From Tetraselmis striata (Eukaryota; Chlorophyta; Chlorodendrophyceae; Chlorodendrales; Chlorodendraceae), in contig VCJN01001453.1 of the NCBI GenBank assembly GCA_006384855.1, forward strand, positions 62,001 to 126,000: 64,000 nucleotides of DNA. The letters are read 5' to 3'. A program made the translations under genes and the position numbers. Within the stretch, counting starts at the first letter, position 1. Every line of letters starts with the position of its first letter. The notes beneath the pieces are model-generated. The model was not told where the DNA came from. It worked only from the letters and a program-made list of their open reading frames with translations, and did no database searches. Positions 1-64,000 of the stretch are shown one piece after another.

Positions 1-34
1 AGACTACCCTGGCAGTTACGGATGCCAACCACGC

Positions 35-1447
35 TTACATGATCATGTTGGCTGTATCCTCCCCGATGTCATGCAACTTCAGCATGTCTGGGCCAAACTC
101 CCCCACATATGTCTTGAAGAGAGCAGCGGTATGTGCGTGATCAACCCCCTCCTCGCACAACTCTTCCAGAACACCGAGTGCCCTCCCAACAACACCCAAA
201 GCGGCGTGTGCCTTCTTCGCCGTTGTTGATTTACTGCCCCGGCCCCCATATCGCATTCTGTTCAGCATGATTGTCATTGTAAAGCAGCTCAAAGTCCTCT
301 AGCCTCATATGCAAAGCAACATGGGGAATGAGACAAATGACAACATAGGGGCACTACTTGATTCATAATCTCCACAAAGAACCCTTTTCTGGGTCCTTGC
401 TGCACTTGCCAACAATGACCTTCCGGAAGTACCCAACCTGCACGCAGCAAGCAATCATTTGATGTCAGTGACCACAAGACATCACGCACAGGGGAAGAAA
501 AGGGGGGGGGGCGAGGAGGGGGGGGGGGCCTTCTCCAGGAACATCTCAACTTCCCTGGTTGTGCAACCATGTGCCTTCTCCCGAGCTGCCAACATGCACA
601 CAAGCACATGCAGGTTGTTGCACATCAATCGCAAGTCCCCGCAGAGATGCTCGAATATCTTCGCGAAGCGTATCAGGTTGGCTGCGCCATCGAGGCGACG
701 GTTGTCGATGGTGTTGTCCGTCTCAAGTATCCGCCCAAGCAGCGACACCTCTGTGTCTCTAGGATTGGCATATATTGCCGCATTGGCCTTCTGGGCATGA
801 CGGCATATATATATACATCAATTAGGCACATGAAAGCGGTGTGCAAGTGCTTCGGTAGCTTCTTCAAGAGGTCACCGCGCAGCGGCAACATGCACGTGCT
901 GTGAGTGGTCCGCATCAGGCACGGTAATCCACTAAGGATAAATAGGAAATTTTAGAAGGGGGTGAGGGGCCGCACTCCATAGCCGAGTGCGAGTATGTAA
1001 GGATGGTCTTGACAGCTCTCCGCTGTTTGTTCGGAAACATTGAAGAGCCGCCCATGATGATGATGGGAGGCTGCCTGAAGTCATTGGCCACCTTGATGTT
1101 TTTTCAATCGCTGATCATATATCGTATATTTACATGCGTCACAAACGAAGCACTTGTCAGTCGCCGGACTACAACACTGTATTTACAAGAACAAACACGC
1201 AGGCAAGGCAAGGGCGTCACACCCAATAGAAATTCTTGAACTTGATCATAGCGCTGCCAGGGCTACGGGACCGCACATGCACCTCCCCCATCCTGAGCAA
1301 AAACGTCTTCACCACCCCCAGCAGGAGAGCATGATGTAACGGCAGAGCGTGAGAGTTCACGATACTGAATGTGGCGCCTAGAATGTCATATGCATCATGC
1401 ACTTGGCCTGAGCCAGTGAGTCCCTTGGCCGCCGCGAGACATCGCAC
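35..1447 (-). pseudogene. Degenerate transposase-like gene (TNP2/KDZ-type resemblance)
   Basis: Three minus-strand open blocks look like pieces of one gene: 1447-1217, 915-482 and 292-35. The first contains LPLHHALLLGVVK, like the segment before the last catalytic region of TNP2 (CACTA/EnSpm) or KDZ-type transposases. The second contains CNNLHVLVCMLAAREKAHG followed by EVEMFLEK, a conserved-looking helix. The third (about 85 codons) has no recognised motif. The frames differ between blocks and a G tract at 497-528 interrupts the middle one, so either several introns or decay must be assumed. A related HLFFFGLGRDFWRKF segment occurs in the minus-strand gene near 40.9 kb, which supports a mobile-element origin. 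The family name is from memory of motif patterns and is uncertain. No plausible start or complete catalytic triad was found, and the left edge of the window may truncate it. Confidence 0.35.
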
Positions 1448-1451
1448 GGGG

Positions 1452-1470
1452 GACTGGCTCGAAGCCAGTC
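1452..1470. other. Perfect 8-bp hairpin beside the hexanucleotide array
   Basis: GACTGGCT at 1452-1459 and AGCCAGTC at 1463-1470 are exact reverse complements with a 3-nt loop. The hairpin sits directly before the (GGAATT)n array. No function can be read from it. Confidence 0.6.
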
Positions 1471-1474
1471 GCGA

Positions 1475-1694
1475 ATTTGGAATTGGAATTGGAATTGGAA
1501 TTGGAATTGGAATTGGAATTGGAATTGGAATTGGAATTGGAATTGGAATTGGAATTGGAATTGGAATTGGAATTGGAATTGGAATTGGAATTGGAATTGG
1601 AATTGGAATTGGAATTGGAATTGGAATTGGAAATGGAAATGGAATTGGAATTGGAATTGGAATTGGAATTGGAATTGGAATTGGAATTGGAATT
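1475..1694. repeat. (GGAATT)n microsatellite, about 36 copies
   Basis: An almost pure hexanucleotide array. The main interruption is two GGAAAT units around 1627-1640. It runs out into TTTAGA-like copies at the right end. It translates as Gly-Ile, Glu-Leu or Phe-Gln dipeptide runs in different frames; these are artefacts of the repeat, not genes. Confidence 0.97.
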
Positions 1695-1699
1695 TAGAT

Positions 1700-2130
1700 T
1701 TAGATTTAAATTGATTACAACTGCTAGTCTGATGCATCCACTGGCCCATACCGAGTTGTTCTTAGGACCTGCTATCTCTAACCATGATAGGGAACACTAG
1801 GTTTACTTACGGCTCAAGCTAACGGCCTTCATCTAGTGTGCCCAAGCCTCTCCTCCTTCCAGTGGGCTGAAGCTAGGACGGCAGCGCCCCCCTGTTGTCC
1901 CTACCTAAGTCAGGCCTATCCCAGTCAGAGCTCAGCATACCATGCAAGCTTAGGCAGCCGAAGCGTCCCGCTTGCAGCTACCAAGGTGAGATGGGGGAAG
2001 GGAGCTGATCGGAATAGCTATGTGGTGCTCAGTATTTATCCACCGCTGAGCCGACTAGTATGATTGGTGGGGGCTGCGATGCCCTCCGACATGTAATTGG
2101 GTAGGTGTTGCTTGTGGTGGCTGCGGTGGT
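1700..2130. other. Intergenic stretch, nothing recognised
   Basis: No open frame with coding character and no repeat was seen between the microsatellite and the degenerate ORF that ends near 2.1 kb. Confidence 0.4.
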
Positions 2131-3980
2131 TCAGCGGGGTGTGTTCTGTGTGTGTGGTGAGTTTCTGGGTGTGTGTTGGCGTGTGAGCTGCACCGGGCAC
2201 ATGCTTAGTGCTGGGCGGTGTTCTTGAGTCAGCTGGCTTGCTTGTTGCTGTGGTGGCTCGCTCAGCCGCTTACTGGTAGTGCGAGCTGCTAAACGGGTGG
2301 GCTGCATCATCGTCCGTTTCCCACTCGCTGTCTGAGCCGCGGGTGCCAGAGAGGAGTTGCTTGCTCCTGCTGCGGTTGCGGGTGGCACCGTCTGAGCGGC
2401 TACGGCCCATGGGCTGCTTCTTCTTCTGTTTGGCTGTGCTGGCTGCCTTGCCCTTGCCTGTTGGGGTGGGCTGGCTAAGGTGACGTTCCAGCTCGATGGA
2501 GAGGCGTTATGGGTTGCGCAGCTGGTGTGACTCCGCGGTGAGGTTGGACAGTTCGGCTGCTATTGCGGGTTGACTGGCAAGAGATGACTGTGCAAGCAGC
2601 TTTGTGGTTGCGGTGGTGATGTGATGAAGTTCTGCCAGCCGTTCTGTGGTGCCATTAACTGGGTGTGCCCTCCCGGAATGTGCGGTGCACTGTTGAGCGT
2701 TGGGGGAAATCGAGGAATATGTCAGCCATACCTGGTGTCTTTGTTGTTGCATGCTGAGCGGTGTCCACCTCCATGGCGCTGTCGTTGTCCTCGTAGTTGA
2801 GTTCGAGTTCTTCCTCGTCGTCCGCCTGCACTCCAGGCATGGCAGTTGCCGCAGGGGCTGTGGATGTAGGCGAAGGGGCTGGGTGGACTGTCCCGGGGGC
2901 GCGCTCCGTTGTTGCTCCGCGCTGGTCGATGGCTGCTACTGCGTATGCAACCGCTCCGCGCCTCGGTGTAATGTGCTCGAACCCAGGGGGGAACGTCGCG
3001 GACTTGGGGTGTGGTCTGGGCTGCTGCGGTCGCCGGAAGTGGCAGTTGGTTTGGGCTTCTTGGTGGTGGGGCTGGCGATGTGTCGGCATGGCGCCTCTCA
3101 GTTTGTGCCGGAGTTGGCGCGGCCTTGATCTTCCCGCACGCTGTTGACACTGTCTTGCGCCAATGTACTGTTCTATTGGTGCCGCGGGTGCCACCGATGA
3201 TGCTGTGGTCGTGGACGGTCAGCTGCAGGGTGAGGGTGTAGACTGGGCGTCCGGCGGCTCGTAGGGCGAGGGACGCTGGGGCGGTCTTCGGGGCCTTCTT
3301 ACGCATGCCTATCGCTGCGCGTCGGATATGGTTGCGGCCAGTATTGCCTCCCAGTTCTCCCGCCTGCCGAATCGTCTGGCTGAAGGGGTGGATGAGCAGC
3401 TCCGAGGGGTCGAACTCGGACTCCGTGAGGTAGATGACGATGGTGCGGAGGCGTATCGCCCGCAGTAGTGCGACATGGGAAGTGAGGGCCACCGCCAGGC
3501 GCAGAGTGTCCGCGAACTCCTCGTCTTCTTGGCCGAAAGAGATGGTTGTCGGCTCCCACGCGCCGTAGTGTCGGCTCGGTATGGTGGTGGTACATCTCGA
3601 TGCCGGCAGCTGTCATGGTGTCCGTCAGCCATTGCGCATGTTGCAGCTATATATGGAGGTGTGTTGATGCGCTGGCTGATGGTAGCTGCTATGGCCTCCG
3701 CCAGCTGCTCCACCGTCGGCAGCTCCAGGTTGGCCAATGGGCCGGTGCAAATTGCTTTGGCCGTCAGTGCGCATCGGAAGAACTGTTTGGATAGTGCCGG
3801 GGGCAGTACTTTTGGGAGCGGGGTGGTTGGCTGGTCCTCTCGGTCCTCGTTGTGTTCTACTATGACCTGGATCACTGCTCGGCCTTGCGATTGGTCGCCA
3901 AACGGCAGCGCCAGTACTGCGTCGCGGCACACGTCATGTAGTAGGCGCCCCGCATCGGGATCAAGGAGTTCGAGACGCAC
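2131..3980 (-). pseudogene. Unidentified frame-broken ORF, probably a dead element gene
   Basis: Read on the minus strand, coding character moves between three frames without convincing splice sites. The start is MRLELLDPDAGRLLHD near 3980. There is a shift near 3640, another near 3540 into a frame containing ALLRAIRLRTIVIYLTESEF, and another near 3000 into an acidic segment (DDEEELELNYEDND). A final Lys/Ser-rich tail around 2400-2600 is split by one TAA (2509-2507) inside an otherwise open frame. The order (globular N-part, acidic stretch, basic tail) would suit a gag-like or nuclear protein, but no family is recognised. The frame changes suggest frameshift decay, although unrecognised short introns are possible. 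Confidence 0.35.
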
Positions 3981-4359
3981 CGAGTCGGCTGAGCGGCGGG
4001 CTTTCCCAATCGCGAATTACGCACGGTGAATAGGTGGGAATATATGAATGATCAGCGGCACCCCGTCGGAGTTCTAGCGCACTACAAGCAGCGCGGCATG
4101 GCCAGCACTGCATCACCGGTACTCGCACCGCATCCGCTGCTGGCCAACCAGCGCCGAGCGCCATCGAGCGCCCATGTAGCAAGTACCAGTAGTCGCTACA
4201 TGTGATCTCATGTGCTAGCTGCAACATTCAAGAGATCCATACAGAAATCCATAAGGCAATCCAGCTACGGGCCACTAGAGGCGGGAACCGCCATGGCAGC
4301 CACCGACCAGGCATCCCCACCCGCTAGCCGCCGCTCCGCGCAGTAGTGACGCTCTCACC

Positions 4360-4670
4360 AGCACACAATCCTGGGCCATTCCAATAGCGGCACTAGGCCG
4401 AATGTGATGTAGGTGCCGACATGAAAGGAGTTTCGGAGAGGTCTCGCAGCCAGGAGCGGAAAGGGGGGGGGGGGGGGGGGGTCAACCCAGAACGGGGCGC
4501 CACGGGCGGGTAACCGACGCGGGCCTCCAAGCGCCAAATCCGCCGCCACCTCGGTCGCGTCCCCTTCCGCCGATTGTAGAACTCCGCCCTCCCCAGCACA
4601 ACATCCCGGGCCACTCCAATAGCGGCAGTAGGCCGAATGTGAGGTGGAGGCGCCGACATGACATGAAATC
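4360..4670. repeat. Tandem duplication of a ~70-bp segment, period ~237 bp
   Basis: The segment around 4365-4428 (AATAGCGGCACTAGGCCGAA and flanks, ending at a GCCGACATGA motif) recurs at about 4602-4664 with scattered substitutions. A G tract at 4462-4481 lies between the copies. No coding content is apparent. Confidence 0.7.
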
Positions 4671-4754
4671 GAGGGAGAGGGTGCTCAACGAACAACGAAC
4701 GAGAAGTAGACCGGACCAGAACGAAACGACATAAGACGCCGGTGTCCAGCTCGC

Positions 4755-4905
4755 ACTGCTCCTCCGCGGCAGTGACAACACGGGCGGGTCCAAGGCTACC
4801 AAGGTGCCATCCGTGCACGAGCCCCGCCCCCATCCCCGGCTGGGGGTGGAGGCGGACGGAGGGCTCGCGATTTAGAGGGCCGAGGACGGTCGTCGGGTCC
4901 ACCCA
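4755..4905 (+). repeat. Dispersed repeat, copy 1 (second copy at ~42447)
   Basis: About 150 bp starting CTCCGCGGCAGTG and running through CCGAGGACGGTCGTCGGG is repeated in the same orientation at about 42447-42593 with roughly a dozen differences. It is GC-rich, has no open frame shared by both copies and no obvious termini, so it is an interspersed repeat of unknown class. Confidence 0.75.
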
Positions 4906-5713
4906 TTCGGTGGGTGTGGGGAAGATAAGGATTAATATAGGAACTACAAGGGGCGAAGTGCGCAAGGGGCTCATATCACGTACCGTAAGCGTACGGGTAC
5001 TGCCATGGCAGTCATGGCTCGGCGCGGGTACTCGCCACCACCGCCGAGATAAGCTGATTGAGAGCGGGCAGCGCATAGGCGAGGGCTAGGCGCGGTTAGG
5101 CGCGGGGTAATACGGAATATAGTAATCGTACAGTAAAATTGAGTACGGATACAGTAAAAGTACCGTATTAGGCGCGGTTAGGCGGATCCCGTTTCGACGC
5201 GTGTGAGGCGAACAATGGCGGGGGTGGCACTGCTCCTGACGGCAGGGCCGTGTGTGGACATTCCCCCGCCCATCCGACTCCGTCCTTGCCCCCCCCCCCC
5301 CCCCCCCCCCCCCCCCGCCGCCGCCGAGTGCCAGCAAACGCTGGGCTACCGGCTGTTGGGCATGGCTCGTGCACTGCTTGGACAAGCGAGTTGCGCGACA
5401 CACTACTGAGTCCTCTCGCTCATGCAAAGAAGATAGACCGGAACTTGCGCTGTCTCTCCTTTCCTCGTTGATTGGGAGTATGAAACATGGGGATTTGACA
5501 TCGATGTAATTTTGCATGATAGAAACATATCCCCCCTACCTCCTTCATATTATTTTTACCATAATTCATGGGTAGCCGGAGTGGGAATGATATCCTTAAA
5601 AAATTAGAACCCCGATGCGCGCGGTCCAGGTCACTGCACAAGTTGTCTCCGGAGTGCGCACCTGCCCGGCAACCGCGTTGTGCCAAACCAGCGGAATTCC
5701 TCCGTGGGCGGAT

Positions 5714-6313
5714 TTACCCCATGTCCTTCAGCCCCTTGCATGCCTTGTCTCGAATGATGATAGACATGTCCGCCTCTCTAGCGGTGCACAACTCGTCCCT
5801 CTTGACTGCGCTTATGCAGTCATCGTACCGGCTGTCGCCGAACTCGTAAAAATTTTCCCTCGAAAAGTAGGCACTATCCATAGGCCGCCAACTGCTCGTC
5901 GATGACCATGTTGTATGTGGAGCTGAAACGCTGCACGCACCATTCCTTGGAAGTTGGGCAGTGCCAGAGAGCTCGGCTTGGCGTTCGCCTGAAGAGGTTC
6001 GCCCGAACACATGCCACCTCTTCTTGAAGACGCCAAACGCTCTCTCCACGCTAATCCGCGTCCGGCTCATGTAGAAATTGAATTCGTCTTCATATTCATC
6101 CAAGTCTGACCCAGAATGCTGGATGACAACACACCCGTGGGCGTTGTAGGCGTCGTCGCCCATGATGCCGCAGGGTGCATGCAAGGGATTCTCAGCCAAG
6201 CCAGTAGCCAAGTCATTGATTGGCTTGGAATGCCATGGAGTCATATGTTGGTGTTGCTAGTGCATTGACACGAGCACCATAAAACCTTGCTTTAGATTGG
6301 CATCAACCATGAC
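5714..6313 (-). pseudogene. PIF/Harbinger transposase, C-terminal part (copy 1)
   Basis: Harbinger-type DDE transposases (DDE_Tnp_4 fold) cut and paste their element with a D-D-E triad. On the minus strand an acceptor (GAATGCAG at the 6313 edge) precedes VMVDANLK, the strand after the first Asp region. Downstream lie GDDAYNAHG, which fits the second Asp block, and TRISVERAFGVFKKRW, which fits the Glu-helix block. A stretch reading TPTYDSMAF lies in another frame, so at least two frameshifts are present. The N-terminal half, with the AIDG motif, is at 18300-18925 on the same strand, and the two halves are separated by an 11.8-kb TIR-bounded insert. The family call is fairly secure; the gene is not functional. 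Confidence 0.75.
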
Positions 6314-6457
6314 CTGCATTCAATAATCATTTCGTAAATAATAGTATCACTGATAAGATGAATAGATCCCATGATTTTAAATCTACACAAAATAGAATGC
6401 ATGTATGCGTGTGCGGCAATTTCACTTGGTGGTACACCACAACGGGAAAAGCGCAAC

Positions 6458-6527
6458 ATTATAGCGTAAACGGTAGAGGCCACTATACTTCACTTTTGAC
6501 TCACTGAAAACGGGACAATTCACTAGC
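6458..6527 (+). repeat. Left terminal inverted repeat of the 11.8-kb element
   Basis: Inverted partner of 18211-18280. It differs at four positions, and similarity stops after CACTAGCT. Confidence 0.85.
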
Positions 6528-7055
6528 TCACGCGCCAAACAATGTACTACAGACATACATGTACAGCGCAAAGTACTGTACTCGCCGTCGCCGCCGCCAT
6601 CCCTTATCCCGCCCACTCGAGTGGAGGGGGGGCTGCGCAGTACTACTAGTCGCTACTAGTATACCTTTCCACCACCGCCAAGGCTGCCCAGAACCCAAAC
6701 CGGGCCGTGGCAGACAGTTAGCGACTATTCATAGGAAAGGATCCCACGCGACACAGGCATGCAGGGTCTTAACTTACACAAAAAGGCGCGAACGCCCGGA
6801 TCCGTGGCATGTATGGACTCCGCCTACCTTTGGCGTAGGTCTGCACGGCTGGTGAGTAGGCAGCTATAGAGACTTGCAGCTCACGCTATCGGTTACTGCC
6901 ATGCAGGCTGGGGTAGGTCCCATCGCGATGGAGGTGCCTAGCAACCCCCCCCCCCCCCCCCCCCCCCGCTTCCCCCCCGCACGCGGCCACCCTCTCGAGA
7001 GTCCGCCAGCCGGTCCGCCCGACGCGCTTGACCAAGGGCTGCGTCTGCTCGACGT
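6528..7055. other. Left internal flank of the TIR element
   Basis: No recognised gene. It contains two inverted TAGTCGCTA motifs (6647 and 6719) and a C tract at 6950-6967. An ATGGAG followed by GTGCCT near 6930 could be a short first exon and donor of the plus-strand repeat gene, but this is speculative. Confidence 0.35.
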
Positions 7056-7079
7056 GCCCCCACCCAACGCTCTCGTCGC

Positions 7080-7367
7080 GTGGTGGCCCTTGCCGTTGGA
7101 CCTAGCCGGGCCGATACGCGGTCAGTGGCGGGTCAGGGGCAGGGCCCGCCAGCGGCAGACATGTCGCCGAGCTTGGCTGTCGCTGGCGATGCGGGCGAGG
7201 GCTGGCCTACGCATAGCGATAGCCAGGCTGGGGAGAGCGGCGGGCAGGGAGCCGGCGCGTCGGCAGCCACACCCTGTCGACTTGCGCTCGCATTAGGCGG
7301 GGGTGGGGGCGTGCCGGATGCCAGCGGCTCGGAGGCTGGTAAAGGCGCGACAACCACCATGCTCACG
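7080..7367 (+). CDS. Exon-like segment R, copy 1, of the repeat-exon gene
   Basis: An open plus-strand segment rich in Gly, Ala, Ser and Pro (for example GQGQGPPAADMSPSLA and ALALGGGGGVPDASGSE). It ends at ACG followed by a good donor, GTAAGAG (7368). A second copy at 9597-9888 keeps almost the same protein and ends at the same point with GTAAGAG. Both copies end in phase 0, which matches the phase of the 96-bp exons that follow. A coding exon feeding a series of repeat exons fits this best. The 5' boundary is not clear. Copy 2 has a TAA where copy 1 has TCA, so copy 2 at least is damaged or spliced differently. No family is recognised. Confidence 0.4.
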
Positions 7368-7499
7368 GTAAGAGCTGTGGAATAGGCGGGATGGAGGGCG
7401 GGGGGCGGGGGGCGGGGGGGGGGGGGGGCGGGAGGGGGGGGGGGGGGGGGGGGGGGGGGGAGGTTGTGGCCGTGCTGTGATGTAATGCTGTGGTAGTGT

Positions 7500-9560
7500 G
7501 GTGCACCTTTGCATTTTTATACGGCTTGCTAATTATGTCGCCATTACACGTTCGACTGACAGCCCCCGACTCCAAAAACTAGCACGAGCAACGCACTCCC
7601 TGCCCCCGCTGCCGACGAGTTGCAGCCGGCCTCAAAAGAAGCAACGCCAGTCGCCAAGGTGGGCGGCCTTGCTGCGATGTAATGTTGCTGTCCTGGGCTT
7701 CTGTTGTTTTCGGCTTGCTAATTATGTCGCCATCGCGCGTTCGACCCACAGCCCCCGATTGCAAAGCACGAGCGACGCACCCCCTTGCCTTGCTGCCGAC
7801 GAGTCGCAGCCGGCCTCAAATGAAGCGACGCCAGTCGCCACGGTGGGCGGCCTTGCTTCGATGTAAGGCTATGCTAGGCTGTTTTAGTTTTCGACTGGCT
7901 AATTATGTCGCCATCGCACGTTCCACCCACAGCCCCCGAGTGCAAAACGTGGCACAAGCGACGCACCCCCTTCGCCTTGCTGCCGACGAGTCGCCGCCGG
8001 CTCGCATGCGCCACCAGTCGCAAGGGTGGGCGGCTTTGCTGCGATGTAAGGTTAAGCTAGGCTTTTGCAGTTTCCGGCTTGCTAATTATTATGCCGCCAT
8101 CGCACGTTCCACCGATAGCCCCCGAGTCCCAAACCTTGCACGAGCGACGCATCCCCTCGCTCGCCCGATGCTGACGAGTCGCAGCCGGCTTCAACCGAGG
8201 CGACGCACGTCGCCAAGGCGGGCGGCCTTGCTGCGACATAATGATGTTATCCACCTTTGCATTTTTATGGCTTGCTAAATATGTCGCCATCGCGCGTTCG
8301 ACCCCCCCCCCCCCCCCCCCCCCGACTGCTAGCTGCACGAGCGACGCACCCCCTCACCTTGATGTCGGCGAGTCGCAACCGGCCTCAAAAGAAGCGACGC
8401 CAGTCGCAAGGTGGGCCGCCTTGCTGCGATGTAAGGCTATGTTGGGTTTTTTTAGTTTCCGACTTGCTGATTATGTACACGCCATCGCACATTCGACCCA
8501 TACCTCCCGACTGCAAAATCTGACACGAGCGACGCACCCGCTGCCCCCGCTGCAAAAGGCCCGAACGACCCTCACAGTTTGCTCACAGTTGCGGCAATCC
8601 TTTGGTGACGCATGTGCAGGCCGGGAGAAGCAAAAAGGGGGAAAAGGCAAGGACAAACGCGGGCAGGGTGGTGCTGGCTCCAAGCGCGGCCGTGAGGAGC
8701 GATCCCGCCGCCGATTATTGCCACTCCCGTCACTTCCTCTTCACCCACCTCCCCCGGAGCACCGCACAAGTCCGTCCCATCCGCTGCAGTCAAGCCGCCG
8801 CGGTCCTGGTCCATCGTTCCCCAGGACGTGAGGAAGAGGGCGGAGCGCACGATCGCCAGCTCTACTATGGGGTGGGCACCGCTGAAGTGGTGCCGGGCGC
8901 AGCGGAGCCTGAGACCCTGGTGATGTATGCAAAAGTGCCCGCCATAGATAAAGGTGGCTGCACTGCCGGCACCTTCTGGACTCGTCGCAGTCGCAGGAAA
9001 CCCCATTGTCGCCCGCAGAAACGCACTTCAGTCGACAACAAACTCTGTGGACGGCTTGCAAGAAGCGACAAGGTTGGGGCAGCAATCCTCGCCTACTGTT
9101 GGTATACGCGACAATGCGCGCCTGGGTGACCTGGTACTCGGAGTGGCAGTCGTGTTGTATGGCAGTCGTGTTGACGCACCCCCTCGCGTGCCTGCTGCCG
9201 AGCCGCAGCCGGCCTCGACAAGGGCGACGCGAGTCGTCAAGGTGGGTTGGCCCCGTTGCACGTGTTGCCATTGCGCACCTATTACTTTTACGGCTCGCTA
9301 ATAGAGTCGAAATCGCACGTTGGTCCCGCATACCCCGAGCGCAGAGGCTTGCCCGAGCGACGCACCCCCTCGAAGCGCTGCTCCCGAGTCGCAGCCGGCC
9401 TCGACATGGCGCCTCATGTCGCCAAGGTGGGTTGGACCCGCTGCACCTTTGTTGCCGTTGCGCACTTGTTACTTTTACGGCATGCTAATTGAGTCGCCAT
9501 CGCACGTTGGCCCCCGCAGACCCCAAGCGCAAAAGCTGGCCCGAGCGACGAACCCCCTCG
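7500..9560 (+). repeat. Tandem exon/intron array 1 (~190-bp units)
   Basis: About nine units of 180-190 bp. Each has an intron-like half (GTGGGCGG donor, a GCTAAT branch-like motif, then CCCACAG) and an exon-like half from CCCCCGA to CGCCAAG. Intact exon halves are 96 bp (32 codons) and read PPxxKAGTSDAPP then ADESQPAS in phase 0; the unit near 8115 has 33 codons. Units near 7740 and 7930 carry frame-breaking small deletions. The part after 8530 is diverged: 8560-9100 shows no clear unit, then three weaker copies follow at about 9170-9560. A C tract of about 23 nt lies at 8302-8323. Coding status is inferred from phase and splice motifs, not proven. Confidence 0.6.
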
Positions 9561-9596
9561 CGGCGCTGCTCCTAACCCGCATGCCAAACGCTCTCG

Positions 9597-9888
9597 TCGC
9601 GTGGCGGCCCTGGCCATTGGACCTAGTTGGGCCGATACGCCGTAAGTGGCGGGTCAGGGGCAGGGCCCGCCAGCAGCAGACATGTCGCCGAGTTTGGCGG
9701 CTGCCGCTGGCGATGCCGCCGAGGGCTTGCCTACGCCTAGCGATAGCCACGCGGGGGAGAGCGGCGGGCAGGGAGCCGGCGCGTCGGCAACCACACTCTC
9801 TGGACTGGCGCTAGCATTAGGCGGTGGTGAGGGCGTGCCGGATGCCAGCGGCTCGGAGGCTAAAGGCGCGACAACCACCATGCCCATT
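9597..9888 (+). pseudogene. Exon-like segment R, copy 2
   Basis: A duplicate of 7080-7367 with about 90% similar protein (GQGQGPPAADMSPSLA retained), ending at ATT followed by GTAAGAG (9889). An in-frame TAA replaces a serine codon near 9641. The last array-1 exon runs straight into this copy, so the two fused exon types sit in one frame. The PAT-like element is inserted 11 nt after the donor. Confidence 0.4.
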
Positions 9889-9899
9889 GTAAGAGATGC

Positions 9900-9927
9900 T
9901 TAGACAGAGTGCGAGTCACGTTGCCAG
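9900..9927 (-). repeat. B2 split direct repeat of the PAT-like element
   Basis: Identical over 28 bp to 10239-10266 (contains GACAGAGTGCGAGTCACG). It marks the 3' end of the element. Confidence 0.9.
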
Positions 9928-9987
9928 AAGCGAGTGTCTTGTCTTACAAGCCCCTCGCCACACCAAACAAGATGGGTGGGACGGGTG

Positions 9988-10238
9988 GGTGCGTGAAGCG
10001 CAACAGCAAAAGGGATGAGCGCTATGGTCTAGACAGGTGGCTAAGTAGTAGCTGCAGGCAGGCAGGGAAACAGGTCGGGAGCTGGTGCGGTCGCGAGTCC
10101 GCTGCTCACTGTCCCATCCTGGAAGATTCTAGACAGAGCCGATGACTGGCTACTGTGCTATATTTTCCAGGTGGTAGTCGTTCGACCGCACAACTCGGTC
10201 CGTCGTCTGACTAAACTCAGTTAAGTACTTAACAACGA
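9988..10238 (-). repeat. A2 split direct repeat of the PAT-like element
   Basis: 251 bp, matching A1 at 14562-14812 with at least one substitution (GGTGGC versus GTTGGC near the outer end). Confidence 0.93.
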
Positions 10239-10266
10239 TTAGACAGAGTGCGAGTCACGTTGCCAG
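10239..10266 (-). repeat. B1 split direct repeat of the PAT-like element
   Basis: Lies directly next to A2 and is identical to B2. The B1-A2-B2 order is diagnostic of PAT-type termini. Confidence 0.9.
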
Positions 10267-10303
10267 GCAAAACCGGAAGGCCACAGTTACCGGTGAAAAC
10301 CAG

Positions 10304-13300
10304 TCACTGTGAAAGATTAGCAGCGGAACGCTGCGGTGCCAGGGAGCCGAAGAAGTAGCGGGCCCCAGCGGAGTCCAGGATGCCTGGCACGATGTAATTG
10401 AGGACCACGCCGCTGCCCACTTTCCAGCCGCCAAGCCAGCGAATCGTAGGCATAGGGACGCCCGTGGCCGAGGCCGCGGACGCCCCGCCACTGCGAAGGC
10501 TGTGCGACGACCAGCAGAAACCAGCAGGCGGGGTAGCGTCAACTGCCAAGGCAGCGGCAGTTACCCATTCGGAGACAGTAGCCGCGGTCCACGTGCCGGG
10601 ATCATCATCAGGGAGCTGCCAAAACCGAGTAGAACCGGGCAGCACGTGATCGCGGCAGCTGACGAAGAACTCCAAAAGCTCCGCGATTTCGGGGTGCGCC
10701 TCGCGGGAAATTTGCAGCACCGGACGAGGCGCCCCGGAAGGCTTGCCCTTAAGTACTCGACGGTACAGCGTAATGCTGCGGGAATCAACCGCCAAATCGC
10801 GCACGCCGCACCCCGTACTGGTACCCGCGCGGTGACAAAAAAGGAAATTGACCGCGGTAACGAGCAGGGCACGGAATGTGGGCAGGTCGCACGCGATGGA
10901 CCTGTGAGAAACCAGCCGCTGCGCACGCCGAACACAGGCGAGGGCGACGTCCGCAGGCAGAGGCACCCGGTAGTCCGGGGCGTCCAGCACCTGCTGGGCC
11001 AGCTCCCAACCGCGCATCGCCTGGTTGACGAAAGGCCCAAGCGCCGGCGGCTCCTTGAAATTATCGGTGAAAAAGGCGTTGATCGCTGAAAGGTAGGGTC
11101 CAAAGGCACCAGTCTTGTTGCGGCCACGTGCCGCAACCCAAGAGATGTACCGAACGATGAGCGGCGGATCCGCCGTGTCCGGCAGTCTCCCATTTTGCGC
11201 GCAGAACTCGCAGAATAGGTTGAATTCAGATCCGTAAGACTGCACGGTACGTTCCGCGCGCGAAGACATCAAGAAATCCGCGGCACGGCGCCCAACCTCG
11301 TCGTCGCCGAGTAACCGCAGTAGCCCAGGTCGCATAATCGCTGCCCATGGTGCAGACGGTACGTTCGATTTCAACCCGTACCGCACAGCCGGGTGTTGCC
11401 TGCTGTGAGCATCTGTACGGGAGATCTGAAAAGCGTCCGCGGAAACGTCCAAGGTAGCAGCCGCAACACTTAACGCCCCGTAACCGGCGCGTCGCGACCG
11501 GTAGAAGAAGGACGGAAGGGAAGGCGGAAGAGCATACATCACGCTCCAGGGCGGCGGCCCGACGCCCGCGCGGCGCCCGAGCAGCCCGGGAAAGAACAGA
11601 TCGCGGGAAGGAGGGTAGTGCAGTACCTCTGTAGCCATCTCGTGTAGCTGCTGGAGCCAAGGGCGGCCGTGCCAGGCCGGGGCGACCACGGTCGCCGCGG
11701 CCCCCGATTGCTGCAGCTTTAGCACCAGATCGTCCAGCAGCTGCCAGGGGGGATTGCACCAGTTCACTTCGGCGCGCCACGTGGCGTCCGACTGGGCCAA
11801 GGAGTCCACCGCCTCGGTACCTGGGACCGTCCACCGGGAGTTGTACCGAGGTAACAAGGCGTTCTCCATAGTTGCGAATCGGTCGACCGTATGAGGTCCC
11901 CAGATGCGATCGACGTACCGGAATATACGAGGATTGATCATCCAATCGGAAAAGTCCTTCTCTCGCGAAAGCTTGTCCGCCCATGCGTTCGCCGCAGATC
12001 GAATGTACCGTACTCGTAAACGAATATCGTGTACATCCAGCAAATAACATAGCTTGCGAAGTTCCGCCATAAGCACCGGTGACCGAGTAGTCAAATTGGA
12101 CAGGATATGCACCACCGCCTGATTGTCCTCGTACAAAAGTACGCGGCGCCCCATCAGCCGTGGCAAAAATGACTGTATGGCGAGACGTACCGCTTTGAGC
12201 TCCTTGTACGTTATATGACGTCGACGATCCTCCTCGTGCCAATATCCGCGTGCCTCCGTAGTTTCGCACAGTACCGCACCCCAGCCGTACTGGCTGGAGT
12301 CCGTGTGCAGATAGGCTGTCTCCACCGGGAGCAGAATCGGTGCGCCGTTGTGGCGCGTGGGAACATCGCGCCACCACTCCAAATCGCGAATGAGCTGACG
12401 CGTCAGAACGACCTTGCCGCTCGGAGAGGAGCATCGGCCCAGGACGGTGTGCGCCTCGCGGAGGTAGAAACGTGCCGGAGGCATCGCGAGGTAGAGGAAC
12501 TGGCCCTGCCCGGCGAGAGACGCAAGGAGTTTGGCCGGCGCGTGGCGGCGGCGGCGCGCAGCGATGCACAGGAGGTCGCGGGCCAGGTTGGAGAGCCGAC
12601 GCAGTTTCGCCGTTGGGGCGCGGAACTGCATAGTGACCAGGTCCAAGTCCATGCCTAAGTGCTGCAGCTGCTGGGTGGGCTCGGGGTGCGCCTTGGTGGG
12701 GTGCTTGGCCAGGCCCAGGCGCCCCTAGAGTCGCTCGACCTCGGCCCGTAGGCGTAGAGCCAGCTGGCGCGACGGTGCCAGAAACAGGAAGTCGTCGATG
12801 AACGGTAGGAGGCAAACGCCGCGCGCCTTGCGGCGACGCAAGCGTCGACGGAAGGGCCGGCCGTAGCTGCTGTAGGTCGCGAAGTCTGGTTGACGCAGGT
12901 AGCGCACCATGACCGCCATCAGAGTGCAGAAGTAGTAAGGGCTTAGCGACCAACCCATGGGGAGGGCCGCGAAGCGCCACAGGGTGCCACGTACGTTGAT
13001 TGTAAAGAAGTCGCGGACGTCCTCCCGCAAGCCCAGGGCGTAGTAGCCGTCCTGCATGTCGAAGGAAAACGCCCAGTCGCCGCGTTTCGCCAGGTACCGC
13101 AGGCGACGCAGAGTTTCGAATCGCATGGAATAGACCGCGCAGTAAGAGTTTAGATGGCGCAGGTCTGTTACAAGGCGCCACTGGTTGCAGCCCGGCTTTG
13201 GTACTAGGAAGACTCGCGACACGTAGTGCTCGCGCACGCCAGGTTCTAGCGCGCCGACTGTTACTAGTCGCTGGCTCTCCCGCTCCCACCACTCGAGCTG

Positions 13301-13759
13301 CTGAGGCGTAGCGTCCTGTAGAGAGACGCCCCGGTGGAAAGGCGTGGGCGCCGCGCCAGAGAAAGGTAGCGGCACTCCCTCGCGAACCCACCGGAGCACG
13401 CGCCCGCTCGCCCCGATTCGCCGCCACTCCCGCCAGTTCTGCCGCACGCGATGGCGCAGAAACGTGGAGGGGCGTGGTAACGAAGCGGAACGGCGGGCCG
13501 CACCGTCAGGCCTTGCCCTTGCCCTTGCCCTTGTCGGCGTCGTCGGCTGTGGGGCGGAAGTCTGGGCGTGGGCGGCGTCCGGAGGGCCGGCGCCGTCGCG
13601 CTCTGGATGGTGGCTCGTCGTCGTTGTCCTCCTCCTCGTTGGGGTCTGGTCCCACGCCGAAGCGCTGTTGTACGGCTGCCTTTGCCGCCGCCGTGACGCT
13701 TTACTCGGCCTCGCGGCGCAAAAGCTCGTCGCTGAGCTGCGCCACTGCTTCCGAACCAT
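10304..13759 (-). pseudogene. Reverse transcriptase - RNase H - tyrosine recombinase polyprotein (one internal TAG)
   Basis: This polyprotein copies the element RNA and integrates the product. RT motifs in order: SFDMQDGYY (motif A), LPMGWSLSP (motif B) and LPFIDDFLFL (motif C, the xIDD form). RNase H shows LHTDSSQYGWG, TYKELKAV, YEDNQAV and AANAWADKLS, giving the D-E-D-D set. A middle segment has NWCNPPW, reminiscent of the methyltransferase-like region of some DIRS-group ORFs. The C-terminal tyrosine recombinase shows an early Arg (CHRAGTS), HSLRSGG for H-x-x-R and the Tyr in VVLNYIVP. A single TAG at 12727-12725, between the catalytic palm and the thumb, is the only break; CAG (Gln) would fit there. 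The frame overlaps the gag C-terminus in another frame and is open upstream to 14167, so translation by frameshift or reinitiation is likely; the ATG at 13759 is a guess. It ends with TGA. Confidence 0.9.
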
Positions 13760-14474
13760 AGTCCGCGAAACCGGGCTAGAGGAGGCTGCGGCGAACCACC
13801 TGTGCGACTGTCTTGGTCCGCGCATCCGCATCGTTCGACGCGTTGAGGCGGATAAACGCCAGGAAGTCGCGCCGGTGTTTATTTGAGGCGTCGTAGGCCG
13901 CCACGCCCGCTTCAAGGAGGCGAAGGTCCTCCTCACCAGGGGGCTGCGCCGCGCTTGCCGCTCTCTTAATCGACGCGAGCGCCTCGCAGAGAGCCGCGTG
14001 GGCCACCGCATCGTAGAAGCCAAAGCAGTACAGAGAGCGGTATTGATCCAAAGTGGCCCAGTGCCGACGTGCGATGAGCTGGCGGTGCGTCTCGTCAGAT
14101 GAGATGTCGTACAGTTGGGGAATCGGAGAGAGGCCGGGACTGGGCTGGACGGAAAAGCCGGGGCCAATTAAATGAGCCCACTCCTCCCAGACTAAGGAAG
14201 GGGCAGCGGCACTAGGGCCACCGCGCTGGGGCTGGGGCACGGAAACCTGCTCTGCGCGAGCCGGTGCGTCGTGCTGGGAGCTCGCCGCGGCAGCGCTACT
14301 AGCGGGCGCGCGGGGCTCGGTAGGAGTAGAACCACTAGGCCGCTGAAGGTCACTTCGTAGGGCTTCCAGAAGCTCCGTAAGCCCCGCGAAACCGGCCTCC
14401 AGCGCGGCGATGCGGTCTTCGGCTAGGCCACTAGGGGCGTCACCGGAGTTGCCAGGCATACTGAGCCCTGACAA
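13506..14474 (-). pseudogene. Gag-like ORF of the PAT-like element (two internal stops)
   Basis: From the ATG at 14474 the frame gives an N-terminal helical segment, a Pro/Ala/Ser linker and a globular region (LYDISSDETHRQLIARRHW, RRDFLAFIRLNASND). TAG at 13778-13776 and TAA at 13703-13701 interrupt it. The same frame then continues with AAAKAAVQQRFGVGPDPNEE, an acidic patch (EEEDNDDE) and a basic, Lys/Gly-ending tail to TGA at 13508-13506. The continuity of composition across both stops shows that this is one protein of 322 residues plus two stops. Both stops are one C-to-T change from Gln codons. Gag would package element RNA. No zinc knuckle is seen, as is usual in DIRS-group Gag. Confidence 0.75.
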
Positions 14475-14561
14475 TGCCGTGCGCAGGGCGTCGTGCTAGC
14501 GCAGGCGGATAATATCGACAAGGATCGCTTCCCCTCGCGGCACAGGTGCCGCGCGATTGTT

Positions 14562-14812
14562 GGTGCGTGAAGCGCAACAGCAAAAGGGATGAGCGCTATG
14601 GTCTAGACAGTTGGCTAAGTAGTAGCTGCAGGCAGGCAGGGAAACAGGTCGGGAGCTGGTGCGGTCGCGAGTCCGCTGCTCACTGTCCCATCCTGGAAGA
14701 TTCTAGACAGAGCCGATGACTGGCTACTGTGCTATATTTTCCAGGTGGTAGTCGTTCGACCGCACAACTCGGTCCGTCGTCTGACTAAACTCAGTTAAGT
14801 ACTTAACAACGA
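14562..14812 (-). repeat. A1 split direct repeat of the PAT-like element
   Basis: 5' terminal repeat in the sense orientation and partner of 9988-10238. It ends at AACAACGA, where the flanking array DNA begins. Confidence 0.93.
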
Positions 14813-14867
14813 GAAAAAGGCGGGATGGAGGGCAGGGTGGAGAGGGGGGGGGGGGGGGGGTTGGCCG

Positions 14868-17450
14868 TGCTGCGATATAATGTTGTGGTGCACTTTGTAT
14901 TTTTATACGGCTTGCTAATTATGTCGCCATTACACGTTCGACTGACAGCCCCCGACTCCAAAAACTAGCACAAGCAACGCACTCCCTGCCCCCGCTGCCG
15001 ACGAGTTGCAGCCGGCCTTAATAGAAGCAACGCACGTCGCCAAGGTGGGCGGCCGTGCTGCGATGTAAGGTTATCCTGGGCTTCTGTTGTTTTCGGCTTG
15101 CTAATTATGTCGCCATCGCACGTTCGACCCAACAGCCCCCAATTGCAAAAGCTGGCACGAGCGACGCACCGCCTTGCCTTGCTGCCGACGAGTCGCAGCC
15201 GGCCTCAAATGAAGCGACGCCAGTCGCCAAGGTGGACGGCCTTGCTGTCATGTAAGGCTATGGGTTATGGGCTTATGTATTTTCCGGCTTGCTAATTATT
15301 ATGCCGCCATCGCACGTTCCACCCACAGCCCCCGAGCGACGCACCCCCTCGCCTTGCTGCCGACGAGTCGCAGCCGGCTCGCAAGAGGCGCCGGGAGTCG
15401 CCAAGGTGGGTGACCTTACTGCGATGCTGTAAGGCTATGCTAGGTTGTTTTAGTTAGTTTCCGACTTGCTAATTATGTCGCCATCGCACGTTCGTCCGAC
15501 AGCCCCCGAGTGCAAAAGCTGGCACGAGGGACGCACCCCCTCGCCTTGCTACCGACGAGTCGCAGCCGGCTTGCAAGAGGCGCCGCGAGTCGCCAAGGTG
15601 GGCGGCCTTTCTGCGAGGTAAGGCTATATGCTGGGCTGTTTCAGTTTTCGGCTTGCTAATTATAATGTCGCCATCGCACATTCGACCCACAGCCCCGAGT
15701 GCAAAAGCTGGCACAAGCGACGCATCTCCTCGCCCCCGCCAACGAGTCGCAGCCGCCCTCAAAAGAAGCGACGCACGTCGCCAAGGTGGTCGGCCTTGCT
15801 GCGACATAATGTTGTTGTCCACCTTTGCATTTTTATGGCTTGCTAATTATGTCGCCATCGCACGTTCGACCCAACAGCCCCCGAGCGACGCACCCCCTTT
15901 CCTTGCTGCCGACGAGTCGCAGCCGGCCTCAAATGAAGCGACGCCAGTCGCAAGGTGGACGGCCTTGCTGTGATGTGAGGCTATGGGATATAGGCTCCTG
16001 TAGTTTCCGGCTTGCTAATTTTGTCGCCATCGCACGTTCCACCCACAGCCCCCGAGCGACGCACCCCCTCGCCTTGCTGCCGACGAGTCGCAGCCGGCTC
16101 GCAAGAGGCGCCGGGAGTCGCCAAGGTGGGTGACCTTACTGCGATGCTGTAAGGCTATGCTAGGTTGTTTTAGTTAGTTTCCGACTTGCTAATTATGTCG
16201 CCATCGCACGTTCGTCCGACAGCCCCCGAGTGCAAAAGCTGGCACGAGGGACGCACCCCCTCGCCTTGCTACCGACGAGTCGCAGCCGGCTTGCAAGAGG
16301 CGCCGCGAGTCGCCAAGGTAGGCGGCCTTTCTGCGAGGTAAGGCTATATGCTGGGCTGTTTCAGTTTTCGGCTTGCTAATTATAATGTCGCCATCGCACA
16401 TTCGACCCACAGCCCCCGAGTGCAAAAGCTGGCACAAGCGACGCATCTCCTCGCCCGCCGCCAATGAGTCGCAGCCGCCCTCAAAAGAAGCGACGCACGT
16501 CGCCAAGGTGGTCGGCCTTGCTGCGACATAATGTTGTTGTCCACCTTTGCATTTTTATGGCTTGCTAATTATGTCGCCATCGCACGTTCGACCCAACAGC
16601 CCCCGAGCGACGCACCCCCTTTCCTTGCTGCCGACGAGTCGCAGCCGGCCTCAAATGAAGCGACGCCAGTCGCAAGGTGGACGGCCTTGCTGTGATGTGA
16701 GGCTATGGGATATAGGCTCCTGTAGTTTCCGGCTTGCTAATTTTGTCGCCATCGCACGTTCCACCCACAGCCCCCGAGCGACGCACCCCCTCGCCTTGTT
16801 GCCGACGAGTCGCAGCCGGCTCGCAAGAGGCGCCGGGAGTCGCCAAGGTGGGTGACCTTACTGCGATGCTGTAAGGCTATGCTAGGTTGTTTTAGTTAGT
16901 TTCCGACTTGCTAATTATGTCGCCATCGCACGTTCGTCCGACAGCCCCCGAGTGCAAAAGCTGGCACGAGGGACGCACCCCCTCGCCTTGCTACCGACGA
17001 GTCGCAGCCGGCTTGCAAGAGGCGCCGCGAGTCGCCAAGGTGGGCGGCCTTTCTGCGAGGTAAGGCTATATGCTGGGCTGTTTCAGTTTTCGGCTTGCTA
17101 ATTATAATGTCGCCATCGCACATTCGACCCACAGCCCCCGAGTGCAAAAGCTGGCACAAGCGACGCATCTCCTCGCCCGCCGCCAATGAGTCGCAGCCGC
17201 CCTCAAAAGAAGCGACGCACGTCGCCAAGGTGGTCGGCCTTGCTGCGACATAATGTTGTTGTCCACCTTTGCATTTTTATGGCTTGCTAATTATGTCGCC
17301 ATCGCGCGTTCAACCTACCCACATCCCCCCGACTGCTAGTTGCACGAGCGACGTACCCCCTCGCCTTGCTGCCGCATAGTCGCAACCGGCCTCAAAAGAA
17401 GCGACGCCAGTCGCAAGGTGGGCGGCCTTGCTGCAATGTATCCGTTGGTT
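14868..17450 (+). repeat. Tandem exon/intron array 2 with a ~722-bp higher-order repeat
   Basis: About fourteen units of the same 180-190-bp exon/intron type as array 1. The unit near 15140-15235 keeps a perfect 32-codon exon (PPIAKAGTSDAPP, then AADESQPASNEATPVAK) between CCAACAG and GTGGAC. Some exons lack 18 bp (TGCAAAAGCTGGCACGAG), an in-frame loss; others lack 1 bp at CGC(C)AAG. From about 15290 the array is built of three near-identical blocks of four units, spaced 720-722 bp (for example 15469, 16189 and 16911), which indicates recent amplification by unequal exchange. It follows a G tract at 14846-14860. Confidence 0.65.
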
Positions 17451-17459
17451 CAACCGCAG

Positions 17460-17582
17460 GTGACTGCTATCTGCACGCGGAAATTGTTTGAGGAGGGGCA
17501 GCATACCTTCGTAGCCGCCGAGGCATACAAGAACCGCCAATTAGTAGAGAGGCCTGAGATTACCGACTTGACCGCTTTGTAG
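17460..17582 (+). CDS. Possible terminal exon of the repeat-exon gene
   Basis: After the last array unit, TTCAACCGCAG provides an acceptor at 17459. The following 41 codons read VTAICTRKLFEEGQHTFVAA and end ITDLTAL then TAG. The charged, balanced composition differs from the Pro/Ala-rich repeats and looks like real coding DNA. The opposite strand also has an open frame (17854-17450), so the direction is not certain. If correct, this exon closes the gene inside the TIR element. No family is recognised. Confidence 0.35.
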   Translation: MTAICTRKLFEEGQHTFVAAEAYKNRQLVERPEITDLTAL

Positions 17583-17589
17583 TCGGCAT

Positions 17590-18210
17590 ATTCAGTGTGG
17601 TCGTCTTCGGCAGGAAGCCAGTGACCGATATGGTGTGGTTGTACCTCAGCCCCAGCAGGGGTGGGCCGTGTGGCCCATGCAACTGCCGTGTTGGAACGCT
17701 TAGCGCTGCCTTGCATACCGGGGCTGCCTGCGGCACCCTCTTCATACGCCACTTCTTCGGCCAAAGACGCAGGGGGGCGCTGGCCACCCCCCCTTAACGA
17801 CTCTTCCAAGGTCGCAACATCACGCAAGGCTGCCCCACGCGAGGAGACGGGCATACCCGACGGCAGACCCGATACAACTTGTTGCCATCTCGAGAACTTC
17901 CCTACTCAACATTCCCTCATGATCTTGAATGAGTTCCCGCACCTCCCCAAGTGCAGCGCGGAGTTCGTGTATAGCCCGCAAGGGGGAACCCATACTGACC
18001 CCGCAGCCCTACTTCCTACTTGTTTCAGCGAGAAATGGTAGACAGGTGTGGGAGGCGGAGAACTGCCTCGACTTCGCGGCAACCTACCTACCTACCTACC
18101 TTCGGAAAACCTGCCTCGACCCGCCGCCTCTGCCTCGTTCCGCCGCCACCAAGTGATCATGTACTTTGTGCCAGTACACGCGAACCCTAATAACCTGCAC
18201 AGGGTTTAAA
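17590..18210. other. Right internal flank of the TIR element
   Basis: Open frames exist on both strands (17661-18041 plus; 17854-17450 minus) but neither has recognisable motifs. A minus-strand frame near 17950-17880 is helical (RELIQDHEGMLSREVLEMA). A short CTAC tandem run lies at about 18084-18100. No firm call is possible. Confidence 0.35.
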
Positions 18211-18280
18211 GCTAGTAAATTGTCCCATTTTCAGTGAGCCATAAGTGAAGTATAGTGGCCTCTACCGTTTACGCTATAAT
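18211..18280 (-). repeat. Right terminal inverted repeat of the 11.8-kb element
   Basis: Inverted partner of 6458-6527. Outside it the Harbinger transposase N-terminal half begins. Confidence 0.85.
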
Positions 18281-18299
18281 CTTGTCCCATTCCCCACCA

Positions 18300-18925
18300 C
18301 AACCCAAGGGACCTTCCGATTATTATAATTTTGTGGGTTTTATACATCCAGTAGGCTAGGCTGCGCTATGGGCAGCACAATGCCATCAATAGCAGACACC
18401 GCATTAGCAAGTGTGCCTCCGCTATTTTCAAAAAGCCTTTTGCCAGCTCGGCCATACCATTCGCCATGTCAAAGAGAACAGCTTTCTCAAACACCTTGTT
18501 TATGACCGCTTGCACATCTCGAATCGCATTGTGGAAGGTGAGGTTGTATGGGGATGCCGTGCATATCCTCCATGCCAAGAAGATGACCGCCGGCCAAGAA
18601 ACGCCGACACCTAGAGCTCCGCCGACAGAATATAACCGCTGCTCCGCTCGGCTTGCTTGATGTCCTCCGCATCCACAAATGGGCGGATCGCGTATGCAAC
18701 CGTCGCAAAGCGAGCCTTCGACAACTTGCACCTAAGGCAAATTGCTTCTAGGTCAGTGAGTCGCGTCGCTCGTCCCATTCCCCAGGGGACAAACTCCTCG
18801 CAAAGTACATGCATACTCACGTTCGCCGTTCGACGGCGCGACTTGCACACCAACCAAAACGAGATCGACGCCGCAAAGGCTGCGCGGCGGCGGAAGCGGG
18901 CTGCATTAGTAGGCTGGGAGACCAT
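18300..18925 (-). pseudogene. PIF/Harbinger transposase, N-terminal part (copy 1)
   Basis: The minus-strand reading has the helical region that precedes the catalytic domain (AIRDVQAVINKVFEKAVLF, then MAELAKGFLKI). After a frame change it gives TLANAVSAIDGIVLPIAQPS, the first catalytic Asp block (AIDG), and then NYNNRK, the usual Y-x-N-R-K turn. A TAA lies just before NYNNRK. The protein stops at the TIR boundary near 18280 and resumes on the same strand at 6313. Upstream minus-strand frames (18925-18611) contain KLSKARFATVAYAIRPFVDA and may be its N-terminal exon. Multiple frame changes mark it as dead. Confidence 0.65.
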
Positions 18926-19647
18926 GCTGACAGGTGGCTGGAGGATCCGAGGATGTGGCGAGTAGGCGACGGTGCGGAATTTTCCACTGAGGTCGTCATT
19001 AGTCGCTACCGGTTCGAATTTTAAAAAAATGGGATGTTCTAAAGATCCTTACCGTAAGGATTTGTTCGCAAGCCGCAGGCGCGGTACAGGTATATTGGAT
19101 CACTGTTACTGCTGGTGTGAATTACAAAACCAACATCACATTCAGCAGCAGCCAGCAGGGCGGGATCGCCGTGATATAGATAGTCGCTATGTTCTGGTTC
19201 GCGAGCCGTCGTTACCACTGGTCAGCCATCTCAGCCCAGTAAGCCCCCCCCCCCCCCCGCTGGGTCTTGTGTGTCTGCGCACCGGCTCAGCGCCAGCAGC
19301 CACAGCCACAGCCTCGCGACGCGGCTCTTCGCGCTGGACGTCCCGCAGCAGTCACGTCGTGTTCAGCCCTCCGTCAGCGGTGGCCAGCCGAACGCTGCGG
19401 AGCGATCGTCAACTGCAGAGAGGCGCAGGGCGCGCTGTGCGTGCTGGTTGGGGGGCTGTCGTCCGCAGCCACTCTTGGAGGAGAGCCGGCCGCGCACCGC
19501 TGCTGTAGCTCTTGTTGCGCGCCCACTGGGACCCCCCCCCCCCCCGCCCGCCACCAAACACACACACCTCAAATCATCCCTCATAACGGCCAGCTGAACG
19601 GCGGTTTCGGAACACGCACAGCTCGCCGGGTGCCTTCAAGCTACAGC

Positions 19648-22635
19648 ATGTCCGATTCGGACGACGATTTTTCTCTGTTTGCGGCCGCAAAGGCTTCTGG
19701 CGGCGGTGCTGCCAAGAGCTCGGACTCCGACAGCCCCGAACCCGCATGGTTCGCCTCGCACACGGTGAGAATTCGCCCCTGGCAGGTCCGCAGCGGTCGT
19801 TGTGCACCCACGCTGACAGGACACTTTGCTGATGCCTCTGCTGCGGCTGCTTGGTGGTGGGTGGGGGGGGGGGGGGGGGGGCAGAGTGCGCAGAAAGCGA
19901 AGGGGGCCATCATCAGCTTGGATACGGACAGCGATGACGACCAGCCCATCGCCAAACACACAGGTGCGCCTCCATGCCGCCATGCACCGGCTCCCACCGC
20001 CCGCCATGGCACGCGTCCCCTTGCTCGCTGCCCACGTGTCCCGCTTCTCACCTCTTACACACCCGCAGCGGGCACGCGAGCCGCCGCCCCGCGCGCAAGC
20101 GCAAAGGCGAAGGATTCGGTCATCGAGCTGTCGGACTCGGACGAGGAGGGGGAGCCGCCCGCTAAGCTGCCCGCGCCCACTGCAATCAAGCCGGCGCCAG
20201 GTGGGTGGCCCAGCTCCGGCGAGGCGCGGCAGGCACCATGGCACCAGGCGGCGCATGGCATGCTTTGTGGTTTTGGAGCATCCCTCGCCGTACTCGAAAC
20301 CAAGCTCACAAAGGTTCTGCTTCAGCGGGGCAGTTTGTCCTTGCTTGCGTTTTTTAACTTGTGCTGCACCCTTAAACTTTCGAGGAATAGCATTACTTGT
20401 TAATATTTCGAACCAAGAAATGTTTTGTTTTGAGTGAAACATGCCGCCTCAAGGCTCCCTGCCAGTCACTATGTCCCGGGGCGGGGGTCAAAAACCAGGA
20501 CAAGCCAAACAGTAGAGCCTTTTCTGTCGGAGCGCACCCTACACCATGCGTACATATAAACTACCTCGCCGCATTCGCCTGCAACTGATTACACAGCAAG
20601 CCCACGAAGTGTGCCATTTCTGTGACTGTTTCTAAGGCCCAGCGCCGGTAGGTGCTGGCAAGCGTCCGGCGGAGCCCTCTACGTCGGCCAACCCGCCCTT
20701 GCCGGGGCCTGGCAAGCGGGCGGCGACAGGTGCGCTGCGCGAGCAGGGAGAGGGGAGGGAGGGGGCGGGCACGAGCGCGTATGCCGTCACCCTGCTGCTG
20801 TCAGCGCACAGAAACCCCGGACAACCTAAACTCCATTGAGACTGTCCTGGCGTCCAGGGGGGGCGAACAGCAGTGCGGAGGGCGCGAAGAAGCTGGCTGC
20901 GGGTGCCAAGGCGGGCAGCCAGGCAGACTCGCAGGGCAACACAGGCGCCTCGCAGCAGGTGGAGGGCTCTCAAGGTGCGGCCGCATGCACCCCATGGCGT
21001 TGCAAGCCGAGGTGTTCCCGCCTGCCCCCGTGGGGCTGGGGATGTGCCCGTAGACATCTTTTCATGTTTGCCATATACTTTTTGCGGACCACTTGCAAAG
21101 AGAGGGAAAAAGTGTGTCTCTAAAAGGCTATCAGAATGCGGCCAAAAAATGCACGGATATCCCGCCCCGATGTGGCAAAGACATTTTTCCATCTCCTTTG
21201 TTCCCGCCAACCGGCGCCAATCCAATTACACGGCACAATGAGGAGTGCGCCACCGTGCTGTGCTTGCAGCTACCACCGGGAGCGGGGTCAAGGGAGAAGT
21301 GACCGTCATGATGCCCGACAAGCTCCCCCTGAACAAGGTCCCCCCCCCCCCCCCCCCCCCCACCACCACCACCAAGCTGCGCCCCTCCCTTCTCCCACGG
21401 GACAGCGCCACCTTGCGCTGTTGCGTTGCACACAGATCAGCGCTCAGCCCTGGAGACCCAAACATTGTAATTCCATTATTTTAGTTGTCCGGGTCTCACT
21501 GAATCACACCTCCATTTCAAAAATATAAGAAATGCGTTAAATTGGACACCATCCTAGCGCCCGAGTTGTAGTGTTTTGCAAAGTAATTGCTGATAATTAC
21601 TGGATCCTGGGATGAGAATGAAACATGGGACAATGGAAAGCCTCATTAGGACTGACTGCCCAACACGGAGGGGGCGCTGCGCTGTCGATAGTGGCAGCTC
21701 ATTTCTGGGTCGTCGCCCCGCGGCGGTACCTCCCGCGCGCTGAGCACACGCCTCTGCGGCACGGGGCAGGTGCTGGCGGAGCTGGAGGACCGGCGTGATG
21801 CAGACGGGCTGGGCGCCACCGACCTGAGTGGTGACTCCGGCGCCGTGGGGCGCCTGCTGGTCAGCGGCAGCGGCGACGACTCGCAGGTGATGGTGGACCT
21901 CAAGGGCGGGATGTACAATGTCACGATGGCGCCACTGTCTGGAACGGTGTGCGTGGTCAGTGTTGGGCAGACGGAGGCAAAGGTGCGCGGCGCCCCGGTG
22001 TTGCGCCAGCCCCAAACAGGCGCTCACAAGCACTCCGCCGGCGGCCAACAGCATGGGATGCCCCCAGCCGTGCTGCCGTCACTTATGGCTGCCGCTCCGC
22101 ACGCGCCCGTCACTGCATGTCCGGCGGATTTACATGTTTACATCGCCATTGCAGGTGGAGGCGGTGTTGGGGTCATTCATGCAGCTGCGCGAGGAATCCA
22201 ACATCAACATGGGCGAGGCTGTCATGGAGGGTGTGTTTGACTTCAACGACGATGATGACGATCTCCAGATAGGCAAGTCCACGCCACACAAGCTCAGAGA
22301 ACCTGTGGCGACCATCCGGGTGTGGGTATGTGTACCCGTGGTTGCAACACACATCGTCAGAGGATGATGGCCCCTGAATTGGCAGTTCCTTTATTTGGGG
22401 ATGCCTCTTGGACGCTGCAGGTTTTGGAGGTGGGGCGGAGGAGAAGACAAAGGAAGGAGGCAAGGCAAAGGCGGGCGGGAAGGGCAAGCCCAAGGCTGGC
22501 TCCAAGGCCAAGCCCCGCGCAAAGCCCAAGGCAAAGGCCGCGGGCACGAAGGGGAAGGGGAAGGGAGGCGCCCCAAAAGGTGCTTCTAAAGCCAAGCAGA
22601 TTGGCAAGAAGTTTACTGGTGTGAAGAAGAAATGA
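19648..22635 (+). CDS. BIN4: DNA-binding protein BIN4, topoisomerase VI accessory subunit
   Basis: BIN4 (MIDGET) is a plant-lineage component of the topoisomerase VI complex, needed in the nucleus for endoreduplication. Nine exons: 19648-19764, 19885-19963, 20069-20200, 20643-20729, 20858-20974, 21270-21337, 21770-21982, 22155-22272, 22421-22635, giving 381 residues. The N-terminus is acidic (MSDSDDDFSLFAAAK; two further SDSD/DSDDD patches). The conserved core contains TDLSGDSGAVGRLLVS, MVDLKGGMYNVT, CVVSVGQTEAK and the following VLGSFMQLREESNI, all close to plant BIN4. The tail is an AT-hook-like Lys/Gly/Pro-rich stretch ending KKFTGVKKK and TGA. All junction phases agree. Intron 8 appears to be GC-AG (AG|GCAAGT at 22272), intron 1 ends in a G tract directly before CAG, and intron 6 has 22 C's right after GT. 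The name is from remembered family similarity; no alignment was run. Confidence 0.9.
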
Positions 22636-25600
22636 GTGTGCCATTGCCGTGTGCGGTCGCCGGTGCGCATTTCCACTGTTAATAGAGTATGACAATGCCC
22701 GCACGCTCATGGCGTGGATTTGTTCTTCTCTCCGAGGCACTATGCCGAATACATATTGCTGAAGCGCCCACCGCGCACGTTCAAGGCACTGCGTACATAC
22801 TATCTGCAACGCTAATTTCTGTGCCAAAGGGCGCGCGAATGAGTGATTTGATTCTCGTAAATAAAGGTAACACACAAATCAATCACGTCTGTGCCTGCAT
22901 AGCCAGGTTATTAATTCACTTCACTGTTATCCAAGGCAAAGCAGTTACTGACACGTCCTGCAATGGCGAGTCCGGGTATCGGTACCTACATCTGTACTTG
23001 AATGTAAGAAGAATTGCCGGCCAGACAGCCACATGCCAGATTGGAGTGGGGTGATGCCCCTCTTCTCTTCACGCCACGGCGGCTGCCACCTCCCACAGCA
23101 GTCCAACTCTTACCTAGGACCTTTTGGACTTATATCGGGCCTGCAGTTTTGGGGCATGTGCTCTTTCGACCGCCATATATAACGCCATTTCTGTTAATAG
23201 ATCCGTCCACCTTATTTTCGATTTCGTGGTCCCAGTGGGTCCACTTCTCGCAAAATATGCTGATTGGTACATGTAGCTGGAGATACTACAGGCGTCAAAA
23301 GTAACGAACGGGTTTTTTAACATGCAGTTCAACTTCAAATCGGTGCCCCACGCGGTACAGCGAGTCGTTGAGTCAGTCGGTACGGGGTATATCTAAGTGG
23401 AAGATATAATCGTCATGCTTTCGAGCTGTGGCCTGCGCCTAAGTATATAAGCGGCGCTCTCCGTAAGCGCGCGCCGGTGCGCAGGTTCGATTCTCGCAGT
23501 GGGCAGATTTCCTCGCAACGAGGTGGGACCGCCGCACGAACCACTTAGCGCGGACTTATTAGCGGGCGCGGGACGGTGCGACCAAGTACCGCACAGATGA
23601 TTTACATCCGCAGTGCGACCTTATGTGCTACGCGCTTTATAGCGATTTTGCGGATTTTATTACTGACCGGCGGTTTCCGTTCTTTCCGGCGCGCTCTAGT
23701 GCCTCATCCCCAGAATAGGGGGTAGTATAACAGCTACCCCTTCACAGTCCATGTCGCCTTCGCTCCCTCGCCGGCGTTGAGGTTGACATGAGTGCCAATT
23801 GGAAGGGGAAGTCCACTCGTCGTCGCAGGTGCGTCCTTGTCGTCGGAGGTCGGAGTCGGTCACGACATCGGCGGCGTTGCATGTAACCGACGTGCTAACG
23901 CCAACACCAGTAGGAGGCACATGCGGCTCGTCGACACCGGGATCGCCGACATGAACATGCTCGCCGAGGCGCTTGTGGCGGTGCCGCCAGATAGAGCTAA
24001 TGATGGCTTCGGACTGAAGGTCTGCGCCGGCGGGGTTGACGGCGGGTGAGAGTGGTGGCGGGGCGACGGGCTCGGTGAGTGCGGGCGTGGGACCCTGTTG
24101 TTTGGAAAAAAAATCGGCGTTACCTGCTGCCTAGCGGAATCCCCGTCTTCGGACGCGGAAGGGGCCAAACGCAGCGCCGGCGGCCGGTACACACTTGGCC
24201 CAGGGGCAACATAGGAGGTTGTTCAACCGAAATGCCGGCAGTCCCGGGGTCACAGCGGTCGTAGAGGTGGGTTGGGCCTGAGGGGGTTGGTCAGTGGACC
24301 CTCCGCTGTCTCGTAGGCATGTGGACCGCTCCCGACTCTCGGTTGTCCGGTTCTCCCACGTGACGAGCGAGATATCGTTGTCCAACGACTTGTCGACGGT
24401 GCCAAAGAGTGCAGCCCTGCAGCCCCCTCCTGTAGCGTTGGCCGCTGCCATGAGGTAGTCCGTAGCCTCGAGGGGCGCTGACGCGAGTGCCGAGCACGAC
24501 TCGTGGTTTCATGGCGAAGAGATTGGGTGATGGCACAAATGGTTTAAGAATGCACGGGAAATGAGCGTTATGGCCGGGTTTCCCCTCAAAAAGCTTATCC
24601 TCGGGGACGCCACTAGCCGGTCGTTTTAGTGTCAGGTCATCCGTCTTGCGTCTTGCATGCTTGCTGTTGAATAGCCCTAGTTGAGGTATACATATCCCAT
24701 GTTATTGGGTATGTATAATACCCCCAATTCTGGGGAGGGCACTAGCGGGCGGGTATCGCACATCTTTGAAGCGCATACGCCGCCAAGCGCGGCCATGGGC
24801 TCACGACATAAAATAGCCGTAACAAGTTTCTCAGAGTCGGGCGTATAAATACCCGATATAACCCTAGGTGTACACCGCGTACATATGCGATGCAACGCAT
24901 TCACGTCTGGCAATAAGATGATGTAGCATTTCACCAATGCTAGATGTAAATGTGTATATTTCCATCATACGCCATCGCATTCATTGTGCGACTACTAGGG
25001 TCGCCAAGCTCGAGGGAACATGAGGGTATATGCCCACAGGGGCACAGGGCAGCAATCGGTTTGGCGACAAGTGGGTGCAGCCTGCCCACGGATTAAGACC
25101 TACCCGTTCAATAATTTTGACCTGTAGTAAATGTTGACGTGAAACCACTGCCTGTACCACTCCCCTGGAAACAGGTGTGGATTACAAAAAGGGCGGAACA
25201 AATCCACCTACTGCGAAAAGTAGTACCAAAAACTGGTTGCACCACCCGGGCTCACCAGGCCCCTCGCAAGAGACTTCCTCGGGGTCATGAGCTTGGTGGC
25301 GGCTCGAAAGCGTGCTCGCTGCCTCATCCGACGGCGCAGATTCGTCTACCTTCCCGTTGCCGAAGCTTCACGTCCGAGGATCACCCTCACACACACGTGC
25401 ACGCGTGGCCCGGACGCTGAACCGTGCGCGCTTCACTCATCCATCCCGTCTCATGCGGGATGCGGGCCGCTTTTAGGTGCTTGCTGTATTGATTTTTTAG
25501 TACTACTTTTAGCATTGGATTTAGTACCCTTTCTGATTGTCCCTTTTTTTGGTGATTTCCTGATATCGCCTTCTGCTGCTAGCTCATGTAAATATTATAA

Positions 25601-26279
25601 TGATTTCTTATTGCTGCCCTTCTTGTAATTCAAACCAGCACTAAAAACAACGCAGGACGTGTAACTATCACGTGTAGCTAAAAACTGGTAGGACCCTGGC
25701 TGGAAACTCCCTGTAACCAAAAAGACAAACCCTGGAAACTGGAAACTGGTTTCACTATACGCGACTACTACTGGTTTCATGTTCACACCGGTACGGGTAC
25801 GGGTACGGGTACCGCAGAAACGGGTAAAAGTGCCCGTACTACTACCCCGCCCCCCCCCCCCCCCCCCCCCCGCGCCGCCTCTATAATCAGCCGACTCCAT
25901 CACACGAGCAGCGCGTCACTGTCAGTATGCCGCCCAACTACAGTTTCGGTGACAGTGAGCCCCGCCCGACTCGTACGGCCAGGTAGAGCTGCTACTTTTG
26001 TTTTTCCCCCCCCGGGACAGGACTGGCACCAGTGAAACCCTTGCAGCGTCTCTACGACGAGCTGCTACTTATCGACGGAATTCGCCAACTTGGTCACGCC
26101 AACAATATACCGAGTCAGCCCCCCACAGGGTCTGCTGTGCAGCGACAGCGAAAGGGTACCGATCAACCCCCCCCCCCCCCCCCCCCCCCGTAAAACCGCC
26201 ACCTAGTTCGGGCGGACGCCACACGAGTTTCCCCCGCCGACCATCCGCCACATCCCGGAAGCTCGAAGAGCCCTCCCCG
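22636..26279. other. Intergenic region between BIN4 and MPC1
   Basis: BIN4 3' UTR, then DNA with no gene I can support. Scattered open frames at 23.7-24.5 kb (both strands) have no motifs. A tRNA-like B box occurs near 23490 (see rejected items). Short runs of GGGTAC repeats lie at 25787-25812, C tracts at 25850-25871 and 26166-26190. The last part (about 26000-26279) is the likely promoter and 5' UTR of MPC1. Confidence 0.4.
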
Positions 26280-27011
26280 ATGGCGTCCAAGCAGGCGGGG
26301 CAAAAGGCGGCGGGCGGGCTCATGGCGTGGATCAACTCACCCGCCGGGCCGAAGACCACGCACTTCTGGGGGCCCGTCGCCAACTGGGGTTTCGTTGGCG
26401 CGGTGCGCCCACCGACCCAGACGCTATCCGTGGATCATCCTGCGTTAGGGTTCCTGCGTAAATGACAAATAAAGTAGATGATGAAAACTACACCGACCGC
26501 GCCCCCCAATAGCCCGTTGTCGCGAGAACGACGTATACCAACAACGAGGCTTGCGCCATGTGCAATGCGTGCAGGCCGTCTATGACGCCAACACCAAGGG
26601 GCCGGAGACCATTTCTCCTCGGATGACCGGAGGTGTGCAACTTGCACTCGCCTCCCGTGACTCGCCACCCGACGCAAAATCAAAACTCTGCGCCTGATGT
26701 GGTTGCCCCGGACTATTTGTTGCCCGGAGACGCGGGGTTGTGGCGGCGAGAATAGGTACGCTGCTTGAAGGGGGCAGGGCAGCACGCTGAAGGAGTGCCC
26801 CCCCCCCCCCCCCCCCCCCCCCCCACCCAACACCAACTCCGCCACAGTGATGTGCGTGTACAGTCTGCTGTTCATGCGCTTCGCCTGGGCGATCGAGCCG
26901 CGCAACTACCTGCTCTTCGCCTGCCACGCCTCCAATGAGTGCGCGCAGATCAACCAGCTGCGCCGCTGGGCTTCCATCCAGGACGAGATTACCCTGGAGA
27001 AGATCATGTGA
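26280..27011 (+). CDS. MPC1: Mitochondrial pyruvate carrier subunit 1
   Basis: MPC1 pairs with MPC2 in the inner mitochondrial membrane to import pyruvate. Exons 26280-26402, 26575-26632 and 26848-27011 splice in phase to 114 residues, the normal family length. The hallmark [16 protein letters not shown] is in exon 1, then [11 protein letters not shown] in exon 2, and [20 protein letters not shown] followed by [17 protein letters not shown] in exon 3. These match plant MPC1 almost position for position. The first ATG with [11 protein letters not shown] before the [11 protein letters not shown] helix fits plant homologues. The stop TGA at 27009 overlaps a possible donor (CAT|GTGAGC). Splicing to the acceptor CTTGCAG at about 27176 would change the last residue to Ile-Gly before another TGA. 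Intron 2 carries a C tract at 26799-26824. Confidence 0.95.
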
Positions 27012-27179
27012 GCCCCGTCACACCTTCAGCCCCTACCCTGGCGAACCCATGGACCCCCCCCCACCCCCCCCCGCCCGCTCCGTTCTGTCCCTCGTCTCCT
27101 GTACTTCCTTCTTGTGCAGGCAAAAGAGGGGGGTGTTGAAAATAATAGCTATTGAGCGTTTGTCTTGTGCTTGCAGAGG

Positions 27180-30100
27180 TTGAGCGGAGCGCTCATACTC
27201 GCCCGCCATGTGTACCGCCGCCGCCGCCGCAGCAGCAGCAGGCACCCAGGATCTGGTGTGATGGCGCAGCCTGTACTCTGTAGACCACTAGCCACCCGGC
27301 ATGCAGGCTGCGGGACCCTGCTAACCTTGCAAGAAAGTTGACCTTATGTACATACGCTGCCGCGACACATCCTGACAGGACCACCGTGCACACGTGTATT
27401 CTACACCGCCCAGTTAGGCCGACGTTGTTCGCGTCCTGACAGGGAAGTGCACTAATGCCATGTCTGTCTGCCCTGCCATAAAGTCAGCGGTTGAAGCATG
27501 TACTGTTCTCGCTTAGGGGTGGTGCCTCCTACACCGCCGGCATCACTGCATGCAATGGTATACGTGGAGCTACATGCCATGCATACACATGCCCGGTGGT
27601 AATCTGCAGGTCAGCAGTGTTGACAAAAGTGGATGCGAGACCATCGCACCCTGGCTTTTATGACCATCCTGTTAGTCCCAGCGCACATGGTTCTTGTTGC
27701 TCGGGCGTTCAATAGCTCCAAGGTCAGCTCATGATGTAATACCAAGAGTAACTGCGGTATTGACCACCTTGCGTTAAGTGATCGGACACAAACACGCCGC
27801 CGACACGAGCGTCCGCCTTTGAGACTGTGTTCCGTGAGAATAGAGTTGGTTTTGGCATGGTGCAGCACACGTAGGCCGCATTCATTTGCCCACAACACCA
27901 GATTCATCATTGACACAACGCACACCGTCCGCTCGTGCAGCAACAGCACATCCAACGCCGCTAGGAGCTCCCAGCACACCAGGCATAATACAATTATGGA
28001 AGGATGCGGCCGGAGATGAAGGCGAGGGTTGACAACCGGGCGATATATAATCATCAGACGGAAAACGTGTTAAGACTTTTGTGGGCGGGTGCACGATGAG
28101 AAGTTGCTCAAGATCGGTGTTCGAATATTCCCAGCATAGGTCCAAGTGATGATGACCCGGCGCTCCCCAAATAAGCCCACGCCGCCGCCGACCCAGCCGG
28201 ACCGAGCGGTACAAGACTCCCCACTACCACTGGATGCATCATCATGAGCCTCGCCCGCCGAGAGACGGCCGCCACCGTTCTACAGTCCACCATGCGAGGG
28301 CACGTACATAGATCCTCGAACGATATATCGGGCCGCCGCTGCTCCATCCAACTACTCATCGGAGCACTACTGTACCTCGACGACATATCGAGCGCCCGGT
28401 GCGCCAAGTGTGGCTCCGCTCCCCATCGTAGTTCCGAGGCCTCACGGAGGCCGGTATGTGGCACCAACACCTAGCGGAAGGACGCTTCCCGGCGTATGAC
28501 CTGCCCCACCCGACGACAAGCGACGCGGCGGTAGACCAACCGGCGGCGACACTAGCGAAGTCAATGGCCCATGCCGGCATGAGGGCATGGCCCGAGTACA
28601 CGGCCGATCCGATGACCGCCGACGACGTCGCCATCCGGCCCCCGACATGCATTATGCTAGCCCCTCTGGAGGTCCGTGAGGTGTGGAAGTCTCGCCGATT
28701 GTCCGACTCAGTCCGTCTTTAACTTCTCGACCCGGCTCCAAAAGCGGCGCGTCTCCTAAGGTATGCGGGTGTCGACACATGCTGCCCACGGCCTTTGCGC
28801 CACGCCAGGGGAATTGACGTCGCGGCCATAGAGCAATCGCATGCATGCATGCAGTGACAGTCTTAGTGCTTCGAATTATGCCGTAGTGCGGCACTTGAGT
28901 GCCGTACATGACAAAAACATCGTCACCCCATACCCGTCGAATCTTATAAAACCATCATCGTCCGCTAGATGGGCCCACTCTCTTAGTTTTGTGCCGGCCT
29001 ATTGCATGCACTACAACCTGCCCTCCCTCCCTTTTCGTTGCTCTTTGCCGCAAAGCCCTTTCTTCAGTGTAACTAAGCCTGCACACTTATCTCCCTTGCC
29101 TACATCCCTTTGAAATCGTCAAGGTTTGCACGCGTAAGGTGACACAAAACTCTAGCAGGTTATGTGGTTGAGAGCCGACTCAAAGATATTGACCGCGTCA
29201 ATTTGGTTGCGGGTCATGATTCTGACCCGTAGGACAAAATTCATCCTCGTTACTTATTTTGCTATCTCATGCTTGGGTGCGTGTACTATCAATTCGTGTA
29301 CGGGTCCTCTGTGGTACACCAGTATATGTAGCTGTTATGTGCGGCGGGTAGTAGTCGCTACTACTTATTATTGCGATGTGCGCGCGCTGTTGCTACATGG
29401 TATATGGCATGTTACGCTGCTGCAGAAACTCGGCAAGGCCAAGTGTGCTGAGAAGCTACATGCAATAACTTGATAGGCAAGCAACATTGCGCCATCAAGG
29501 CAGAGGAACGCGGCGACATCAGCAATGAACATATACTATTGGCATCAATGTGGCATGCAACAGGTTAGCAACATCGGCATAGCACTGTATGGAGGTGTGG
29601 ATAGGGCCACCGTATGATTAGGTTAGTTGCCATGGTGCCGACTTTATGATATGGTGATTCCAGAAAGTGCCCTACCCCCTCTCCATTTATTCTTGCATAT
29701 GGCAGGGAACACCGTTCTGATGCAGATATAGCCATGCATTGAAACAATTAAAAAAGGCCATGCCAGTGGTAGTTATCATGCAACTGCGGTTGGCATGTCC
29801 TACTTAGTACTGTGACATCCACATAAACATATTTTGGGGGGGGGGGGGGGGGGGGGGGTCGCGAAGAATTGAGGGGGGAATTGAGCGGAGGAAATAAGGG
29901 GGTGGGGCTCTAATATACTCGCAATTTTAGAAGTTTAAAGGGAGGGAGTGGGCGCATGCAAATTGCCGAAAAGGTGCTTTGGCATAATTGCAAGCTTTTT
30001 GGGAGGGGCATGTTAATCGGAAATGTTACCTACCATACCATACTATATTGTTACCATATAATCTCGCAACCATACCATACTACTATATTGTTATCCCCTA

Positions 30101-30640
30101 TATAGGATCGATATCCACTTCGATTCGGTTTTCATCATTTCTTAGTACTTTATATTATATTTCGGCGTGTAACGTCGGGTGCTGTCCCGTACCGCTATGC
30201 GGGTTGGAAGCATCATGTATGTACACGACGCCAACGGGATCTGAGTGTTTCGAGCCGCCTTGAGATCGGCCGGCCGCCATTTTCCAATACTAATAGTGCT
30301 GGATGAACACCGCCGCCGGGCGAGCCAGAACACATTAGGCGGCCCTCAGCCCCGCCCTGCTCATCGCACCCGTGCGTCGCCACCGTCGTCGCGCGCCTAT
30401 ATGTTGCCATGTCACCGTCACTAGCAGGCAGTAGCCCGTACGGCGGCCGGACTCGCCACTCGTTGCTGCCCACCATTGCGCGTGTCGAGCAGTCCGATGA
30501 ATTGCCGCATGCACGCGAGCCTGCCGGATTGTCGCCAGGTCTGTAATCCGCCTTGCTGATCTTTGTGTTGTTCAAGGGTGCCATCCACTTCATCTAGCTG
30601 CCCGTTTTCTCATCGTCGGAGGAGGGGGATCTTTGTCAGC
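27180..30640. other. Region without a firmly supported gene
   Basis: A minus-strand frame at 28054-27611 (147 codons, LLAALDVLLLHERTVCVVSM) and a plus-strand frame at 28244-28474 with an IQ-like motif (VLQSTMRGHVHR) followed in another frame by 28456-28722 have some coding character. None is recognised and the latter needs a frameshift. A GCC/GCA triplet run lies at 27218-27240, a G tract at 29836-29858 and repeated CCATACTA(C)TATTGTTA units at 30035-30093. One TAGTCGCTA motif is at 29352. Confidence 0.35.
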
Positions 30641-30659
30641 GCCGTGCATGCCATCGGTG

Positions 30660-31320
30660 ACGGTTCCCACAGTAGCATCTTACGATGTGCTGGCAAAGCT
30701 TCGTCTACACCTCGGGTTTGCGGCCACTGTGCAGCCCCGTAACAACAGCAACTTGCACTACTTGTGAGTGCCTCGCCGTGCCCACTCCACAGTCGCGAAC
30801 CGGGCACCTCTTGAGTGGGCTGGGAGGCGTCCCCGCTGAACGACGGCATGATGCACTAGGACAACGCGGAGTTCCGCAAGAGGCTGCGCATATCCATGCC
30901 TGCCTTCAACATGATGGCCGGTATGCTACATACGCGACGCTGGCTATTACATCAAGGACAGCAAGTGCAACAACCCTCTGTTCTGTGTAACAATGGAGTC
31001 CAAGGTCGCGGTAGGCCTCTTCAAGCTCGCGCACGGAGGCACTTGGTGGGAGAATGGCTTCTCTGTTGGTATTGCCCCATCCAATGCGCTTCTATACACT
31101 CGGTAAGTCTGCGAGGGCATCGTCGACGTGCTGCGCCCATTGTTCACGCATGGTAAGCCCACTACATAGCAAGTCCGCAAGGTCCATTGGCGTTTCGCAT
31201 GTCGGCGTGGTACCGGAATGTCGGCGGCGCTGTGAACGGCACCCACGTTCCGTGTAAACCCGACTGCGAGGACTACATGGAAGACTTCCACAACTGCAAG
31301 GGCTGGTATTCCATCCATGT
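30660..31320 (+). pseudogene. PIF/Harbinger transposase fragment (copy 2)
   Basis: Plus-strand pieces follow Harbinger order. NAEFRKRLRISMPAFNMM is the N-terminal FR-x-RFR-like block; the frame has a TAG just before it at about 30855. Next is KVAVGLFKLAHGGTWWENGF then GIAPSNALLY, ending at a clean donor GTAAGT near 31100. A later block reads GGAVNGTHVPCKP then DFHNCKGWYSIHV, the first catalytic block and the N-R-K-like turn. The catalytic Asp of (I/V)DGTH is Asn here, and NRK is NCK. The second Asp and the Glu blocks are absent because the sequence runs directly into the arm of the 6.9-kb inverted-repeat element at about 31335. It is therefore a dead, truncated copy related to copy 1 at 5.7-18.9 kb. 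Confidence 0.7.
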
Positions 31321-31334
31321 GTGTGGTCGCCATA

Positions 31335-31451
31335 TGCCCGGCCATTAGGGCTCCCGCCGCCTGCCGCTCCGCCGACCCACGCCGCGGCGTGTGCTGCGCC
31401 CCGCATAGTCGCCTCGAATATATTATACATGACGCGGGGACGGGGGGGGGG

Positions 31452-31485
<34 letters not shown>

Positions 31486-34285
31486 ATTCGTGCGTTTCGT
31501 TTGTCGGCGGAACGGCGTGCGAAGCTGCGGCTGGCGAAGGTGGTGGAAGTAAGCGTGGCGGCGTAGGCGGCGTATTACCGTGCGTGCATGCGTGCGCAAC
31601 CCTGCGGCAGCAAGCGCCGGACTCGGCGTGTGCCGGCGGCAGAGCTGCGAAGCCATGGACACGGTACGGGATGCCAAGTCTGGGTAAGCAACTGCCGAGG
31701 CTGGCGGCTTAACCCCCATGTCCGGCGGTTGAGGGACGGAAAGTGCGTAGAAGTTGATCGGCAAAGCGGGCATATAAGCCTGGCTGTGTTAGGTTCCTAT
31801 TAAGTAATGGCGGTTTGTGCTAAGTAATTCGTAGGGGTGGACCATGCAGCGCAGGTAGGGGGCGGTATAAATGAGGCCGGGCACATATACTGCTCCACGA
31901 AACGACACTGTCGCACGTGTAGTTGAATAGACCCCCCCCCCCCCCCCCCCCCCCCCCACCCCCCGCCGGGTCGGCCCGCCGACCCGCCACGGCATGTAAT
32001 ATCTGTCATGCATCGCAGGGGTATGTGTGAGTGGATGCCCCGCCGCCACCCCCCCCCCCCCCCCCCATTTACACTTGTGCACTCATTAAGTTTGGGCTGG
32101 TTTCGGAGCAGTACATGTACGTATGTATATACATACAATGGAACGTAGGACCTGCGCGGAAAGAGGCGGGGCTGGCGGAGTGCGTTGGGGGTGCGTAGAG
32201 TAGCGTGTTGGTGAGATTCGGGGTGCATCGGACGCCGGATGCCCATCCACCCAGCGTAAAAGACGCGTGCGTAATATTCACACTATATATATTCACACGC
32301 AAATGTGTGAAAACCGGACATTCCGTGCCGGATGGGTGGGAATACGGCGTCCGATGCAGCCAAAACCCCAGCAACACGCTATTCTATGCACCGCCAATGC
32401 ACTCCGCCAGCACCGCCTCATTCTCTGTCGATTTCGAAAACGCCTTCACATTATCCACCGCTAATTGCAATTGCCACCGTGTAATGTTGTCACGATGTGC
32501 GCACACAACACCACTTACTACCGTTTCCGACGCGGATGGAGGCGGGGCTTGCGGAGTGCACTGGCGGTGCACAGACTAGCGTGCTGCAAATAATTGGGGT
32601 GCATCGGACGCCGGATGCCCATCCACCCGGCGTAAAAGACGCGTGCGTAATATTCACACTAAATTAACACACAAATGTGTGAAAACCGGACATTCCGTGC
32701 CGGATGGGTGGGAATACGGCGTCCGATGCAGCCAAAACCCCAGCAACACGCTATTCCATGCACCGCCAATGCACTCCGCAACCCCCGCCTCATTCTCTGT
32801 CGATTTCGAAAACGCCTTCACATTATCCACCGCTAATTGCAATTGCCACCGTGTAATGTTGTCACGATGTGCGCACACAACACCACTTACTACCGTTTCC
32901 GACGCGGATGGAGGCGGGGCTTGCGGAGTGCACTGGCGGTGCACAGACTAGCGTGCTGCAAATAATTGGGGTGCATCGGACGCCGGATGCCCATCCACCC
33001 GGCGTAAAAGACGCGTGCGTAATATTCACACTAAATTAACACACAAATGTATGAAAACCGGACATTCCGTGCCGGATGGGTGGGAATACGGCGTCCGATG
33101 CAGCCAAAACCCCAGCAACACGCTATTCTATGCACCGCCAATGCACTCCGCAACCCCCGCCTCATTCTCTGTCGATTTCGAAAACGCCTTCACATTATCC
33201 ACCGCTAATTGCAATTGCCACCGTGTAATGTTGTCACGATGTGCGCACACAACACCACTTACTACCGGTTCCGACGCGGATGGAGGCGGGGCTTGCGGAG
33301 TGCACTGGCGGTGCGTAGAGTAGCGTGCTGTAAATACTTGGGGTGCATCGGACGCCGGATGCCCATCCACCCGGCGTAAAAGACGCGTGCGTAATATTCA
33401 CACTAAATTAACACACAAATGTGTGAAAACCGGACATTCCGTGCCGGATGGGTGGGAATACGGCGTCCGATGCAGCCAAAACCCCAGCAACACGCTATTC
33501 TATGCACCGCCAATGCACTCCGCAACCCCCGCCTCATTCTCTGTCGATTTCGAAAACGCCTTCACATTATCCACCGCTAATTGCAATTGCCACCGTGTAA
33601 TGTTGTCACGATGTGCGCACACAACACCACTTACTACCGGTTCCGACGCGGATGGAGGCGGGGCTTGCGGAGTGCACTGGCGGTGCGTAGAGTAGCGTGC
33701 TGTAAATAATTGGGGTGCATCGGACGCCGGATGCCCATCCACCCGGCGTAAAAGACGCGTGCGTAATATTCACACTATATTAACACACAAATGTGTGAAA
33801 CCGGACATTCCGTGCCGGATGGATGGGAATACGGCGTCCGATGCAGCCAAAACCCCAGCAACACGCTATTCTATGCACCGCCAATGCACTCCGCAACCCC
33901 CGCCTCATTCTCTGTCGATTTCGAAAACGCCTTCACATTATCCACCGCTAATTGCAATTGCCACCGTGTAATGTTGTCACGATGTGCGCACACTACAACA
34001 CTTACTACCGGTTCCGACGCGGATGGAGGCGGGGCTTGCGGAGTGCATTGGCGGTGCGTAGAGTAGCGTGCTGTAAATACTTGGGGTGCATCGGACGCCG
34101 GATGCCCATCCACCCGGCGTAAAAGACGCGTGCGTAATATTCACACTATATTATTAACACACAAATGTGTGAAAACCGGACATTCCGTGCCGGATGGATG
34201 GGAATACGGCGTCTGATGCAGCCAAAACCCCACGCTATTATATGCACCGCCAATGCACTCCATCCGCAACCCCCGCCTCATTCCC
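31335..34285 (+). repeat. Left arm of the foldback-like element
   Basis: Outer single-copy part (31335-32204) with G and C tracts at 31441-31485, 31931-31957 and 32050-32066, then tandem 372-bp units from 32205. Confidence 0.85.
32205..34285 (+). repeat. Tandem array of palindromic 372-bp units (left arm)
   Basis: Units start near 32205, 32577, 32949, 33321, 33693 and 34064 (last one partial). Within each unit CGTCCGATGCA recurs inverted as TGCATCGGACGCC, and the block GCACCGCCAATGCACTCCGC recurs inverted about 200 bp later. Each unit is therefore an imperfect palindrome around an AT-richer core (GATTTCGAAAACGCCTTCAC). The about 100-codon open frames in every unit are by-products of this repeat. 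Confidence 0.88.
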
Positions 34286-34289
34286 ATTC

Positions 34290-36240
34290 GTACGTGCTTG
34301 TGCACACGCACGGAATGCTTGCACTGCTCCGAAACCACTGTCACACACCCCGCTCATTGGGTACCGATTGCGGCGCATGCACGGCTAGATATTTGTTTAC
34401 ATAAACCGGGGGAGGGGGGGTAGGGGGGGGGGCACAGTGTCCCGCTACTCACCCTGCATTGGATTAGGGCGACGATTGCAAACAAGACGAGGAGACGCGA
34501 CACTGTGAGATTCAGATGTGACATACAGGTGACGAAGCACTACTACTAGCGACTATTATTTATCCGTGAAGGCTGCTGCTGGTGGCGGCACGTCCATCCA
34601 GTTACGTGCGAGTACATCCGGCGTTATTGCCGGCGGGCGATAAATCCTTTTTGTCATCATTCTGGTAGTCGTACGAGCCCGGTAAAATGTTACATGGCAC
34701 TGACGTACAAGGTACAAGGTTGTCCGTGCAGTACCGGGTAGTACGCGATATATTTATTGAGCCGGTACCGGGTATCTAGTAGCCGGTACCCGGTACCCGG
34801 GCACGATGGACAGTGGTCCTGTGGATAACTACGACTATTAGTACATGGGAGCGTAAATCTCAGCCGTACTTTTTGGCCAAAGTGGGGAATTTTGTGTACA
34901 TTATAGCTAGTACTGCTGAACGGGCCTGCCAGCCGTCCGATCAAAGGTCATCAGATGGGCGGTTTGGCTGCCATGTTTTGCCAAAGAGTGCTCACGTTAC
35001 ATAAATATTCGCGAGGGGGAGGGCGGGGGCAGGCAGCGGTTTGCCGAAGAATGATTGAATTACAATATTCGCGACAGCTGCCATCGGGGAATGTGGCCCG
35101 GCGGGGGGGGGGGGGGGGGGGGGGGTGCGGGGGCGGGGGGACCACGCCCGCCCCGCCCCCCCCCGCCCCCCCTCGCCGCCAGCCGCTCCCGCCTGGGGGG
35201 GGGGGGGGGGGGGGGTAAGGGGGCGGGGGCTACTGCTTGTTCTTGTTCTTGCGTGCCCGCGGGACCCTCCGCTTCGACGATCTCGCTGCCTCCGCCTCCG
35301 CCTCCGCCTCCGCCTCCGCCTGCGCCTCCGACTCCGCCTCCGACTCCGCGACCGTCAGTTTCTTACCTCGGCGTTTCTTCACTGGCCTCTTCCGCTTCTT
35401 GTCATCCGTCAGTGTCTTCACCACCCCGGGAGGCTGTGCCGTCGACGACGCCGCCATGAGCTTCCTTACCTTCGCGTCGGGACGCCCCCTGTGCCCAGAC
35501 ACCCACAACAAGCCACAATCGTTTCGCCTTTAAGCGGCTGAGGATGCGGCCTCCTCGGCCACCACGAGTTGCGCCGCTGGCACTGTGGAAGCCTTGGCGT
35601 TGAGGTGGGCCTTAACGGCGCTCCCGGACGAACCTGCGCGCGGCACAAGTTAGCCACGAGTGGGTGCGTGCTAATGTGGAGGATGGAGTGTTTTGTTGCG
35701 CGCCCACCTTGTCACGCGTTTCCTCATGTCTTTCTCGTCCTCCTCGATGCCGGCGGCGCGGACACGCGAGACAACAAGGCTCGCCGCCCACTTTTGCCCG
35801 GGGGGGCGAGGTCGGCCATGGCGCTGTGAGCGGTGAAGGGGGGGGGGGGGGGCGCGCGGGGGGGGGGGGGGGGGGGGGGCGGCCGAGGTGGAGAAACTAA
35901 CACCCAGTCGACGACCGCCTTCCGCAGCAGTCAACGACACATCGGAGGCGAGGAGCAGCGCGCCACTACTATTTATATGCACGTATTGTCAAGAGCTAGT
36001 CGGTGCGGCATTGTGTCGGTGTAATTTCGCAATGTTTATTGTTGAAGTAGCACGGCGTAATGGATACGGCGAGTGAATCCGGGATAATGTGTGCGACGAA
36101 TGTGCGCGCGCAGCGGTGTGCGGCGGTGTGCGGCGGTGTGCGGCGGTGTGCACCGATGTTAATTTAGTGTGAATATTATATCGGCCGTAGACGATCAGGT
36201 CTGGCAGCACCGCCCGTGCTTGTAAATAAGCGACAATGGA
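34290..36240. other. Unique centre of the foldback-like element
   Basis: About 1.95 kb between the arms. It holds GGTACC-rich runs at 34727-34800, long G tracts (35102-35125, 35197-35214, 35838-35879) and at least one small minus-strand open frame (35511-35230). Minus-strand exon-like pieces at 35800-35720 (IEEDEKDMRKRVTR then GTGGGC) and 35650-35530 (acceptor GCGCGCAG) can be joined, but no family emerges. Four copies of GTGTGCGGCG occur at 36115-36150. Confidence 0.4.
35230..35511 (-). CDS. Small basic hypothetical protein in the foldback centre
   Basis: About 93 codons, unidentified. The middle is strongly basic (DDKKRKRPVKKRRGKK), followed by an (E/S)A repeat of about 24 residues and a second basic tail (SKRRVPRARKNKNKQ). 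The composition suggests a nuclear or nucleic-acid-binding protein, but the Glu-Ala run is encoded by a simple (GGAGGC)n-like repeat and could be chance. The true start may be the internal MAASSTAQPPGVVK. It lies between G tracts. Confidence 0.3.
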   Translation of the reverse strand: MLWVSGHRGRPDAKVRKLMAASSTAQPPGVVKTLTDDKKRKRPVKKRRGKKLTVAESEAESEAQAEAEAEAEAEAARSSKRRVPRARKNKNKQ

Positions 36241-38211
36241 TCTAGTCTCCCGCTAGTCTGTGCACCGCCAGTGCACTCCGCAAGCCTCGCCTCCATCCGC
36301 GTCGGAACCGGTAGTAAGTGTTGTGTGCGCACATCGTGACAACATTACACGGTGGCAATTGCAATTATTAGCGGTGGATAATGTGAAGGCGTTTTCGAAA
36401 TCGACAAAGAATGAGGCGGTGCTGGCGGAGTGCATTGGCGGTGCATAGAATAGCGTGTCCCTGGGGTTTTGGCTGCATCGGACGCCGTATTCCCACCCAT
36501 CCGGCACGGAATGTCCGGTTTTTACACATTTGTGTGTTAATAAAGTGTGAATATTACGCGTCTTTTACGCCGGGTGGATGGGCATCCGGCGTCCGATGCA
36601 CCCCAATTATTTGCAGCACGCTACTCTACGCACCCCCAACGCACTCCGCAAGCCTCGCCTCCATCCGCGTCGGAACCGGTAGTAAGTGTTGTTGTGTGCG
36701 CACATCGTGACAACATTACACGGTGGCAATTGCAATTAGCGGTGGATAATGTGAAGGCGTTTTCGAAATCGACAGAGAATGAGGCGGTGCTGGCGGAGTG
36801 CATTGGCGGTGCATAGAATAGCGTGGTGCTGGGGTTTTGGCTGCATCGGACACCGTATTCCCACCCATCCGGCACGGAATGTCCGGTTTTCACACATTTG
36901 TGTGTTAATAAAGTGTGAATATTACGCGTCTTTTACGCCGGGTGGATGGGCATCCGGCGTCCGATGCACCCCAATTATTTGCAGCACGCTACTCTACGCA
37001 CCCCCAACGCACTCCGCAAGCCTCGCCTCCATCCGCGTCGGAACCGGTAGTAAGTGTTGTTGTGTGCGCACATCGTGACAACATTACACGGTGGCAATTG
37101 CAATTAGCGGTGGATAATGTGAAGGCGTTTTCGAAATCGACAGAGAATGAGGCGGTGCTGGCGGAGTGCATTGGCGGTGCATGGAATAGCGTGGTGCTGG
37201 GGTTTTGGCTGCATCGGACGCCGTATTCCCACCCATCCGGCACGGTATGTCCGGTTTTCACACATTTGCGTGTGAATATATATAGTGTGAATATTACGTA
37301 CGCGTCTTTTACGCTGGGTGGATGGGCATCCGGCGTCCGATGCACCCCGAATCTCACCAACACGCTACTCTACGCACCCCCAACGCACTCCGCCAGCCCC
37401 GCCTCTTTCCGCGCAGGTCCTACGTTCCATTGTATGTATATACATACGTACATGTACTGCTCCGAAACCAGCCCAAACTTAATGAGTGCACAAGTGTAAA
37501 TGGGGGGGGGGGGGGGGGTGGGGGGGGGGGGGTGTGGCGGCGGGGCATCCACTCACACATACCCCGGCGATGCATGACAGATATTACATGCCGTGGCGGG
37601 TCGGCGGGCCGACCCGGCGGGGGGGGGGGGGGGGGGGGGGGCGTCTATTCAACTACACGTGCGACAGTGTCGTTTCGTGGAGCAGTATATGTGCCCGGCC
37701 TCATTTATACCGCCCCCTACCTGCGCTGCATGGTCCACCCCTACGAATTACTTAGCACAAACCGCCATTACTTAATAGGAACCTAGCACAGCCAGGCTTA
37801 TATGCCCGCTTTGCCGATCAACTTCTACGCACTTTCCGTCCCTTAACCGCCGGACATGGGGGTTAAGCCGCCAGCCTCGGCAGTTGCTTAGCCAGACTTG
37901 GCATCCCGTACCGTGTCCATGGCTTCGCAGCTCTGCCGCCGGCACACGCCGAGTCCGGCGCTTGCTGCCGCGGGGTTGCGCACGCATGCACGCACGGTAA
38001 TACGCCGCCGACGCCGCCACGCTTATTTCCACCACCTTCGCCAGCCGCAGCTTCGCACGCCTTTCCGCCGACATACGAAACGCACGAATCCCCCCCCCCC
38101 CCCCCCCGTCCCCGCGTCATGTATATTATATTCGAGGCGACTATGCGGGGCGCAGCACACGCCGCGGCTTGGGTCGGCGGAGCGGCAGGCGGCGGGAGCC
38201 CTAATGGCCGG
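36240..38211 (-). repeat. Right arm of the foldback-like element
   Basis: Inverted copy of the left arm. It carries about three 365-370-bp units (36245-37350) and then the outer part with its own G/C tracts of different lengths. The arm ends at CCTAATGGCCGGGCA (38211). Confidence 0.85.
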
Positions 38212-39010
38212 GCAGTATTCACACCCACACAGGCACCGCCGCTCACCTCCGACGCGGATGAACCGCCTCCCAAAGGAAACATGCCGGTTGGTGGTAATCC
38301 CAGCAGGCGTGGGGTGCCGGCGCCGGTACTGGTGCGACGGAGCTGTCGCGTCAGGAACCGCACCGCATGTGGAGCAACACATGGCGGTGCCGGCCCCACC
38401 TATGTCTAGGGCCACCTCCTCACAACACCCCGCCACGACGGCGTCGGCCACCGCCGACGGCGCCGTTGCGGGGGGGGACGCCCTGCCAGGCGACGATGAT
38501 GCGCCTGGTGCGCCGCGTCAGGAGGCGGAGGAGGCCGTGGTCGAGGCGACTGATCGGGCTGAGGGGGTTGTCGAGGCGAGCGAGGCTGCGCTCGCGCCAC
38601 CCGCCCCGCAGCCACCTGCGGGACATGCCGACTTGCTCGTCGCCATGTTGACCGGAGCACTACGAGCAGTGGCGGGAGGCGGCCACATGCACTATCATGT
38701 GCGTGTCCTGGCCGGACGCCCGTCATGCGTGGACTGCGGCCAACGGACGGACTGGGAGTGTTGCTGCGACGGCACCCCGGCTTTGTGCGGCCCCAAGTAC
38801 CCATGCATGGCGACCCATCAGCGGGCAGTCCTCTGCCCGACCACGGCCACGGTGAGGGCGGAGTTCCGCCATGTCAGGGACGCGTTCCACGACGCGACTC
38901 GCGCCGCCGTGTGTGAGGCTTCCGAGAAGGCACGCGCGGCTGGTAGGGTGCGCAGGGTGAGGCGGCGGACGGCCCAGGAGCTGAAGGAGAGCGAGACATG
39001 CCGTCAGTGA
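38212..39010 (+). CDS. Cys/His-rich protein, piggyBac-tail-like (partial)
   Basis: The plus-strand frame stays open from within the right arm (37898) to TGA at 39008. The part outside the arm has a long Ala/Pro/Glu-rich linker and then CVDCGQRTDWECCC, ALCGPKYPCMATHQ and a basic helical tail (KARAAGRVRRVRRRTAQELK). The spacing of Cys pairs, LC and C...H resembles the C-terminal zinc-binding domain of piggyBac-type transposases. The catalytic part that should precede it is absent: the foldback arm replaces it. An alternative frame (to 38409) reads PVLVRRSCRVRN and may be part of the original protein. It is probably a transposase tail truncated by the neighbouring element. The family call is tentative. 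Confidence 0.4.
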
Positions 39011-39051
39011 GGTCGGGCGCAATGTCATTGGGTGGGGCACACGGACGTGTA

Positions 39052-39366
39052 ACACTTGCACTTTGCGCGTACTGCTGGGTTACATCCAAGCGGTGTCACA
39101 CTATGCAACCGGAAAGGCTGCGTTGCTACTGCAAACGATGCTACGCCTCACTCGGTAGCAACCGCTGCCCCGCCTATCCCACAGCCGCTGCCCCCCCCCC
39201 CCCCCCCCCCCCCCCCCGCGCGCGGGATCCCCGCCATCAGCAGCTTGCACTTGCACTTTGCGCGTACTGCTGGGTTACATCCAGGCGGCGTCACACCGGA
39301 AAGGCTGCGTTGCTACTGCAAACGATGCTACGCCTCACTCGGTAGCAACCGCTGCCCCGCCCATCC
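39052..39366 (+). repeat. Direct duplication of a ~120-bp segment
   Basis: ACTTGCACTTTGCGCGTACT and the following ~115 bp at 39055-39178 recur at 39251-39366 with an 8-bp deletion and few substitutions. A C tract and a GCGCGCGGGATCC spacer lie between. CCCGCCCATCCCACTCG at the end of copy 2 appears again inside the minisatellite at about 40122. Confidence 0.85.
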
Positions 39367-39955
39367 CACTCGGGATGCTGAGAGCAGCTAAAGGGCACCG
39401 GGGGCGGGGCAAGAGGGAGCAGGGCCAATGATTGTGGAAGAGCGGGGACCCGCTTGCATGCCATCGTATTATATCTTGCACAATATCTGTTGCTGCACTC
39501 ATATCTCACATCACTAGCTTAGCTATAGTGATTCCCCCCCCCCCCGCACCGCGGACGCACAAGCCTGGGTATACGCATCAACTGCCCGCCGGGATGAGAA
39601 ACTGGTATTGGTAGTGTGTCTGTGGGGTGGAGGGGGGGCAAAAGAGCTGCCAATTGCTGCCAAGCTGGTGCGTTACATTGGGGCAGGCGCTGGGCAGACA
39701 ATTGGGGCTCGCTTCAGAGCATTGTCTAGTGCCTATGCGGCTGCGCCGCCTCCGCCGCATGCAGACTCTCCGAGCTCACCAGCACCGCCACCTCAGTCAT
39801 GCTGCCCTGCATCCCGCAGCCCGCCGCCGCCAGCCAGATCAGAGGTATCCAGAAGCCAGTGCTGGGGTTGTTGCGGCATGACCGCATAGTTTTCAGCGCC
39901 TGCCGTCCACAACTTGTAATGCATCCCTTTCCGCCGATTCCGCTGTATGCGCTGT

Positions 39956-40364
39956 CTTGGCGCCGCGCTGCCCCGGCCGCCGCGCCTTGGCGCCGCGCTG
40001 CCCCGGCCGCCGCGCCTTGGCGCCGCGCTGCCCCGGCCGCCGCGCCTTGGCGCCGCGCTGCCCCGGCCGCCGCGCCTTGGCGCCGCGCTGCCCCGGCCGC
40101 CGCGCCTTGGCGCCGCGCTGCCCCGCCCATCCCACTCGCGTTGGCGCCGCGCTGCCCCGGCCGCCGCGCCTTGGCGCCGCGCTGCCCCGGCCGCCGCGCC
40201 TTGGCGCCGCGCTGCCCGGCCGCCGCGCCTTGGCGCCGCGCTGCCCCGGCCGCCGCGCCTTGGCGCCGCGCTGCCCCGGCCGCCGCGCCTTGGCGCCGCG
40301 CTGCCCCGGCCGCCGCGCCTTGGCGCCGCGCTGCCCCGGCCGCCGCGCCTTGGCGCCGCGCTGG
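39956..40364. repeat. 30-bp GC-rich minisatellite, ~13.5 copies
   Basis: Unit TTGGCGCCGCGCTGCCCCGG plus CCGCCGCGCC, almost perfectly conserved, interrupted once (40123-40141) by CCCATCCCACTCGCG. It produces open frames in several phases on both strands (AAPAAAPWRR, GAARRQGAAA) that are not evidence of genes. It lies just 3' of the last recognisable block of the minus-strand transposase-like gene. Confidence 0.95.
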
Positions 40365-40384
40365 GTATCGAGTCCTCCCCTCCC

Positions 40385-42010
40385 TAGTGAGCGCGTCCAC
40401 CTGCGCCTTGCGCTCGGGGCCGTCCTCCTCCGTCACCACATTCTGCAACCCCCACCGCGTGACGAACCACGCAGCTCCTTGCAGGCGCTTGTACATGTGC
40501 CCAAGCACCGCCAGTCGTGACACCGAACGCACCACCGCTGGGGACGCGAGCTCCTTCTCGGGCATGATCGCCTTCACCCGGGCCTCCTCGAGGAGCGGAC
40601 CGGCGTTAAGAATGGAAAACGTTTCCATGTGGTGCAAGCAGTCCTCCATGACCCAGCCGGGCTGCACCGTCACCTTGCCTGACCCTGCAGTCATGGAGGG
40701 GAATGCCGTCACGCCCACGCCCACGCCCACGCCCGGGGGGGGGGGGGGGGGGGGTTACCTTTCGATTCTTGGACACTGCAAACGAGGGCGCAACCCGCGT
40801 TCAAAGTTGCTGGGTATCGGGACTAAAGCCTGGCGCCGGTCTTCCTGCTTCATAGCTCGGAATCCAATGTGGCCCTGCACGGTGACAAATTTCCTCCAGA
40901 AGTCCCTTCCCAAGCCAAAAAAAAACAGGTGGAACGGCGCGAGGGGGAAGAGGTTGACCATGCTGACATAGCCCCGGACCACATGCACATGGCACACGCC
41001 ATGGCAGCCAGTGTTCTGCTTGGCCTCCGCCAGCCGGGTTGTGTTGACCGCACGCCGGGCAAGGTGCGTGATTCACTGGACAAGTCATCGCCTTCATGGA
41101 CGGTTACCAAGCGAGCCTCCCCGTCCGCATCCACAGGGGGGTGCTCCTGGGCAGCCGTCATAGCCTCCACAACCTGCCACGCCGACCGGGCGGGTGCGTG
41201 TGATTCCATACAACCGCAGTTGAGTGGTGCCACCAGCACGCAGGCCGGGCCCACTCACCTCTGAACGCAGAAGGCCCACAATGCCCCCGTCCTCGAAAAC
41301 AGCGCGCCACTGGGTCGCCCCGCCGTAGTCCTCCAACACCCACTCGGTAACGACGCCGGTTATCACGCCGTAGTGCCATACTCCCCGGAACTTCTTGGCG
41401 ATAACCTTCATGTAGAAGTCGCCGGAATCGCCTTTCCATATCACGCCCTCATCGCGGGTTCCACGCCCGCCGGCGGCCACGCAGGCGCGTCGATGTCCAT
41501 ACCGTCTTCGCCAACGGGGTCCTCCCCCACGCCCATCACATCGTCCACCTTCGAGCCGCCGTCGTCCGAGACCGGCGCCGGCGGGCCGTTTCCGACGGCT
41601 GCAGCTACTCCTGCTGCCGCCCCTGTTGTTGTTGCTGCTGCTGCTGCCGCCCCTGCTGCTGCTGCTTGTGATAAGGCGGCCTTGCGGCGCAACTTAGCCG
41701 CACGCTTCAACGAGTGGCTACAGTTCGGGAATTTTAGGAAGTGCCGCTCTCGCGCCATCTTCTCACAAGTGCCCGTCACGTTGCCCCGGCAGTGCTTGCA
41801 TGAGTACACGCCATCCTTCGACACACTCGCTATCCATCCCTTTGCCGGCATGCCTGCTGCCGCGCGCGAGGGGCGGGGGGGGGGGGGGGGGGTTGAGAGT
41901 TGGGGTGGATGTAACCCACCACCGGCAGGCAACACAGATGCGAGTGCGCGGCTGTCCGCGCTTGATTCAACGGTGAGCGGCGGTGACCGTGAGGCGACCC
42001 CATACTTCAT
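40385..42010 (-). CDS. Transposase-like gene: zinc finger, Tudor-like fold, TNP2/KDZ-like segment
   Basis: Minus-strand blocks in order. 42010-41441 has a BED-like CKHC...H element (GVYSCKHCRGNV, then RHFLKFPNCSHSLK) and a poly-Ala run. 41480-41094 has FRGVWHYGVITGVVTEWVL and WRAVFEDGGIVGLL, a Tudor/chromo-barrel-like strand pattern. 40997-40755 has VNLFPLAPFHLFFFGLGRDF, similar to the LPLHHALLLGVVK block at 1.3 kb. 40690-40385 has MEDCLHHMETFSILNAGPLL and SRLAVLGHMYKRLQGAAWF. The frames change between blocks with plausible introns, one holding a G tract at 40737-40754. The order suits a large DNA transposase, but the catalytic residues cannot be assigned and the family name is tentative. The 3' end near the minisatellite is unresolved. 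Confidence 0.4.
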
Positions 42011-42059
42011 GCGCGTGCTGGGGCGTTACACAATCATCAGCAGTTAGGGCGGCTGCATT

Positions 42060-43200
42060 AAAACGCGCACCTACGAACACCACCTACCGCCTACCACCTA
42101 CCGTACCACCTACATCCGCCCACACCTCCGCCCGTCGTGCCGCACATCGCGGCACACCGCGGGGTCAGCGGTCAGCGATGTGCGGTCAGCGATGTGCGGC
42201 GATGTGCAATGAGTGCGTACATCCGCCTGTACTTAGCCCGGGTGCTCCGCGTCGGAGGGCGACACGCGAGCCCGCGTGCGCATATCAATTTGATGAAATT
42301 ATGGAAACGAGAAATTCATATAGTACTTTACAGGTCGCGCGCGATAGTCGTCGCTACTGGGTATGAAATCCACGTCCCTCGTCCGTCCCGTATCGTCCCC
42401 GTATGTCGTCGTTCGTCACCAGTAGGGCACATTTACGTCACATCTGAATCCTCCGCGGCAGTGGCAGCACGGGCGGGGCCAAGGCTACCAAGGCGCCACG
42501 CGTGCACGATCCCCGCCCCCATCCCCAGCCGGGGGTGGAGGCGGAGGAAGGGCCCGCGATTCCGAGGGCCGAGGACGGTCGTCGGGCCAGCCCAGGCGGC
42601 GGTGGGTGGGTGGGAAATGCAGTGATGCGACGACTACGCAGGCTAGCTCTCACGGCCCGGCCGGTCTCGAGCCGCCGACTTGCATAATATTTAACTTCTT
42701 CGTTACAGGGAGTACTTACATTGCATAATATTCGTACTGTAATACTGTACAGGTATTTTCTAATTCTGGGGAACTGCCCTTTTTGTAATTCACACAGGTA
42801 GTCACTCGCTCTACCAGTCTACCACTACTATCACCCTTTTTGTAATTCACAACCAGTGTAGACTGCCAATGTACCACTACTGACCGGCGCCCCGCGCGGC
42901 AGTCAGCGCGCAAAGTACGGGTACGAGTACCAGTACTACTACCAGTACCGCGTAATAGAATAATAGGTCCGTATAGCCAGGTCACGCACGGGGTGCGCGT
43001 GCTGTGCTCAGAGTGTGCCGCCACCAGTCACCAGTCGGAGCTCCCGTGGCAGCGGCCATCTCGCCAACTGGTGAGCTGCCTGCAAGCTGTATGCGGTGCT
43101 GGTTATTGACAGGGTGAGGTCGGGCACCCTTGTGTGAGATGATTCCGGCACCCTTGTGTGAGATGATTCCGGTATAGCAGCGGCAGCAACAAGATCGAAG
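42060..43200. other. Intergenic, repeats and promoter side of the RING-CH gene
   Basis: Contains CTACCGCCTACCACC-like runs (42070-42115), GCGATGTGCGG repeats (42170-42205) and the second copy of the 150-bp dispersed repeat (42447-42593). A duplicated TCACCCTTTTTGTAATTCAC-like motif lies at 42775 and 42832, and a 27-bp direct repeat (CGGGCACCCTTGTGTGAGAT, then CGGCACCC) at 43112-43170. Confidence 0.45.
42447..42593 (+). repeat. Dispersed repeat, copy 2
   Basis: Same-orientation partner of 4755-4905. Confidence 0.75.
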
Positions 43201-43261
43201 TACCGCAAGAGTGTGGCAGCAGGGCACACTCCTACAGTATTGTCAACGTCCCCCCGCAGCG

Positions 43262-44359
43262 ATGGCTTTCCGGCCGCTCTTGTCCGACGACCCTCATTGT
43301 GGCGCGTCCCGATTCGCGGCGCCTGACCACAACGCGGCAGATGTCGAGCCGAGATGCTGCCGCATCTGCCTTGAGGAGGACGGTCACGACCTGATCGCCC
43401 CCTGCCGCTGCGCCGGCACTGTCCGCTGGGTCCACCGCTCCTGCCTTGACCGATGGCGCGCGACCTCCGAGGACCGCGCCTTCTCGCGGTGCACGGAGTG
43501 CCTGGCCCCGTACGCCCTTGTAGCAGCCAACCCCCCGCATGCCTCACGCCCCTGGCGCCGTGAGAGGTTTGTCGCGCTCGTGCTGCGCGACTTTTCAGCG
43601 GGCTTCCTGTTTGTGCAAGTGGTCCTGGGTGCGGTTGGGTTTCTGCTCCGCGCGTGGGATCGCTCGCTCCCCGAGAAAGCCGACGGCGGCCGGCCGGTGC
43701 TGTCGCTCTTCGGCAGCGGCTGTACCGACGCCGACCGTACAAGCGGCCGAGGCGACTTCTTCTGCCACCACACGCTATCCGCCTACTATCTTGCGGCACT
43801 CGCTCTGGCCCTCGTCGTCTTGGGCCTTCTCACGCTCATATACGCGCTGTGCCGTGGACTAGATCCCTACGAGGCGCAACTGGCACGAGAGGCCAGCCGA
43901 GACGCGTGCCCCTGCGGTTGTATCGTGCCGGATTGCTCTGCCAATTGCTGCTCGGATTGCAGTCGCGCTGGAACTGCGGATTGCAGCGGAGGAGGGTGTG
44001 ACGATGCCCACGCGCTGCTGGTGGGCTTGGCCGTGATGATGCTGGTCGTACTGCTCGTCACTGGCATACTAATCGCGGTCATCATAGTGGCGGCCACAAT
44101 CCAACGCATCGTCCAACGCCATCTCTACGTCCTCAAGAAGAAACAATTATCCCAGGACTATGTGGTTGCCGACCTGAGCGGCTTAGGGGCACCACCGCAC
44201 CATCGCCGCTCTGCCGCGGAGGCTTGCGATATTGAGGCAGCGCCATCGGCACCGCTCATGAGTGCCGCTGGCAGCACCACAGGCAGCTGCAATATCACTT
44301 CGCAGTCTGAGTTGGGAGCCAATCAGGCACGCCACCTGCGTAAGCTTGGACTGCTGTAG
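43262..44359 (+). CDS. RING-CH (MARCH-like) membrane E3 ubiquitin ligase
   Basis: RING-CH proteins are membrane-bound E3 ligases that recruit E2 enzymes to ubiquitylate membrane proteins. This intronless frame gives 365 residues from the ATG at 43262; an in-frame ATG at 43211 exists but reads through probable leader. The RINGv finger is C33-x2-C36, C48-x-C50, H58-x2-C61, C77-x2-C80, the full C4HC3 set, with the typical APCRCAGTVRWVH. Hydrophobic segments follow at about residues 105-130 and 165-190 (YYLAALALALVVLGLLTLIY). Then comes a Cys-rich loop (CPCGCIVPDCSANCCSDC) and a third long segment (LLVGLAVMMLVVLLVTGILI), ending in QRHLYVLKKKQLSQDYVV, a tail also seen in plant RING-CH proteins. 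The stop is TAG and a TGTAA signal lies at about 44537. The Cys-rich loop between TM segments is unusual. Confidence 0.9.
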   Translation: MAFRPLLSDDPHCGASRFAAPDHNAADVEPRCCRICLEEDGHDLIAPCRCAGTVRWVHRSCLDRWRATSEDRAFSRCTECLAPYALVAANPPHASRPWRRERFVALVLRDFSAGFLFVQVVLGAVGFLLRAWDRSLPEKADGGRPVLSLFGSGCTDADRTSGRGDFFCHHTLSAYYLAALALALVVLGLLTLIYALCRGLDPYEAQLAREASRDACPCGCIVPDCSANCCSDCSRAGTADCSGGGCDDAHALLVGLAVMMLVVLLVTGILIAVIIVAATIQRIVQRHLYVLKKKQLSQDYVVADLSGLGAPPHHRRSAAEACDIEAAPSAPLMSAAGSTTGSCNITSQSELGANQARHLRKLGLL

Positions 44360-47300
44360 GCTCTCAACGGCCTTCCCAACACGGAGAACCATGGGGTGGA
44401 GCTGCTATTTCGTCCCTTGCGGCCCTTGATGTCACATCTGGAGGGAAAGATGTATATGATCTTAATATTAGCACATGTGACCCTTTAGTACTTGCGGAAA
44501 TGCGCCATCACCGCCGAGTCTCCTGCACTTTTCAATGTAAATGACAATCAAGCAGGCAGGTCCCATTGGACTTTCAGTGCTCGACACTCATCGACTGGCT
44601 AGGCGACATTGTGATGATAAGACGACAACTTTGCTGACAGTGCCCATACGGCATTTTTAGTTACACATTAATTCTTGACAGCATCAATTGCGAAGGTGAT
44701 AACAAAATGCTGTCAATTCTGTATCGCATTCGGATAATGTTCCTTTGGAAGCTGACCCCTAAACCTTCAACGATCTACGCTCCTAAGCCCCACCACCCCT
44801 CCTCCATCTCCTCTCCTTCCGTCCCAAAGTTCCCCCATCCGCCACTACCCTTTACCAGCATCATCAAGAGCATGGGAACTTATCGATCGCCGGTTGGGCC
44901 CAGCACTTGAAACCGACACCGGTTGTGGTGGGTCCTTATTCCCCTTTGTTCCCTTCATAGATGCCGCTGTATCAATTGCGTTGACATGCGCTAGCAGCCC
45001 GTGGCGCCTTTCATTTTATTGGCCGTGCTGCTTTTTACATGGTCCGGATCATTCCACAGGGTGCTGTACCCCTACACGTCGTGTCCCAAGTCGCATGGCA
45101 TCCGCATCCTCAGGCACATGTTCAACAATAATGACGGAAGCCTTGACGTTCTTTGTCCACTTGACTCATGTCGTTAGCGACGAGGCATATCGAACTGTTT
45201 GCGAAAAAGAGTTGAATACTTTGGCATGCTCAAGAGAAGATGAAAGCATCCCAGTACGGAGTCAGCATATCGCTGTAGTTTCAGTTCTCTCTTGTCAGTC
45301 AAGATTTCCAACAGCGCTGACACTGTATTAGTCTCAATACCTTTCATTGGAAATGCCCTTTGCTGACCGTGGCGATAGCTTTCCTGCAAGCAAAGCTTGA
45401 AAGGGAAGACCACATGAATGCAACCGCTACACACGCACACTGGAGTAAGCAAGTAAGTGTTTCTTGATAGTTAGTCTCAGACCCTCAGACCGTGGTCTTC
45501 TTTCACCGTACCATCAAACAGCCCCCCTCCCCTTGAGCTTGTGGGCACTGCGCCTATTTTGTCTGTATCAGCTTGTAGAGGTATGGTATCCGCGCCGTCG
45601 ATGCGGTGCATCCCATATTAAATTAAAATATGTATATACTGCCTTGGGCCCGAAGAACTTCATGGGATAAAGTGCGTGGATACTGACAATGACCATCTAT
45701 TACATACATTATCTTGACCTCATTCAGAGGATTGCATGCTATGGGCAATGCCACCCTCCCGGTACAAGCCAACCCTATGCAAATTCATGCCAGTCGGGCC
45801 GTGAGACAGCTGGCATGATTCGCCCAGAAATTAAATTATAAGAATTTCAATTTCAACACACACATTACGTCTGCGCATCCGGACTGCTGTTTCATTGACC
45901 TGGCATCCTGGACAGCGATAGGTGGCCCAACTCTATTGGGCGACTGCACTGCGTGGGGTTAGTTCCTTTCAAGTTGCAATTTTGATCTACTCTCGACTAC
46001 CCTTCGACATCTGCTTCATTCTTGAATAGTTGCCGATGAGCAAATTTCAGGCACTCTAGGCAAGTCGCTCGGGAAGCTTGCATGCGAGAGATTGGCAAGT
46101 TATATAGGAATCTGTATATATATGAGCCATTACTGTCGAATTGTCTGAAATATATCTATATTCACTGCCGCGTGTACCGCCGATACAGTAGCGCAGACTG
46201 AGGGGCTCGGGTGATATCCGTTTGCCAAACTGCCAGCAGTTGTATTCTTGAAACATGATATAACACAAGAGACAAGCATGCCGAGTATTAATATGGTAAC
46301 GTATCACGCATGATGAAGTGTTACGATGCCTCATATTATGTTGTTTTAGGGGTGTGTGGATGGGATACCCACCAGGCACTTGTTATTGCAGTATCTCAAT
46401 ATCAGTTATGCTGATATATAACTACATATGATATATAGCAGCATAACTAAATATGATATATGTCAGCATACGAATAGCTGACAAGTGGTCGCTGCTGCAT
46501 TGCTACGACAAAAGGATCATGCCAAAGGCTCACTGTGCTTTGCTTCATGATTGTAACAGCAGACCTGTCGCCGCCAGACAGGTCGTTGCTTATTCCCTGG
46601 AATACTGCATTTACCACCGCAAAAGGCTGCGGTGGAGGTGGTTCTTCAAGGGTACCTGTAGCGACCAGTTTTAGAAATGTCGTCGTCAGGGAAGAAAGAA
46701 AGAAACAAAGCAAACGACGGTCAGGCTTTGCCGCTACCTGTCCGCCAGCCCAATCCAAGCCAGGCAGGGCGTCATAATGACGTCAGATCAGGGTCAGACG
46801 CATTTGTTCGACGACGACGCGGCGGCATATAAAAAAAGGATTAGCGACTGTTTCCCGGACAATATACATGAGCTATAGCTGCAAAAGGCGATCAGGAAAC
46901 CACCCGAAAAGGCAATAGAGAACGTCCACTACACCAATTTCTCGGACAATATCCCTCGACAGCGCATATTATCAGTATCACACGATGTTGTACCAGGTTG
47001 TACGTAGTTGTGCTGCGGCACGCGTTGCGGGCTAACGGTTGATGGATATAAATATTCTCGATGTGTATTCGTATATATCTCGATAATTCAACGAAAATAT
47101 ACCGCGGTATATTATCGAAGCGGCGGCCGAATCAGCGCGGCGCGCGAGCTAATAGGCGAGGCTGTACCGGTACGAGTACATGGATTCGAACCGCCAGCGA
47201 TTATTTGTGCTGCTGAATAACACGACGACGATTATGGACGAGATTGTCGATACTTGATATTGATTGATACTTGTCGCTATAGTTTCTTAGGGATTACCGT

Positions 47301-47561
47301 GACGGATGATGAGGACCAGCAGCAGCCAAAGTCCGCTACTGGTCGTACCAGAAGGAACCGTCCCGCTACCCGTACCCGTTAGGATTACCCGTCGTATAAC
47401 CGATGCTGGGCGCCAAACCGATGACAGCACAGCACGAGACAGTGGGGGGAGGGGAACGGGTAAAAGAGGCGTCTTACCAGTGGTCACATCACTAGCGCGT
47501 CGTCACAACCTTTCGGTATAGTTACACCCACCTCGCTTGCGCTGCTCGCCAACATCCAGCC
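44360..47561. other. AT-richer intergenic region
   Basis: No supported gene. A minus-strand frame at 45452-45174 (TVSALLEILTDKRELKLQRY) has coding character but no motif or splice context. TATA-like and ATATAT stretches are frequent (46080-46160, 46415-46460). The last ~400 bp should include the promoter of the TEM7-like gene. No G/C tract is present, unlike the neighbouring regions. Confidence 0.4.
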
Positions 47562-50500
47562 ATGACAGGTATCCGTGGCGCCACTTTAGTGGTGATCGCC
47601 CTCCTTGTTGCCGCCAGTGCCTCGCGCGTCGAGGCCGGTCGCAGTCTACAAGCCACGACACTCGATGCGGTGCTGTCCGGCGAGGCCGTCGGCGCCGCCG
47701 CCGAATATGAGCGACGCGCCGGTTTCGACCTCGAGCGCTCCTCCCTCACATTTCAGGCGCCGGGCCACGCGCCCTGCATCGCCACCACGAGCGTAGAGCG
47801 CTTCCCTGTAGACCCTCGTGGCGGTCAGGCGCTGGCCTTTGAGTCTACCTACTACTCTGAGGAGATGCGCTTCACCGGCGGCTTCACCTTCCCGTGGATG
47901 GGCGTCCGCTACGCCAACGCCTTCGTCAGCCGGCAAGGCTTCATCACCTTCGACACGACCGGCCACCACGCCCGGACGGGAACCCTGGAGCGGCACTGGC
48001 AGGACGCACGCGTGTCTGTGCTGTTTGCCGAACTCCGGATGACCGCGGCCTCTATCATCAGCTGGCGCCAGCTGGACACCGCGGTGGTGGTCACCTGGCA
48101 GAACGTGGGCGAGTCCGACTTCCAGGCGGTGCTACACGCCGATGGCGCCATCACCTTTACCTATCTTCGCGTCGGTTTCGACGGCCACAAGGTCCCCCCC
48201 CCCCCCCCCCCACCCCCTGCCTATTCTCTCCCTCTGCCGGCCACTCCCTGGAAGATCATTTTCACACCACGGTTAGCTGGAAAAATCCGACCGTCTATGT
48301 CGAGCTGGCGGAGCTGCCTTTGACGGCCTCTGTGGTGCAGGTTGTCGGCCTGTCCACTGGGGAGGAAGGGACGCTGGTAGACCTCTCGGCCTCAAATGCC
48401 TGCAGCCCCTTAATGGAGCAGGTCGGTGCACCGGGCGCAATCCGTGGATACGGCCGTGTGTTCGAGTCCGGCTACGATTTGGAGCACACGGAGCTGGTGT
48501 TCGCCGGACCTGAGTACCAGCCCTGCGTGACGCGGGATGTTAAGCAGTTCCCGGTGGACCCGCTGGGTGGGGAGGCGATCCTCTTCCAGCACTCCTGGGA
48601 CTCTGCGGCTGAGGTTCGCTTCGAGGACGGGTTCCGCTTTCCGTTCGGCGGCGTGAACTACACAACCGCCTACATCAACTACAACGGTATGCTGCTAGTC
48701 GACCTGCCTGATAGATATACAGATACAGATGATGACATACTGATCGGCCTTATTTTGAGCCACCTGCCGAGCTGAAAATAAATATGTATATAGTGCCGCA
48801 CTTCCTGCCCGCCACCTTTCGCCTCTAACCACTGGCTCGTGAACACGGCAGGCTTTGTCACCTTCGACGAGCCCGACACTGAGGTGGCTCCCTCTCTGAG
48901 ATCACACTTCATGCGTACGCGCGTGTCCGTGCTCTACGGCTCCTACAACCTGGACCTCGCCGACTCGCTCGTGTCCTGGCAGCAGCGAGCGGACCGCGTG
49001 GCGATCACCTTCCAGGCCGTAGGCGGCTCCGACTTCCAGTTGTCGCTGCACGCCGATGGGCGCATCAGCATGACATATCTCGATGTTCAGGATCCGCGGA
49101 ACGAGATGGTGGTCGGCGTGTCCACTGGCGCTGTCGGCTCGGGGTCGAGCGACGTGGTGCCATGCGGAGCTGGCCAGGCGCCCGTGGCGGGCGCGGCATC
49201 TCGTAGCGTGCCCGGTGTGTCTCAGGCATTCGCCGACGGCTTCGACCTCGAGGGCTCTGTGGTGATGTTCTCGGGGCCGGACTACACACCCTGCATCGCG
49301 TACGGGGTGGCCGACTTCCCGGTCGACCCCGCGGGCGGCAGCGTTCTTCCGTTCAGGCACAGCTGGGACACGGTCATGGAGGTCCGCTTCACCGGCGGCT
49401 TCAGGTTTCCCTTCGGCGGCGCCTTCTACACCTCCGCGTACGTGAACTATAAGGGTTTCCTAACCTTCGACGACCCGGACGAAGGCGACTTCCCCAGCCT
49501 GCGCGACCACTTCCTACGCCCGCGCATCTCCGTCCTGTACAGCAACCTCCAGCTCAGTAACGAAGAGACGATTATCAGCTGGAAGCAGGCCGATGACCAC
49601 GTTACCTTTACCTTTGTCGGGATGTCGGAGTCCGACTTCCAGTTGACGCTGTACGCCGACGGCAGCGTGTCGATGTACTACCTTAAGGTCGCCGACTCGT
49701 CCGCTGTCAAGATTGTGGGCATCTCTACCGGCGTGACCGGCCGCGTCACGCAGCACCTGTCGACGGTGTCTGCCAACATGAAGGACGGCGCGGGGTCGCT
49801 TTGTCACGAGTCTCTGTCGGCGGCGCTTAGCTCAACGGCGGAGGCTGCGGCCCCCGCTGGCTCTGCAGAGATCTACCTCAGCGGCTTTGACATGGAGCAC
49901 ACCGAGCTGAGCTTTGCGGCGCCCGACTATACGCAGCCCTGCGCCTCCTGGGACGTGCAGGCCTTCCCGGTCGACCCACGTGGCGGCACTGTCATGCCCT
50001 TCCAGCACAGTTGGACCGAATTCCAGCACATCCGCTTTGCCCGCGGCTTCCGCTTCCCCTTTGCCGGCCGCATGTACAGCTCCGCGTACATCAACCGCAA
50101 GGGCTTCATCACCTTCGACTCCGAAGACACCGACTACAGCCCCAGCCTGCGCTCCCACTTTGTGAGCGCGCGCATCTCTGCGCTGTACAGCAACCTGCAG
50201 ATTGAGATTGACTCCGTCGTCAGCTGGAAGCAGGTCGGCACAGAGCGCGTTGCCATCACCTTCCAGAGCGTCTCGGGCTCCAACTTCCAGGTCAACCTGC
50301 TGGCGGACGGCAGCGTGACCATGACCTATCTGACTGTCACCATCGGGCGCGATGTGGCCGTGGTGGGCGTGTCGTTGGGCAGCGCCGGCAAGGTGCTGGA
50401 CATGTCGGAAGCCGCCACCTGCCCTGCCGCCGCGGCGCCGCTCACATCCGACGCCGTGCCGATGACAGGCATGGCACAGGTCTTCGAGGGCGACGCCTTT

Positions 50501-51206
50501 AACCTGGAGCACACCACGCTAACGCTGTCCCGCGTCAACGGCGAGCTGGTGGCCTGCACCAGCGTGGACATCGACGGCCTGCCGGTGGACCCCGCGGGCG
50601 GCAGCCCCATTGTGCTGGACCCCTACGACGACGCGCCCAGCCAGGTCAACTTCCGCGACGGCTTCAAGTTCCCCTTCATGGGCCGCATGCACTCCTCCGT
50701 CTTCGTCAGCCGCAAGGGCTTCATCGCCTTCAGCCCGGAGGACACCGAGACCTTCCCCTCGCTGCGCTCCCACTTCGCCCACCCGCGCGTCTCCGCGCTC
50801 TACACCGACCTCCGCCCCAGCCGCGCGGAGCTGGAGACAGCCATCAGCTGGAAGCAGCTGTCGCGCAGCGCGGCGGTGACGTGGGGCGGTGTGGGCGGCA
50901 ACGAGTTCCAGGCGCTGCTGCACGAGGACGGCACCATCCAGCTGAGCTACCTCACCGTTGGCGCCACCAGCGCGGCCGTGGTTGGCGTGTCCCAGGGCGC
51001 ACTGGGCGGCGTGGCCGACCTGTCTGGCGCCCCCTCCTGCGAGTACCGCTCACGCTCCATTGAGCTGGCGTGCCCGGCCGGGGAGATGGACCACCAGTGC
51101 CGTGACGGCCGACGGGCTGGAGATGCGCTGCAGCGACGGCAGCTCCCTGATCTGCCAGCTGGACGGCGGCGCTGCGTCATGCACCGTGCGCAGCAAGCAT
51201 GTCTGA
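47562..51206 (+). CDS. Secreted protein with five TEM7/plexin-domain-like repeats
   Basis: MTGIRGATLVVIALLVAASA is a clear signal peptide. Exons 47562-48191, 48341-48686 and 48852 onward splice in phase (0, then 1). Five repeats of about 190 residues follow. Each has FPVDPxGG, then RFxxGFRFPFxG, an SAY(V/I)N-x-x-GF(I/V)TFD strand, SLRxHF, RxSxLY, ISWKQ, SDFQxxLxxDG and a VVGVSxG end. The pattern F-PFxG / GFI / W / FQ-L-DG-I matches the beta-sandwich of TEM7 (PLXDC) and nidogen-like domains, suggesting an extracellular or wall protein. Ligand and role are unknown. Near 51090 the frame of the repeats runs on to 51574, but a shifted frame reads LEMRCSDGSSLICQLDGG and ends in TGA at 51206, followed by TGTAA at about 51441. 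A small intron or a single-base error is likely there. Exon 1 is followed directly by an 18-C tract after GT. Confidence 0.8.
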
Positions 51207-51579
51207 GGGGCTGCATGATGCCGGCACTGCAAGTGCACCGATGCGCAGCTAGCAACGCCGCTGACAACGGTCATTGCCGGTGCGCTCGTCAGTGCCAGCA
51301 GGTCATGCCCAAACCCAAGCTATACGCTGTCTCTCCCCTCGCACGCTCAGCACACTCCCATACACCGTACATAGATTGCACCCCACTACCTGCGCCAGGG
51401 TGGCCGCCCCGGACGCACTCCCTTTTTGCCCCGTTGAAACATGTAAGCATCAATCACTACTGCCATGGAAGCCGCTGTAGCCTGTTCGAAGGCGCGGATA
51501 CTACCCAATGGCATGGCCAGCCCGGTTCTCGGCCGCTAATTATCGTCAGCTGTTGGTATGCTACCAGCCTGTGAATCAT

Positions 51580-51591
51580 GCTTGTGGTGCA

Positions 51592-51622
<31 letters not shown>

Positions 51623-54600
51623 CACGGGATGGGACGGATGAATGCCGGGCGATGACATGATAGACCGTTTTGGCGGCCCGGAAGAGTTGAGAAAACAGTG
51701 ATATAGCCCACCATATAATATGCCCACATATATATATTTGTGTGTTTCTTCATAAACATAGCGACTATATACACCCCTGCACATAAGTTTGGGGTCCCTT
51801 TTCGGCAGTCTCAAGACTTCACAAGTCTCGGGTACCTGAACGTAGGGTATATGAGATAAAACTCTGGAATCTCAGAGGGTTTTATAAAACCTGAATGACG
51901 AGTGGCTCAAACCGAAGCTTTTAAGACCTTTGACTAGGGTGTCACGCTGCACTTGGTGCGTGGATGGGCGCCGCCTGCAACTGCTCCAAAACCGGGGTCG
52001 GTATCACGCACACGCCGACGCGCGTGAATAGACAACCACACGGCGAGATGGCCATGAACGCGTGAGGAAACACATTGGTGAGGGGCTCGGGTGCATTTGG
52101 TTGGGGTGCAGCCGTGTGGGTGGCTGCTAGTACATGTTGCGTTGCGATACTGGCGTGGCATCAGTGTCGGCCACGCTCAGCAACACCCCCTTGGCTTTAA
52201 AACGCTTTAACTCCTCAGGGTTTGCTCAGAAAAACTTTTTAAAAATACCACGCGATTCCTCGTTCAAATCTGCGTCGTAACAATCTTCCAAAATCAAAAA
52301 AACGATCTTTCGGTCTCCGGAAACAAATCCCCAAAGATGATCATCCAAGTTGCCCCTCACTGCCTCATGTGCCCACCCATATCGGGCTCGTGGTTTTGCG
52401 CCAAGTGCGTGTCTAAGCCCCATACTCAGTTGCGCGAGAGCGTTACGTATGTGGATGACCACGGACCACCAACACTTGGCATGTGCCACCTCCTAGCGAT
52501 ACACACATCTACCAGCCAAAATGCCATTTTCCACAGCATTTTTCAAGGAATTTCATATTAATCGAAATCCACGCCCCTACCGCGCCACCCCGCCCACGAA
52601 ACGGTGCAACTGGCATTCTACCACGCGCCCCCATAGTAGAGCATTGCCCTACACCAAGGGGGCCATCGAGCGCCTCTCCTACGTGCGGTCGCCACAGAAA
52701 CAGCAGCATTTTCACCCCAAAACTGATCCCCAGAGTGGCCAACTTGTCGCTGGGGTGTCACGACGTGCCTATAGCGACATGCTTTCAGTGGCCTACACGC
52801 ACGGTGTGTGCAAATTATGCCAAGGGCTGTATCCACCGAGTTTGGTGCGACGAGTGCCGCTATTTCCATAGGTTTGGACGGTTGGCGCAACCCACAACTT
52901 TCTGGCGCCAACGCATCATGCACTGATTTCGCGTTTTTGAAAGGGCGCCCACAAATGGTCGTGTTGTCGCGCGGGTGGGTATAAAGCGCACAATAGGCGT
53001 TGATTCGCCCGAACTATTCCCACTGTAGTTAGCATGTATGCACATGCAGCCGGCGTTATCCTCGCCCATGCATGCGCTTGGCGATCGAAAATGCAAAACC
53101 CGGACTTATGTGGAGGGGTGTATGTATATAATGCGCTCTTGTAATTTTGTGGGCTGGTGTAAAAGTGTTATTATAAAATCGGCGCGGCGGCGCTGTTCAG
53201 CAATCACGGACGGTGTAAGTAATACAGCAGCCCACAGAAGTCTTTGCATGTTTTTATGGGTATGATTTGGGTTTGGTCGCCTCTAGTCGGTAAACCCACG
53301 CATAGTCTACGCCGTTGCAGCTGTTGCGAGGATAACCATGAAAGAGCGTGCACATGGTGTGCCAGGGCCAATGCGACGTTGCGCGTGGCGCGCGCGTCGC
53401 ATGTTATGCGGCACTACCAGTGTAACAAGTGCTGCACGGCCGGGCTGTGAACGGTTTGGGCGCACGGCACGCCGACATTTGGGCATTAAGAACCGTGTTT
53501 TCTCCCATGGTCGCCGAGATACATGTCCTGGCCACCTACCCCATGCCGCGCGGCGCATGGTTTGGAGTCTATGGTCAGCTAGCGGGCTACATGTGACATT
53601 CGCAAACTGGCCGTTCGCCCTGCAAGAAGCAGTAATATTGCAATCACGTTTTAATTCATAACATTTCGGCGTTGTATCAGATTGGGCTGCAAATCAGTGA
53701 AATGGAAGCCCGTGACCTGCGCTTTCCAACGCACTATATTTCAGCCCAATCTGATAAAATGCCGAAATGTTATGGCCTGTCGAAGGTACCCCCCCCCCCC
53801 CCCCCCCCCCCCTGTTCTGGTATCCCAGCCAGCCCACTCACTGTGGATGGGGGCGCATGATGGGGGCATGTAATGTGCCCTTCCACGCAAGCTCCCAGGC
53901 GCGAGGACCCCTTTGATAGGTCTCCACGTCGCGCGGACCCCGTCATCAATTTGGCTTTGGATGATGGGTGACATGTGTGACAACATGCGCGCAGACCTGT
54001 GCAGCAGTGGCGACAGTGCTGCCGAGGGGGTCAGCCCGCGCTTAGCCTACGGTGCGGGCGGTATAATAAGCATGCACCTATGGAATCGAAGGCACTTTTT
54101 GTGTGCTACTTTCACCCAGCGAGGCGCGGCCAACGGCGCTTATCTTGCAGCTTGGAAAAATGTGGGATGACTGGCCCCATCACGACGATGGGATTACTGG
54201 CACACTCTCATAGAAATACCATGCATTGCATCGGTAGCGTGCATGGGTTGGGCTCAATCTCGGTGGTCTTACGGCGCATGCATCCGGCAGTGCGCGGGCA
54301 TATGCGAAGGATGGTAGCTACGCCGCGAACAAGTTGCCCCCTATTCATCGCCCGTTTTTTCTGTGGTTTTAGCCATGTGCCAAGCAATGCCATTGCCGAA
54401 GAACAATTCTAAAAGTGCGATAACCGGGAGAAACGGCTGCCCCCTTGGCGTAGGAGGCTTGCATACACTGGATTACAAGGCTCCATGGCCCCGTGGCCCC
54501 ATGGCTTGGGCACCGAGGCGAGGATACGCGCGGATTTCTATGTGCAAAGACTTGTGTGGACTGGTGTATAATTATCATTAGTTACGACAGCAGGGCCTGC

Positions 54601-56350
54601 CGCCCCTTTTTTGGGTGGCGCGCGTGGACGAGGTTCGCTCCCCACCAAGGGGCGGGTTGGTAGGCTTCTGGCAGGCGCGCGCCGCGCGGTCACCCCTTTC
54701 TACCTTCTTATGACCATATCGTACTGCAATTATTGAAGGACCTGGTGCATGATACCTGGTAATACTGTCATTTCACCTGTACCGTAATTCGGAAGGGGGG
54801 GGGGGGGGGGGGGGGAAGGGGGGGCACAACTCGTTTTAAACGATACCATGCTGCTGTAGGGGGACCGCGCCTGGCAGGTGTGCAGACGGAGCCGACCTCG
54901 ACACTGACGCCTATACACGACTGTCAGCCGCCTACGTGAGTACCTGGCCCAGCACAGCCACATGATGCACCTCCGCAACTAACAACCTGGGGCATCCAGT
55001 TCAGTAAGAGATTCCACGGGCGCCGGCGCGGTTATAAGCACAGTGAGAATATGGACCCCCTACCTATACCGGAACCACGGGTATAGCAAGTGTTCTACAG
55101 TAAGCTGTATGCAAGCCTAAGTTGAGGACCATAACAAGGATTCTTCTAAGCGAGTCCGCATCCATATGCTAATGCAGCCGGTTTGTCGGTGTGCACTTGC
55201 AAAGGTGGCTGAATGGCGCCCACGCTCCTGGGATGTACTCGTCCATGTATTCTCATAAGACTTGCATTCGAAAGCAACGAACAGACGGCAGGAGCTGCCG
55301 GGTCGGAGCAGCACTCAGAGCGTTGCGCATGAAAGGCATGGCGCCAGGTTGAGTAGGCAACGGGGTCACACATCTACACACAACAGCGCAAGCCTACGTA
55401 TGTAGCAGAGCGCGGGTCACACTGAGCATAAGTGCGACGTCGCACCCAGCTCCAGCCCCACCTCGCCACCACGGCACACTACGCCACACCCCTCTGTGTT
55501 CTTACTCCCATCCGCCCACCCTACAGGTCGCGTACAAGCCCGCATCTCAACTGAGATATCGACTCCTCTTGAGGCCGTCCGCCACTGCTCGCCGCAGCCA
55601 GGGCATGCGGAGACACACCACCAGCTGCAAATCGAAAGGCGAAAGGGAAGATCGAGGTGTATTTTCAGCAAGATCAGCAGTGCAGCGCCACTGGCATGCC
55701 CAAGAGGACGTGTGAGCTGCCATGCTGCGCATTCACCATGGAGGGCAAAGCCGAGCGAGGCGGCGGCGCAGTCTCTACTTAGTGACAAAGACACGGAGGC
55801 TACTACGGGGCTGACGTCTTTGAGAAGAGGTGAAGGGGTTTAGGGTTTTTTTTTGGGGGGGGGGGGGGGGGGGGGGTGACTTTATCGATGTCTTTTGGAG
55901 AGTAACCGGCGCCTTGACGGCATGAGGTATGTGGTGGCGCGCTGAGAGGCATCGCGACCGCCACTTTGCGCAGGCTGCCAGTGGCGTGGTAAGATGCCCC
56001 CTCCCCCCCCCTCCCCCCCCCACCATCAGCTGCCCCGCTCCGTCTCTAGTCGTCCTCCTCCTCGTTCCCCTCCTTCTCCTCGCGGCGGGTCCTGCCCACA
56101 GGCTACATGATCCATGGCAGGAGGGGGGAGGCGGGTTAGCGCACCGCTTCCTGACCCACCAGCAGCTCACAATGTCTTTTGCCATTGCGATGAATTGAGC
56201 CCTAGGCTCCTCAGGTTTCAGGCGGGAAGGGGGGGGGGTGTGTGGGTGGTGGTGGTGTGGGGGGGGGGGGGGGGTCCTCTTCATTCAATGGTTGCCTTAT
56301 GTAACAGTCCTTTATGGGCTGACTTACAATCCAGAAAGAGCTTAGGATAA
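51580..56350. other. Region without recognised genes
   Basis: Between the TEM7-like gene and the RRM gene. 51.8-54.6 kb is nearly free of long G/C tracts (one C tract at 53791-53812) and holds short plus-strand frames rich in Cys/His pairs: MCPPISGSWFCAKC near 52370, CANYAKGCIHRVWCDECRYF near 52820 and CSCCEDNHERACTWCA near 53320. None is recognised and there is no splice pattern linking them. A strong hairpin is at 53657-53775. 54.8-56.3 kb has G tracts at 54797-54826, 55855-55876 and 56256-56273 and no supported ORF. Confidence 0.35.
53657..53775. repeat. 119-bp imperfect hairpin (36-bp arms)
   Basis: CATAACATTTCGGC then TATCAGATTGGGCTG at 53658-53689 pairs with CAGCCCAATCTGATA then GCCGAAATGTTATG at 53742-53774, with two or three mismatches and a loop of about 50 nt. 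It could be a small MITE, a regulatory hairpin or a small-RNA precursor. The sequence alone does not decide. Confidence 0.8.
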
Positions 56351-56355
56351 TCCGG

Positions 56356-58738
56356 TCAATGGTACCGTATAAGGGTCGAACCGTCCATCCATCCAAGACG
56401 ATTAAAGAGAGGAAAAGGGACAGCCACCAAAGAGCGTCGGCGCGCCTGGCTCACCTTCTCGCCCCCCGCGCGCTCCTCCGTGGCCGGGGCGGCGGCCGCA
56501 TCGCCACCGTTGGCGGGATCCTTGGCGGCGGCGGCCGCCGCAGCCGGCGCCTCGGCGGGTCGCACCGGGGAGCGCGAGCGCGAACGCCTGGGCGCCGCCG
56601 CCTCCTTGGGCTCCGCGCCGCCGGGGCGCGGCGTCGGCCCGATGGAGGCCTCCGCGCCGCCGGTGGCACCGGGCGCGCCGCCGCCGGCGTGTGACGCCGC
56701 CACCTGCTGTGCCTGCTGCGCCATCTGCGACCACGGCACAGGCGGCCAGGAGGGTCAGTAATCGATTTGAGTCACGAGTCATGAGCCATTTGACGTCACG
56801 ACCGCATGCAGTGATGCTGTTTGATGAAGATGCGCGGGGGTTATCCAATGTTGCTGCGACAAATGGCCGTGTATCGGTGCTGTCTGCTGCTGGATGCCGA
56901 TGACAGCGTGTCATTACGTCTATGTAGACGACGGGCAATGAACACGCATCATCCATGGTCACATAACGGCGTCCACAGTCGTGAGCTGTGTGCGTCTTGA
57001 TAACTGCTAGATGCCTGACCCACTGGTCAGCATACACCGTGCCATTAAAGTGCGGTCAAGGCCCGCCCCAACACAATATGACGCGAATCAGACGCACAGT
57101 CAAAATGTGTGGACGGGGGTCTCCGACGCGGTTCTGCCAGAGGTGTGGGCTCAGGTCATTGCGAATACAGCAGCGAGCATGGGGCGCGATAGAGGTGTTC
57201 AGGGCGGAGAGGGGCAATCCTGCGAGGATGGGCGGGGGCGGGGGGCGGACCTGTGCCTGCATGGCCGGCGTGATGGTGAGCCCGTTGGTGTGGATGACCG
57301 ACTTGGAGGGCGTGATGCGGATGGCCAGCATGCCCAGCATCTGCGACGAGGGCATGCGCGACGGGCCGTCAGAGTGGGGCGCACCGGTGTGGGGGGGGCA
57401 TCCCAAGGGAAAGGAGGGTGGGGGCGGGGAACGCCCGACACCACAGGCCTGTTGCCAGGGCTGGTTATCAAGGCAATACATTCTAGGGTTATATTCTAGG
57501 GTTATAGGGTTTTGAACCCAAAACATATCAATTGTATTCCAGATTAAGGCGATGTACTTTAGGTTCTTAGTAAGGTTTCTGACCCATGACCTATTTGTCT
57601 ATTGCTAGCATTGAGGCAATCTATTGTTTAACGCTAGGGTTTCTGACAGGTCCACCCCTCTGCCCAGGTTGGTGAGGGCAATCCGTGTTCAGGTTGTTAG
57701 GGTTACGGACCCAGAGCCCGTTTACTCTGTTCCTAGCTCAAGGCAACCTAAACAAGGGCTTCATGGATGGTGTTTACCCTCTGCCCAGGTTTGGGCCGTA
57801 TATCTTAGGTTTTTGGTTCGCGCGCCGAAATGCCATGTTTTCCCCCGCAAACCCCTCCGGTGGGTCATTGCCCGGTCACCTGGTTGTCCATCTGGAAGGC
57901 GCCCTGGGCGGCGGAGGCGTCCTGGAACTCCACCCACGCCTTGCGCCCCGGCGCGCCGCCCATGCCCGCGAGGCGCACCGCCGTGACGGCGCCAAAGACG
58001 CCGAAAAACTGCGCCATCTGAAACTCGGTTATGGCGGGGTCCACGTTGTCCACGTGGATGGTGCGCGTAAGGCGCTCCGCGTCCTGCGGGGTCTGCACGC
58101 GCGCCCGGCCGCCGGGCATGCCGCCCATGCCAGGCATGGCGCCGTACGCGCCGTATGCGCCGGGGAACCCGGCCTGCATGCCGTACATGCCCGCCTGCAT
58201 GCCCGCCTGCATGCCGTACATGCCCATCGCCGGCGCCATGCCCCCGCCGCCCCCGCCGCCGCCGAGGGACTGCTTGGCGATGTTGACGCGGATGTCGCGG
58301 TCCGCGAGGTGCAGCCCGTTCAGGCTCAGCGCCTGCATGGCCTGCCTGCAGCGCGCGGGGGAGGGGGAGGGGGGGGGGGGGGAGAGCAGTCAGAAGGCGA
58401 CCCCAGACCTTGCAGGCCGAGTGGTGAGGCCTGCATGTGGCTGGGCGCTAACAGATGGGTGGCAGCTGGCGCTTGGTGGCATCTGCATACTTGTGCCCCC
58501 AGCATGTACCACCATCATGCGCGGGGTGCGCGAAAACAATGCAGAGCACTGAGTCGAACATTGGGATTCAGTCCGGGGTCTGCACACACAGTGGCGCTGA
58601 TATCACACCTATATAGACATAGTAACCATGATGGAGAGGGGATCAAAGTGGCACTTCAAGGAGATGAAACCAGAAGCCCCAGATATATGTGGCTCCTCCT
58701 CGTCAGCAAGGGATGTGGCTGGAGCCCCCCCCCCCCCC

Positions 58739-58800
<62 letters not shown>

Positions 58801-59141
58801 CCTCGTCAGCAAGGGATGTGGCTGGACCCCCCCCCCCCTCCCCCCTCCCCCCCTTTCTCCTTACAATACCCGTACACCCCTTCACTCTGCCACGCCGGAG
58901 GGCAGGCCAGAGAGACACCACCAGGGCGGCAGCCAGCTCCCACGAAGGGCGCCAAGAGCCACGCCAGCGCCCCTTGCCTTCGCACCTCACCTCCTCCTCC
59001 CCTCCCGGCACGCACACACACCCACCCACCCACCCACACACCCACACACACACAAACACGCATCTTTGTTTCGAGTCTCAGGTTAGGACAGAGGGGGGGG
59101 GGGGGGGGGGGGGTGTCGATGTTGTGTGTGAGAGTGAGAGA

Positions 59142-59172
<31 letters not shown>

Positions 59173-60633
59173 AGCGCACTCTGGGGTCTGAAACTCAACA
59201 AAGCAGTAGCGGGTCTGGTAGTTTGGCTGCCTGTGGGCGGGCGGAAGAAGAGAGAGAGGGGGTGGGGGGGGTAGAGGGCAGCTCAGAATCTGGAGGAGGC
59301 AAGGCACTGGGGATATCCACCAAAACAAGGCAGGCGAGGGGAAAAGGAAATGGACAGAGGACCAAGCAGAAGGGGGGAGGGGGGGGGGGGGGGGGGGGGG
59401 CTCACCCGGCAAGACGGACCTCCGTGACTGTGCCAAAGTGCTGGAACAGCGCGCGGATGCTGGCCTCATCGATGGCGGAGCTGAGGTTACCGACGTACAC
59501 GGTGCGCGACTGCAGGGCGGGGCAAAGGAGGGAGGGGGTCGGTGGAAGCCCTGAGCGCCCCTTTTGCAGGAGCAATGGATACGGGGAGGGAAAGAAGGAG
59601 TGGAGGTCGCGCGTGGCCGGGGAGGGGGGGGGGGGGGGGGGGGCTAGCAAATGGTGGTGACATCGCAGAGGGCAGATTCCCCATGCGCGGGACTAGCTCA
59701 AGGTTTCACTCCCCAGGCTTGGAGCAAGTTCCGGAATTGCGGATGGAATCCATGTCCCAAAAATGCCCCTAAAAACCGCCTAAAACACTGCTCACAGCTA
59801 GAGCTGTGCGGTCGGGAAAGCTGGCATACGCCAGCCCCACCCCTCCCGGCCTTGCCCCCATGTTCAACCGAGTAGGGAAGGGAATTAAGCCTGCGTGATC
59901 TCATCGGACTGTCATGCATGTTATGGAGGAGAGGATGGGGGCGATGGGGGCGGGCTGCGCGAGCCCTCCGGGCTAGCGGGCTGCGGCTGCCGACGGCGGC
60001 AGCACTCACCAACAGCGGGAGCCGTGCAGCGGCGGCTGTAGGACAGCGTGGCTGCTCGCTGTGCACATGGTCTATGGCGGAGGTGGGAGGGCGGGCAGCA
60101 CATGGGGGGAGGGCGGGAGGGGAGGCGGGAGGGGGCCATGGGGCGGAGGGAGGGAAGGCGGGCGGGACGCAAGGGAGAGGGACAGCACGCTTAGTTGGCA
60201 TGTTGTCCAGGGGAGGGGAGGGGAGGGGAGGTGGAACATCGAGGGGGTGAAGTCGGGGGAGAGGGGGGTTGGGGAGTGGGGGTGGGGGTGGGGGAGGGGT
60301 GGGTAACACATAAGGAAGATCCAGTAGGCTGACTCAGCAGTCAGCTGGCCTACGAGGGGGGAAGAAAATGGACGGGTGGGCGAGGAGCGGGGCGGGAAGG
60401 GTAAGAGGGTTCAAGGTGGGAGGGGGTGGGGAATAAAAATGGAAGCAGGGGAGGGGAGGTGCCGGGAGAGGGGGTAGACCGGGGGGGGGGGGGGGGGGGG
60501 TATCAAAAGAGGGGGTGGTGGATAAGATGTCCAACCTGCGGGGCGGGGCGGGGCGGGGCGGGGCGGGTGGGTAGGGAAGGTGGGACCAAGGGGCGGAAGA
60601 GGCGGCGGGGGGGGGTCCGCAGGGGCTTACCAT
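56356..60633 (-). CDS. Tandem-RRM protein with RS-type tail (SREK1/SRSF11- or CID-like)
   Basis: Likely a nuclear RNA-binding/splicing regulator. Minus-strand exons: 60633-60631 (ATG alone), 59509-59406, 59230-59180, 58345-57880, 57340-57251, 56724-56356; about 360 residues, all phases compatible. RRM1 is RTVYVGNLSS (RNP2) and TRYCFVEFQT (RNP1), ending LADRDIRVNIAKQSL. A Gly/Met/Ala linker (GMYGMQAGMQAGMYGMQAG) follows. RRM2 is RTIHVDNVD and RKAWVEFQ, ending MLAIRITPSKSVIHTNG. The tail has RRSRSRSPVRP and Ala-rich runs. The architecture resembles SREK1/SRSF11; the IR-x-x-PSK ends also resemble plant CID8-13 proteins. Exon 6 could stop at a donor AAG|GTGAGC (56455), extending to an unseen exon; otherwise it ends at TGA 56356 with TGTAA 30 bp later. 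The single-codon first exon is the least certain part. Confidence 0.82.
58693..58838. repeat. (AT)n microsatellite flanked by a 35-bp direct duplication
   Basis: About 28 AT units at 58742-58796, inside an intron of the RRM gene. CTCGTCAGCAAGGGATGTGG plus a following C tract stands on both sides (58700-58740 and 58801-58838). A (CA)/(CCCA) run lies further on at about 59010-59058. Confidence 0.95.
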
Positions 60634-60639
60634 TGTTGC

Positions 60640-61740
60640 TGAGCTGAGCCGATTTGAGCTTGGTCGAGGGAGAAGGGGGGGGGGCAGAGAGTGGGCGGAG
60701 GCGGGGGGTGGGGGGGGGGGGGGACGTGGTGGGGGGGAGGAGGAGGAGGAGGAGGCGATCTCGCGCGGCACCGCCCTGGCTGCGCTTGTCACCTCGCAGC
60801 TCTGGGGCCGTCTTAAAATCGTTCAGTGGCTGGCAAGGCGCGGGAACGGCGGCCTGCGGTGTCTGAGGGCGTGGCCGCTAGAACGGCTGTCAATACTGTT
60901 TATGGGCTTAAGGCACTCCTGTGTAGTTGCGCGACGGATCGGGGTGCGCTGCTTGCTACAGGTATGAGTACGCGTAGAGGGAAGTAGTGGCCACGGGCGT
61001 ATGTGCTGTGGACGCTTCCTAACCGAGGAGTATGTGCTGGTTGGATCATCGCGCCTCGGCGGCCACGGCGGCGTAGCGACTATGTACAGGGTTCCGGCGC
61101 GCCCGTACAGGGAGCCGGAGCAGGGCGGAGAGCAGCGCAGCAGCAGCAGGCGCGAGCAGATGACATGACGCGGCGGCTGCGCGCGCGCAGTACTCGCGCA
61201 TCAACAGGCTTTTGCTCCAAGTACGAGTACCCGTACGGTAGGGCCGTCGGGGGGGAAAAACGTACCTGTAATGGTAGTTTTTTTTTTGTTTTTTTTCGCC
61301 CCCGGGACCTGTAATGGTAGTAGTATGGATTTAGCAACTGTCGCGCGTCGCGCGCGCCCGCGATTATCGATATGCCATCAGTGCGCTGCCGCTTGGTTCC
61401 GCACAACCCTGACAGCAACGGTTCGCAATATCGTCTTCTGCTGCTGATGGGGCGATGTCTCGGCGAAGTGGTGCCCGAGAAGGCGCTGGTGGCGAGTGCG
61501 GCACGTTAGAGCACAAACACGGCACTGCCACTCTATCCACTGGCGTCAGCTGCAGTGCAGGCCCCGCCGCCAGCTCGGCCCTGTAGAGTCGAGGCAGTGC
61601 AGGCCACTTGGTCAAGTGCGGCACAAACCGCAGGCTGTCACCGGACACTACTGTTGTGCGCGGGTTTTACAATAACAGGAGACCACTTTTTGCTTCCCTC
61701 GAAGCGCGTGAAGAATCCCGGAGTCGACATCTTGCTTGCT
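60640..61740. promoter_or_regulatory. Divergent promoter region between the RRM gene and the small secreted protein
   Basis: The minus-strand RRM gene and the plus-strand secreted gene point away from each other here. Part is 5' UTR of the RRM gene: a spliced leader exon ending at the donor GCGAG|GTGACA near 60795 is plausible. No TATA box or other factor site stands out. A T-rich run (61277-61296) and GCGCGCG palindromes (61345-61355) are present. Confidence 0.35.
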
Positions 61741-61746
61741 TTCGAG

Positions 61747-62154
61747 ATGAAAAGCAACGCGTTGAGGGCCCTCGTGCTCGTCGCGGCGCTGGCTGCCATG
61801 TCTGTCCTTGGCGTTTACGAGCCTTTCAGCGGCGAGCCTCACTCCAGGTATGGTGTTGGTCCACCGGCCCGACCCTCGTGCTGCTCGTGTATATTTCCCG
61901 GCGAACTGGCCGCGAGGCTGAGGAGCCAACCGCTGGGCGGTGCGTTGCGGGCGCGCAGGAAATTGCTACAGGCATCGACGAACCCCGTGCAAAGTGCCTG
62001 GCTCGGGACCGAGGCGTCAATAGTTAACCAGGTGGGGGGCTTCATGCACTGGGTGTCCGACCTCATGTCCTTCCAGTTCCAGCGGCCGAGGCCACGGGAT
62101 GGCGCGCCACCCGCGGCTGGCAGTCCCCAAGGTCCCAACACTCAGAGGCAGTAG
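61747..62154 (+). CDS. Small secreted protein with RKLLQ motif
   Basis: Exons 61747-61847 and 61959-62154 give 98 residues. MKSNALRALVLVAALAAMSV is a signal peptide. After the splice (HSR|KLLQAST) the mature protein has an RKLLQ-type motif, common just after the signal peptide in volvocalean secreted proteins, then a Trp-containing segment (VGGFMHWVSDLMSFQFQRP) and a Pro-rich end before TAG. The intron (GTATGG...GCGCAG, 111 bp) is a multiple of three, so the unspliced frame is also open; the spliced form is preferred because the motif follows the signal peptide at once. TGTAA signals occur at about 62365 and 62374. No domain is recognised. Confidence 0.65.
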   Translation: MKSNALRALVLVAALAAMSVLGVYEPFSGEPHSRYGVGPPARPSCCSCIFPGELAARLRSQPLGGALRARRKLLQASTNPVQSAWLGTEASIVNQVGGFMHWVSDLMSFQFQRPRPRDGAPPAAGSPQGPNTQRQ

Positions 62155-62493
62155 CGGAGAACCACACTTCCAGATCAGTCCCGTGATATAGCGTCTATGT
62201 TGACCATTGTGAGAGATGCTTATTGGAAGGCTCGCCTATTGTCGAGTGGTGATGTGCGACCTCGGCGCAGAGATGAGTGCATTTGCAGAGGCTGGCAGTC
62301 ACATCTACAGGGGCAGCCAATCCGGTTGCATAGCTTTGAATTGGCTGTGGCAAGAGGGGGATTTGTAACTCTGTAATCCCCAGGTTATTGCATAATGAGC
62401 ATTTATTCTCCCATACTGCTGGCTGCCCATCTATCGTCCAGCGTCTATCATATTGGACCCACATCAACGTGCAACACTGCGCAAATTGCTGCC

Positions 62494-64000
62494 TCACCGC
62501 GGCTGGGTGCTGGAGCGCGGTTGAGCGCTGGCGGGTCGCGGTGGTCGCGACAATGCGGGCAGGCCGGCCTGGTACCCAGTCTGGAGCGCATCCATCTTGG
62601 CCAGCACATCCTGAAGGTCACTCTCCCACGCTACTACCTCACTGCCCTCTAGCTGTTCATCCAGCTCTGCCAGCTCTGCCTACACCCACAAACGGCCACA
62701 CAGGCATAAGCTCTACACAGGCCACATCCTGCAGTAACGTCACCCACCATTGGTACAATCAAAGGTCCGGCCTACCTCCAGCTCTGCCAGCAGTTCGTCG
62801 CCTCTGGTACTAGGCGTAGCTGAGTAGTCCCCCCGCCTCGTAGATGGATCAGGCTGAGAGGGGGCAGTGGCTGGCCGAGGCCGATGTCGATCAAATGTCA
62901 TGTGCATTGAATCTGTCAGAAAGCACGATATAGAGGCAGGGTCACGTCAGCATGCTCATGGCCAGAGTTCAGCATGCTAACAATCAACATCTCGTCGATA
63001 TGTGGCCAGAAGAGGCACAGCCAACATGGCGGTGTACCTTTTGGCAGAAGCAACAATTGCATTGGTGCAGACAGTCTATAAGCAGTGCTCGCAGCGGCAA
63101 ACTAAGGACCTATGTTTGGTGCTTCTTGGAGGTTGCGGAGGGAGAATAGCCATGAGCGGTGGTGGAAAGAGGGGGGGGGGGGGGGGGGGGGGGTTCTTAC
63201 GCCTCAAGAGATCCATTTCCTGTGGGATGAGTGCCCTTGACTTGGACGCTGCTGTGGGTGGACGTAGTGGTAGAGCAGTACCTGGCCTGCGAGCCGAGCA
63301 GGCAGGAGGAGTGCTCATGAGCGGAATCTGCTGAAGTGGAAAACTGATGATGGTGATCAAGAGGGCTGGTGGTGTGTGTGTTGGGGGGGGGGGGGGGGGG
63401 GGGGGGGTACCTGACCGGCAATGCAGTTGGGGTAGACAGACGCTGAAAAGAGGACGGAGCCGCTGTCCCAGGCCGCTCCTACTGCCCGTGGGAGGAGGTA
63501 GCACCGTTTCAACCCCGCGTGTCATATCCATCCTTCACACCCAGGCATGTATTGCCGCAGTACAGTGAATGGATCCCGGGGGGTACGGGGCTTCATCATG
63601 GCATTGGTATCGGGGCAACACTGCCAGGACATGCCTGCCTACAAGCGCAAACCGCCCGGGGGCCAGCGCCATCCCTCTCTGCGGGGCGGTACTCTTCCCG
63701 CTTGTCAGCAGCTGGCTCCTCCAGGGCTGCATTGTCGCTTGCCTCAGCTTGCTGCTCCGCCTACGAATCACACGGCCAAGATGTTATGCGAGTCATGGTG
63801 CGGCATGCCCCAAGTCTGCCTATGGCTCTTGCAAATAAACACCAGCCAACAATGCTCCCCAAGGTCGCACCTCGCGCCTTTCTCGCCACATGTACAGCTC
63901 CTGGAACTCTGCCATTTCCTTCTGTCTCAGTGACGCCTGTTATGCAGCAAAGTCCAAAGTTGAACTCAAGGTGTGATGGGTGGCCCGACTAGGGGGCAGC
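62494..64000 (-). CDS. Unidentified coiled-coil/Pro-rich protein, 5' part outside the window
   Basis: Six minus-strand exons join in phase: 63921-63871, 63760-63653, 63442-63411, 63343-63201, 62912-62776, 62679-62494, ending TGA at 62494. The protein starts in a helical segment (KEMAEFQELYMWRERRE, AEQQAEASDNAALEEPAADK). It passes through a Pro/Ser-rich middle (RPPTAASKSRALIPQEMDLL, RPRPATAPSQPDPSTRR) and ends in an acidic coiled coil (GDELLAELEAELAELDEQLE). About 215 residues are visible. No family is recognised; cytoskeletal or flagellar proteins often have this composition, but nothing here shows it. Two donors are followed by 25- and 23-nt C tracts. It is convergent with the small secreted gene; the 340 bp between them hold only the UTRs. 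Upstream exons beyond 63921 were not resolved. Confidence 0.65.

Follow-up and report, generated by a model that had tools for sequence, protein, structure and literature searches.

The question raised by this locus is whether a tandem array whose units each resemble one exon followed by one intron is a gene, the relic of a gene, or neither. The array lies in a stretch of 64,000 nucleotides of Tetraselmis striata DNA (contig VCJN01001453.1), referred to here as the window. A first-pass annotation proposed that about 23 units of roughly 190 bp encode a long Pro/Ala/Ser repeat protein, or are a decayed form of one. The analysis below points to another origin. The array is very probably a minisatellite that lies inside a non-autonomous Mutator-like element (MULE) and is resized together with it, with a frame under no detectable selection.

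Positions 6444–18294 of the window are a single insertion of such an element, which encloses the array and has the following features.

6435..6443, no strand: left target-site duplication (TSD), caccacaac, from flanking comparison
6444..6528, plus strand: left terminal inverted repeat (TIR), GGGAAAAGCGCAACATTATA..., an inverted repeat at which copy ends coincide
6529..7062, plus strand: left unique segment with poly-C tract; codon-position bias not evident in 27 aligned copies
7063..7377, plus strand: direct repeat DR1, with a 207-nt ATG frame (7161–7367) and then GTAAGAG; 89% identical to DR1' at 9584–9898
7528..8547, plus strand: array 1, five units (full units 7528–8465) and one partial, from profile matches
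8548..9172, plus strand: middle segment, of which 8933–9152 resembles the transposase-bearing element L049
9173..9572, plus strand: array 2, about two diverged units, from profile matches
9584..9898, plus strand: DR1', the second copy of the direct repeat, with a 207-nt ATG frame (9682–9888) and then GTAAGAG
9900..14814, minus strand: predicted PAT/DIRS-group tyrosine-recombinase retrotransposon insert, from domains and split direct repeats
14863..17440, plus strand: array 3, with 14 units above 140 bp in the window copy, from profile matches
17441..18209, plus strand: right unique segment, from copy comparison
18210..18294, minus strand: right TIR, ...TTGTCCCATTCCC, from the inverted repeat and copy ends
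18295..18303, no strand: right TSD, caccacaac, from flanking comparison

The TIR arms are about 85 bp long (75 bp at 93% identity), and the ends of the element are the points at which the alignments of other copies stop. The TSD on both sides is 9 bp, within the 8–11 bp expected of MULEs. By eye, 21 of 25 two-ended insertions have an identical 8–9-bp TSD right at their ends, and in the remaining four it is imperfect or displaced (three) or absent (one). The contigs of the genome contain at least 40 left ends and at least 40 right ends that are 97–100% identical, and a TIR 30-mer has 394 sites compared to 0 for a reversed-pattern control. The genome also gives 63 matches to light-harvesting proteins, which mark it as that of a photosynthetic eukaryote. 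The window element is termed non-autonomous because no Pfam transposase, and thus no DDE transposase of its own, is found in the four element frames scanned. An Rfam scan of the window at gathering thresholds gives zero matches. No Pack-MULE host parent was singled out among the DR1 and unit protein matches listed.

A MULE transposase is present in elements of this genome that have the same ends as the window element. One such TIR element matches PF10551 with an E-value of 1.9e-5 and 25.4 bits, just under the 27.6-bit cut-off, which is exceeded by five relatives at 62–64% identity. Twelve contigs were compared, each of which has a match to the transposase at 88% identity or more and a TIR site that belongs to the 100 listed of 394. 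The match lies 1.35–1.36 kb from the TIR site in nine of them, and in the other three (C273, C308 and C423) the listed TIR site is on the far side of the match. Another superfamily was first suggested when PF10551 places and the 100 listed of 394 TIR sites were found, by eye, to have no contig in common; the TIR element described above then gave its PF10551 match just under the cut-off. A PDB sequence search with the transposase stretch found nothing. The transposase also has, by eye, a CxC...CxH pattern that may be a zinc finger such as SWIM, and Pfam is without a match there.

Within the window element, positions 8933–9152 are 92% identical over 220 bp to L049, antisense to the open frame there, and this stretch appears to be a remnant of a transposase-bearing element. 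A 201-residue plus-strand frame in the middle segment was rejected as a protein: it has no Pfam match, its substitutions fall across all codon positions, and it is partly antisense to the L049 frame. A Glyoxalase match in the right segment (E 0.011, under the cut-off) was taken as chance.

The tandem organization was confirmed. Units of about 172–193 bp occupy 7528–8465 (with a partial unit to about 8547), 9173–9572 and 14863–17440, and 23 profile matches in the window copy agree with the earlier count. Array 3 has a higher-order repeat of four units (about 720 bp), and its unit number ranges from 2 to 19 among 25 copies counted, two pairs of which are probably alleles.

The interval that had been read as one array also holds an unrelated retrotransposon at 9900–14814. 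The first-pass annotation had missed both the multi-copy transposon around the array and the fact that the interruption is a second transposon. On the minus strand, RVT_1 and RT_RNaseH exceed their Pfam cut-offs, and Dam and integrase N-terminal SAM-like matches fall under theirs. Split direct repeats pair 14559–14812 with 9985–10238 and 10239–10266 with 9900–9927. No target duplication is seen around the insert, and this combination is the one expected of PAT-like elements. The portions of the literature consulted (PMC3266345) describe PAT-like retrotransposons with split direct repeats, RT, RNase H, and methyltransferase-like and integrase-like parts, as in this insert, and name Chlamydomonas and Volvox, both chlorophytes, among the hosts of such families. 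The insert differs from them in its two domain matches below Pfam cut-offs, and the likeness comes from repeats and domains, not phylogeny. It is classified as a probable PAT-like tyrosine-recombinase retrotransposon that splits the arrays of the window copy, and it is not seen in the 38 other element copies listed.

The exon-like appearance is genuine at the level of the unit consensus, in which a 96-nt segment, PPSAKAGTSDAPPRLAADESQPASKEATPVAK, is open in phase 0 between CCCACAG and AAG/GTGGGC (the slash marks the donor junction). Of 587 units, 463 have a branch-like CTRAY 15–48 nt upstream, the usual distances being 31 and 34 nt. As had been proposed, the segment feeding the array ends in phase 0, the ATG frame of DR1 standing directly before GTAAGAG. 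The claim that every unit is an exon plus an intron does not stand as worded: AG and GT are both found in 16 of the 20 window units with both borders covered, and the length is divisible by 3 in 5 of those 16. Across 41 loci, AG is present in 476 of 587 units, GT in 549 and both in 442, and unit exon length leaves a remainder of 0 in 241, 1 in 69 and 2 in 277 on division by 3. Common exon-like forms of 95 and 77 nt break the frame and are found again in many copies. AG, GT, frame and an open phase 0 coincide in 193 of the 587 units, too few for in-frame units with splice borders to be the rule. Phase 0 is open in 496 units and phase 1 in 507, which means that openness is a property of the GC-rich sequence. 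When the consensus is shuffled 2000 times with dinucleotides kept, 826 shuffles score as exon-like by a loose rule, compared to 13 by a strict one (branch, YAG, MAGGTR, frame) that was framed after the finding had been seen; the low strict count, like the gene-like older relative described below, speaks against pure accident.

These counts bear on the idea that some copies are transcribed and spliced today to make a long Pro/Ala/Ser repeat protein. Its best evidence is that the chains of L019 and L033 stay open through 13 predicted exons. However, both break at unit 14, and 62 of 64 predicted-exon chains break in all, 26 of those at unit 2; this unit has a frame-breaking length of 91 nt in 26 of 29 array-1 chains. 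Moreover, the length breaks the frame in 346 of 587 units, and composition would be expected to give long open chains, since phases 0 and 1 are open almost equally often. The pN/pS over 10 in-frame unit types is 0.93, which does not indicate purifying selection, codon-position bias among unit types is not significant (P=0.13), and conservation of the acceptor AG is below that of the median column. Across copies, no codon-position signal is evident from the raw counts in five non-array segments. A live repeat-exon gene was rejected on the unit frames, the recurrent 95- and 77-nt forms, the broken chains, the pN/pS and the unconserved acceptor, and is extremely improbable. The comparison of exon and intron halves that had been suggested as a check gave a divided result. 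Among 24 unit types, variation is lower in the exon-like half than in the intron tail (P=0.007). Of the distinct indels, multiples of 3 account for 17 of 46 in the exon half and 8 of 40 in its intron counterpart, but with indels weighted by units the two are equal (122/437 and 100/353).

A decayed gene is a different matter. An ancestral element may have carried a spliced gene, with DR1 as first exon and a body of 96-nt phase-0 exons, of which the window family would be the dead, amplified descendant. The older relative L053 has a 204-nt DR1 frame and three consecutive 96-nt phase-0 units bordered by ACAG and GTGGGC or GTGGGT, which lends the "decayed form" of the first-pass annotation some substance, although one unit contains a stop and the GTAAGAG donor that follows DR1 is broken. 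L051 has two open 96-nt units, but neither is preceded by AG and the third unit measures 97 nt. In three lineages, the first two units behind DR1' or its counterpart keep a gapless length of 96 nt throughout, with 2–4 gaps per pair in the introns. Substitutions that separate the window family from an older relative number 50/473 in the exon-like half and 57/302 in the intron tail. Nevertheless, the unit exons have a pN/pS of 0.96 and 1.30 between those lineages, in line with the 0.93 above, and the acceptor columns are unconserved. DR1 itself gives a pN/pS of 0.37 against DR1' of L009 (P=0.03), but this is the one significant comparison of three (the others being 0.73 and 0.82, with P-values of 0.58 and 0.77). 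Among the matches listed, 139 of 150 scored for DR1 are without a stop; open frames are expected here without selection because the copies listed are 97–100% alike. Five loci of the old subfamily (C909, C1531, C2403, C2425 and C2670) have a score equal to that of C798 in the same listing. Changes in the ATG frame at codon positions 1, 2 and 3 number 15, 19 and 24 in DR1' and 16, 23 and 20 in DR1 (raw counts). DR1 is a candidate conserved exon, significance being reached in a single comparison out of the three. On balance, a decayed cargo gene is unlikely. It is similarly doubtful that a MULE lineage had a cargo gene of DR1 and equal-length 96-nt phase-0 exons, in which the exon-intron unit was also the unit of satellite amplification, protein length changed by whole exons, and the window family is the decayed, expanded descendant. 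In this weighing, the 13 strict shuffles, the less variable exon half, the gapless 96-nt units 1 and 2 and the DR1 pN/pS of 0.37 were counted against the minisatellite reading.

If the minisatellite reading is right, the exon/intron look of the array would go back to a single ancestral unit, which may have been part of a spliced gene adjoining DR1. That unit would then have been multiplied, and the multiplied units would since have drifted with no detectable reading-frame selection. Unequal exchange or slippage between near-identical units may make the array grow and shrink, and each array state would be spread by transposition. The transposase of related elements presumably moves the window element. 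In the window copy, the PAT-like retrotransposon would have arrived later and split the element at a point between DR1' and array 3.

Several known systems resemble parts of this arrangement. In Tetris/TIR-220 of Drosophila virilis, as far as the available part of that report describes it (PMC4079207), the repeats are part of the TIRs themselves (foldback) and no source of transposase was detected, whereas the window element has its repeats in three internal arrays and shares its ends with a relative in the genome that bears a transposase. The SWIM-bearing MULE groups covered by the consulted part of PMC6446971 have in common with the window family the TIRs, the 9-bp duplication and the MULE transposase (in the related element), but the window element is without transposase. 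A table of that report includes algal (Rhodophyta) groups that have SWIM fingers, one of them annotated "Various inserts, potentially host derived". In the same table, Rehavkus has a 9-bp duplication and a minisatellite, as in the window element; its row places the minisatellite "in Cterm" and lists a PHD finger. A literature search for the narrow combination of repeated or duplicated exons, minisatellite, intron and transposon found no paper.

An exon-like satellite is thereby explained as the cargo of a transposon family whose ends are still 97–100% alike, and the family offers a clear case of a minisatellite resized inside a DNA transposon. Such arrays also call for caution in gene prediction, as they can give spurious repeat-exon genes at many places. 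If the older subfamily was in fact a real gene, it would be an example of a protein growing exon by exon through satellite dynamics.

The repeat array is carried by a transposon, which occupies 6444-18294 of the window and is itself interrupted by a second element. The features that define the two are as follows.

6444-6528 and 18210-18294: inverted repeats of about 85 bp, 89% identical over 85 nt and 93% over 75 bp
Flanks of 6444-18294: 9-bp caccacaac, identical on both sides of the inverted repeats
9900-14814, minus strand: insert with reverse transcriptase and RNase H matches over the Pfam cut-offs

The genome searched comprises 2903 contigs (224 Mb), in which light-harvesting proteins gave 63 matches, as fits a photosynthetic eukaryote. 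The left end and the right end of the transposon are each present at 97-100% identity in at least 40 places, and the borders of these matches are those of the window element, exactly or within a few bases. Among 25 insertions with both ends obtained, all scored by eye, 21 carry identical 8-9-bp direct duplications at their ends, three (loci L012, L015 and L021) have imperfect or displaced duplications, and one (L035) has none. A common insertion site is found within two pairs of loci, L012/L023 and L028/L037, which are probably allele pairs.

Window 9000-10000 has 38 other near-full matches listed, all of which end at 9899, and all five copies inspected have uninterrupted sequence at the insertion point. 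At locus L029, bases matching 9899 and 14815 are separated by two bases. The minus strand of the insert also has Dam and integrase N-terminal SAM-like matches, both under the Pfam cut-offs, and the insert contains split direct repeats, one pair of 254 bp (99% identical) and one of 28 bp (100%), with no target duplication visible. It is a PAT-like tyrosine-recombinase retrotransposon, and its insertion is the reason that the array lies in pieces.

The terminal inverted repeat (TIR) links the transposon to a larger group. A 30-mer of the TIR has 394 genome sites at up to three mismatches, while the same 30-mer read backwards, used as a control, has none. Locus L049 on contig C770 is 92% identical to window 8933-9152 over 220 bp, so that the middle segment of the window element (8548-9172) retains a piece of this transposase-element region. 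Its continuation along the contig, L052, has on the minus strand an open stretch matching PF10551, the Mutator-like element (MULE) transposase domain (E 1.9e-5), at 25.4 bits, slightly under the cut-off of 27.6 bits; five relatives of the L052 protein in the same genome (62-64% identity) exceed it. Twelve contigs carry both a transposase match (identity 88% or more) and a TIR site among 100 listed of the 394. In nine of them (C407, C572, C598, C705, C770, C860, C922, C964 and C1018) the transposase match is 1.35-1.36 kb from a TIR site; in C273, C308 and C423 the site is on the far side of the transposase, with no near site among the 100 listed. A CxC...CxH pattern seen by eye in the L049 part is similar to a SWIM finger, and the Pfam search gave no SWIM match for it. 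From the TIR sharing, the transposase relatives and the retained L049 piece, the best interpretation of the window element is that it belongs, as a non-autonomous member, to the L049/L052 MULE family.

Contig C770 has three equal-scoring transposase matches about 8.5 kb apart, which are either tandem transposase-bearing MULE copies or an assembly effect. At L026 (contig C142) and on contig C293, the element's left part (as far as window ~7910), along with other sequence, is repeated at intervals of about 4.9 kb, possibly as a transposon-derived macrosatellite; the right end was not found in the 9.5 kb read there. A further copy, L016, is apparently inserted into a 368-372-bp satellite that forms two arrays in the window (32155-34283 and 36251-37413), in opposite orientation by eye. 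A 30-bp tandem repeat of 13.5 units, open on both strands, lies at 39956-40363.

The first-pass annotation had proposed that each unit of a satellite at 7500..17450 is one exon plus one intron. The tandem array is real and was correctly described in outline, and AG and GT are both present in 16 of the 20 scorable units of the window copy, but only 5 of these 16 are in frame. A profile built from the window units gave 724 matches at 41 loci, and the 587 that cover both borders of the exon-like segment were scored. AG occurs in 476 units, GT in 549 and both in 442, and a CTRAY motif lies 15-48 nt upstream of the segment, usually 31 or 34 nt, in 463. Segment length is divisible by three in 241 units, the commonest lengths being 95, 96 and 77 nt, in 143, 133 and 73 units respectively; 193 units combine AG, GT, a divisible length and an open phase 0. 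Phase 1 is open about as often as phase 0 (507 against 496 units), so that the composition itself leads one to expect long open runs.

The host itself seems to use CTRAY-type motifs such as CTAAC, judging from a multi-domain gene with repeated domains at 47562-51574 (plus strand; weak NIDO match, under cut-off). Domain comparison reveals its introns, including one at ~48687-48851, in which the branch A of a CTAAC lies, by eye, 24 nt before the next exon.

Coding at present is not supported. Chains were assembled from the ATG frame of DR1, a direct repeat at 7063-7377, with predicted exons added unit by unit. A stop or lost splice site ends 62 of the 64 chains (26 of the 62 at unit 2); the two without a break have four units and no units, respectively, and two chains, in L019 and L033, remain open over 13 units. 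Ten in-frame unit types give a pN/pS of 0.93, and pairwise differences among 24 unit types are 0.194, 0.161 and 0.225 at codon positions 1, 2 and 3 (P=0.13, permutation). Counts made without a formal test reveal no evident codon-position bias in five non-array segments of 27-37 aligned copies. Of 186 columns, 113 are conserved equally to or more than the acceptor A, 136 the acceptor G, and 78 the donor G and T.

That the array is a decayed gene retains a modest probability. A strict rule, framed after the finding was known, scored an equally exon-like unit in only 13 of 2000 dinucleotide shuffles of the consensus; a loose rule did so in 826 of 2000. Variation is lower in the exon-like half than in the tail of the intron-like one (P=0.007). 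Two older relatives bear on the question. In one, locus L053 (contig C798), the DR1 frame is 204 nt long, and three units follow, all exactly 96 nt in length and bordered by ACAG upstream and by GTGGGC or GTGGGT downstream. The third unit contains a stop, the donor after DR1 is disrupted, and the DR1 match score of L053 is common to six loci. Between L053 and L009, a copy of the window family, 50 of the 473 exon-like sites differ and 57 of the 302 intron-like ones, with pN/pS of 0.96 and 1.30 for unit exons 1 and 2. For DR1, one comparison gives a pN/pS of 0.37 (P=0.03); the values from the two other comparisons, 0.73 and 0.82, are not significant. Among three lineages, units 1 and 2 are free of gaps, against two to four gaps per pair in their introns; exon-like and intron-like substitution rates differ significantly in one of three lineage pairs (P=0.04, 0.13 and 0.58). 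The other older relative, locus L051 (contig C586), has two open 96-nt units, neither preceded by AG, and a third of 97 nt.

In the 25 copies that include both sides of array 3 (14863-17440), it holds 2 to 19 units, and blocks of four units (about 720 bp) occur repeatedly. Unequal exchange or slippage would likely have resized the array, together with transposition by the related transposase. The founding unit may owe its exon-and-intron look to part of a gene, either captured or ancestral, or to chance. The carrier of the array is an ordinary non-autonomous MULE, if a rather elegant one.
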